From positions 1 through 40,572 of the forward strand of contig JAFASY010000306.1 of the NCBI GenBank assembly GCA_019244235.1: DNA of 40,572 nucleotides, given 5' to 3'. Position 1 is the first letter of the stretch. Each line of letters begins with the position of its first letter. Positions 1 to 40,572 of this stretch are shown here, piece after piece. The stretch comes from Chroococcidiopsidaceae cyanobacterium CP_BM_ER_R8_30 (GTDB taxonomy: Bacteria; Cyanobacteriota; Cyanobacteriia; Cyanobacteriales; Chroococcidiopsidaceae). The notes beneath the pieces are model-generated. The model saw nothing but the letters and a program-made list of their open reading frames with translations. It made no database searches and was not told the DNA's origin. Made by a program: the position numbers and the translations under genes.

Positions 1-470
1 TCCAGTATCCCTTCTGCCAACAGCATCGTTTCTACTGTGTGGGGATTAATTAACCGCAAGAAGGCTCGTCCATGAGTGTCAGCCAAGCTGATGCCAGAAA
101 AGGCAGATAACACACTCCCTAGAACTGCGACTAGTGGCTTGATAAAACCAAAGTCTTCAGGAATTGGCAGTAAGAAAAGTGGTGCTAGCATTAGGTTCGC
201 TATCAACAACCCAATTACCAAGCCAATTGCTCGCGTCAAAAGGACATCGACTGGCATTTCACGGACTTGGGTTTGAAGGCGACGATAGGTCACCTGGAAA
301 CTCAGCCCAACAGCGCCCCCGATAATAGCGACGAAACCAGCAGTAACCAAGCGCAGCGCCTCTACGTTTGTGACTTGCTCCTGTACATCCCAGGGGAGCA
401 GCTCAATACTGTAGAAGCCAATCCCCGCCCCTGCTAAAATGAATGTGAGAATGATAATTGCGTCAAGCAT
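1..470 (-). CDS. PIN/TRAM domain membrane protein, N-terminal part (cut by window start)
   Basis: Reading leftward from ATG at 470 gives about 156 residues with no stop before the window edge. It begins MLDAIIIL and continues through several hydrophobic segments, with the conserved stretches VTNVEALR, REMPVDVLLTRAIGLVIGLL and ADTHGRAFLRLINPHTVE. This pattern is that of the cyanobacterial YacL-like proteins, which have about four N-terminal membrane helices followed by a PIN-fold nuclease-like domain and a TRAM RNA-binding domain. The PIN and TRAM domains would lie outside the window, so the call rests on the N-terminal pattern alone. The role of the family is not well established; RNA binding or cleavage at the membrane is inferred. 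A perfect inverted repeat lies about 30 bases upstream of the start. Confidence 0.75.
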   Translation of the reverse strand, partial: MLDAIIILTFILAGAGIGFYSIELLPWDVQEQVTNVEALRLVTAGFVAIIGGAVGLSFQVTYRRLQTQVREMPVDVLLTRAIGLVIGLLIANLMLAPLFLLPIPEDFGFIKPLVAVLGSVLSAFSGISLADTHGRAFLRLINPHTVETMLLAEGIL

Positions 471-824
471 TGGTTTAATCCAACCATTGAATTTGGCTGC
501 AATTCCATAAGATTATGGAATTAGGCAACCTATTTTGTCATGGAATCAGCCATTCTTAAGACCAGCTGCTTATAGCTATTATATCTTTGGTGCCATAAGG
601 CATTAGATCCTAGCTTATGGGGGCAAGAACCAAAATCTTAAATTTATTTAATGGTGGTTAAAAATTTTTATTATATGTCGAAAACTTAACTGCTATTTTC
701 TAATTAAGCCTTGCATCCGGTCGAGTTAGTATATAAAGCTACCCAACAATTCATAAATTAACCAAGTTTATTAGCTGTAGCAGCTTATCCAAAAGCCCTT
801 TTAATTCTGACTCATAACAATACG
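471..824. other. AT-rich divergent intergenic region with a perfect inverted repeat
   Basis: This gap separates the minus-strand PIN/TRAM gene from plus-strand hemW, so it should hold two divergent promoters. The clearest structure is a 10-base inverted repeat, AATTCCATAA at 502-511 and TTATGGAATT at 514-523, which would fold as an 8-bp stem with a 6-base loop in the 5' leader of the PIN/TRAM gene. A weak promoter-like pair for hemW (TTGCAT at 711 and TATAAA at 732) has a short spacer of 15 bases. I see no gene here. Confidence 0.5.
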
Positions 825-2078
825 ATGTCTCTGTTAAATCCCATTCAGGAGGCAATTTACTTACAGATTCCTAGTTCAGCCTACCTACATATTCCCTTTT
901 GTCGTCGGCGGTGTTTCTACTGCGATTTTCCAGTTTCTGTTGTTGGCGATCGCGCTCAAGGTGATATGTCTGGCACAATCTCTCAGTATGTTGAGGTGTT
1001 GTGTCAAGAAATAGCACTCACCAAAACGCTAGGTCAACCTCTGAAAACAATTTTCTTTGGTGGCGGGACTCCTTCACTGTTATCTGTCAATCAGTTAACT
1101 CAGATTCTTGAGACGCTTAACCGTCAGTTTAGCATTGCTGAAAGTGCAGAAATATCGATGGAAATGGACCCAGGGACATTCACCCCAAGCCAACTGCAAG
1201 GATACCGAGCAGTTGGGGTGAATCGGATAAGTTTGGGCGTGCAAGCCTTTCAGCCTGAGTTGTTACAAGTTTGCGGACGAGCACACACGCAACAGGATAT
1301 TTGGGCAGCAGTCAAGAGCATCCGCCAAGTCGGAGTTCCAAACTTCAGTCTAGATTTGATTTCGGGACTACCGCATCAGACCTTGGCCCATTGGGATGCA
1401 ACTCTAGAAGCAGCAATGGTGATCGCCCCTACCCATATCTCTATTTACGACCTTACCATTGAGCCTGTTACTGCCTTTGGTCGTTACTATCAAGCTGGTG
1501 TCTACCCCTTACCACCTGACGACATCACGACACAAATGTACCGTCAGGCAAGGCATGTTCTGACTAGTGCTGGCTATGAACACTATGAAATTTCCAACTA
1601 TGCTCAGCCTGGTCATCAGTGTCTTCATAATCGGGTTTACTGGGAAAACTGCACCTACTACGGCTTTGGTATGGGAGCAACAAGCTATACCCTAGGGCAA
1701 CGGTTCACTCGGCCCCGCAAAACCAGGGAATACTACCAATGGGTAAAAGAATACGATGTTGCAGGTGGTGTGTTGGATTATCCTCAGACACCACCAAGTG
1801 AAGTGCTGCTAGAAACTCTAATGCTAGGGTTACGACTGCGAACTGGCGTGAACTTGTCTACCCTTTCTCAGGTTTGGGGTAGGGCAACGTTAGAAAAGAT
1901 TTGGAGTTGCCTAAAGCCCTACCAAAAGCAAGGTTGGGTAGAACTTGTTGGGAAAAATGGGCAGGTAATACCAGATGCTGAGGCTCTCTTGACCGCACGG
2001 GAGCTGAGATTGACCGATCCAGAAGGTTTTTTATTCTCCAACATTGTTTTGGCGGCACTATTTGCTGCCGTTGCATAA
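825..2078 (+). CDS. hemW: HemW-like radical SAM heme chaperone
   Basis: 417 residues. The N terminus has the radical SAM cluster motif CRRRCFYC (Cys26, Cys30, Cys33) preceded by AYLHIPF, then FFGGGTPSLL (about residues 73-82) and EMDPGTF, all typical of the HemN/HemW group. The fourth cysteine that follows CxxxCxxC in true oxygen-independent coproporphyrinogen III oxidases is replaced by Asp (YCDF). That is the signature of HemW, which binds heme and delivers it to respiratory proteins and does not oxidise coproporphyrinogen. Length fits the family. The ATG at 825 has no obvious Shine-Dalgarno sequence, which is common in cyanobacteria; the ATG is close upstream of the conserved domain so little could be missing. 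Cytoplasmic. Confidence 0.88.
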   Translation: MSLLNPIQEAIYLQIPSSAYLHIPFCRRRCFYCDFPVSVVGDRAQGDMSGTISQYVEVLCQEIALTKTLGQPLKTIFFGGGTPSLLSVNQLTQILETLNRQFSIAESAEISMEMDPGTFTPSQLQGYRAVGVNRISLGVQAFQPELLQVCGRAHTQQDIWAAVKSIRQVGVPNFSLDLISGLPHQTLAHWDATLEAAMVIAPTHISIYDLTIEPVTAFGRYYQAGVYPLPPDDITTQMYRQARHVLTSAGYEHYEISNYAQPGHQCLHNRVYWENCTYYGFGMGATSYTLGQRFTRPRKTREYYQWVKEYDVAGGVLDYPQTPPSEVLLETLMLGLRLRTGVNLSTLSQVWGRATLEKIWSCLKPYQKQGWVELVGKNGQVIPDAEALLTARELRLTDPEGFLFSNIVLAALFAAVA

Positions 2079-2154
2079 AGGAATTCAGAAGTCTTTAAAT
2101 TTACTTCGCAGGTGAATGCAATAATATTTGTGTATCATACTCAAAAGTAATATC

Positions 2155-2388
2155 ATGAAACAAAGAATAGCAGTGACCTTAGATGAGGAGTTAGTTGCTT
2201 TTCTGGATAACGAGTCTAGCGGTAATCGCAGCGAATACCTAAATGAAATAGTTAGCCAGTACCGTAAGGAAAGGATTAGGGCAGAGATGATAGAAGCCAT
2301 CAAGCAAGATGTGACTGATCCTGAGTACCAAGCAGAGCTAGCTATGTGGGACTCCACTATTGGGGACGGAATTGATGCCGAGGGGTGA
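2155..2388 (+). CDS. Ribbon-helix-helix antitoxin, MazE-like
   Basis: 77 residues from ATG 2155 (an upstream in-frame start at 2128 would add nine residues without family character). The N terminus, RIAVTLDEELVAFLDNE followed by NRSEYLNEIVSQY, is the beta strand plus two helices of a ribbon-helix-helix DNA-binding fold; the acidic C-terminal tail would wrap the toxin. Its last 14 bases overlap the toxin ATG, the usual antitoxin-first coupled order. Just upstream, at 2132-2140, GTAT-C-ATAC forms a small palindrome next to the likely promoter, a plausible autoregulatory operator. Known for the family: neutralises a MazF-type endoribonuclease and represses its own operon. Specific symbol withheld. 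Confidence 0.8.
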   Translation: MKQRIAVTLDEELVAFLDNESSGNRSEYLNEIVSQYRKERIRAEMIEAIKQDVTDPEYQAELAMWDSTIGDGIDAEG

Positions 2389-2734
2389 ACTTACGTATCG
2401 GCGAGGAGATATTTGTTGGGTACGATTAGACCCAACAGTTGGAGCAGAGATCCAAAAGACGCGCTCTTGCCTGATTGTGCAGAACAACGACCTTAATCAA
2501 TATGGACAGCTAACAGTTGTCATTCCTTTTCGACCTGGTAGCAAAAAAGCCCCATATGTTGTCAATGTTGGTGCAACTGCCGCTAACGGGCTGGACAAAG
2601 ACCGATTTCTCGACGTTGCTCAAATCAGATCCTGCGACTATCAGCGGGTGGGTGACTTGATTGGGGTGCTTGAAGATATTTACTGGCATCCCATTCGTGC
2701 TGCATTAGATATTGTATTTGGTTTCGCGCCTTGA
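2375..2734 (+). CDS. mazF: MazF/PemK-family endoribonuclease toxin
   Basis: 119 residues from ATG 2375; a TTG at 2360 in the same frame would add five residues but the ATG gives the normal MazF N terminus. Motifs typical of the PemK/MazF fold are RRGDICWVRLDPTVGAEIQK, then TRSCLIVQNN, VIPFRPGS and the C-terminal LDVAQIRS. The enzyme would cut RNA at short sequence motifs when not bound by the RHH antitoxin encoded immediately upstream (14-base overlap). The downstream kinase frame opens at TTG 2731 within the toxin stop region, so the three genes may share a transcript. Cleavage specificity cannot be read from sequence. Confidence 0.88.
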   Translation: MPRGELTYRRGDICWVRLDPTVGAEIQKTRSCLIVQNNDLNQYGQLTVVIPFRPGSKKAPYVVNVGATAANGLDKDRFLDVAQIRSCDYQRVGDLIGVLEDIYWHPIRAALDIVFGFAP

Positions 2735-4434
2735 CGAAGTGGTTAGAGGTAGAATCGAGAAAGACTGTGTCTTTTCTTGTTGTGTCCCAGCCTGTCAAGA
2801 CCGCGATTCACTGCATCAATCCTGATTGCCCGCATCCCTATCCTCAGACTTGGGGAAACAAGTTCTGCAACAGTTGTGGCTCTCCCTTACGTCTCAACGA
2901 GCGCTACATTCCCCTTCAGAGGTTAGGTGCCGGGGGGTTTGCCAAAATCTACACAGTTTGGGATTTGAAGACACAAACTGAGAGGGTATTGAAGGTACTG
3001 GTGGAAGCAGCACCTAAAGCCTTAACGTTGTTTGAGCAAGAGGCTGCTGTGTTGGCAAGTCTGCGTCAGCATCCAGGCGTTCCGCAAGTTGATGCAGATG
3101 GGTACTTTCAGCTGCACCTAGGTCAGCAACCAGAGCGGCGATTGCCTTGCCTGGTGATGGAAAAAATTGACGGTCAGACTTTAGAAGAGGTACTCGCACA
3201 ATATCCCCAAGGTTGCCCAGAGATACGGGTGCTTGACTGGCTGAATCAGGCAGTAGCAATCTTACAGGAGTTGCATCATCGCCGAATTATCCATCGTGAC
3301 CTTAAACCCTCAAATTTGATGCTACGTAGCAGTACAGGGCAGTTGGTTGCAATCGACTTTGGTGGGGCAAAGCAGATTGGTCCAGCTCGTTCGCGTTCTG
3401 CTGCTAGTTCAACGCGATTATTTTCTTCTGGCTACAGTCCACCAGAGCAGATTGCTGGAGGAGCTGTGGGACCGAATGCCGATTTTTATGCGTTAGGGCG
3501 GACAATGATTCAGTTGCTGACGGGTAAATATCCGCCAGAATTGGAAGATCCAGTGACTGGAAAGTTGCGATGGCGTAATTACGTAAAAGTCAGTCCAAGC
3601 CTTGCCGATTTGTTGGATGACATGGTGCAGGAAGATGTCCGCAAGCGACCAGAATCTGCGGCTGCAATTCAAGCAAGGCTTGCAAGGTCACAGCAGCATG
3701 TGGTTCACTCCCGACCTATTAATATAGATATCACCGCCTTGACCAAAGGTGTTTCTCAGACAACTCTTTTTTTAGTCAGGGGAACTATTTACCTGATCGG
3801 AGCTTGTTTAGACACGGTGCGGGGAATGGTGCTGAGCGCAATCGGTGGAGGCGTCGGTGCTGTGATTGGTTTTATTTTGGCTTATTGGTCTCCAGCAGGC
3901 GCTCAAGTCGCCGATCTATTGTATCGAAATTTACCCAGTATCTTTCCAGATAATCAGAGAACTGCTGGAGCAGAGATTCTCTTATTTGCAGCAGCTGGGT
4001 TGGGAACAGCATGGGGATTGACGACATCTGGCGGCTTTGGGCAGCGACGGCGATATGTGGTGGCAGCATTAATGGGGGTATTGGGCTATAGCTGTGGCTG
4101 GCTAGTTTTGCTAGCAGCAATGCCTCATATCGCTTGGGGAGGGCTTGGATTGTTGGCAGTTGCAGCTGCCTTGCTTACTATTGGTCTAGGTCTACCAAGT
4201 CATCACTTGGTTCATGCTATTGTGACGGCATCTGGTACTACCGCAATCTTTGTTATCCTGGCTAATTTAAATATTCTTAACACAGCGCTACTCCACCTCT
4301 ACCCACAACCTAGCTGGCTAGAATTTGGTCTCAGCATCGCTTTTTTTAGTTTTATGAGTGTTGCTCTTAGCTTCTGGTTGGGAGTGAGCTACTACTTAGT
4401 TGTGCCTTGCTTGCGTCGTTTGGGCTGGCGTTGA
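2731..4434 (+). CDS. Zinc-ribbon Ser/Thr protein kinase with C-terminal membrane segments
   Basis: Up to 567 residues. The start is uncertain: TTG 2731 is the longest, with GTG codons at 2767 and 2782 as alternatives. An N-terminal zinc ribbon has CINPDCPH and later FCNSCGSPL, the usual cyanobacterial arrangement. The kinase domain follows with glycine loop LGAGGFAKIY, the lysine in VLKVLVE, catalytic loop HRDLKPSNL (Asp near residue 190), DFGGAK and SPPEQ. After about residue 330 come four or five hydrophobic segments, including a glycine-rich stretch, so the kinase is probably anchored with its catalytic domain in the cytoplasm. It lies directly behind the toxin gene, which may be chance or coupling. 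Substrates are not inferable. Confidence 0.87.
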   Translation: MTKWLEVESRKTVSFLVVSQPVKTAIHCINPDCPHPYPQTWGNKFCNSCGSPLRLNERYIPLQRLGAGGFAKIYTVWDLKTQTERVLKVLVEAAPKALTLFEQEAAVLASLRQHPGVPQVDADGYFQLHLGQQPERRLPCLVMEKIDGQTLEEVLAQYPQGCPEIRVLDWLNQAVAILQELHHRRIIHRDLKPSNLMLRSSTGQLVAIDFGGAKQIGPARSRSAASSTRLFSSGYSPPEQIAGGAVGPNADFYALGRTMIQLLTGKYPPELEDPVTGKLRWRNYVKVSPSLADLLDDMVQEDVRKRPESAAAIQARLARSQQHVVHSRPINIDITALTKGVSQTTLFLVRGTIYLIGACLDTVRGMVLSAIGGGVGAVIGFILAYWSPAGAQVADLLYRNLPSIFPDNQRTAGAEILLFAAAGLGTAWGLTTSGGFGQRRRYVVAALMGVLGYSCGWLVLLAAMPHIAWGGLGLLAVAAALLTIGLGLPSHHLVHAIVTASGTTAIFVILANLNILNTALLHLYPQPSWLEFGLSIAFFSFMSVALSFWLGVSYYLVVPCLRRLGWR

Positions 4435-4473
4435 CTTTTTACATTACACAAATCTTGGCTATCACGTAATTTT

Positions 4474-4719
4474 TTATTCCTTAGGAGAGCCATCTGGCGA
4501 AGAATCGAAAGGCTTTGCCGAATGAGCATCTTTCATTGCATCATTATGTTGTACTGGATCATAGTCAGACATATCAATATCATCAAATAAGTGATGATGT
4601 TTAACACAGACATAGGGTTTCAGGCTATGAGTCATCAGAACCGCATACAGATAGTCTAGTATGTACCACTTTGAAGACTCTGGACAGTCAGGAACGCAGC
4701 AACGAACGTTGATTTTCAT
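4474..4719 (-). CDS. Small Cys/His-rich hypothetical protein
   Basis: 81 residues. The N terminus carries RCCVPDCPE and, some 35 residues on, YVCVKHHH, so four cysteines and a histidine cluster could bind a metal. The C-terminal 30 residues are acidic and polar. No Shine-Dalgarno sequence precedes the ATG. It stands alone, convergent with the kinase gene, and I do not recognise a family. It could be a real small metal-binding protein or a chance frame; coding status is moderately likely because the cysteines are regularly spaced and the frame is full length between plausible signals. Confidence 0.45.
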   Translation of the reverse strand: MKINVRCCVPDCPESSKWYILDYLYAVLMTHSLKPYVCVKHHHLFDDIDMSDYDPVQHNDAMKDAHSAKPFDSSPDGSPKE

Positions 4720-5057
4720 GTTGTTGAGCGGTTAATTTGCAAATTCCAACACCAATGATGCTTAACACGGGCATAAAGTTTCAGCTCCACGCTTCCCTAT
4801 TTCAGCACGATTTAGTTATCGATATCAAGTTCGTTGAAACAGCCATAGTGTAGTTAAGCTGATGCCTTAGCCCACCAGGGAAACGCGAGTTAATCCTTCT
4901 TTCGGAAATACTGCTTGTTTTGTTGAGGACTGCGTTTAATCCTTTTGTGCCACTGGCAAGAGCGGAATATGGATTTAAAGGTTTTCTGATTAAAATTCTA
5001 TTCAACTACTGTATAATATTCAAATATGAAAGTTGATATTTTTGGGAGAAAATAAAT
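4720..5057. other. Intergenic region with promoter for the oxygenase gene
   Basis: No convincing gene. Near its right end a good Pribnow box, TATAAT at 5012-5017 preceded by TACTG, sits about 40 bases before the ATG of the downstream oxygenase and is the likely promoter. A 67-residue minus-strand frame at 4802-5005 was considered and not accepted. Confidence 0.45.
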
Positions 5058-5813
5058 ATGCTTTGTGCTGTTCGTCCCAGTATTTATCTGGAAGTAGAAA
5101 AATTCTCACTACTGTTTCGGACAGCAATTCCATTTCCTCATGTAGTAATTGATAACTTCTTAAATGAATCAGTAGCCGAGAAACTCGTTGAGGAATTTCC
5201 AAGAATTTCTTCAATGCACCGATGTCACCACTATTTATTTGCTAACAAATATGAATTATCTTCTTGGTCTAGCCTGTCTAACTCATTTTACATCCTTCAT
5301 CAAGAATTATTATCAAATCAGTTTAGTTCATTTATCTGCAAAATTTCTGGAGAATCTCTGTTTATAGATGCCGAAGTTTATGGAGATTTGCAGCAGGCAA
5401 ATAATGGAGGCTTTCTAGATATGCATGCAGACTCTAATTTACATCCTATCAGAGAAAACTGGATACATAGGTTAAATTTAATGATTTACCTAAACAAGAA
5501 TTGGCGGCAAGAGTATGGCGGTCATCTTCAATTAAAAAGTAATTTAGAGGAAATCGGCAAAAAATTTGCTCCTGTGTTTAATCGGTGCGTTATTATGCTT
5601 TCATCTGATACAACTTATCATGGTTATACTCGATTAAATATTCCTAATGATATGACTCGTAAATCTATTGTTATTCACTTTTATAAGCAAGAAGCTCTTA
5701 ACAAAGTACCCTTCAGAAAGATGACAACATGGATGCCAGAAAAACAGCTTAAGAGGAGTTTCGCTAAACTGTATAACCCACTAGCTTCATTAAAAAAGCG
5801 TTGGTGGGGATAG
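5058..5813 (+). CDS. 2OG-Fe(II) oxygenase family protein
   Basis: 251 residues from ATG 5058, which has a GGGAG Shine-Dalgarno sequence about 10 bases upstream. The iron-binding triad is visible: MHADSN supplies His123 and Asp125, and TYHGYTRL supplies His188; the 2-oxoglutarate-binding basic residue is Arg201 in TRKSIVIHFY. The spacing matches the prolyl-4-hydroxylase-like 2OG-Fe(II)_Oxy_3 group. Such enzymes hydroxylate proteins, small molecules or sugars; proteins of this type are often found in polysaccharide and glycosylation loci, and the gene is convergent with a large glycan cluster, so a role in glycan or glycoprotein modification is an inference. The C terminus is basic. Confidence 0.85.
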   Translation: MLCAVRPSIYLEVEKFSLLFRTAIPFPHVVIDNFLNESVAEKLVEEFPRISSMHRCHHYLFANKYELSSWSSLSNSFYILHQELLSNQFSSFICKISGESLFIDAEVYGDLQQANNGGFLDMHADSNLHPIRENWIHRLNLMIYLNKNWRQEYGGHLQLKSNLEEIGKKFAPVFNRCVIMLSSDTTYHGYTRLNIPNDMTRKSIVIHFYKQEALNKVPFRKMTTWMPEKQLKRSFAKLYNPLASLKKRWWG

Positions 5814-5827
5814 ATTGCTTCATAACT

Positions 5828-5847
5828 AACTGTATTACCATACAGTT
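5828..5847. terminator. Candidate hairpin between convergent genes
   Basis: AACTGTA (5828-5834) and TACAGTT (5841-5847) form a perfect 7-bp stem with a 6-base loop, 14 bases after the oxygenase stop and between two converging genes. The T tract is short, so it is a weak terminator candidate. Confidence 0.35.
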
Positions 5848-5961
5848 GATTTAACTACAGGTGTTGTGAAAGCGCTGTTAGTGTACTAATCCCCAAAATT
5901 AGTCAATGTTAGATGTGATTGCCCTGCCAGGGCGACGAAGTAGCCATGAATCTTTTAAAAG

Positions 5962-7098
5962 TCAAGTCTTGAGCAACCATTTTTTCAATGCGGATAGGTT
6001 TGTGTTTGGAATGTAGTACTGTGCTATTCGGCGAGCGATCCCTTCCCATTTTTTGTCGCCCGTCAGAGATGCCCAGTCAGCAAAACCACGAAAGACAGAC
6101 CGATAGCTCACCTTTTTCACCTTGCCACTTCTTGTAGTTTCTTGTCCTGCTGTGCGGGTATTGCCGTCATTACGAATTTTCCCAAGCGGCGTGATTCTTG
6201 TTTCCTCCCAAGAGAGTGCCCGATTAATCATTGCTATCACTTTAGGTGAAAGAGAATCTTTAGGGAAGTACCTCACCCACCGCTCGGCATAAAACACACC
6301 CACCATCTGGTAACTGCTATCATAGCCTCCTTTTTCTGGGTTAACCCCATTAGGGAGTTGTAGCGATAAACCATCCTTAATTGACTGACGGCCATAGTTC
6401 ATTAGCACTTGATCGCCAGTTAATTTGCCTGTAAGTCCTAAAGCAGTTGCAACCAGATAACGACGATGGGTATAGGGCTGGTTGCGTTTAGTTCCTCGAT
6501 TCCAGACATCCGGCGAAATCATCCACCTCGCAGCACGATGTACCAGAGGTGTGTAATGGGCTACTTGAGCAGCATACTGTCTTGACTGGGGAGATTGTTG
6601 AATCACCAACAGGGAGCGAGCCACCGCTTCCACAAAGAAAGAAGTGCTGTGAAAAGCATCCCCTGTTCCCTGAAAACTTCCATCGGTATCTTGATGGGCA
6701 AATCCCCAATCCATCATCTTAAATCCTGCTGCGATCGCCTGTGAATCATCTTTGACCAGCCCACCGATGATCGCTTCTTCACAGGGCAGCTGCTCTTCTA
6801 TGTACCATACCTTAGCCTGGTTACGTTCCCAAAGAACATTCATGCCGCTAGCACCACTGGGTGCCATTGACTTGTATAAATTATGTAGATTTCGGTAAAA
6901 GACATTGGCAATCAAATCAGTTGACTCATTCTCAAAATCTGTTCTTTCGGATAGTCGAGCCGAAAATTGCCTACTTTGCTCTGCATTGCTGGTAGAAGAT
7001 GCATCAGTGAATATCGGCGGCGTTATCATCGTCCTGCTTATGATCAGTGATAAAAAGAACCCTACTAGAACTCCAGTTCTTATCCATCCCATCTTCAT
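5962..7098 (-). CDS. Secreted alpha/alpha-toroid-like protein, possible polysaccharide lyase or hydrolase
   Basis: 378 residues from ATG 7098, chosen over GTG 7107 because GGAG lies 8 bases before it. An N-terminal hydrophobic segment (GVLVGFFLSLIISR) is a signal peptide or anchor. The body alternates helices with aromatic and glycine motifs such as GFAHQDTDGSFQG, NPEKGGYDSSYQMVG and ADWASLTGDKKWEG, the look of six-hairpin or incomplete toroid folds used by alginate and hyaluronate lyases and glycoside hydrolases. It is the last gene of the minus-strand glycan cluster, 71 to 80 bases after the flippase-methyltransferase fusion. A role in trimming or degrading the exported glycan is inferred; I cannot assign a family or name catalytic residues with certainty. 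Confidence 0.65.
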   Translation of the reverse strand: MKMGWIRTGVLVGFFLSLIISRTMITPPIFTDASSTSNAEQSRQFSARLSERTDFENESTDLIANVFYRNLHNLYKSMAPSGASGMNVLWERNQAKVWYIEEQLPCEEAIIGGLVKDDSQAIAAGFKMMDWGFAHQDTDGSFQGTGDAFHSTSFFVEAVARSLLVIQQSPQSRQYAAQVAHYTPLVHRAARWMISPDVWNRGTKRNQPYTHRRYLVATALGLTGKLTGDQVLMNYGRQSIKDGLSLQLPNGVNPEKGGYDSSYQMVGVFYAERWVRYFPKDSLSPKVIAMINRALSWEETRITPLGKIRNDGNTRTAGQETTRSGKVKKVSYRSVFRGFADWASLTGDKKWEGIARRIAQYYIPNTNLSALKKWLLKT

Positions 7099-7178
7099 TT
7101 CAACCACTCCACATATGGTGAATCATAAATTCATCTGCCTCATCTACGGTTAATTAAATTTTATTAGTCATGAGAGAA

Positions 7179-8915
7179 TCATAGCTTGGTGCAAAAATAT
7201 ATATCTTCATCTGTCATCAAACCAAATTTCTTACATTTATCGTTCCCCAATTCCTGGGCATAGCTATGAACTTTGACAGTAAATCCTGCTTGCTCAAGTT
7301 TACCTTTATAGTCACTACCATACATTCTCACATGGTCATGATGACCAAAGAGGCGTTCTCGCTCTTTAGGTGATAAATCACTGGAACCTTCAAGAGTCTG
7401 CTCAAGTTTAGGGTCAAGAGGTACATGTAAAATAGCCCATCCACCAGGCTTTAAAACTCGGCACAGTTCTTGCATAGCTTTCGCATCATTTGGTACATGT
7501 TCTAGGACATGACTACACAAAATCGCATCAAAGATATTATCTTCATATTGAATATCTGTGATATCCATTTGTACCATTGCTTCATGTAGTTGTAAATCTG
7601 CACTCAGATAACTAATATTAGGAAGATCAGAAATAGACTTTTTGAGAAGATATTCTGGAGCAATGTGAAGAACTTGAAGACTGCTTGAGAGAAGATTAGT
7701 TTTACTTTTGAGATAAAGCCATAATAAGCGATGCCTTTCTAAAGATAAACATCTAGGGCATATAGCGTTAGGTCGCCTTTGAACACCAAATGGCAGAAAC
7801 TTACGAAATTGACCTTCACAACAAGGGCAGAAAACTTGACTGCCACAATACCAGAGTGAGCAGATCTGGAGTAATGGTGTTCCAATCTTGAAAAAGAATG
7901 AACGTTTTTTGAGAAGGAATGGATATATTTTAAGAAAAAGAGAGCGCTTCATATCATCTACTCGCTTGATGTCCTGAAATCCGGCAGAATCTAATAGTAT
8001 TACTATTCCTCCAGGCAAAGCTAAAAGCCAACCCAGAATCGTCGTAGTGACAGATAGAAGAAGAGCTTGCTCTCCCGTCAAACCAATACGAGTAAATAGA
8101 TAAACCCATAAACCTTCTTTGACTCCCATTCCTCCCAAAGATATAGGAAGTAGAGTAATAACTGCCACAATGGGAATAAAAACTAAGAGTTCCAGATAGG
8201 AAATTTGGATTTTCAGTTGTTGCGCAACTAAATAGTGATAATAGACGATACCAAGCATTAATAGAAATGAGAGTAAAGTAGATAAAATTAAAGCTTGAGG
8301 GTGTCGGGCAAATTGCCTTAAAAGAATTTGTATTTTGGCAAATCGTGCGGCTAAACTTTGTAGGCAAAGTTTTTGTAGCCAAGGCTCGATTATCATTAAC
8401 AACCGAGGACTAATAATTAAAATAACACCTCCTACCAAAGCACCAACGCAGCCAAAGAATAGTAGAATAATATCCCAGCGCCCCACTATTTTTACAGCAG
8501 GAGGTAAACCCACAATAGCTAAAGCAGATAAAGCAAAAAGACCCGTAAATCTTTCCAAAAATACAGAGACAAGTGCTGCCTCAGAGTCTTTTGTTTGTTT
8601 CGCCACTCGATAGACACGATAGGCATCTCCTCCAAAGGAACCTGGTAGAAAGATATTGAGAAACATCCCAGCAAAATAGCTACTGAGTAAATTGCTTATT
8701 GGCATTGAATAACCAGAAGATCTCAGAACAACCTGCCAGCGTAAGCAACTCAACCATTGACAGCCCGTGTAGTAAATCAAAGCAAAGAAGACAAAAGGTA
8801 AAGATAGAGATTGAAACTGTTTCCAAGTTTGAGAAATATTTACATGAGTTAATATTATATCTATAAGACCTATACTCATTATTGTTTTAAAAATTACAAC
8901 TGGTTTGTTTTTCAC
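7179..8915 (-). CDS. Fusion of LPG-synthase/AglD-type transmembrane flippase domain and SAM methyltransferase
   Basis: 578 residues from GTG 8915, with AAGGAA about 8 bases upstream. Residues 1-321 are a polytopic membrane domain of the lysylphosphatidylglycerol synthase TM/UPF0104 type: FLPGSFGGDAYRVYR, SVFLERFTGLFA and the C-terminal LPISLGGMGVKEGLW are family hallmarks. Residues 322-578 are a class I methyltransferase: a zinc-ribbon-like start (FCPCCEG and ICPRCLSLERHRLLWLYL), LHIAPE for motif I, MDITDIQYEDNIFD, CSHVLEHVPND and LKPGGWAILHVP. The junction falls exactly at a Met (ATG 7952) where a stand-alone methyltransferase would begin. It sits within the glycan cluster between the giant GT-C and the secreted toroid protein. 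Both halves look intact. Substrates unknown. Confidence 0.85.
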   Translation of the reverse strand: MKNKPVVIFKTIMSIGLIDIILTHVNISQTWKQFQSLSLPFVFFALIYYTGCQWLSCLRWQVVLRSSGYSMPISNLLSSYFAGMFLNIFLPGSFGGDAYRVYRVAKQTKDSEAALVSVFLERFTGLFALSALAIVGLPPAVKIVGRWDIILLFFGCVGALVGGVILIISPRLLMIIEPWLQKLCLQSLAARFAKIQILLRQFARHPQALILSTLLSFLLMLGIVYYHYLVAQQLKIQISYLELLVFIPIVAVITLLPISLGGMGVKEGLWVYLFTRIGLTGEQALLLSVTTTILGWLLALPGGIVILLDSAGFQDIKRVDDMKRSLFLKIYPFLLKKRSFFFKIGTPLLQICSLWYCGSQVFCPCCEGQFRKFLPFGVQRRPNAICPRCLSLERHRLLWLYLKSKTNLLSSSLQVLHIAPEYLLKKSISDLPNISYLSADLQLHEAMVQMDITDIQYEDNIFDAILCSHVLEHVPNDAKAMQELCRVLKPGGWAILHVPLDPKLEQTLEGSSDLSPKERERLFGHHDHVRMYGSDYKGKLEQAGFTVKVHSYAQELGNDKCKKFGLMTDEDIYFCTKL

Positions 8916-9020
8916 TTTTATTTCCTTTTATATATCAATCCTAAAGAAATTACAGACGCCTCCCCTTATCCTCCTTGTTTCCTTTGTTCAGATCTCAATT
9001 ATGATTACTATATTTGAGTG

Positions 9021-12000
9021 TTAGTAAGCTCCTAAATCTTTGCCTTCATTGGATATAAGAGTTGGGAATCCATCTTCTGGTTGCCAAAGTCGCAGACGAC
9101 CACCAAAAGTTTCAAAAACAGGTTTACCAAGAAATTGAACATATTGAGCTAGTAGATGTTCAACTTTAGGCTGTCTAACATCATCTATATGAATCCAAAC
9201 ACGATGAGGCTGTTTTAGAATACGATTCATCTGATCTACGCTGTTAATTACTACCCCTCCTGCCCAACGGTCAATTAATCTATTATCATGCCAATACAAG
9301 GAGTCAAAATTTTCCGTTCCAAGATTTGCGAATAGGTAATAATCTAATTTCCCTAAGCTCGGTATTGCTGCTACTGGAACAGAGGAAACAACAATATCTC
9401 CTGATTGTTTGTGAATGCGAATATATTCAAAAATATCACTATGACGTCTCAGTATTGCTTCTTGATAGCTAGGTAAAATTCTCTCAGGTTGAATATTACC
9501 AACTAGCAGTAAAAGAAGACAGCTTAGAGCGATCAGTTTTAACGGTAGCAGATTGTCTAGTATCCATTGCATTCTTTTTCCTAGACTTTCCATTATGCAA
9601 ATACCACTGTAAACTGACAGCATAATAAATAATGGATAAACGCCGTAAACATATCTTTCTGCAAGAGTATAAGTTAAACATGTTACAATCAATATATTGA
9701 AAAATATACTAAAAAATAGAAAAATATATTTTCCATCCTTTCGCTTTATAAAGTAGATAAAGCCTGCAAAAAAAAGTAAGCTATATATCGTATGCATTCT
9801 ATCAGGACCAACAAAGAAAATATTAAATAGGTCTGTCATATCAGAGAAATGAAGCCTGAGATATGAAGCTGTAGCATCAGATAGCGCTGGTAAAGGAGTT
9901 AAAAGCTTTATAAGCGCGAAACACAGGTTACAGATAAAGATGGCTAGCGTCATCATACTACCCAATATGATTTGCCAGTCTTTTAATAAGCTGAAAGGCC
10001 GATAGAAGTAAAGAAAACCGATAAGAAATACTGGCAGAAGTGTTAAGTTAATTTCTTGAGTCAACAAGCTAAGAGTTAGAGCAATAAAGAAAATATATTG
10101 ATAGCACTTTCCTGTCTTGTCAATAAAGCCCTTTAAAAAAGACCAGAAACTGAGAATAGTAAAAAGTTGTAAAACTGGATAGAAACGAATATAACGAGAA
10201 TACCAAAGTTGCTCAGGATTTATAGCCAAAACTGCTGTAATAAATAAGGCAATCCATACTTTTTTAGTTAATTGACAAGCAATAATATAAACTACGATTA
10301 AAGTCGCTGTTCCCACTAGCGCGGATAGAAACCGGGCATTAACGATAGAATCTCCTACAAGCCTCAACCAAATAGCAAGTAAATAGTGATAGAAAGGACC
10401 CCTCGTGTACCAAATGCCAGAGGCTGCTATAGGAATACCTGTACGAAGAATGCCTCTAGTTGCGTCCAGTGAAGTATTTTCATCAGCATCCAAGGCCATA
10501 AAACCGAGGTGATAAATCCTCAGCCCGAAACCGATACTAATAATGATGACGAGGAAAACCCTTTCGCCCCAAGAAGACCACTGTTTTTGGAGAGCATCTT
10601 GTGATAGTAGAATTTGTTTGGGTTTTCGTGCCTGTATTTGGAGAGAAATTGATGCAACAATTCCAGTTAAAACAGCTAGAACAAGGATAAAAAAATTATT
10701 TCCTCCAAATGCTAAGCTCATACTCGCCCAGGCAACTAAACCTAGTATGGACCAGAGAAAGCATCTAGGGAATTTTCTCATATTTTGCTTGAGCAAGGTG
10801 AAGAGCAATGTCAACACGACAACGCCTATAAACCCAAGTAGTATTAGGTAATTGCTTTGTGGTTGGGCAAACAGCAATCCAGTTTCTGCTTCTGCATAGC
10901 GATGTTTGAGTAAACCGATGGCGATTAAAAACAAAGTCCCTGGCAACAGTGTTGCTGCTCCTATATTCAACACATCCCGCCAACTTTCGCGATGCCCTAG
11001 CCAAAGACCTAAAATTGGGACATAAATTAAAGCCAAGGCAATTCCTCCTAATTGCCAAAGACTCTGATGCCACAGGTAATTGGGGTAATTCAGCAGATAG
11101 GCATTGCCTTCAAAACTGTTTTTAAATTGTTGCGCTTGGGGTAAACCTAGAAAAGTTGCAGGTTGATCTTCACCTACACCTTCTGCCCAACCTGGCACAG
11201 TCTGGGTCAGAGACGTCCAAGTATTATCAGTCGCGATCGCTCCAACAATTTCACCCTTTTCTGTTTCTCCCCATCCATCTAACAAAAATTTCATGGAACC
11301 ATAATTGCTTTTGGCTAATTCTGGATTTAAAGGACTAGCCAAACTCACGGCTAAGATATTGTTGCCTGGGTGCAGAAGTTTTGTGACTTCTAATAGATGT
11401 AACTTGCTACTATCCTCAAGTTTGTAATGGTTCACCAAAGCTCCATTTAGCAACAAAGAATAATTGCTATTTCCAGCAAATCGAATATAGGCACGAGAAA
11501 TCCTGTTTGATGGTATTTGCCATACACCCCTGAGCCATACCTCACCTTTATAACTTTGAGTTCCACCGATCCAACTTCCTTGTAAAGAACGGTCAAATAA
11601 ATTTTGACTCAACCGACTGTAAGTAGCTTCTGTAACGGGACCAAGAACTTTAGCTTCAGACCAACTCTCATCAGGAAAATTTGGGTCAAACCATGGAACT
11701 GATTCCCTGCTTTCCCACAAATTCGAGATGCGCCAAGAAGTTGCTCCTGTTGTCAGGTTAATGGGAGCTGGATCAGCTACAGGATAAACAAACCCTTCAG
11801 CAACCGCACGTGGATTTGTTTGTCCTTTTTGAAGTTCCAATCCAATGACATTTTTACCTGGGCGTAAGAATGAAGTCAGGTTTATATAAGTAGTTAATTT
11901 CCAGTCGCGGGCACTAGCAAGTAAATAAGCGATGTGAGTCTTACGAAGGTAGGGATTACTATCGTTGAAACCTTGAAACGGCAAACTTCGTTTAGTACCT

Positions 12001-12308
12001 AAACCAGAAGAATTATTGAACGCGCTGGTGTCTATCGCCACCTGCTGTCCATTGATATAGACGATGAAATTATGATCGGCACTCAGTCTTAGCCACCCCG
12101 CCTTTGCATTGTCAGGTAAATAAAAGGTGTGACGGGCATAAAAACGGTAAGTTGGTGTTTGAGGAGCAATCCATTGGGCTTGTTGCGACCAAGCAACACG
12201 GTCTACTGGGGTAGATGTTTTCTCCCAGACAGAAAAACCTAACATACCTAGCAAAAGTCCCAATGTTAACACCAGTCCTAATGGCAACCACAGCTTTGAA
12301 CGCTTCAT
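9021..12308 (-). CDS. Giant GT-C (family 39-like) membrane glycosyltransferase with duplicated jelly-roll-like ectodomain
   Basis: 1095 residues, starting at an ATG that overlaps the stop of the TPR gene by four bases. After an N-terminal helix, residues about 30-400 hold two related beta-rich modules: the first has WLRLSADHNFIVYINGQQV, the second AYIRFAGNSNYSLLLNGALV, the accessory fold seen at the N terminus of alpha-L-rhamnosidases and other galactose-binding-like domains. From about 415 the protein is polytopic. Near residue 604 the motif DADENTSLDATRG, followed by YTRGPFYHYLL, gives the acidic pair in the first periplasmic loop of GT39/ArnT-like enzymes, which use polyprenyl-phosphate sugars. 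Function: transfer of a lipid-linked sugar on the periplasmic side; acceptor unknown. The ectodomain may bind the growing glycan. Confidence 0.82.
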   Translation of the reverse strand: MKRSKLWLPLGLVLTLGLLLGMLGFSVWEKTSTPVDRVAWSQQAQWIAPQTPTYRFYARHTFYLPDNAKAGWLRLSADHNFIVYINGQQVAIDTSAFNNSSGLGTKRSLPFQGFNDSNPYLRKTHIAYLLASARDWKLTTYINLTSFLRPGKNVIGLELQKGQTNPRAVAEGFVYPVADPAPINLTTGATSWRISNLWESRESVPWFDPNFPDESWSEAKVLGPVTEATYSRLSQNLFDRSLQGSWIGGTQSYKGEVWLRGVWQIPSNRISRAYIRFAGNSNYSLLLNGALVNHYKLEDSSKLHLLEVTKLLHPGNNILAVSLASPLNPELAKSNYGSMKFLLDGWGETEKGEIVGAIATDNTWTSLTQTVPGWAEGVGEDQPATFLGLPQAQQFKNSFEGNAYLLNYPNYLWHQSLWQLGGIALALIYVPILGLWLGHRESWRDVLNIGAATLLPGTLFLIAIGLLKHRYAEAETGLLFAQPQSNYLILLGFIGVVVLTLLFTLLKQNMRKFPRCFLWSILGLVAWASMSLAFGGNNFFILVLAVLTGIVASISLQIQARKPKQILLSQDALQKQWSSWGERVFLVIIISIGFGLRIYHLGFMALDADENTSLDATRGILRTGIPIAASGIWYTRGPFYHYLLAIWLRLVGDSIVNARFLSALVGTATLIVVYIIACQLTKKVWIALFITAVLAINPEQLWYSRYIRFYPVLQLFTILSFWSFLKGFIDKTGKCYQYIFFIALTLSLLTQEINLTLLPVFLIGFLYFYRPFSLLKDWQIILGSMMTLAIFICNLCFALIKLLTPLPALSDATASYLRLHFSDMTDLFNIFFVGPDRMHTIYSLLFFAGFIYFIKRKDGKYIFLFFSIFFNILIVTCLTYTLAERYVYGVYPLFIMLSVYSGICIMESLGKRMQWILDNLLPLKLIALSCLLLLLVGNIQPERILPSYQEAILRRHSDIFEYIRIHKQSGDIVVSSVPVAAIPSLGKLDYYLFANLGTENFDSLYWHDNRLIDRWAGGVVINSVDQMNRILKQPHRVWIHIDDVRQPKVEHLLAQYVQFLGKPVFETFGGRLRLWQPEDGFPTLISNEGKDLGAY

Positions 12309-13666
12309 TCTGGCTCCTCTGTTGAAGATCTACCCCAACTTTTATAATCAACAGATTGGCGATATCGTTCCCAGGTTTTGTTAACATCACCATTGTTATA
12401 TTCAGCCCAACTTAAATGCAAATAAGCTTGTCCCATTAAGCCAATTCTCTGCTGTTGAAAATATTGCTGTTCAGCAATGATTTGTTTAGCAATATCGGCA
12501 GATTTCTGAAATTCCCCATTCACAAAGCTAGCCAACATTAGGTCGTACAGAGCCTCCACGTGACCTGGAAAAACTTGCAATGTTCTTTCAAAAAGGTCTA
12601 CTGCACTTCCGGGATTTCTCTTATCAGGGTTATTCAAATAATTAACCCCTTCATTTAGAATTGTTGAAGCAAGATATCCCCTGGCTAAAAAGAAATCCTC
12701 TTGAATATCTAAGGATTTTTGGAAGTGGTTCTCTGCTGATTTAAAATCACCTATTTTATAGTCTTCTAGTCCCTTGACAAAGTTAATCAAAGATGGTTCG
12801 GGTTTATTTATATAAAACTCTGATCTTGCCAACCGCTCCCAAAAAGCTTCATCTCCCTGTAAAGGGGGATAACACAATGTTAGGGTTTTGCTAATATTTA
12901 CAACCTGTTCATACTCACCTTTAGCAAACTGAGCATCTAGTTTATAATTGACAATATTTACCGTAATTATTGAAACTAATATGATGAGTAGAAGTAATGA
13001 AGTTCCGGGTATGAAGAAACTCATATCCTTGATAAAAGCATTAATGCTTTGGTTTTCAAATCCTAAATAGAGCCCAATCAAGCTAAGTATCAGCCCAATA
13101 AGACTAAAACTCCAACCCCTACCAATAAACTCAAAGAAACTGTTGTTGTAACCAAATCCATTTAGTATAATTTGCTCCCATGAAGGCATTTGAAAAAATA
13201 GACTGCTCTGGATCGACATCTCAAAGATTGTCGGTGGTACGTCTGGCTGATCGAGGGATATATTCTGTTTCCATTGTGCTTGCACTTGAGAAAAATTTTT
13301 ATCTATATGTTGTGATACTGCTTCACCCTGGTTGTAATAAGCAGATGCGATGAAAGCCACACGAGGACTCCAAGTCGTAATGAAATAAGGAAAAATTAAA
13401 ACTGTTATCAATGCTGTTAAAAAAATTAATCGCGGAGCACAACTGATACTCAACCAGAAAGTAAAAGCCAGACTCAGAATGGCAAACATCGCTGCCAACA
13501 ATCTTCCCAAATTTGTGAAATTAAGATTGGTATGAAAAGTTTTTAAGGCTTGGGGCGGTAAATGATACCAGGGAAAGATCGCTCCCAAAACTAAAACTAG
13601 AGACGCTATGAAAAGCGTGATTTTTGCTCTATCAAACCAGTTAAGTAAGCGTTGCAACTTGTTCAT
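12305..13666 (-). CDS. TPR-containing integral membrane protein of the glycan cluster
   Basis: 453 residues. The N-terminal half has about four to five hydrophobic segments (near residues 15-35, 50-75, 80-100, 180-205 and 220-240), with an extracytoplasmic loop between the third and fourth. The C-terminal half is helical with TPR-like repeats: YKIGDFKSAENHFQKSLDIQ, AVDLFERTLQVFPGHVEALY and ASFVNGEFQKSADIAKQII. It ends in a four-base ATGA overlap with the giant glycosyltransferase, so the two are probably translationally coupled and may form a complex. TPRs usually mediate protein contacts. The specific function is unknown; a scaffold for the glycosyltransferase is inference from coupling. Confidence 0.72.
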   Translation of the reverse strand: MNKLQRLLNWFDRAKITLFIASLVLVLGAIFPWYHLPPQALKTFHTNLNFTNLGRLLAAMFAILSLAFTFWLSISCAPRLIFLTALITVLIFPYFITTWSPRVAFIASAYYNQGEAVSQHIDKNFSQVQAQWKQNISLDQPDVPPTIFEMSIQSSLFFQMPSWEQIILNGFGYNNSFFEFIGRGWSFSLIGLILSLIGLYLGFENQSINAFIKDMSFFIPGTSLLLLIILVSIITVNIVNYKLDAQFAKGEYEQVVNISKTLTLCYPPLQGDEAFWERLARSEFYINKPEPSLINFVKGLEDYKIGDFKSAENHFQKSLDIQEDFFLARGYLASTILNEGVNYLNNPDKRNPGSAVDLFERTLQVFPGHVEALYDLMLASFVNGEFQKSADIAKQIIAEQQYFQQQRIGLMGQAYLHLSWAEYNNGDVNKTWERYRQSVDYKSWGRSSTEEPE

Positions 13667-13679
13667 AGCAAATTATATC

Positions 13680-15044
13680 TTAAGGAAGCCGATCAGTTGC
13701 CACTTCTGTAGACTGGATATGCAAGCGATCGCCAGGATTCAAAGCTCTGGGAGTAAGGACAACTTGTTCACCAAGCTTCAATCCTGCTATGACTTCCCGT
13801 TGGTTGTCGAATGTTTTCCCTAGCTTCACTTTTTTGACAACAGCTTTGTCGGCTTCAGCAACCATCACCATCCCTTCACCAGCAGATAAATGAGTAACGG
13901 CATCTTCTGGGATAACTAAGCTTTTCTTAGCTTGATCAAACTCAATGTAGCCCTGCAAACCTGGTGGCATTTGCAGATCATTGACAGCAACCCAAACATT
14001 ATAGGTATACTGCCGATCAGCACCCACTTGAGCAGTGGAGTTAACTGTTTGTGTGTTGACTGTGGGATTAAGTCGGATTACCCGCCCTTGGAAAGTTTGT
14101 CCCGGGTACGACACCAAGCGAATTGTAGCTTTATCCCCCATCTTGATAGCGTTGATCCGCGCTTGATCGACATAAGCTTTGAACACAATATCTTGAGTTA
14201 GCGCCATCAGAGGGTTGCTACTAGAGACATTTTTGACATTCGCTACTTCTCCACTATGAATATTGAGCTGACTGACTAGAGCATCGTTAGGAGCGTAAAT
14301 TACTGTATGGTTTAAGTCTCTCAAAGCATTTTGCAGAACTATTTTGTTATTTTCAAGAGTCAGACGATTACTTTCAATTTGTTGGTTTAAGTTTATCTCA
14401 GTACTAGCTAAGGTTTGCTGTTGGTTAATTAGGTTATTTTTACTAGTAAGATAAAGAGCTTCTATGTCATAGAACTGTAGTTTTTTGATGGCCCCTTGTT
14501 CTACTATGGGAATAATTTGTTTTAACTTAGTTTCCGCAATAGCTAACTGCTCCTTAGCATTCTCTACATTGGCTTTTAGTTCCATCAATTGTTCTCGCGC
14601 AGACTTTTGTAAAGCCTCTAAAGTGGCTTGAGAAATAGCTATATTGTTACGGGCAGTACTAACGGCATTTTTGAAAGGAGTCTGCTCTATTTGGATCAGA
14701 GGCTGGTTTTGAAGCACTCGCTGTCCGTCCACAACATAAACTTTTTCCACAGGTCCCGATACTAGAGGGAGAACGCTGACCTGCTGTAGAGCGACGGATT
14801 CGCCTGGTGCGGCTACACTATCCTCTAAACTCTTTGCTGTTACTGAGGCTGTCTCAACTTCAATTGGTTTACCAGTCAAACGTTGCAGAGCAGGATAACC
14901 AACATCTGAAGAATAGAACCTTGACTGTGGATCTTTCAAAGCTGGGAAAAGCACGGTGACAGAGAGAATCCCTATCATGCCTAAAGGACCTAATACCAGA
15001 GTTGTCAGAACTGTACGGGAAAAAACGGGGTGAAATCGAATCAT
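13680..15044 (-). CDS. HlyD/RND-type periplasmic adaptor (membrane fusion) protein
   Basis: 454 residues from ATG 15044, whose ATGA overlaps the stop of the upstream GT4 gene; a longer in-frame start at 15116 would lie inside that gene and is rejected. An N-terminal helix (VLTTLVLGPLGMIGILSVTV) is followed by the biotinyl-lipoyl half PLVSGPVEKVYVVDGQRV, a long coiled coil with repeated Gln and Leu (about residues 125-240), the second lipoyl half VIYAPNDALVSQLNIHSGEV, a beta barrel and a membrane-proximal domain near GLKLGEQVVL. These are the standard parts of an adaptor bridging an inner-membrane transporter and an outer-membrane channel. No transporter or TolC gene is nearby, so the partner must be elsewhere. 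Confidence 0.85.
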   Translation of the reverse strand: MIRFHPVFSRTVLTTLVLGPLGMIGILSVTVLFPALKDPQSRFYSSDVGYPALQRLTGKPIEVETASVTAKSLEDSVAAPGESVALQQVSVLPLVSGPVEKVYVVDGQRVLQNQPLIQIEQTPFKNAVSTARNNIAISQATLEALQKSAREQLMELKANVENAKEQLAIAETKLKQIIPIVEQGAIKKLQFYDIEALYLTSKNNLINQQQTLASTEINLNQQIESNRLTLENNKIVLQNALRDLNHTVIYAPNDALVSQLNIHSGEVANVKNVSSSNPLMALTQDIVFKAYVDQARINAIKMGDKATIRLVSYPGQTFQGRVIRLNPTVNTQTVNSTAQVGADRQYTYNVWVAVNDLQMPPGLQGYIEFDQAKKSLVIPEDAVTHLSAGEGMVMVAEADKAVVKKVKLGKTFDNQREVIAGLKLGEQVVLTPRALNPGDRLHIQSTEVATDRLP

Positions 15045-16273
15045 TTTCCTACAAGAGTCGTAGAGAGAGAATCTAATGAGGCTGCTTCCAAAGCTGCGGA
15101 GAATACATTCTGCCACATTGGGACAATGCGAGACCAGCTAAAACGGGTTTGGACATCCTGCAAACCGTTCCGACCCATCTGTGCTGCTCGATTTGGATCT
15201 GCTAAGAGGGTTAGGATAGCTTGTGCTAGAGCTTCTGGATTTTTTTGTGGTACTAGCAATCCCGTTAGCCCCGATTGGATCACATCTACAATACCGCCGA
15301 CCGCACTTGCAATCACAGGCTTTTGGTGAGCTAAAGCTTCTATCATGACAATTCCTAAACCTTCAGTATCACCTTTGCTGTCTACAATAGCTGGCAATAC
15401 AAAAATGTCACATCTAGCATATTCAACAGCCAGTTCTTCTTTACTGACAAATCCCAAAAACTCCACTACATTCTCCAAATTCAGAGTAATGCATTGGGAT
15501 TTAATTTCTTGCTCAAGAATTCCCTTGCCCACAACTCGCAAGCATACAGGCTGTTTAGCCAAAACTAGGGGTAGAGCTTCCAGTAAATATCGCAAACCCT
15601 TGCGCTCATCTAGTCTTCCTACAAACAGGAGCCTAGGTATCTCTGTTGTTGGACGTTCTTGAGGTGGTTTAGCCTCTATAGTAAGACCGTATGGGATAAC
15701 AGTAACTGGTCCACTATAAAGTTTACGAATCAATCCTAAAGTAAAAGAAGAATTGGCTGTAACACCACTAGTCATGGGTAATAGCCAGCGTAGGACATCT
15801 GCCACAAAACTAAACTTATTGACTAACAAAAGTTCGGCTCCGTGGAAGCTAAACACCATTGGAATGCTGAGTAATTTGCTGGCAGGCCAAGCCATCAATC
15901 CATGAGGGAAAGGCCAATGGATTTGGAGTAGGTCCGGCTTTTCTTTGCGGCACACCCAAAACAGTTGCCAGCTACCTAAAAGAATATACAAAGCAGCAAC
16001 TACTAAATAGAGAGGCTGCCTTTGGAGCTTGGTAGGCGCTCCATCACGCACTAGGTTTTCAAAACGTTTTAGACAGTAACGAAAGCGATAGACTTGAATG
16101 TAATCTAATGTATAGCTTTTACAACCCTCGTAGGCAGGAGCAAAAACGGTGAACTTAGCCCCTGTGGGTCGAGAGCGTAAAATTGCTTCTCGTACAAAAG
16201 AACCATGATTACCTTCAGGAGAATGAGGATAGACAGAAGTGAAGACTAATATATGCTTGCCTTGAAGATCCAT
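15041..16273 (-). CDS. Glycosyltransferase family 4
   Basis: 410 residues from ATG 16273 (a TTG at 16315 extends the frame but gives no extra domain). The N-terminal Rossmann domain starts HILVFTSVYPHSPEGNHGSF, the typical GT4 glycine loop; the C-terminal nucleotide-sugar domain has LLFVGRLDERKGLRYLLEAL, the acidic motif EGLGIVMIEAL (the GT4 E-x7-E), and AVGGIVDVI near the end. Retaining GT-B enzyme using a nucleotide sugar, cytoplasmic or peripheral to the membrane. It follows the GT2 gene by about 146 bases and is coupled to the adaptor gene by an ATGA overlap. Sugar donor and acceptor cannot be read from the sequence. Confidence 0.9.
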   Translation of the reverse strand: MDLQGKHILVFTSVYPHSPEGNHGSFVREAILRSRPTGAKFTVFAPAYEGCKSYTLDYIQVYRFRYCLKRFENLVRDGAPTKLQRQPLYLVVAALYILLGSWQLFWVCRKEKPDLLQIHWPFPHGLMAWPASKLLSIPMVFSFHGAELLLVNKFSFVADVLRWLLPMTSGVTANSSFTLGLIRKLYSGPVTVIPYGLTIEAKPPQERPTTEIPRLLFVGRLDERKGLRYLLEALPLVLAKQPVCLRVVGKGILEQEIKSQCITLNLENVVEFLGFVSKEELAVEYARCDIFVLPAIVDSKGDTEGLGIVMIEALAHQKPVIASAVGGIVDVIQSGLTGLLVPQKNPEALAQAILTLLADPNRAAQMGRNGLQDVQTRFSWSRIVPMWQNVFSAALEAASLDSLSTTLVGK

Positions 16274-16419
16274 AACAATCGGAGTAGCACTAAAACATAA
16301 AGGAATAATGTACAAATTTTGAGGTCAAAAACATAGAAATTAAGCCTAGAAGATCTGTTTAATCCTAAACGGTACTGTGTATAAAGCTTACACTGCTATC
16401 AAGCATCAACTACCGTTTT

Positions 16420-17202
16420 CTAAGCTATCTGCTCATCCCTAAATGGAGTAATGTATTCTAAATGAGCTGTAGAAAGTAGACGACCTTTAGTTTGGAACCA
16501 CCACCAAAGCTGCCAGAAATCGATAGCTGAAGAAATGAGACGTCCACGACCAAATTTACTCTTCCCAGAGTATCGAGGATGCCAAGGGGTAGGAACCTCT
16601 GTGATACGATAGCCCCAGCCTGCTAGTACTGCCAGAATGTAGCGATGAGTAATCAGATCTAGTGGTAGAGCAGTCAACACATCCCGACGGACTATTTTGA
16701 TCCAGTTCATATCATGAACTTTTAGCCCGAAGGCCAAACGACAAATAGAATTGGCCAATGCAGAAGCAAAGATTTTGCCATCACCACGCTTCTGCCGCCA
16801 ACCTGCTACTCCATCTACTCCAGGTAGACAGGCTTGTAATAGCAAAGGTAAATCGGTTCGAAAGTCAGACTCCAAATCGGCTTGGCCCCAGTAGATCCAA
16901 TCGCTGCTGGTATATGCTAAGGCTGTTTTCCATACCCCCGTCACACCCCGTCTACAGGGATGTCGAATGACTTGTAGAAATGAATACTGTTGACTTAAGT
17001 CAGTAAGAAGCTGAGGGCTATTATCCGTACTTCCATCATCAATTAACAGCACAGGCAAAGTAAAACCAATATCCTGAAAGGTCTGATCGAGAACAAGCAT
17101 GAGCTTTGCTAAATTCCCCTCTTCGTTAAGGGCAGGAATTACTATAGTTACAGAACGGCTCTCTTGCGGAGACGGAATGCGAGTAAGGGTAGGTTTGTTC
17201 AT
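16420..17202 (-). CDS. Glycosyltransferase family 2 (dolichyl-phosphate-mannose-synthase-like)
   Basis: 260 residues from ATG 17202, with a good AGGAGA Shine-Dalgarno sequence 7 bases upstream. GT-A signatures are VTIVIPALNEEGNLAKL, LLIDDGSTDNSPQLL and the metal-binding QADLES; HDMNWIKIVRRDVL and TEVPTPWHPRYSGKSKFGRG match the acceptor side of the DPM1-like group that loads a sugar on a polyprenyl phosphate. There is no C-terminal membrane pair, so it is peripheral or cytoplasmic. As the first gene of the minus-strand cluster it would supply the lipid-linked sugar donor that the GT39-like enzyme downstream requires; this pairing is inference but biochemically coherent. Confidence 0.88.
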   Translation of the reverse strand: MNKPTLTRIPSPQESRSVTIVIPALNEEGNLAKLMLVLDQTFQDIGFTLPVLLIDDGSTDNSPQLLTDLSQQYSFLQVIRHPCRRGVTGVWKTALAYTSSDWIYWGQADLESDFRTDLPLLLQACLPGVDGVAGWRQKRGDGKIFASALANSICRLAFGLKVHDMNWIKIVRRDVLTALPLDLITHRYILAVLAGWGYRITEVPTPWHPRYSGKSKFGRGRLISSAIDFWQLWWWFQTKGRLLSTAHLEYITPFRDEQIA

Positions 17203-17584
17203 AGCAAGTTTCTCCTAAAACAATGCTTTCAAGAATAGTGATTCAGTTTCCGCGTTTTCTTGTGTTTTGGTCTAATTTACCCTCAATATTGAGACAATTA
17301 ATCCAATAGATTGTTGGGCTAAAGAAATAATTTTTAACTATATTCTGTGAAGATACAAAAAGCTCCGTGATATGTCTATAAGGAAAAGTTCAGGATTTCG
17401 TTGACAGCAAGTTCGGAAAAGTTCTGGTAAATTCTCTTGAAATGCTCATATTTCGTCAAAAAAAATGTCGGCTCTCCTGCTTGCTTGAGCGAGCATAACT
17501 ATTCAGGAACTTCCTGACATCTATTCTGATTTAGTGACTCAAACAGCCACCTTTAGCATAAGAAATGAAATACTGACTCTTACT
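17203..17584. promoter_or_regulatory. Leader region of the glycan cluster, with a 15-bp perfect palindrome
   Basis: No gene in this stretch. It should contain the promoter of the minus-strand glycan cluster. At 17503-17517 TCAGGAACTTCCTGA is a perfect palindrome with 7-base arms around a central C. It lies inside a larger fold: ATGTC at 17465-17469 pairs with GACAT at 17516-17520, and GCTTGC/GCGAGC forms an inner stem at about 17479-17494. It may be a regulator site or a small structured RNA; the sequence alone does not decide. Confidence 0.35.
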
Positions 17585-18134
17585 TCAACCCTCAACTGCT
17601 CCAAGTGATATCAGCGTCGCTTTTTGAGCTGCCGTTAGACCAATAGCACTAGTGATATTCATACCCTCATAAAGCCTGTTAGCTCTTAAAGTTTTTATGC
17701 ATTCACCCGTCTTTTAAAAGTTCTCAATCCGAGCTAATGGCAACCGACGCTACACCACTGAGGATTTCTGCAAAAGTAGACTTCATGAGATTGGTATGGG
17801 CAAAATTCACCTGATGCAGTGTCACATCCTGTAGATAGGCTTGCCAGATATGCAAATGCGAAAAGTCATAGCCAGCTAGGTTAACCTTGAGTTGACATAA
17901 TATATTAAGAATATTCCCACCACCATATCCAGGGGTGTTAATATACTCGGCTTTCAGCTTCGACAATAGCCGCTGCAATTGACTTTCAATATTCTGTTTA
18001 GTTTTAAAAGTGGTGTAAAGTCTAGTTATAAGAGGAGCTAGAATCATCCGTACTTGACTGGCTTAGATATACTCATTTGCTTGAGCTTTAATCAAAGCGT
18101 GACTCATCAATATTTCCACTTTTTCAGCAGTAAT
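17585..18134 (-). pseudogene. Degraded C-terminal remnant of the NB-ARC/WD40 gene, propeller deleted
   Basis: Continuing in frame past the stop of the NB-ARC gene, the minus strand reads ITAEKVEILMSHALIKAQAN, a second TAA, then ASQVRMILAPLITRLYTTFK and, further on, NLAGYDFSHLHIWQAYLQ and TLSGVA-like SGVASVAIS. This is the conserved linker and pentapeptide-like segment that precedes the WD40 propeller in cyanobacterial NB-ARC/WD40 proteins. A TGA (17724-17726) then replaces the expected Gly of SPDG. After ELL the frame shifts and the sequence becomes [20 protein letters not shown], then [18 protein letters not shown] and a stop at 17585: the normal C-terminal end of these proteins. The whole propeller between is missing. 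An open frame of 107 residues (17724-18047) is part of this remnant, not a separate gene. Confidence 0.8.
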
Positions 18135-19700
18135 TTATTCATGTAACTGCTCGATTAATTCTGTAGTTATATAATCCATAACTACAGGATTTTGCGTAAA
18201 CCCAGTCGAATCTATCTCAATCAGTGATCGCTGCGTTAAAGATGTTAAAGCCTCCATTAATTGAGCTTGTGAGCTAGATAGCGCCATGTCTTCAGCAAGT
18301 TCTAGGAAAGAGATAGGTTCCCGGTTAATCGCCAGCCAGTACATAATCTGCTTCTCAAAATCTGATAGGCGACTAGCCTGTAGATCTAACAGATCCCGAA
18401 TCTCGCCAAAGACCAAAGTTCCTGATTGCAACAACTCTAGAAACTTAAGAATACTGCGCTCAAATAAGTCTTCAATTGCTGCTGCCACCATCTTTAGTGC
18501 TAGGGGATTACCAGCATAGTGTTCGATTAATATTCTCCACTCTGAATCGGAGCCAAAGAATTCACCCTTAGCCTCAAAGATTTTCTGTGCTTCTGCTTGT
18601 TGTAAGCCCTTTAGTTTTAAGGCACGAACTGGTAGGTTTTGACCTAACTTTGGAGCAAATCCTTTGGGTGTTTCACGGCTAGTTAGTACGAGACAACTTT
18701 GATGAGATATTTCTCCTACACATCTTAGAAGCTGGCCGTAACCTTCATATCCGGCTTGATACCGACCACAGTGTGCGCTCCATGAGTCCTCCAAGGCACT
18801 TCCACACAGAATCGACTCAAAGTTATCCAGCACTAGTAGACAGCGTGAGCCACGTAAATAATCTATTAATCGGCATATCTTACCGTTTACGGTAGTTGGT
18901 AAATCAACGTTCTCCCAGAGGGAACCTCTGGGAGCAACGCTAAAGACTTCGTCAATTTCTTGCTGTTGGGAGAGAAATTTGATCAAATCCGCTAAGAGTT
19001 CCTGGATGGGTGGAGCATTTCTCAAACTACGCCAGATTAACCACTCGAAGTCTGTTTGAACCTGTTCTGCTAACTTGACGGTCAGAGCCGTTTTGCCGAT
19101 GCCGACCATACCAAACACTGCTACAAGTCTACAATGCTCCTGCACAATCCACTGTTTCAGAGTGCTGAGTTCTGCTGTGCGCCCATAAAACATCGATACG
19201 TCAATCGCTTCTTCCCAGTCTTGATACTGGTTGGCAGCTGCTACTGCAAAATCTATTTTTTTAAGAGTTGGTTTCGAAGTATGAGTCTGAGTGGGCTGCT
19301 GAGTACTAACAACAATATCTGTATCTGTGATGTCTTGAGTTATAGATTTTGCTTGAGCTTGCGCTCTTGAATTGCCAGAGCCGTCTCCGGCAAACCCTTG
19401 GGCTTGCGCTCTTGAGTTGCCGGAGCAGCCACAGGCATTACCTTGAGTCTGTTGCCATCTCCGCCTTAAAACTGTCCGAAGATTACTTTTGGTTACCTTC
19501 TCCCCTAATACTCGACCGAGTAATCGCCACAACTGACAGCCCACATACTTGATGTAATCAGTATCGTAACCAGACATAGCAGCAATTTCTGTATAGGTTC
19601 TTTCTTCCCAAACTTGGCAAAAAACCAGCTCTTGAACATTTGTTAAATGCTCTTCTTGAAGAACCGTATCCAGAATTACCAAGGCATCTTCAATAGTCAT
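18135..19700 (-). CDS. STAND NTPase with vMAP-like N-terminal domain and NB-ARC domain, truncated by a premature stop
   Basis: 521 residues from ATG 19700 (TTG 19718 is possible). Residues 1-85 (TIEDALVILDTVL, RTYTEIAAMSGYD, LWRLLGRVLGEKVTKSNL) match the N-terminal helical domain of cyanobacterial vWA-MoxR-associated proteins. A Gly/Ala/Gln linker with a 45-base tandem duplication follows. The NB-ARC domain has VFGMVGIGKTALT (P-loop near residue 203), CLLVLDNFES (Walker B near 295), SCLVLTSRETP and GNPLALKMVA, then a winged helix ending VVMDYITTELIEQL. Sensor repeats are lost (see the remnant at 17585-18134), so it can at best make a switch without sensor. Such proteins are signal-transducing ATPases, often with immune or cell-death roles. 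Probably a pseudogene. Confidence 0.78.
   Translation of the reverse strand: MTIEDALVILDTVLQEEHLTNVQELVFCQVWEERTYTEIAAMSGYDTDYIKYVGCQLWRLLGRVLGEKVTKSNLRTVLRRRWQQTQGNACGCSGNSRAQAQGFAGDGSGNSRAQAQAKSITQDITDTDIVVSTQQPTQTHTSKPTLKKIDFAVAAANQYQDWEEAIDVSMFYGRTAELSTLKQWIVQEHCRLVAVFGMVGIGKTALTVKLAEQVQTDFEWLIWRSLRNAPPIQELLADLIKFLSQQQEIDEVFSVAPRGSLWENVDLPTTVNGKICRLIDYLRGSRCLLVLDNFESILCGSALEDSWSAHCGRYQAGYEGYGQLLRCVGEISHQSCLVLTSRETPKGFAPKLGQNLPVRALKLKGLQQAEAQKIFEAKGEFFGSDSEWRILIEHYAGNPLALKMVAAAIEDLFERSILKFLELLQSGTLVFGEIRDLLDLQASRLSDFEKQIMYWLAINREPISFLELAEDMALSSSQAQLMEALTSLTQRSLIEIDSTGFTQNPVVMDYITTELIEQLHE
18912..18934. repeat. In-gene palindromic repeat (NB-ARC gene)
   Basis: CTCCCAGAGG at 18912-18921 and CCTCTGGGAG at 18925-18934 form a perfect 10-bp stem around GAA. 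The same design, stem-GAA-stem, occurs at 31867-31885. In the protein it encodes part of VAPRGSLWENVDL, a segment in a variable loop, so it looks like an in-frame insertion. Confidence 0.65.
19357..19425. repeat. 45-base tandem duplication in the linker of the NB-ARC gene
   Basis: The 24-base stretch at 19357-19380 recurs at 19402-19425 with two substitutions; the offset of 45 bases is 15 codons. The encoded protein repeats GNSRAQAQ twice in the flexible linker between the vMAP-like and NB-ARC domains. The flanks contain short GCCGGAG/CTCCGGC words, as in the other dispersed palindromic repeats of the window. Confidence 0.65.
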
Positions 19701-20310
19701 AGTTTGAATATAATTCAAGAAAATGTTCTTAAAATAACAGTATTTATTCTGAAAATGTTATATCACTCCCTACCTACGGTTTGAATTTCTAACTATTAAT
19801 CAGTGTCTTGTCCTTCTTACATGTAAATACCCGATTCCTTTAATATTTTTTTACAAAACTGCCATTACCAATAGAATTTAATTTCTTAACGCCAGAGTTA
19901 AGAATCGTAATCAACTTTTTTTGATTGTTACAAGTCCCAGAACTGAGGCAATGACCTTTCTGCTTACTTCAGAATATTCTAAAATCCTACGTGATTTGTA
20001 TCCTACAAAACACATAACTTTTTATAACTTTTTATCATTGCTTGGATGGAGTCTCAGACATAAACTCTACTTCTACAGAGACAAACCTTATAACTTCAGC
20101 ATAGTACTGGTAGTTTAGTAAAGGTTAAATCTGAGAATCGCAAATACTATAAAAAATCTCAGAAATACCAAAGGATCAGCTTTACTCTGCAAGCAGCTAC
20201 TTACATTTCTCTGAAAAAAGTATCCATTTTAACCAAACAGTGGTTGTAGGAATCCTGTAAGGTGGCCTTACATGTGTGAGACGATTAAGAACTTTACACC
20301 TAATTGAGCT
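19701..20310. promoter_or_regulatory. Divergent intergenic region between two vMAP-type STAND genes
   Basis: About 610 bases without a convincing gene (a 65-residue frame at 19921-20118 lacks coding character). Near the right end, TGTAAGG at 20256-20262 and CCTTACA at 20266-20272 form a perfect 7-bp hairpin with a TGG loop, 38 bases before the AAA gene; it is a candidate operator or leader hairpin. A second, looser inverted repeat is TCTGAGA (20130-20136) with TCTCAGA (20157-20163). Confidence 0.35.
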
Positions 20311-21693
20311 ATGGAATTCGAAGAAATATTTACAGTTGTCGATGCAGAAGTCTTTGCCAAGACAAAAAGACGCCTGAAGGATGTAGAAAGATTTGTCCTA
20401 CAAGGAGCAAGCCTTGGTCAGACTTATGACGAGATGGCTAAGGCTTCCGCTTATCGATATACCCCTAGCTATCTCAAGCAGGATATTGGTCCCAAGTTAT
20501 GGAAGCAGCTTTCGGAGGTACTAGGGGAAGACATCAGTAAAACCAATTTTCAATCTGCTCTAGTACGGCAAGCGCAATTGCTACCAGCAGCTCAAAAGCG
20601 CCAAGAGCTAGCAGAAAAGCTGTATGAGACAGAAGCTAAAGGATATGAGAGAAATCATGCCCCTCTAAAACTAGTGGGAGAAACACCTCGAAGTTTTTTA
20701 GCGCCAACCTATCGGGAACGGTCAGTAGAAGGAGTGCGACTCCAAGAAGAAAAGCAACTAGCTTGCTCATTGACACCTACTAGTTTGGAGCCAAGAAAGA
20801 ATAACCGTCCGGCGAAGCTGAGCTTGGCTGATTCAAGAATGCCATGGTCTACCACTTCTTCACTCTCTTCTTTCGTTGCTGGTCCACCAATTACCCATCC
20901 TCGCCACTTTTTTGGTCGCGAACGCGAATTAAAACGCATCTTCAACTTGTACAAACACTTGCCTTTACAAAACGCAGCAGTCATTGGTCCGCGACAAAGT
21001 GGCAAGACATCCCTGCTTAAGTATTTGAAGACCATCACTACCGCATCACCAGTAGAGTTGCGCCCAGAGCAACATGCTAACTGGCTACCAATACCAGAGC
21101 TTTACCACTGGGTTTTTATAGACTTCCAGGACCCGCGTTTAGGAACTCGGGAGGGATTACTACGCTACCTGTTAACCTGCCTAGAGCTACCCACACCTGC
21201 ATCTTTCGACTTAGATCATTTTTTGGATGTGGTGAGCTGCAACCTTCGCACGCGTACAGTGTTCCTATTTGACGAGATTGGTATTGCTCTACAACGTTAC
21301 AGGGAATTAGATGATTGCTTCTGGGATAGCCTACGCTCGTTAGCTAGTCATCAAGTTGGCAACCTAGCTTTTATATTGGCAAGCCATGAGCCACCCAAGC
21401 AACTGGCTGAACAAAGTTCTCTTCACTCTCCGTTCTTTAACAGCTTCGGTTACACCACCCAGTTAAAACCATTAACCCAGGAGGAGAGTCGCGAATTGAT
21501 TTCCAGTTCGCCCCTACCCTTTCCTCCTTTGGATGTAGATTGGATATTAGCCCAAAGTAAATGCTGGCCAGTCCTGCTACAAATTCTCTGCCGAGAACGC
21601 CTCATTGCCTTAGAATCTAGTGAAACTCATGACACCTGGAAACAAGAGGGTTTAGCTCACCTTAAGCCTTACAGATATTTGTTAGAGGAGTAG
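20311..21693 (+). CDS. vMAP-type AAA/STAND ATPase
   Basis: 460 residues from ATG 20311. Residues 1-90 (FEEIFTVVDAEVFAKTKRRL, TYDEMAKASAYRYTPSYLKQ, LWKQLSEVLGEDISKTNF) are the same N-terminal helical domain as in the divergent NB-ARC gene and in cyanobacterial vWA-MoxR-associated ATPases. A variable linker follows, then a P-loop ATPase: HFFGRERELKRI, VIGPRQSGKTSLLKYL (Walker A near residue 225-240), TVFLFDEIGIAL (Walker B near 330) and FILASHEPP (sensor). The end is a small helical lid; no sensor repeats are present, so it is shorter than typical relatives. Signal-transducing ATPase; partner unknown. The next gene downstream encodes a double-glycine-leader peptide. Confidence 0.8.
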   Translation: MEFEEIFTVVDAEVFAKTKRRLKDVERFVLQGASLGQTYDEMAKASAYRYTPSYLKQDIGPKLWKQLSEVLGEDISKTNFQSALVRQAQLLPAAQKRQELAEKLYETEAKGYERNHAPLKLVGETPRSFLAPTYRERSVEGVRLQEEKQLACSLTPTSLEPRKNNRPAKLSLADSRMPWSTTSSLSSFVAGPPITHPRHFFGRERELKRIFNLYKHLPLQNAAVIGPRQSGKTSLLKYLKTITTASPVELRPEQHANWLPIPELYHWVFIDFQDPRLGTREGLLRYLLTCLELPTPASFDLDHFLDVVSCNLRTRTVFLFDEIGIALQRYRELDDCFWDSLRSLASHQVGNLAFILASHEPPKQLAEQSSLHSPFFNSFGYTTQLKPLTQEESRELISSSPLPFPPLDVDWILAQSKCWPVLLQILCRERLIALESSETHDTWKQEGLAHLKPYRYLLEE

Positions 21694-21786
21694 TAATGCA
21701 ATATACTACATTACTCTCTAGGCAAATCAGTATCAGAATTAGCTCCATTGAGAAGCGGTAACATGCATCCGCAGGCTTATTAGTTC

Positions 21787-21814
21787 AGACGCTGGGTAAG
21801 CAAAATCAGCGTCT
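21787..21814 (+). terminator. Hairpin downstream of the AAA ATPase gene
   Basis: AGACGCTG (21787-21794) and CAGCGTCT (21807-21814) form a perfect 8-bp stem with a 12-base loop, 93 bases after the stop. There is no T tract, so it may be a processing or stabilising hairpin and not an intrinsic terminator. Confidence 0.4.
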
Positions 21815-21972
21815 AGTTCAATTCATTCTAGTAATCTGTATAACAAATAAAAAGTCGGACACTTTCAGCACACAAGTTAAACAATCTTTCTTCAAATCTT
21901 ACTTGGCTGAGCTTGATTAACAAATGTTGATTTAGTAACGTTGCGTACGTAACAGATTTTTGGAGTTTGCTG

Positions 21973-22287
21973 ATGCAACTACATGAACTCATGGTGAGCG
22001 ATCTTTGTACTGAACTGTCCGACCAAGAGCAAGAAGTTGTAGCGGGTGGTGCTGACTATACTCAACCCGGCCCACCGCAATATAACGGCTATGGTCCTCT
22101 CGGCCTTTTCGGTCCAGGCGGTCTTTATGGTCCCGGTAGCCAAACCGGAACCATTCCGGGTTACAGCGGCAGTTTCAGTGGTTTCGGCCCCAGTGCTGGT
22201 GCTGGCGGGTTTGGTGGCTTTGGCGGTTCCACTGGCAGTTCTGGTGGCTTCGGCGGCTTTGGCAGCTTCGGCAGCTTTGGCGCTTGA
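21973..22287 (+). CDS. Double-glycine-leader, Gly/Phe-rich secreted peptide precursor (bacteriocin-like)
   Basis: 104 residues from ATG 21973, with GGAG 7 bases upstream. The N-terminal 29 residues, ending SDLCTELSDQEQEVVAGG, form a double-glycine leader: an amphipathic acidic helix followed by GG, the processing site of C39-peptidase ABC exporters, and the LSxxEQExVAGG pattern common in cyanobacterial bacteriocin-like precursors. The core (about 75 residues) starts ADYTQPGPPQYNGYG and turns into GFGGFGG and FGSFGSFGA repeats; it has no cysteine, so thioether crosslinks are excluded. Neither a C39 exporter nor modification enzymes are nearby; an adaptor protein is encoded at 13680-15044 on the other strand. 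Function unproven: bacteriocin, signal or structural surface peptide. Confidence 0.72.
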   Translation: MQLHELMVSDLCTELSDQEQEVVAGGADYTQPGPPQYNGYGPLGLFGPGGLYGPGSQTGTIPGYSGSFSGFGPSAGAGGFGGFGGSTGSSGGFGGFGSFGSFGA

Positions 22288-22316
22288 AGCAGGTAGTGTC
22301 TTCAATGCCTATCCTA

Positions 22317-22370
22317 CTTGAGAAGAGCGCTCTTAGCGCAGCCGGAGTTCAACTCCCGTTGACCTTTGAG
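22317..22370. repeat. Dispersed palindromic repeat, copy 1
   Basis: The element begins CTTGAGAAGAGCGCTCTT, where AAGAGCGCTCTT is a perfect palindrome, and continues GCGCAGCCGGAG. It shares this arrangement with the copies at 26266-26321 (inverted) and 31407-31460. Placed 30 bases after the peptide stop, it may also act as a terminator hairpin. Confidence 0.7.
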
Positions 22371-22412
22371 TTGTGAACAACCGCTCTTTCGTAGGGTAGA
22401 AGAGGTCAGGGC

Positions 22413-22445
22413 ATGGGTAGGAGACTAAAGTTTTCTCCTACCCAT
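22413..22445. terminator. Perfect 12-bp inverted repeat
   Basis: ATGGGTAGGAGA (22413-22424) and TCTCCTACCCAT (22434-22445) pair perfectly around a 9-base loop that starts CTAAAG. It is the strongest simple hairpin between the peptide and hydrolase genes. No T tract follows on the plus strand. It could end the upstream transcript or be a regulatory element. Confidence 0.45.
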
Positions 22446-22666
22446 ATCCTGAACTCTGAAAACGACTAATACTAAGTTAGTTGTGGAAGTTCCGTCTTCG
22501 TCTTGTCAGTAGTTAGTAATGTCGGCTTTCTACGGTAAGAGTTTCTAGCAGATGACCCCTGTAGACAAACTTTAAGTCTCCTATATTGAAAGAGCTAACT
22601 CTTTTGACTTACAGGCAGGGTCAGGGAATGTCAAGATGGGTGAAAAGCTGATTGACTTATTATCCA

Positions 22667-23851
22667 ATGCTCACCCGGATTAAAGACATAGCTACGAAAT
22701 TAGCACCCCGCCTCATTGAAATCCGTCGTCATATCCACAGTCATCCAGAATTGAGTGGTCAGGAGTACCAAACAGCTGCATATGTCGCTGGTGTTTTGTC
22801 TTCCAATGACGTTCGCGTGCAAGAGGCTGTAGGCAAAACTGGTGTTGTCGGCGAAGTGCAAGGGACTGGCTGCGATCCCCGATTGCTGGCGATTCGTACC
22901 GATATGGATGCCCTGCCAATTCAAGAACGCACTCATCTAGACTTCATATCTCGTAAGCAGTCAATCATGCATGCCTGCGGTCACGATGTCCATACTACGG
23001 TGGGACTGGGAACGGCAATGGTGTTGTCTCAACTGAGTTCAGAGTTGCCGGGTAGCATCCGTTTTTTATTTCAACCAGCAGAGGAGACTGCCCAGGGAGC
23101 TAGCTGGATGGTACAAGCGGGGGTGATGGCAAATGTCTCGGCAATTTTATCTCTACATGTTTACCCCTCCATTCCAGCTGGATCAATCGGTGTGCGATAT
23201 GGCTCTTTAACAGCGGCAGCAGACGATTTGGAAATTATCATTTTAGGGGAGTCAGGGCATGGTGCTAGACCCCACGAAGCCATTGATGCGATCTGGATTG
23301 CATCGCAGGTGATTACAACCCTTCAACAAGCGATTAGCCGGACACAAAATCCTCTGCGACCCGTAGTATTGACGATTGGTCAGATTAGCGGTGGTAGAGC
23401 ACCAAATGTGATTGCCGAGCGAGTCCGATTAGTGGGAACTGTGCGATCGCTCCATCCCGAAACTCGCACCAGTCTGCATAGCTGGATTTCTCAGATTGTC
23501 AGCAATATCTGTCAGTGCTACGGCGCTCGTTGTGAGGTTAACTACCGCCCTGGTGTTCCTGGGGTTCAAAATGACTCAACCCTGTCTCAGTTAGTGCAGA
23601 CAGCGGCTGAGGAAGCCTGGGGGAGCAATCGCGTCCAAATCTTGACCGAACCCTCCCTGGGGGCTGAAGATTTTTCCCTATATTTAGAACACGTTCCTGG
23701 TGCTATGTTTAGGCTAGGTGTGGGATACAAAGATAGAGTACTTAATTACCCACTGCACCACCCGCTATTTGAAGTTGATGAGTCTGCAATTCTCACTGGT
23801 GTTGTTACCTTAGCCTACAGTGCTTACAAGTATTTCAAGCCGCAGAGTTGA
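22667..23851 (+). CDS. M20 family amidohydrolase (IAA-amino acid hydrolase/hippurate hydrolase type)
   Basis: 394 residues from ATG 22667; TTG 22652 in the same frame directly follows a stop and would add five residues. Metal-binding motifs of the M20D group are visible: RRHIHSHPELSGQE, AIRTDMDALPI, MHACGHDVHTT, FQPAEE and, near the end, SLGAEDFSLYL. The lid domain begins GHGARPHEAIDAIW. These enzymes hydrolyse N-acyl or N-aminoacyl amides such as hippurate, acetyl-amino acids or auxin conjugates; cytoplasmic, two metal ions. Length matches the family (about 390-400). No neighbour suggests a specific substrate. Confidence 0.9.
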   Translation: MLTRIKDIATKLAPRLIEIRRHIHSHPELSGQEYQTAAYVAGVLSSNDVRVQEAVGKTGVVGEVQGTGCDPRLLAIRTDMDALPIQERTHLDFISRKQSIMHACGHDVHTTVGLGTAMVLSQLSSELPGSIRFLFQPAEETAQGASWMVQAGVMANVSAILSLHVYPSIPAGSIGVRYGSLTAAADDLEIIILGESGHGARPHEAIDAIWIASQVITTLQQAISRTQNPLRPVVLTIGQISGGRAPNVIAERVRLVGTVRSLHPETRTSLHSWISQIVSNICQCYGARCEVNYRPGVPGVQNDSTLSQLVQTAAEEAWGSNRVQILTEPSLGAEDFSLYLEHVPGAMFRLGVGYKDRVLNYPLHHPLFEVDESAILTGVVTLAYSAYKYFKPQS

Positions 23852-23948
23852 GCTTTTTAAGGCAGGTACCCTATCTCAATAGGTAGATACACTCTGACTA
23901 AAATTTTGATACTCTAGCAACGGTTATTTAGTAATTAATGATTGAGCT

Positions 23949-24206
23949 ATGGCATCCCCCACTCCACTGCAAGGCACTGAACTCGTTGACTGTGCCAGAG
24001 CGAATGCGAAGCAGGGAATTGAAGCCGCTGCCCATCAGTGCGGCTATGGTGATGATCTCAACAGATTCTCACGAGAACTGAAGCAGGCTTGTGAGCAGAT
24101 GAATTTACAGGTCAAGGAACTTACCGATCTAGTTACCGATCAGGAGATGCCCTTGCAGTTGGGTGAAGGCGAAGTCGTTGCACCTGACTCTGCCTCACAA
24201 CTCTAA
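23949..24206 (+). CDS. Small conserved-type hypothetical protein
   Basis: 85 residues, mostly helical and acidic, with two cysteines in ELVDCARANAKQGIEAAAHQ and QCGYGDDLNRF and a third in LKQACEQMN. The body looks like one or two short helices ending in an acidic tail. No Shine-Dalgarno sequence precedes ATG 23949. It reads as a real cyanobacterial small protein because composition and codon use match its neighbours, but I cannot assign a family. It lies 97 bases after the hydrolase gene and converges on the DUF190 gene. Confidence 0.6.
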   Translation: MASPTPLQGTELVDCARANAKQGIEAAAHQCGYGDDLNRFSRELKQACEQMNLQVKELTDLVTDQEMPLQLGEGEVVAPDSASQL

Positions 24207-24220
24207 CAAGCGTCTTAGGA

Positions 24221-24544
24221 CTAAGCATGGTGGACAACCCTCACAGCCTGTTGAGTAATAATCCCTACCTGAACCATTTTTTGCACCACAGGTAGGAAGG
24301 CTTCTATTGCCTCGGACTTATCAATTAGGGTCACTACCATCGGTAGATTTGATGAAAGCTCAAAGATTTGAGCAGTGTGGATCTCGCCATGCCGACGTTG
24401 ACCGAAGCCTGCTACCCCCCTTGTGACTGTTCCCCCAGCAATATCGTGCTGCCGTGCTTGTTTGAGTAAAGCCATGTAGAGAGGCTCACCTTGCCAGTGG
24501 TCTGACTCTCCAATATAAATAGTTAGTTGTTCCCAAGTACTCAC
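24221..24544 (-). CDS. DUF190 family protein
   Basis: 107 residues from GTG 24544, whose GTGA overlaps the crcB stop, so the two are translationally coupled. Motifs [43 protein letters not shown] and the C-terminal [13 protein letters not shown] are characteristic of DUF190, a PII-like ferredoxin-fold family very often encoded beside crcB. The known association suggests a helper or regulator of the fluoride channel. Together with crcB it would be under the fluoride riboswitch described at 25095-25190. Confidence 0.88.
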
Positions 24545-24996
24545 AGTAGCCTCCTTGCTAAAAAGCTCCCTAACTCTAGGCTAAGCACTCCAAGTACAGC
24601 ACTGCCTGCCCAATAAAACAAGGCGGGGCTCTGGCTTCCTACTCGTAGGAGAGTAGCCGTGTCGAGAGCATAGGTGGAAAAAGTTGTGTAGGAGCCCAAA
24701 AATCCTACTGCAACTAGTAAGCGCAGATCGGGGGGGATGAGTGCGCGTTCCAAAGCTAAGGTGGAGAAAAAACCCATGATTAGAGCGCCAGATAGGTTGA
24801 TGATAAATGTTCCATAAGGAAAACTAGAGCCTAACCAGTGAGCAAAAAGCAAGGTCAGATAATAACGACTCAAAGCCCCAGGCACTGCCCCTAAACTAAC
24901 AGCAAGGGGAGCACGAATTGCTGGATCTACTGAACTCAACATTCCCACGGCTCTGCCTAATTCATTAAATAGCTGCTGTAATACACTAGCTAACAT
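24541..24996 (-). CDS. crcB: CrcB/Fluc fluoride ion channel
   Basis: 151 residues from ATG 24996, longer than the usual 125 by an N-terminal extension of about 25 residues. Four membrane helices carry the Fluc signatures [30 protein letters not shown] and [17 protein letters not shown]; the Asn of FIIN and the TTFST turn line the dual-topology pore. The channel exports fluoride as an antiparallel homodimer. A fluoride riboswitch and terminator precede it on the same strand, strongly supporting the function. AGGAG lies about 9 bases before the ATG. Confidence 0.93.
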
Positions 24997-25040
24997 CCTG
25001 CCACTCCTAGTGAGCTTATTTTCGCAAATACACTTGCTTC

Positions 25041-25082
25041 AAAAGGAGGTAGGGGATGTGTAAAGCATGACCCCACTCTCCC
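25041..25082 (-). terminator. Riboswitch-associated intrinsic terminator upstream of crcB
   Basis: On the minus strand GGGAGAGTGGGG is followed after a 15-base loop by CCCCTACCTCC and TTTT. The arms pair over about 11 positions with two single-base bulges, giving a GC-rich hairpin followed by a short U tract, 10 to 20 bases after the riboswitch core. This is the expected expression platform: fluoride binding should stabilise the aptamer and suppress the terminator. Confidence 0.6.
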
Positions 25083-25094
25083 GATAGCAGTTCG

Positions 25095-25190
25095 GAAAGT
25101 AGGAGCCATCAGCCTCCAAGTTGATTGCTAACCACACACAATCAGCATAAAAACCCAGATGGCGCTTTTGGCGAGCCCCATCGCCATAGA
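25095..25190 (-). ncRNA. Fluoride riboswitch (crcB motif RNA)
   Basis: Minus-strand transcript upstream of crcB. The 5' hairpin reads GGCGATGGGGCTCGCC (25185 down to 25170), matching the conserved GGNGAUGGNNNUCNCC of the crcB motif, and is followed by AAAAGCGCC. The 3' conserved part reads GGCTGATGGCTCCTAC (25114 down to 25099). The loop GGGGCT can pair with GGCTCC to form the known pseudoknot. Between the two parts the variable stem carries an extra TGATTG/CAATCA hairpin. Controls crcB and the coupled DUF190 gene together with the terminator at 25041-25082. Confidence 0.87.
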
Positions 25191-25402
25191 GATTCTTATA
25201 GCATTTCTTTTAACGAACAATTCCTCAAATTAGAAATTTAGCGAATGTCTTGTAAAAGCTGAGTGGGAAAACCGTACTCAACTATTGACGTTTTCTCTCC
25301 AGTAAATCTGAGTTAAGGTCGATACAATCAAGGTGCATCTTGAGTAATGCTGTTGCTAAAGAGCAAAAATCTCATTGCAGCATTATAAGGAAAGCAATAA
25401 GT
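25191..25402 (+). promoter_or_regulatory. Divergent leader between the fluoride operon and htpX
   Basis: The 5' end of the fluoride riboswitch is at about 25190, so the crcB promoter (reading leftward) must lie just to its right, in this stretch. The htpX start has a good AAGGAAAG Shine-Dalgarno sequence. I see no further gene here; a TTG start for htpX at 25340 was rejected. Confidence 0.4.
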
Positions 25403-26299
25403 ATGAGAAACCAACTAAAAACAGCTGCCCTGCTAGCGCTGCTTAGCGGTCTTCTGATTGCTATCAGTCATTGGCTGATTGGCGGCACTGGTGGTGTGAT
25501 TGTGGGAATTGTAATTGCTGCGGTTACTAACCTGTTGTCCTGGTATCAGTCAGACAAAATCGCCCTAGCAGCTTACCAAGCTCAGCCTGTAAGCCCTGCC
25601 GAGGCTCCTAGTTTATATCGTATGGTGGAGCGGCTTTGCGAGCGGGCTAATCTTCCAATGCCTGCTATCTATATCGTCCCTACTCCAGCCGCCAACGCCT
25701 TCGCTACAGGACGAGATCCTGAACATGCTGCTGTCTGCGTAACTGAAGGTATATTGAATCTGCTTTCAGAAGAGGAATTAGAAGGTGTCTTGGGGCATGA
25801 ACTCACCCATGTTGCCAACCGTGACACTCTAACGCAAGCAGTTGCTGCTACGGTTGCTGGAGCAATTTCCTTCCTGGCGCAGCTTGCCAGCTATGGCTTA
25901 TGGTTTGCTACACCATCACGAGATCAACGGAGTGGTCCAAATCCTTTAGGAATGTTGCTAACAGTACTCTTGGCTCCTGTTGCAGCTACAGTCATTCAAT
26001 TGGCAATCTCCCGTACACGCGAGTTCGCGGCGGATGCTGGCTCTGCTAGGTTAACTGGTAATCCTCGTGCGCTGGCAAGTGCGCTTCAGCGATTGGAAGC
26101 TAATGCCCGACAGCTACCAATAAATGGTAACCCAGCTTTTGAGCCACTGCTAATTATGAACTCCTTTTCTGGTGAATTCTTGAGCAGCCTGTTCTCAAGT
26201 CACCCCTCTACAGAGGCTCGAATTCAACAGTTATTGAAGCTTGAGCAAGAACTACCGCATCAAAGAGTTCAACGTTTTGCCGGAGGCAGCCTCCGGTAG
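25403..26299 (+). CDS. htpX: HtpX-type M48 zinc metalloprotease
   Basis: 298 residues from ATG 25403, with AAGGAAAG 9 bases upstream (a TTG 63 bases earlier is not needed). Two N-terminal helices (LLALLSGLLIAISHWLIGG, GVIVGIVIAAVTNLLSW) precede the protease domain; the zinc motif HELTH is at residues 132-136 and the third ligand follows in TREFAADAGSA. A second hydrophobic pair lies between. Membrane protease that degrades damaged membrane proteins. The end is odd: the last eight or so residues and the stop codon (FAGGSLR) are encoded by a dispersed palindromic repeat, so the natural C terminus may have been replaced by a repeat insertion. Confidence 0.9.
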   Translation: MRNQLKTAALLALLSGLLIAISHWLIGGTGGVIVGIVIAAVTNLLSWYQSDKIALAAYQAQPVSPAEAPSLYRMVERLCERANLPMPAIYIVPTPAANAFATGRDPEHAAVCVTEGILNLLSEEELEGVLGHELTHVANRDTLTQAVAATVAGAISFLAQLASYGLWFATPSRDQRSGPNPLGMLLTVLLAPVAATVIQLAISRTREFAADAGSARLTGNPRALASALQRLEANARQLPINGNPAFEPLLIMNSFSGEFLSSLFSSHPSTEARIQQLLKLEQELPHQRVQRFAGGSLR

Positions 26300-26321
26300 A
26301 GCGAAGAACGCTCTTCTCAAG
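26266..26321. repeat. Dispersed palindromic repeat, copy 2 (inverted), overlapping the htpX stop
   Basis: GCCGGAGGCAGCCTCCGG forms one hairpin and GAGCGAAGAACGCTC a second; the whole is the reverse complement of the copy at 31407-31460 with few differences. The htpX stop TAG lies between the two hairpins. Confidence 0.75.
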
Positions 26322-26439
26322 TCTTATTTCGTCGATGCACCTCCGTTTACGTAAAGTAAAGAAATCGATGACAATAGAGGCGTTGCTAGTAGTACAGAGC
26401 AAAGAGTTCTAGAAAACTTAAATCTAAGGAGATATGGCT

Positions 26440-26850
26440 ATGACTTCTGACAACAGCCCAGAAGATACATCCGTTAAGGTTGAAATCATCCCTCAAAACA
26501 CCAATGAAATGGTGGATCAGGAGATGGCAGGCGAAACTGATGAGGTCAGACGCGAAACCAAATCACTGATCGACGCCTTGAAAAAGCGTGCTCAAGCAGA
26601 GGCTCAGAGCGCTGGTACACTGACCCGCCAGACCTATTTAGATGCAGTGCGGCAAGCACGGGCGAAGCTGGAACAGGACGATCCGCTCATTGCCCGTGAT
26701 CGCATCGAGCAATCGTTTGAGTTGATCCAGAAGGAAGCTGAGAAGAACTGGCAGGCAATTGTAAATGAAGTGGCAGAATTAGGTGATCGCCTAGCCGATG
26801 CTGCCAAAGCTGCTTGGGAAGCCTTAACCGCTCCTAGACCGCGTTCTTAA
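26440..26850 (+). CDS. Conserved hypothetical, helical acidic protein
   Basis: 136 residues. AAGGAG lies 9 bases before ATG 26440, so this start is preferred over ATG 26434. The first 40 residues are polar and probably disordered; from DEVRRETKSLIDALKKRAQ on the protein is a continuous amphipathic helix bundle rich in Ala, Glu and Arg (DAVRQARAKLEQDDPLIARD, ELGDRLADAAKAAWEAL). No signal peptide or membrane helix. This style is typical of small cyanobacterial proteins of unknown function. It precedes aspS by 137 bases in the same direction. Confidence 0.7.
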   Translation: MTSDNSPEDTSVKVEIIPQNTNEMVDQEMAGETDEVRRETKSLIDALKKRAQAEAQSAGTLTRQTYLDAVRQARAKLEQDDPLIARDRIEQSFELIQKEAEKNWQAIVNEVAELGDRLADAAKAAWEALTAPRPRS

Positions 26851-26986
26851 TCAAGGACTAAAAGCAATTTAGATTTGATTTGGGGGCTACGGCAAGACGT
26901 ATCCCCAATTTTTTCTGCCAAAATAGCGAATGTGCTAGATAATGGGAAAGCTTTGTCAAAAGCTCTAGAACTTTTCAACAACATCC

Positions 26987-28798
26987 ATGAGAACCTACTA
27001 TTGCGGCGAACTCCGAACCAAACACATTGGAGAAACAGTAACCTTATGTGGCTGGGTAGACCGTCGTCGCGACCATGGAGGTGTGATCTTTATAGATTTA
27101 CGTGATACCGGGGGCAAGGACCCTATCCAACATATGGGTATAGTCCAAATTGTCAGCGACCCCCAACGGACTCCTGGCTCTTATGAGCAGGCAGAAGCCC
27201 TGCGCAATGAATACGTTGTCCAAGTTACGGGACGGGTAACGCAGCGACCTGAAGAATCCCGTAATCCCCGCCTGCCCACGGGTGAGATAGAAATCTACGC
27301 TGACCGCATAGAACTGCTCAATCCTGTCCACAAACAACTGCCCTTCCAGGTGGGAACAACAGATACAGAATCGGTGCGAGAAGATTTGCGGTTAAAGTAC
27401 CGCTATCTAGATTTGCGGCGGCTGCGTATGACTCACAACCTCCAACTGCGTCACCAAGTCGTCAAAGCAATTCGCCGCTATTTGGAAGATGAGCAAGGGT
27501 TTATTGAAGTTGAAACACCAATACTGACGCGCTCCACACCCGAAGGAGCGCGAGACTTCCTAGTTCCTAGCCGCGTTAACCCTGGTGAGTGGTTCGCCCT
27601 ACCACAATCACCGCAGCTCTTTAAGCAGTTGCTGATGGTAGCAGCCTGTGATCGCTACTATCAAATTGCCCGTTGCTTTCGGGATGAGGACTTGAGAGCC
27701 GACCGACAGCCGGAATTCACCCAGTTGGACATGGAAATGAGTTTCATGTCTCAAGAAGATATTCTACAGTTAAACGAAGATTTGGTTTGTCATATTTTCA
27801 AGCAGGTTAAAGGGATTGTTCTCCCCCGTCCTTTCCCACGCCTCACCTATGCAGAAGCGATGGCGAAATATGGCAGTGATAAACCAGATACGCGTTTTGG
27901 GTTAGAGCTTGTCGATGTCTCTGATTTAGTCAAAGACTCCGGCTTTAAAGTCTTTTCTGGTGCGATCGCTTCTGGAGGCATTGTCAAAGTTCTGCCAATT
28001 CCAGACGGAAATGATACCATTTCCAACGTCAGAATCAAACCAGGTGGCGATCTATTTAAAGAAGCTAGTGAGGCGGGTGCCAAAGGTCTTGCCTATCTTC
28101 GGGTGCGAGATGATGGAGAAATTGACACAATTGGCGCGATTAAAGACAACCTGACTGAAGCCCAGAAGCAGGAAATTTTGAGCCGTGCCGGGGCAACAAG
28201 TGGTCATCTATTATTATTTGGCGCTGGTGCAGCTGATATGGTTAATAAAACTCTTGACCGACTGCGCCAGGTTATTGGTCGAGAGTTAGGATTGATTGAC
28301 TCAGAAAAAATAAACTTGCTCTGGGTGACAGATTTTCCTATGTTTGAATGGAATGCTGATGAGAAGCGGCTAGAGGCACTGCATCATCCCTTCACAGCCC
28401 CCAATCCCAGCGATCTAAATGACTTGAAGACGGCACGAGCGCAGGCTTATGACTTGGTACTCAACGGTTTTGAGATTGGGGGTGGCAGTCTACGTATTTA
28501 CCAGCGCGAGATTCAGGAACAGGTGTTTGAAACGATTGGTCTATCTCCGGAGGAGGCGCAGGACAAGTTTGGGTTTCTGCTAGAAGCGTTTGAATACGGC
28601 ACCCCGCCTCATGGCGGCATAGCTTACGGCCTAGACAGATTGGTGATGTTGTTAGCTGGGGAAGAATCAATTCGAGATGTGATTGCCTTCCCGAAAACAC
28701 AGCAGGCTCGTTGCTTGTTGACAGATGCCCCTTCAAGGGTAGATGAGAAGCAACTAAAGGAATTACACGTTGCTTCTACATATAAACCGAAGTCTTAA
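26987..28798 (+). CDS. aspS: Aspartyl-tRNA synthetase
   Basis: 603 residues from ATG 26987, the normal bacterial length. The OB-fold anticodon domain begins [20 protein letters not shown] with [18 protein letters not shown]. The class II core has the flipping-loop region [16 protein letters not shown], motif 2 [20 protein letters not shown], the bacterial GAD insertion (about residues 290-420) and motif 3 [15 protein letters not shown]. Attaches Asp to tRNA-Asp; whether it also charges tRNA-Asn depends on residues I have not assessed and on whether gatCAB is present elsewhere. Cytoplasmic. A repeat at 28823-28878 lies just after the stop. Confidence 0.97.
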
Positions 28799-28822
28799 CT
28801 TTGACGAAGCACCATAGCCTTA

Positions 28823-28878
28823 CTCCCGGACGAATTGGTATGCCTGTAGTCTTCTGCAGGCAAGATTCTCAAGGACGT
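28823..28878. repeat. Degenerate palindromic repeat between convergent genes
   Basis: CTCCCGGA, then TTGGTATGCCTG, and CTGCAGGCAA echo the third hairpin of the element inside the kinase gene (31897-31917), including the same order of words and the trailing CTCAAGGACG (reverse of the kinase copy flank). TGCCTG/CAGGCA forms a hairpin, so it may double as a bidirectional terminator for aspS and the gene on the other strand. Confidence 0.55.
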
Positions 28879-28900
28879 CGCCTAACATCTATTGTTTCTT

Positions 28901-29125
28901 CTACTGACCGCTGAACCTACCTTCAATTTTGCTAATCTCACTGTTGATTTCATTGTTAATAACTTGATCTGCTTCCGTAATTAATGGCTGGTCAAATGCC
29001 TGTTCGCCAGGAATGTGAGAAGCGACAGCTTCAATAGCCTCATTAGCTAATCGGTCAGCAGCAGCATCTACTTCAGCATCGATACCAAAGTTACCAGCTT
29101 GTTGAATAAAATTAGGATCAGACAT
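28901..29125 (-). CDS. Small acidic hypothetical protein
   Basis: 74 residues from ATG 29125 (a TTG at 29149 would add eight residues). The sequence MSDPNFIQQAGNFGIDAEVD, then AADRLANEAIEAVASHIPG and EADQVINNEINSEISKIEG is acidic and helical with no membrane segment. The even spacing of Ala and Glu suggests an amphipathic helix pair. It converges on aspS with the degenerate repeat between. No known family recognised; compositional fit to the genome supports coding. Confidence 0.6.
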   Translation of the reverse strand: MSDPNFIQQAGNFGIDAEVDAAADRLANEAIEAVASHIPGEQAFDQPLITEADQVINNEINSEISKIEGRFSGQ

Positions 29126-29559
29126 ACTTTTTTCTAAGCTCAGCCACAATATTGTATTAAAAAAAAATAGATAAAACTATCTACAGTAAGCAAGATAGTA
29201 CTAATTGAAGCCGCTCTAGGTCAATCTCAAATCTTTGACCGCAGAAGTGCCGTTTCCACCCATTCCTAGGTAGGTACCGTTGGTGCAACTACCTCTGTTT
29301 CTATTTGAGCGAAGATCTATCTAATGGGTTAAGTGAAATGTCTATCCAGCGAAGTAATTGCAAAAACAACTACTTTTATGCTACTTTAAACTTATGAAAA
29401 CTACATCGTCTTCGTATTGTCTTACAGACTTTGCTTTAGATAGTGTTGGGTCATGGAAATGGTGTGAGGCAGAGACCATAACCTAACTTGAAGTGGTGTG
29501 AGATAGAGACCACAGCTAACTTTTGACGAAGAGTTACTCCTCTAACGGGAGGTTTATAA
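29126..29559. other. Intergenic region with a tandem 34-base hairpin repeat
   Basis: No gene. Its main structure is the tandem repeat described at 29458-29525. The left part carries a CTACC/GGTAG-like short repeat near 29270. The right end holds the Shine-Dalgarno sequence GGGAGG at 29548-29553; the preceding CTCC at 29537-29540 could pair with GGAG and partly mask it. Confidence 0.4.
29458..29525 (+). repeat. Two tandem 34-base hairpin units with covarying stem
   Basis: Unit 1 has ATGGT (29459-29463) and ACCAT (29475-29479); unit 2 has GTGGT (29493-29497) and ACCAC (29509-29513). The loops GTGAGGCAGAG and GTGAGATAGAG differ at two positions. The terminal A-T pair of unit 1 is a G-C pair in unit 2, a compensatory change. 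They lie 35-100 bases before the start of the next gene, in its leader. Confidence 0.55.
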
Positions 29560-30078
29560 ATGAATCGTAAAATCTTATTGACTGCTTGTGTAGCAGCAGT
29601 CGTTGTCCCTTTTGGTGTCAGTCAGGCTTCTGTAGCAGCGCAGGTTCCATTAAGTGCTAATCAAGTTAACGTGGCACCGCAGCTACCATTAGGTGTCAGT
29701 CGAGTCCCCGTAGCCGCAGGGTCACCATACTGTCAAAGTGCCTACGTTTTTACAACAGACAACATAGACAATGACTTTGGCTTTTGTAGGCCAGAGTTTC
29801 GGGTCAATTTCAATCAACTCAATTTGCCTTCACGGACAGCGTTCGCTCAAAAAACTGACATTCGAGTTGCAAATGCAATATCTGGATATCGTGAGGATGT
29901 TGCTGCTATGCCTGAACGCCAGATAGCCCAGAATAAGGTTCACGAGACACGAGTAGCTAAGAGTAATCTCAAGATTGAATGTCCGACGACTAAGAGTGTG
30001 GTGAAATATCTGTGTGAACCCGCTCAACAGCAACTTACATTGCAGAAAGCTGGTTTCAGACGGGTTGTAGAGAAATGA
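29560..30078 (+). CDS. Secreted hypothetical protein
   Basis: 172 residues from ATG 29560 with GGGAGG upstream. A clear signal peptide (KILLTACVAAVVVPFGVSQA, likely cut after ASVAA) is followed by a short repetitive segment where VPLSANQVNVAPQLPLGVSR repeats the pattern P-L-x-x-N/S-x-V. The mature part has a pair of cysteines early (PYCQSA, FGFCRPEF) and two near the end (IECPTTK, YLCEPA), so disulfides in the periplasm are plausible. The last 30 residues are basic. No family recognised. The next gene also encodes a small secreted protein, in the same direction. Confidence 0.65.
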   Translation: MNRKILLTACVAAVVVPFGVSQASVAAQVPLSANQVNVAPQLPLGVSRVPVAAGSPYCQSAYVFTTDNIDNDFGFCRPEFRVNFNQLNLPSRTAFAQKTDIRVANAISGYREDVAAMPERQIAQNKVHETRVAKSNLKIECPTTKSVVKYLCEPAQQQLTLQKAGFRRVVEK

Positions 30079-30176
30079 TGATTGGAATGCTGCCGCCGCT
30101 CGGCTTTTGCAACTGTTGTAACAGCAAGCAATTATGCATGCATTCTGCTTCTAGAGTTTCTTAAAGAGGTCAAGTT

Positions 30177-30560
30177 ATGAATTTGAAACGGACGCTAATA
30201 CCTAGTCTAATGGCTACAGGTCTTATAGGTAGTGTCTTTTTCTCTGTCAAACCAGCTTTCGCTCGTGATCGCCTACTAAGAGATATCGGGATTGGAGCGG
30301 GGGCAGGTGCAGCCACCAGTATCATCACTGGTCATCCCCTCAGTAGTGCAGTGAATGGAGCTGCCGCAGGCGCAGGCGTGTATGGTACCAATAAAGCTTT
30401 CGGCTCTCATCATGGACACAGTGACCTGGCTAGGAACGCTGGAGCTGGTGCTGCTTCCAGCTTAGTAACAGGTGCAGTCACTGGTCAACATCATCCCATA
30501 GATAACGCTATCAATGGTGCGGCGGCTGGTGCAGCAATTAATCTCCTAACTCATCACTAG
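30177..30560 (+). CDS. Secreted glycine-zipper protein
   Basis: 127 residues from ATG 30177, with AGAGG 8 bases upstream. The signal peptide ends PAFARD. The mature protein contains two homologous glycine-zipper units, GIGAGAGAATSIITGHPLSS with AVNGAAAGAGVYG, and NAGAGAASSLVTGAV with AINGAAAGAAINLL, separated by a His-rich linker (GSHHGHSD). Glycine zippers pack helices in membranes or lipoprotein-like assemblies. Localisation in the periplasm or outer envelope is inferred; function unknown. Confidence 0.75.
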   Translation: MNLKRTLIPSLMATGLIGSVFFSVKPAFARDRLLRDIGIGAGAGAATSIITGHPLSSAVNGAAAGAGVYGTNKAFGSHHGHSDLARNAGAGAASSLVTGAVTGQHHPIDNAINGAAAGAAINLLTHH

Positions 30561-30690
30561 GCTAATAGGCCACGAGGGCATAATGTTCGTGTATACGGAG
30601 GGTAGCAACCTGTGAACATGAATTATATTTTAGGTGAGGGCACATCAAACGTGATTAAATGTCTTCAAAGCAGATAATGGTGCTATTAGA

Positions 30691-30906
30691 ATGACAGACC
30701 ATCAATTCCATGATGAGCTAACTCTAGCGGAACAAGCAGAAGAACTAGGGAGGAGAGCAATGAAGTTAGGACTCATTCCCAGTTTTGTAGTGCGTCACTT
30801 TCCAGACAGCTGGCAATTCTACATTCCTAATGAAACGGAGTCTGAGCCTCTCACTCCAGAAGAAGCATACTTCCAGTTGAAGAAATTAGTTGAATCCAGC
30901 AAGTAG
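30691..30906 (+). CDS. Small hypothetical protein
   Basis: 71 residues from ATG 30691. Compact, with one helix (ELTLAEQAEELGRRAMKLGL), a beta-like stretch (SFVVRHFPDSWQFYIPN) and an acidic helix to the end (LTPEEAYFQLKKLVESS). No signal or membrane segment. It looks like a small single-domain cytoplasmic protein; I do not recognise the family. It may share a transcript with the upstream secreted protein gene, 130 bases away. Confidence 0.6.
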   Translation: MTDHQFHDELTLAEQAEELGRRAMKLGLIPSFVVRHFPDSWQFYIPNETESEPLTPEEAYFQLKKLVESSK

Positions 30907-31234
30907 CTGTTAGCTAAAGCAAGTTGAGGCTTCAGTACAAGCATTTTTCACCCTCGAATCCGGCTGAAAAAGACAGCAGCCATAATAATCAGACTTAAAA
31001 GTGCTAAAGGTACCCAGAGGTTGGGAAGATCGGATGAATTCATCGCTAGCTACTGCGTTTGGCAATTTTTGCTTACCCAAGAGGGATTATACCAAAAGCT
31101 TTGCTCTTAGTTAACTGCTGAAGGATATAGATCACTCCAAGACTAAATTAAATCATTCTTCACAAACTCTTTTCATCAAAAGGGGACACTTCTTTGGTAT
31201 TTCTTAAGAAGTCCTGAAATTAGGAGCCGAGCCT
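30907..31234. other. Intergenic region upstream of psaX
   Basis: Apart from the possible 31-residue frame on the minus strand, I see only the leader of psaX. The stretch directly before it, CTTAAGAAGTCCTGAAATTA, carries no clear promoter boxes; AGGAG at 31222-31226 is the psaX Shine-Dalgarno sequence. Confidence 0.4.
30948..31043 (-). CDS. Possible 31-residue single-helix membrane protein
   Basis: A short frame with the pattern of a photosynthetic low-molecular-mass subunit: MNSSDLPNLWVPLALL followed by SLIIMAAVFFS and a basic end RIRG. One membrane helix of about 20 residues. It has no Shine-Dalgarno sequence. The location, 190 bases from psaX and divergent from it, makes a thylakoid role tempting, but it matches none of the small PSI, PSII or cytochrome b6f subunits I can name. 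It may be a chance frame. Confidence 0.35.
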   Translation of the reverse strand: MNSSDLPNLWVPLALLSLIIMAAVFFSRIRG

Positions 31235-31384
31235 ATGACTGCTCAAGCCAATAAACCAAATGATACCGCTGTCGCTAAAAGTGCGAGCAAACCACCCTAT
31301 CCGTTTCGCACGATAGTTAGCCTAATTCTCCTAGCAGGTAACTTTCTAGTGGCAGCAATCTACTTTCACACACTTAATCCTTAA
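31235..31384 (+). CDS. psaX: Photosystem I subunit PsaX
   Basis: 49 residues from ATG 31235, with AGGAG 8 bases upstream. A polar N terminus (MTAQANKPNDTAVAKSASK) leads into PPYPFRTIVSLILLAGNFLV, then AAIYFHTLNP. The pattern YxFRTxxxxLLLxxNFLVAAYYF is that of PsaX, the small single-helix subunit at the PSI periphery that coordinates an antenna chlorophyll in thermophilic and several other cyanobacteria. The gene is too short for most gene finders. A dispersed repeat hairpin follows 23 bases after the stop. Confidence 0.88.
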   Translation: MTAQANKPNDTAVAKSASKPPYPFRTIVSLILLAGNFLVAAIYFHTLNP

Positions 31385-31756
31385 CGGATTTTGAACTATA
31401 GTGCTGCTTGAGAAGAGCGCTCTTCGCGCTGCCGGAGGTCGCCTCCGGCAGGACGTTGAGTAGAGGCTTTGGATCATCCATTGACACTATTCGAGCAGCA
31501 CTAAAGCGTTCTGTTTTGCAGACAACAGTCCTCCCATGTTCCTCTAGTGAAGCGGGCTCTTTGTGATCTCATACCTATCCTTCACCCAAAAGTATAGTTA
31601 TGATTGAGCCGCAAGCTGAAAAAGTGGGTATTATCTAGTGATTTGTTCCTAGGTAGATTGAATCATTAAATCCCTGGCTTGCTACTCCACTGCTAGTAAA
31701 TGCACTGATGTGAAATCACTTTAGCGGTTTGGTTGGTCATGCAGAAGTAGTCGATT
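31385..31756. other. Intergenic region with dispersed repeat copy 3
   Basis: The repeat at 31407-31460 occupies the left end. The rest should hold the promoter of the histidine kinase gene (a TTGACA-like box near 31481 is the best candidate). No gene seen. Confidence 0.4.
31407..31460. repeat. Dispersed palindromic repeat, copy 3
   Basis: CTTGAGAAGAGCGCTCTTCG, with palindrome AAGAGCGCTCTT, is followed by GCCGGAGGTCGCCTCCGGC (a 7-bp stem) and GGACGTTGAG. It is close to the inverted copy at 26266-26321 and to the start of the copy at 22317. Directly after psaX it may act as its terminator. Confidence 0.75.
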
Positions 31757-33880
31757 ATGCCAGAACAAGAATCGAAGAGCGGGCAGGCTGATCGTGCCCT
31801 GGAGGAACTCAAGGGTTCGCCGGAGCTGTCTCCGGCAGGGCAGATAAAGGCGAAGCCGCCACAGCTCCCGGAGGGAACCTCCGGGCGGACTGGTATGCCT
31901 GCGGGAGACCCGCAGGCAACGTCCTTGAGAATGGCGGAGTCGATGCAATCGACCCCAACCGCCTCGACTTCCTTGAGCCAGCTCAAAATTCAGCAGCTTG
32001 AGGCTGAGCTGTGGTTGGAGCATAGGTTGAACTACATCAGTCATCATCTGAGTAACTGTTTGACAGCTAACGCAGCTCAACGTTCTGGAGCTGGTTTCGG
32101 AAACTACATTGAGTCAATTCAAGAGCTAGAGGCAGAAATCTTTCAGACACTCGTTATGCAGATTAGTGCCGCTTTGGAAAATATTGGTGTTGCAATTGCT
32201 CTTCCTGAAACTAGCAACAGCGGTGTTTCTCCCGCCAGAAAGCCAGGATTCAAAGTTTGCTATGTTGCTCCTACCGCAACAAATTCTCCAGAGCATCCAC
32301 TGCTAGAGATTCGGTATACAGGAAAAAAGTTGCCACTGAGACTCAAACAGGCAATTGCTGAGTCAGAACTGCAGCAACTTCAGCGCCAGAAACCTCAGAG
32401 CGCTTGGCCTTTAATCGATCTCCAGGGTGATGTCATGGGCTGGTTAGTTATTGCCGCCTCAAAGAAGTTGTCGCCAGAAACACAAAAAGCACAGCTCAAA
32501 ACGGACGATAAAGGGGAGGGAGGTGGGGACGGGTCCCCCGTCCCCTTTAAGTCCCGTGTCGATGCGATCGACCCCAACGTCCTCCCCCAACTGGTAGAGC
32601 GATCGCTCGTTATCACAACTGCTATGCTGGCGCAGTGTAAAAGCCTTCAAGCTATGTGTCAACAGCATCAACAACTAGAAATTCGCAATCGGGAACTCGT
32701 GCGCACCAATCAACTCAAAAGCGAATTTTTAGCTAACACGAGTCATGAAATCCGAACGCCTCTCAGTGCCATTCTTGGCTTTACTCACTTGCTCTTAGCT
32801 CAAGGCTACAACCCCGATCACCTACGTCACCAAGAATATCTCAACATCATCCTTGCCAGTGGTCAACATTTACTTGCTCTCATCAACGATATTCTAGACT
32901 TGTCCAAAATCGCTGCGAATCAGCTTGAGATCCAGTGGGAACCAGTAGATGTGCCTAACTTGTGTCAGAGCGTTCTGACTCTGGTAAAAGAGAAAGCCAG
33001 CGATAAAGGTTTGGAACTACGCTTAGAAGTAGATCCCCAAGTGACGACTCTTACTGCTGATTCCTTACGACTCAAGCAAATGCTGTTCAATTTGCTATCC
33101 AATGCCCTGAAGTTTACTAACCAAGGGGTGGTTGGCTTACGGGTTAAACATCAGAACGTGTTTCTCCACTTCACGGTTTGGGATACTGGCACTGGCATTT
33201 CCCAAGAGCAGCAATCCCAATTGTTTCAACCTTATTCGCAAATTGCCAATGTTGCCGTCGGTCGCCAGGAAGGTACTGGTTTGGGGTTAGCGTTAACTCA
33301 GAAACTTGCAGAACTCCATGGTGGCTGGGTGGAAGTCCAGTCTGAACTCAATCGCGGTTCTGAGTTTACTATTGCACTGCCTTTGACAGCCGTGGGACAA
33401 CAAGCTAGTGTTGCTCCTAGCCCCGTTGCTAAGTCTACTGGCGTGACAAACACAGGAGGAGCAGCAGCAGCGGTGAAGCCAGTAGAGGAGCAGTCTACAG
33501 CCAAGTTGGTAGTCATGCTTGTGGAAGATAACCTGCACAATGCCAAGTTGATGACAACCTACTTGAGTAAATTGGGCTACGAGGTGACTTGGGCAAAGAA
33601 TGCGGCTCAGATGTGGGAAGCTCTCAAAGACCGCTTACCAGCACTAATTTTAATGGACGTTCACCTGCCAGATGTCGATGGGCTAACTCTACTGCAGCAA
33701 CTGCAAGTCCACGAGCAGTATCGCAAGATTCCGGTGATTGCCCAAACAGCAATGGCAATGAAAGGCGATCGCGAAACCTGCTTAGCAGCTGGAGCAATTG
33801 AATATATCTCTAAGCCAATTGACTTAAAGGTGCTTGCGACTCTGGTAGCTAGATATAGTAATCCAATGGAGGAGAGCTGA
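31757..33880 (+). CDS. Hybrid histidine kinase with C-terminal receiver domain
   Basis: 707 residues from ATG 31757, which follows an in-frame TAG by two codons. No Shine-Dalgarno sequence; ATG 31931 or 31943 would exclude the repeat-rich first 58 codons. Residues about 75-285 form a helical and beta sensor, perhaps GAF-like (FKVCYVAPTATNSPEH, WPLIDLQGDVMGWLVIAASK). The kinase core has SHEIRTPLSAILGF (His330), NLLSNALKFT, DTGTGIS and GTGLGLALTQ. The receiver has MLVEDN, phospho-acceptor Asp634 in LILMDVHLPD, the Thr of IAQTA and Lys in YISKPID. No membrane segments: cytoplasmic signal transducer; the output is elsewhere. Two palindromic repeats lie inside the frame. Confidence 0.9.
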   Translation: MPEQESKSGQADRALEELKGSPELSPAGQIKAKPPQLPEGTSGRTGMPAGDPQATSLRMAESMQSTPTASTSLSQLKIQQLEAELWLEHRLNYISHHLSNCLTANAAQRSGAGFGNYIESIQELEAEIFQTLVMQISAALENIGVAIALPETSNSGVSPARKPGFKVCYVAPTATNSPEHPLLEIRYTGKKLPLRLKQAIAESELQQLQRQKPQSAWPLIDLQGDVMGWLVIAASKKLSPETQKAQLKTDDKGEGGGDGSPVPFKSRVDAIDPNVLPQLVERSLVITTAMLAQCKSLQAMCQQHQQLEIRNRELVRTNQLKSEFLANTSHEIRTPLSAILGFTHLLLAQGYNPDHLRHQEYLNIILASGQHLLALINDILDLSKIAANQLEIQWEPVDVPNLCQSVLTLVKEKASDKGLELRLEVDPQVTTLTADSLRLKQMLFNLLSNALKFTNQGVVGLRVKHQNVFLHFTVWDTGTGISQEQQSQLFQPYSQIANVAVGRQEGTGLGLALTQKLAELHGGWVEVQSELNRGSEFTIALPLTAVGQQASVAPSPVAKSTGVTNTGGAAAAVKPVEEQSTAKLVVMLVEDNLHNAKLMTTYLSKLGYEVTWAKNAAQMWEALKDRLPALILMDVHLPDVDGLTLLQQLQVHEQYRKIPVIAQTAMAMKGDRETCLAAGAIEYISKPIDLKVLATLVARYSNPMEES
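31808..31960. repeat. Cluster of palindromic repeats inside the 5' end of the histidine kinase frame
   Basis: Four hairpins stand in a row: GCCGGAG/CTCCGGC (31819-31836), CCCGGAGG-GAA-CCTCCGGG (31867-31885), GCCTGCGGG-AGA-CCCGCAGGC (31897-31917) and GTCGAT-GCA-ATCGAC (31939-31953). They are open in the kinase frame and encode the low-complexity stretch ELSPAGQIKAKPPQLPEGTS and on. Words recur at 28823-28878, 18912-18934 and 32558-32572. Confidence 0.75.
32525..32572. repeat. Palindromic repeat within the histidine kinase frame, second site
   Basis: GGGGACGGG-TCC-CCCGTCCCC (32525-32545) is a perfect 9-bp hairpin; GTCGAT-GCG-ATCGAC (32558-32572) is the same module as at 31939-31953. It encodes GDGSPVPFKSRVDAIDPNV, in frame, between the sensor and the dimerisation helix. 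Confidence 0.75.
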
Positions 33881-33898
33881 GAAAGGTATTTGAACCGC

Positions 33899-33974
33899 CT
33901 TGGCGTAGCGCTAGCGGAGCGCCAGCGCAAGCGTTGCGCGTTTGCGAAGCATGCCGCAGGCGTTAGACGCCAAG
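33899..33974. repeat. 76-base multi-hairpin repeat
   Basis: The ends CTTGGCG (33899-33905) and CGCCAAG (33968-33974) are complementary; inside, GCGCTAGC/GCCAGCGC and two further GC-rich hairpins give a branched fold. This kind of GCG-rich small repeat is common between genes in cyanobacteria. It is not a tRNA: no GTTCRA arm. It lies 18 bases after the histidine kinase stop. Confidence 0.6.
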
Positions 33975-34082
33975 AACGCAGAGGATATAAAGATGAGGTA
34001 GGTGTTGCCGCTTTGCTTACTTCCCCTGCTCTCTTCTGTTCATTTCTAAAATAGAAGTGGTGAGACTTGGGCGATTTGGGAA

Positions 34083-34916
34083 ATGATGATAGAGCAAAAA
34101 TTGGCGCAATTGAAAACTTTATTTGTCGAAATGGAGCGGGCTTTGATTGCCTACTCTGGTGGCGTTGATAGTACTCTGGTTGCCAAGATTGCTTATGATG
34201 TCTTGGGGAATCGCGCCATGGCGGTAACAGCTGTTTCGCCTTCGCTGCTACCAGAAGAGTTGGAAGATGCAAAGGTCCAAGCAGCGGCAATCGGGATTCT
34301 TCATCAGGTTATCCAAACGCATGAAATGGATAACCCCAATTACACAGGAAATCCGGTCAATCGGTGCTATTTCTGCAAGAGCGAGTTGCACGATACGCTA
34401 AAACCCTTGGCAAAGCAGTTGGGCTATCCTTATGTTGTAGACGGAGTGAATGCCGATGATTTGCGGGACTATCGACCGGGGATTCAGGCAGCTCAGGAAA
34501 GAGGTGTGCGATCGCCACTAGCAGAATTAGGTATCACAAAAGCAGAAGTCCGTCAGCTTTCACAACATCTAGGTTTATCTTGGTGGGACAAACCTGCGCA
34601 ACCCTGTCTCAGCTCCCGCTTCCCCTACGGCGAAGAAATTACTGTAGGCAAGTTGCAACGGGTGGGTAGGGCTGAAATTTATCTGCGCAAGTTGGGGTTA
34701 AAGAATCTTCGCGTGCGTTCTGAGGGCGATACTGCCAGGATTGAGCTGCCACCAGAACAAATTAAAGAGTTTGTTTTAACCACAGATTTGCCGACTTTGG
34801 TATCTGTCTTCCAGTCCTATGGTTTCATCTATGTCACATTAGATTTAGAGGGCTATCGCAGTGGAAAGCTAAATCAAGTTTTGATGCCAAAGCTTTCTAC
34901 TACCGATAGTGGCTAA
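34083..34916 (+). CDS. larE: LarE-type ATP-dependent sacrificial sulfur transferase
   Basis: 277 residues from ATG 34083 (ATG 34086 is equivalent). The PP-loop SGGVDSTLVAK (residues 25-35) activates the substrate with ATP; VNRCYFCKSELHD is the family's second signature; PCLSSRFPYGEE carries Cys175, at the position of the cysteine that gives up its sulfur in Lactobacillus LarE. The protein makes the thiolated nickel-pincer nucleotide used by lactate racemase-like enzymes. No larB or larC is visible in this window, which is common in organisms where the lar genes are scattered. Cytoplasmic. Confidence 0.88.
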   Translation: MMIEQKLAQLKTLFVEMERALIAYSGGVDSTLVAKIAYDVLGNRAMAVTAVSPSLLPEELEDAKVQAAAIGILHQVIQTHEMDNPNYTGNPVNRCYFCKSELHDTLKPLAKQLGYPYVVDGVNADDLRDYRPGIQAAQERGVRSPLAELGITKAEVRQLSQHLGLSWWDKPAQPCLSSRFPYGEEITVGKLQRVGRAEIYLRKLGLKNLRVRSEGDTARIELPPEQIKEFVLTTDLPTLVSVFQSYGFIYVTLDLEGYRSGKLNQVLMPKLSTTDSG

Positions 34917-35403
34917 TCGGAATGTCAACCCCTTTGCGAATGACAGAGCGAACCAGTTTGGAACAAACAGTCGGGTGATCCAGCGTTGGATATTCTTGGG
35001 ATTCATCCAAGCGTGTTCAGTTGACACAAATTACTTAACATACCCCTTTTTCATGACTTTTTTAAAATTTTTCTACGAAGTTTACCGACTGTCAAAGTTA
35101 AAGCAGGAAGCTAATATTTTTCATAGATGGCATTTACGACAGCACCGCAAATAACCCATAACAATCTAGTGTGAGCCTACTAAGGTCAAGTAAATCTTAG
35201 GTAACAGAATGCTTTGTGAATGAGCTATGGTCTATTGCAATTAGATTATATTCCATTCCCCGAACTGCTTAGATTTTAGACATTTGAGTTCCGCTCTTTT
35301 CAGAGCGTAGCTCACCCCGATCCCGATCTACCCACGTGAACGGTTAGGTTTGTTGACTGAAGTAACTCTTAACACTTGCAGACTTCCATAGGAGTAACCT
35401 AGT
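34917..35403. other. Intergenic region with a hairpin upstream of the PEP-CTERM gene
   Basis: No convincing gene (an 81-residue GTG frame overlapping the larE end was rejected). CGCTCT (35292-35297), TTTC loop and AGAGCG (35302-35307) form a 6-bp hairpin, flanked by GAG/CTC that extend it imperfectly; it lies about 100 bases before the PEP-CTERM start, in its leader. AGGAG at 35390-35394 is the Shine-Dalgarno sequence. Confidence 0.45.
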
Positions 35404-35898
35404 ATGTACAGAAAGTTAGCCAATGCAGCTATTGCTCTTGTCATTAGCAGTTCAGTGTTAATGGCAGCAGCTTCGGCAAAGGCAGCTACATTTACCTTCT
35501 CCTTAGGAGGTTTTGGAGGAGGTAATCTTTCAGGGTCTTTCACTGGTACCCCAGAATCTTCAGGAGATATATTCATTGGCGACCTTGCTGCTTTCAGCGC
35601 CACTTCCACTTCTTTCAGTCCTCCCCTGGCACTGAGTTTGACAGATTTACAAATATTTAGCTACTCCACTGCAACAGGATTATTACAGTTTAACGCTTTC
35701 AACTCAATAGGTACGATCAGTGTAGGGAGTGGCTCGATAAATGGAACGACAGGTACAGTGTCAGAGGATGGTCGGAGTTTTAATAGCTCTAGCTCAATAG
35801 CTGTCGCACAGGTACCAGAACCTAGCGAGGTTGGGGGACTGTACTTGGTAGGTTTAGTTGGAATAGGGGGTCTAATCAAAAGAAAGTGGTGTTGCTGA
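35404..35898 (+). CDS. PEP-CTERM sorting-domain secreted protein
   Basis: 164 residues from ATG 35404, with AGGAG about 10 bases upstream. An N-terminal signal peptide (AIALVISSSVLMAAASAKAA) precedes a Gly/Ser/Thr-rich beta body (TFTFSLGGFGGGNLSGSF, SLTDLQIFSYSTATGLLQF). The end is the PEP-CTERM anchor: VPEPSEVGGLYLVGLVGIGG, then LIKRK. The PEP motif, hydrophobic helix and basic tail direct processing by exosortase and export to the surface. The body resembles cyanobacterial surface proteins with no known activity. A strong terminator follows. Confidence 0.9.
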   Translation: MYRKLANAAIALVISSSVLMAAASAKAATFTFSLGGFGGGNLSGSFTGTPESSGDIFIGDLAAFSATSTSFSPPLALSLTDLQIFSYSTATGLLQFNAFNSIGTISVGSGSINGTTGTVSEDGRSFNSSSSIAVAQVPEPSEVGGLYLVGLVGIGGLIKRKWCC

Positions 35899-35998
35899 AT
35901 GATAGTGCAGCGGTGTAAAGCCAATCTTATTCGGTTAAGCTCTAAGCCGTATTGGCAAGGGAGCGTAACAAATGTAAACAAAGTTGTTGTGGGAAATG

Positions 35999-36028
35999 CC
36001 CTAGCCTAGCCTGCTAGGGTTTTTCTTT
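35999..36028 (+). terminator. Rho-independent terminator after the PEP-CTERM gene
   Basis: CCCTAGC (35999-36005) pairs with GCTAGGG (36013-36019) as a 7-bp stem, followed by TTTTTCTTT. It lies about 100 bases after the stop; the best intrinsic terminator in the window. Confidence 0.8.
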
Positions 36029-36042
36029 GGTCTGTAACATAC

Positions 36043-36309
36043 TTATAACAAATTCAGAGCCATGTTGGAAGAATTGATGACTACTGAGCGACAACTCTTC
36101 TGCCTCTTCTCTCCTGGGTGTCGCAGCTGCCAGCGCTTTTCAACATTGCGCTGCCGATTCTTATACCAACTGCGGCGAGAACGACAAACTTTATTGTTCC
36201 AGCAATTATCACCATTCTTGCCGTGCAGCTCCTTGACTTCGGTCATGGAAAGCTCAGAGCAAGTGATGCATTTTTTGGGAGCAGTGCGGGGCATTGCGAT
36301 CACACCCAT
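36043..36309 (-). CDS. Small basic Cys-rich protein coupled to the Uma2 gene
   Basis: 88 residues from ATG 36309, which overlaps the Uma2 stop by one base (TGATG); ATG 36294 is an alternative. The sequence MPRTAPKKCITCSELS, then HGKNGDNCWNNKVCRSRRS and WYKNRQR, has paired cysteines (CITC and CWNNKVC) of a zinc ribbon and a basic C terminus, giving a likely nucleic-acid-binding fold. Conserved-looking CxxC/CW-x-x-x-VC spacing argues that it is real and not a shadow of the opposite strand, where another frame is open but featureless. Function unknown; the coupling suggests a joint role with the Uma2 protein. Confidence 0.6.
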   Translation of the reverse strand: MGVIAMPRTAPKKCITCSELSMTEVKELHGKNGDNCWNNKVCRSRRSWYKNRQRNVEKRWQLRHPGEKRQKSCRSVVINSSNMALNLL

Positions 36310-36875
36310 CAAGAAAACAAACTGGCAATTTGGAAACAGAAGCCAGGGAGTAGGGGACTCATCAATTCATCCTGAGGGAATAGAGTTGCTACCAATTGTA
36401 GGGAAGCTCCGACACGGCGATAAACTTCAAACAGCTTGAAGTGCGTGTTAACGATCCAGTATTCTTGAACCCCTCTGGCAGAATAAAGCCTCAGTTTCAG
36501 ATCGCGATCGCGCTGCTCGTTCTGTAGGCCAGGGGATAACACCTCGACAATCAGCTCAGGCGCAGCTGTTAAGTGCCCAGCATCATCTAGTAAGACAGCC
36601 AAACGTTCATGACTTGCCCAAACAACATCAGGAATGACGTTATTAGCCTCAGAGAAAATGATCCCAGGAGCAATTGCAGCGCGACCACTACCAGTAGAGG
36701 ATGACCAGGCATCCAGGGCCGCAAAAACCCTGCCGCAAATTTCTTGATGATCCCAGTGAGGTGCTTTAGTCACGAATAACTCCCCATCAATAATTTCGTA
36801 GCGATCACCATTGTCAGGAAGCAGTTCTAGATCTCTAGTAGTCCAGCGGAAAGGCTCTGTGATTGGCTGGGTCAT
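36309..36875 (-). CDS. Uma2 family (DUF820) PD-(D/E)XK-like protein
   Basis: 188 residues from ATG 36875. Family signatures are DLELLPDNGDRYEIIDGELF, FSEANNVIPDVVWASHE, APELIVEVLSPG and the C-terminal LRLYSARGVQEYWIVN. The pattern of ID-G-E, PD and VEVLSP followed by K matches the nuclease fold; DUF820 members are very common in cyanobacteria and their function is not settled, though several are mobile or toxin-antitoxin associated. The small Cys-rich gene overlaps its stop. Confidence 0.88.
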   Translation of the reverse strand: MTQPITEPFRWTTRDLELLPDNGDRYEIIDGELFVTKAPHWDHQEICGRVFAALDAWSSSTGSGRAAIAPGIIFSEANNVIPDVVWASHERLAVLLDDAGHLTAAPELIVEVLSPGLQNEQRDRDLKLRLYSARGVQEYWIVNTHFKLFEVYRRVGASLQLVATLFPQDELMSPLLPGFCFQIASLFS

Positions 36876-37092
36876 AGGATGTCTACAGATACCGTATAGC
36901 CCTAATTATAGGGCTTCTGATTATTCTTCTTGAAAAGAAAATACCTGACTATTGATTTTAGTCTGACATTAGCCTAACAAAAGATATTAACCACATATCT
37001 TATATTAAATCAGCCGACTTGACATCTCTTACACCTAGAATTAAGATAGAACTTATATGCAGGTTGCAGAGCGAGTTGGAGCCAGAGACTTT
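36876..37092 (+). promoter_or_regulatory. Promoter and operator-like repeat of the Xre-RES pair
   Basis: TTGACA at 37019-37024, a 17-base spacer and TAAGAT at 37042-37047 form a good sigma-70-type promoter. Transcription would start near 37054, which makes ATG 37057 leaderless and supports ATG 37093. Upstream, AAGATAT (36981-36987) and ATATCTT (36995-37001) form an inverted repeat with 7-base spacing, a plausible autoregulatory site. Confidence 0.6.
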
Positions 37093-37722
37093 ATGAGATC
37101 GCCCACAGTTGAGTTCAAAATCTCTCCCTCTAACAATGGAGAAATAGAAACAGGTAGCGCTCAACAAGCGGCAGAACATATTGCGGAGTTGCTCAACGCT
37201 TTAACTCCAGAACAGTTAGCACTGCTCGATCAGCGGTTACAAAGTGCCAAGATTCAAGCACCTACTGCAACAGATGCAGAAGCAAAGCTGGTAAGAGAAT
37301 TGACTGATGGCTTCCAACCTAATGAGCTTGAACGACAGGAGTTGGAGTTGACCTCGCTGTTGCGTAACTTTGAATGGAGACGCAGATTGTTAGCAGATGC
37401 GTTAAGTGCCTCAGAAGTAGCAAAAGCTTTGGGAACCTCTCGGCAGACACCACATGACCGGGTGAAAAGTGGTAGTTTACTGGCGGTTCTTGACCGAGGT
37501 GTATGGCGCTTTCCCCATTGGCAATTCGATCCGGCAGGACCAGATGGTGTTGTAGATGGTTTCCCGGAAGTGTTAAAGACTCTCCAGGTTTCTCCCTTAG
37601 CTAAGGCAAGTTGGTTTGTACGTCCTAACCCCTACTTAGATGGCATCACTCCGATCGCTAGACTGAAGCAGGGTGATAAGGAGCGGGTGATTCAGGAAGC
37701 ACGAAGTGTAGGAGTTCTGTAG
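37093..37722 (+). CDS. Xre/MbcA/ParS-type antitoxin of a RES-Xre toxin-antitoxin pair
   Basis: 209 residues from ATG 37093; ATG 37057 is possible but falls where the promoter predicts the transcript start, while GGAG lies 11 bases before 37093. The middle has a helix-turn-helix (ALSASEVAKALGTSRQTPHD) and the C terminus the toxin-binding domain, VLKTLQVSPLAKASWFVRPN and LKQGDKERVIQEARSVG, as in MbcA/ParS proteins. Stop overlaps the GTG of the RES toxin by one base. Known for the family: binds and inhibits the NAD-consuming toxin and represses the operon. Confidence 0.82.
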   Translation: MRSPTVEFKISPSNNGEIETGSAQQAAEHIAELLNALTPEQLALLDQRLQSAKIQAPTATDAEAKLVRELTDGFQPNELERQELELTSLLRNFEWRRRLLADALSASEVAKALGTSRQTPHDRVKSGSLLAVLDRGVWRFPHWQFDPAGPDGVVDGFPEVLKTLQVSPLAKASWFVRPNPYLDGITPIARLKQGDKERVIQEARSVGVL

Positions 37723-38351
37723 TGGTTCGGATCGCGGCTCCACCTCCTGAAAGACCTCCTTCTCCAATTTTCTATATCCAGCCTGCTGGTAGTGCAATTG
37801 TCAGAATCTTTGACCCAACCAGACACAACACAACTGCATTGACATTCCGACATTTTGGACCGTTAGCGCGCTTCGACCACCAGAGAGCTTCTCATCCTCA
37901 AGATGACCCGGAGCGAGGAGTATATTATTGTGCCCCTAGCTTTTCAAGTTGTCTAGTGGAGGTATTTGGTGATACAGGGATCATAGAAATCGGCTTTCAG
38001 TGTGTTTGTTATCCACAGGTTATCCGTGAGCTAAAACTGCTGGACCTTCGGGGTTCGGGAGCGATGAAAGCGGGCTCGGTAGCAGCGCTTTCTAAGGTAG
38101 CCGAGCGCTCACTTTCTCAAGCCTGGTCACGCTATTTCTATGAACACCAAGAAATTTATACAGCAATAGATGGAATTTTGTATTACAACGCCCACAATGA
38201 TGAGGAGGCGATAGTACTCTATGAAAGAGCTAAGAATGGGCTGACATGCTCTTCTAAGCGAGTTTTACTACTTGGCAATCTTGGTCTTCTTCCCTTCATT
38301 CAGAGGGTGGCTTTGGACAATGATTTAATCTTTGAGGGTTTTGAAAAATGA
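37722..38351 (+). CDS. RES domain toxin (NAD-degrading)
   Basis: 209 residues from GTG 37722, overlapping the antitoxin stop by one base. The RES fold signatures are the Arg in GSAIVRIFDPTRHN, the Glu in FSSCLVEVFGDTG and the Ser/aromatic region near DGILYYNAHNDEEA. RES toxins consume NAD+ and stall growth. Length matches MbcT-like proteins. The IS element begins within about 20 bases of the stop, so the 3' flank has been rearranged. Confidence 0.85.
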   Translation: MVRIAAPPPERPPSPIFYIQPAGSAIVRIFDPTRHNTTALTFRHFGPLARFDHQRASHPQDDPERGVYYCAPSFSSCLVEVFGDTGIIEIGFQCVCYPQVIRELKLLDLRGSGAMKAGSVAALSKVAERSLSQAWSRYFYEHQEIYTAIDGILYYNAHNDEEAIVLYERAKNGLTCSSKRVLLLGNLGLLPFIQRVALDNDLIFEGFEK

Positions 38352-38375
38352 ACGGCCTCGCGTCAGTCCCCACCC

Positions 38376-38576
38376 TCACCGCAGCGGAGTGGGGAAGGAA
38401 AGCGCGGCAATCGGAGCGAACGCGGAGATTGCCAATAGAGTCTTGGGTAATGGTAAACGTTTAATGTACTCTCTCAGCACTTGTGCCATGCTAATGTCTT
38501 TTTGCTTAGCAAAGGACTCAAGCCTATTGTAATCCTCGTCTGACAAGCGAATTTGTAGCCTTTTTTCTTTTGACAT
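38376..38576 (-). CDS. Ribbon-helix-helix protein divergent to tnpB
   Basis: 66 residues from ATG 38576 (longer frames would cross into tnpB). The first 45 residues, EKRLQIRLSDEDYNRLESFA, then KQKDISMAQVLREYIKRLP, are a classic RHH domain. The last 20 residues and stop are encoded by the left-end hairpins and look like read-through. Only 28 bases separate it from the tnpB start, and two TGTACA sites lie in that gap (38580-38585 and 38591-38596). The likely role is repression of itself and tnpB. Intact. Confidence 0.72.
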   Translation of the reverse strand: MSKEKRLQIRLSDEDYNRLESFAKQKDISMAQVLREYIKRLPLPKTLLAISAFAPIAALSFPTPLR

Positions 38577-38579
38577 AGA

Positions 38580-38596
38580 TGTACAAAGAATGTACA
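38580..38596. promoter_or_regulatory. Paired TGTACA operator-like sites in the RHH-tnpB divergent gap
   Basis: Two palindromic hexamers TGTACA stand 11 bases apart, about one helical turn, within the 28-base gap between the RHH start and the tnpB start. This spacing is typical of binding sites for two ribbon-helix-helix dimers. A repressor here would block both starts. Confidence 0.5.
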
Positions 38597-38604
38597 ATAA
38601 GGCT

Positions 38605-39885
38605 ATGATAACACGTCGCGTCACTTACAGGTTGTATCCACAAAGGCAGCAGGAGCAGACAATGCACTACTGGCGCAAGATGCATTGTGCGCTATACAAC
38701 GCGGCTGTGTACAACCGTAAGACTCAGTATCAGAAATTTGGGCATTCTGTTGATTACCTGGAGCAGCAGAATTGTCTACCAGCCTTTAAGGAGGTGTGGA
38801 CTGAGTACAAGCAGTTAGGTTCTCATGCATTGCAAGCCACCTTAAAACGAGTTGATCTAGCGTTCACTAGGTTTCTCAAGGGAATAGGAGGATACCCAAA
38901 ATTCAAAGCATCGCGTCGATATAGAGGTTGGACTTACCCCTGTACATCTGGCTGGAAAGCTAGAACCAATGGAGACAACGGCAGATTAGAGATTACCAAT
39001 CTTGGCTCAATTTTTATGCGCGGGAAAGCCCGTACTTGGGGTACACCCACGACATGCACAATTCTGTACCAGCATGGAAAGTGGTATGCATCCATAACAG
39101 TCAACTGTAAACCTTTAAGACAGACAGGCGATGGAGCAATTGGCATTGATTTGGGGTGTAAGGATGCAATTTCGCTTTCCACTAGAGAGAAAATTGCTAA
39201 GCCTGACTTCCTCAAGGAGGGTCTTAAAAAGGTTAGGGTGGCATCCAAGAAGTTGCGGCGGAAACGCGCTCCTAACCGTAACAAAAAGGTCAAGGCTTCT
39301 AGACGTTGGAAGCGCCAGAGAAACGCAGTATCCAAACTGCAACGTAAGGTAGCCCGTCAACGAGAGAACTGGCTACATCAGACAACCAGCAGCATAGTTA
39401 GCGATCATAGCCTAGTTGCTGGAGAGCAGTTAAATGTCAAAGGGATGACACGCAAAGGGAAGACCAAGAAACGTCAGAAAGCAGGGCTTAATCGTTCCAT
39501 ACTGGATGTCGGTTTTGGGATGATTGGCAGGATGTTTGCCTACAAGTTAGCGGAGGCTGGTGGATTCTATGTAGAGTCTCCCACCAGGACTCTCAAACCG
39601 ACTCAACGTTGTGTCGAGTGTTGGGAATTAACGCCTAAGACTTTGGCTGACAGAATGCACATTTGCTCTAATCCCGCTTGTGGTCATATCGAAGACCGAG
39701 ATATCAATTCAGCTCAAGTTAATTTGACTTGGGCAAGGGGATTGGAACGATCCTCTCTAAACGCAGAGTCGCCAAGCTCTATCGCGTGCGGAAGTATGCG
39801 GCAACTTGGGGCGAAGAAGCGTGAGAAACGACTCACTGCTAGTTTGTCCGGGGAAACTCCCCGCTCAGCTTGCGGCGGGGAGTAG
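38605..39885 (+). CDS. tnpB: TnpB RNA-guided nuclease (IS1341 type)
   Basis: 426 residues from ATG 38605 with AAGG close upstream. The N-terminal part begins MITRRVTYRLYPQRQQEQT with the IS605 OrfB signature. RuvC catalytic residues are all present: Asp182 in AIGIDLGCKDA, Glu274 in AGEQLNVKGM and Asp366 in DRDINSAQVN. The zinc finger between has CVECWEL and CSNPACG. TnpB proteins cut DNA guided by an omega RNA made from the right end of the element; here the last ~30 codons and the 3' hairpin would be part of it. Length is slightly above the usual ~400. Appears active. Confidence 0.9.
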   Translation: MITRRVTYRLYPQRQQEQTMHYWRKMHCALYNAAVYNRKTQYQKFGHSVDYLEQQNCLPAFKEVWTEYKQLGSHALQATLKRVDLAFTRFLKGIGGYPKFKASRRYRGWTYPCTSGWKARTNGDNGRLEITNLGSIFMRGKARTWGTPTTCTILYQHGKWYASITVNCKPLRQTGDGAIGIDLGCKDAISLSTREKIAKPDFLKEGLKKVRVASKKLRRKRAPNRNKKVKASRRWKRQRNAVSKLQRKVARQRENWLHQTTSSIVSDHSLVAGEQLNVKGMTRKGKTKKRQKAGLNRSILDVGFGMIGRMFAYKLAEAGGFYVESPTRTLKPTQRCVECWELTPKTLADRMHICSNPACGHIEDRDINSAQVNLTWARGLERSSLNAESPSSIACGSMRQLGAKKREKRLTASLSGETPRSACGGE

Positions 39886-39892
39886 TTCATAA
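39857..39892 (+). ncRNA. Right-end hairpin, 3' part of the putative omega RNA of tnpB
   Basis: CTCCCCGC/GCGGGGAG gives an 8-bp stem with a 10-base loop at the very end of tnpB, immediately before the element end. In IS605-family elements this end is processed into the guide scaffold and the flanking DNA supplies the guide. Only the conserved 3' hairpin is seen directly; the 5' limit of the RNA is not determinable. Confidence 0.5.
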
Positions 39893-40572
39893 ATGAATCA
39901 TTTTGCCTCTGATGCCCTGCCTCCAATCAAGCTTATCCCTTTCCCTACAGCAGCAGAATCAACATCCCGTACCCAGAGAAAACCAGGCAGAGCCACCAGG
40001 ATTCAAACTCCCCATGATCTGTGTTGGATCAAAGTCCAAGAGTTTCTCCGCAGCAGTGGTCTTTCTCCGAACACTCGTAGAGCTTACGAACGGGAGTTGA
40101 AGCGGTTCCTGAACTGGACAGAGCTGCATTGGCAAGAGTTGCGATCACGCCACATCGGGCAGTACAAAGAATACCTGATGGAGCAGGTTGAAACCGAGCA
40201 GAAAAAACGCCTATCCAAAAACAGCATCAATACCGCTCTCACTGCTCTCAAGAGCTTCTTCAATTGGCTCAGCCTGACCTACCCAGAGGTTCTAAGCGCT
40301 AATCCAACAGTAGGGGTGAAGTTTGAGAAGGTGCCTATACCTCCAGCCCAGAGTTTGACAGAAGAACAGGTGCAGCAAGTATGGGCAGCGCTGGAGCATT
40401 TGGATGAGACTCAGCAGCGGGACACAGTGCTGGTTCACATCCTCAGTCACGGACTCCGGGCAGGAGAAATTGTGACGCTGAATATAGCCGCGTTCGATGG
40501 CAGACTGTTATTCTTGGCGGATACCAAAACTGACGAGCCGCGTCTGGTGCCATTGCGTCGGGAAAGTTGTGA
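39893..40572 (+). CDS. Tyrosine recombinase/phage-type integrase, N-terminal part (cut by window end)
   Basis: 226 residues from ATG 39893, open to the window edge. The N-terminal core-binding (SAM-like) domain reads LSPNTRRAYERELKRFLNWT, YLMEQVETEQKKRLSKNS and INTALTALKSFFNWLSL. The catalytic domain starts with LTEEQVQQVW and contains the first active-site arginine in SHGLRAGEIVTL. The remaining catalytic residues lie beyond the window. Its start codon overlaps the end of the tnpB element, so the upstream region, including its native promoter and perhaps its true start, may have been cut off by that insertion. Could belong to a mobile island. Confidence 0.85.
   Translation, partial: MNHFASDALPPIKLIPFPTAAESTSRTQRKPGRATRIQTPHDLCWIKVQEFLRSSGLSPNTRRAYERELKRFLNWTELHWQELRSRHIGQYKEYLMEQVETEQKKRLSKNSINTALTALKSFFNWLSLTYPEVLSANPTVGVKFEKVPIPPAQSLTEEQVQQVWAALEHLDETQQRDTVLVHILSHGLRAGEIVTLNIAAFDGRLLFLADTKTDEPRLVPLRRESC

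Follow-up and report, generated by a model that had tools for sequence, protein, structure and literature searches.

The fused frame and its operon

The window, by which we mean the whole 40,572-nucleotide stretch of DNA analysed here, carries a minus-strand open frame that runs from 8915 to 7179 without an internal stop codon; the plus strand in the same register contains numerous stop codons. A first-pass annotation had read this frame as a flippase-like membrane domain of the LPG-synthase/AglD type followed by a methyltransferase whose own start methionine lies at the junction, and both points are borne out. The membrane part matches LPG_synthase_TM (PF03706; residues 8-301, E 2.5e-38, 132.7 bits against a Pfam cut-off of 33.4) and the NCBIfam "flippase-like domain" TIGR00374 (E 4.3e-17, 62.5 bits, cut-off 43.2). 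The second part, a class I methyltransferase, matches the Pfam families Methyltransf_11 (residues 446-495, E 6.7e-15, 55.9 bits, cut-off 21.2) and Methyltransf_23 (residues 444-547, E 1.5e-12, 47.9 bits, cut-off 27), and the Met322 codon occupies 7952-7950, at the domain junction. The frame belongs to a minus-strand operon with the gene order GT2, GT4, HlyD, TPR, GT-C, flippase-methyltransferase and a 381-aa protein. The features are as follows:

7179..8915, minus strand: fused ORF of 578 codons, frame opening with a GTG start
7953..8915, minus strand: flippase-like membrane domain (PF03706/TIGR00374), residues 1-321; orthologues elsewhere terminate near the same point
7179..7952, minus strand: methyltransferase part (residues 322-578), including two CPxC pairs; it is its own gene, starting at a homologous ATG, in 10 of 10 genomes found with the pair adjacent
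7950..7958, minus strand: junction codons 320-322 (GAT GAT ATG); about 30 nt present in Rhizonema, with a stop and a GAGG ribosome site, are absent
8916..8940, minus strand: AAAAGGAAAT, the ribosome site before the GTG start; identical in both Rhizonema
16420..17202, minus strand: GT2 glycosyltransferase; best NCBIfam match the ArnC model, below cut-off
15041..16315, minus strand: GT4 glycosyltransferase (Pfam/NCBIfam)
13680..15116, minus strand: HlyD-type periplasmic adaptor (Pfam/NCBIfam)
12305..13666, minus strand: operon TPR protein (Pfam and synteny)
9021..12308, minus strand: GT-C/PMT-like glycosyltransferase, 1095 aa; PF13231, with TIGR03663 (Agl23) below cut-off
5962..7107, minus strand: 381-aa protein; most of the loci compared have a relative of it downstream of the same set of genes

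The frame is not due to chance, because both of its parts have homologues that are 85-91% identical and evolve at a dN/dS of 0.16-0.22. Four cysteines of the methyltransferase part (C363, C366, C386 and C389, the two CPxC pairs) are invariant in 26 chosen methyltransferase loci that we aligned. They fit the putative zinc ribbon proposed in the first-pass annotation, but the Pfam scan matched no zinc-ribbon model in the fused protein. The last hydrophobic segment of the membrane domain spans residues 289-307 and is followed by a K/R-rich stretch. An AlphaFold model of the fused protein, built on a five-row alignment, had a mean pLDDT of 34.3 and was useless.

Among the other operon genes, the GT2 gene matches PF00535, with the PgfS model as well as ArnC matched below the NCBIfam cut-off, and the GT-C gene matches PMT_2 (31.8 bits, cut-off 26.1). 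Within the limits applied, searches of Pfam, NCBIfam and PDB sequences gave no match to the 381-aa protein. Beyond it, a 2OG-Fe(II) oxygenase (5058-5813) has a 48% relative inside the same operon in one other genome (G346), and on the other side two NB-ARC/AAA-type ATPase genes (18135-19718 and 20311-21693) adjoin the operon. Farther along the window lie two adjacent genes with a weak HTH match and a RES domain (37057-38351), a layout that we take to be that of an Xre/RES toxin-antitoxin pair, and a TnpB-like OrfB_IS605-type gene with a Cas12f1-like TNB domain (38590-39885). The 105-base spacer that precedes the GTG start is single-copy in the genome. Between the genes for GT-C and flippase the window has about 78 bases (8931-9009) that are missing from six aligned relatives, and at 7189-7197 it lacks about 160 bases that both Rhizonema carry close to where the methyltransferase gene ends.

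The junction and the paired genes of relatives

The closest relatives of the fused protein are encoded by two Rhizonema metagenome-assembled genomes, sp. PD37 (L044) and sp. PD38 (L043), with proteins 85-91% identical depending on the part. A scan of GTDB contigs with exact peptide patterns, which detects close relatives only, returned these same two loci at 86%. Rhizonema is a nostocalean cyanobacterium that lives in lichens, and the window's genome belongs to the same order and to another family (f1).

Both genes lie next to each other at 12 loci in 10 genomes (G360/PD37, G509/PD38, G137, G326, G346, G473, G480, G424, G105 and G091). The flippase frame is closed by a stop codon in all 10, and the methyltransferase begins at an ATG homologous to Met322; the paired genes are 3-179 nt apart and share a frame in four genomes and differ in frame in six. 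Two of the 10, G105 and G091, have an in-frame TTG farther upstream of the methyltransferase ATG, and the flippase frame of G105 is apparently broken. The remark in the first-pass annotation that such methyltransferases usually stand alone is right. At least 22 other genomes (13 plus 8 plus G664) have the flippase without a neighbouring methyltransferase match, a count that includes at least five (G022, G059, G404, G182 and G092) in which the contig ends nearby or the gene is split, so that the absence may be only apparent; in G327 the methyltransferase match is on a different contig from the flippase. The methyltransferase is therefore an optional partner.

The junction alignment sets the window against five rows, which come from four genomes (L043, L044, L021, L023 and L024, of which L021 and L044 are one and the same Rhizonema genome). 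Compared with Rhizonema, the window is without about 30 nt that contain the stop codon of the flippase gene and the ribosome site of the methyltransferase gene, and the frame is retained. Where Rhizonema has TAA, a second TAA and GAGGAATTT before the methyltransferase ATG, the window passes from GTAGATGA directly to TATG. The first-pass annotation had named a stop codon lost in this strain, with two separate genes in relatives, as the finding that would count against its reading, and this is largely what we see: all 10 pairs are separate and a spacer of about 30 nt has gone. A one-base frameshift or a single lost stop as the cause is ruled out by the length of the missing stretch relative to Rhizonema.

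The frame could be fused in the DNA while translation also begins at Met322, giving a free methyltransferase beside the fusion or as the main active form. The start codon is homologous in all 10 pairs, and a weak site is left before it, with a pairing energy to the ribosomal tail of -4.0, which 18% of in-frame positions equal or better. This value falls within the range of -7.8 to -2.4 found across the 10 relatives, of which G424 pairs most weakly (-2.4), so Met322 may still serve as a start. Against this, the GAGG site of Rhizonema, where pairing before the methyltransferase is -5.9, is lost in the window, and 8 of the 10 relatives reach -5.9 or better; the GTG start of the fused frame retains a ribosome site with a pairing of -5.8. 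On balance we think internal initiation rather unlikely.

The join could instead be an artefact of assembly or sequencing, the true genome having the spacer with its stop and ribosome site and making two separate proteins. The genome is a draft in 328 contigs (97.18% complete, 1.59% contamination), and the fusion is found in no other genome among the matches listed. An artefact would, however, need about 30 nt to vanish and yet leave an open frame. No direct repeat lies at the junction in a listing of repeats of at least 14 nt over 4500-9300, to which the lost stretch itself is invisible. Two adjacent spacers likewise differ from Rhizonema through long indels, as expected under real divergence. 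Because the difference spans many bases and lies in a region with further long indels, the alignment suggests that a deletion of about 30 nt is more likely real than a base-call error, and we consider an artefact very improbable.

Selection, ancestry and the search for other fusions

Both halves of the protein have been under purifying selection since the split from Rhizonema, the dN/dS between the window and Rhizonema being 0.205-0.223 in the flippase half and 0.159-0.192 in the methyltransferase half; these values span the entire time since that divergence and do not isolate the period after the deletion. Among columns on which four outgroups concur, changes private to the window occur in 10 of 261 flippase and 6 of 216 methyltransferase columns, compared with 5 and 2, respectively, that are common to both Rhizonema. 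The excess could reflect branch length or mild relaxation.

Trees were built from 46 chosen loci, which gave 31 flippase and 27 methyltransferase rows with the window included; other loci, such as the split G092 gene and certain distant methyltransferases, were left out. The window groups with PD37 and PD38 at supports of 100/97 and 98/97, apart from the own-family flippases (G001, G007 and G012), which are placed elsewhere. Methyltransferases that neighbour a flippase, the window's among them, form one clade of 11 of the 27 rows (support 100/99), in trees that leave several inner branches open and have some long terminal ones.

The order of the operon is kept in Rhizonema, with DNA identity of 82-88% over about 5993-16274 and 73% over the GT2 gene. 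An operon of this order but lacking the methyltransferase is present in the own-family genome G001, and in G012, also of that family, the order holds for most genes. Protein identities of GT4 and GT2 to G001 (77% and 70%) come near those to Rhizonema (80% and 71%), whereas for the flippase they are far apart, at 69% against 85-86%. The flanks behave differently from the operon: the segment at 825-2078 is closest to own-family G005 (74%), with Rhizonema at 68% and the own-family G001, G007 and G012 at 67-68%, and the segment at 31757-33880 has its best match within the window's own family. For aspS the margin is small (G005 88%, G013 and G003 87%, G326 86%, own-family G006 83%, Rhizonema G360 83%; no match above the limit in Rhizonema G509). 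Contamination of the contig as the full explanation is rejected, because the flanking genes are not Rhizonema-like and have their best matches in the own family, subject to that small margin for aspS. A Rhizonema-like operon between own-family-like flanks suggests that most of the operon was exchanged horizontally with a lineage resembling Rhizonema. The direction of that exchange is a guess based on the paired version being commonest in family f33.

The first-pass annotation had proposed looking for the same two-domain architecture in other genomes. Whole-protein queries covered 40 related genomes (E up to 1e-3), 388 of the order (1e-25), 217 of the G360 family (1e-80), 10 of the G105 family (1e-80) and 386 of the phylum (1e-50), and among the matches listed in these overlapping sets no other uninterrupted frame extends over both parts, although distant fusions could fall below limits of this kind. 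Methyltransferase matches in frames above 500 aa in the 40-genome search (G000:C11, G037:C3 and G005:C1) proved free of PF03706 when scanned, and none of 18 matching plasmid records covers 80% of the query. A PF03706 search of 244 genomes of the phylum gave a match in 161, with at least five frames above 500 aa besides the window's; in the five listed, the scan found no methyltransferase match. Their partners were GT2 (two), HAD (one), PF03706 only (one) and an MprF-like arrangement (one), the last in a 906-aa protein of G646 that matches PF09924. The two GT2 proteins, both from G545 (L081 363-2147 and L082 1621-3414), have the glycosyltransferase C-terminal to PF03706, the opposite order to AglD, so the C-terminal end of PF03706 is able to carry an enzyme. 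In G077 a HAD hydrolase domain precedes PF03706 in a single 531-aa frame (L083 946-2541). Among the matches listed from open-licence PubMed Central, titles and abstract openings yielded no report of a PF03706-methyltransferase fusion, which may be in print elsewhere, and none of a bacterial gene fusion.

A proposed role and its known counterparts

We consider it reasonably probable that a lineage-specific, in-frame loss of the spacer of about 30 nt joined neighbouring flippase and methyltransferase genes, in an operon that resembles a three-component system and methylates its sugar or glycan intermediate. As judged from gene arrangement, the fusion seems to have arisen locally and not to mark a novel type of enzyme, because the relatives examined with adjacent genes all keep them separate. 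The two proteins probably cooperated already before they were joined.

Two strands of earlier work frame the proposed mechanism. The excerpted text of PMC5898192 describes PF03706/UPF0104 proteins as likely flippases, some of them with two domains and with PMT-like and AglD-like neighbours in archaea; in three-component systems, according to the excerpt of PMC11127046, a polyprenyl-phosphate sugar is made inside, moved across the membrane and used outside. In the window, polyprenyl phosphate would receive a sugar from the DPM1/ArnC-like GT2; the PF03706 protein, a candidate carrier with a predicted flipping function, would take the lipid-linked sugar through the inner membrane, on whose outer side it would be transferred by the GT-C enzyme. 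The methyltransferase may act in the cytoplasm, before transfer or while it proceeds, and methylate the lipid-linked sugar or a different intermediate of the glycan. Both jobs would fall to the fused protein, in which the positively charged tail of the membrane domain would hold the methyltransferase at the cytoplasmic face. Since SAM is cytoplasmic and a K/R-rich stretch follows the last hydrophobic segment, we expect the added domain on the cytoplasmic side, and the simplest reading is then that the lipid-linked sugar is methylated before it is transferred.

The first-pass annotation went further, suggesting that one polypeptide would link the movement or attachment of a lipid-linked compound to methyl capping and might in this way end glycan chains. 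Coupling is plausible because flippase and methyltransferase genes adjoin in genomes of several families, but nothing in the analysis independently favours chain-ending methyl capping, and the operon looks more like one that adds a sugar through a lipid-linked donor. More specific still is the idea that the spacer was lost after the operon was exchanged between families, leaving a flippase-tethered methyltransferase that passes methylated lipid-linked sugar to its carrier, with the coupling itself advantageous; we hold this to be distinctly unlikely. That the fusion is an adaptive, bifunctional enzyme ending glycan chains by methyl capping is highly doubtful: the join is in frame, both halves are constrained and methyl capping of glycans exists in other systems, but about one third of random deletions would keep the frame, Pfam and NCBIfam revealed neither a chain polymerase nor a length-control protein in the operon, and a single genome is involved.

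Carriers of the PF03706 type are poorly understood, and an enzyme fused from a neighbouring gene hints at the step that the carrier serves. The fusion suggests that methylation and transfer share one lipid-linked compound, as the recurring neighbourhood already did; being the event of one genome, it is weak evidence taken alone. Addition of an enzyme to PF03706 is already known from MprF and AglD (PMC5898192, in the part excerpted); our searches showed no second case with a methyltransferase as the partner.

The nearest counterparts are the tandem genes of Rhizonema sp. PD37 and PD38, which encode the same two proteins (85-91% by part) in the same operon order, but there the two reading frames stay apart, with stop codons and a ribosome site in between. 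MprF likewise fuses a PF03706 membrane domain to an enzyme domain (LPG_synthase_C), whereas the window's enzyme is a methyltransferase and its protein has no match to PF09924, the lysyltransferase domain. In AglD, too, PF03706 is joined to a glycan enzyme, with the GT2 domain first and PF03706 after it (excerpt of PMC5898192), while in the window PF03706 begins at residue 8 and no GT2 is matched. The L081 and L082 proteins share with the window an enzyme at the C-terminal end of PF03706, although their partner is a GT2. At the level of the operon, the closest parallel is with Gtr-type three-component systems (GtrB, GtrA and GT-C), whose operons also combine a GT2 and a membrane carrier with a GT-C enzyme (PMC11127046, excerpted part); the window's version differs in having a PF03706 protein as candidate carrier rather than GtrA or MATE and in its additional TPR, HlyD, GT4 and methyltransferase genes.
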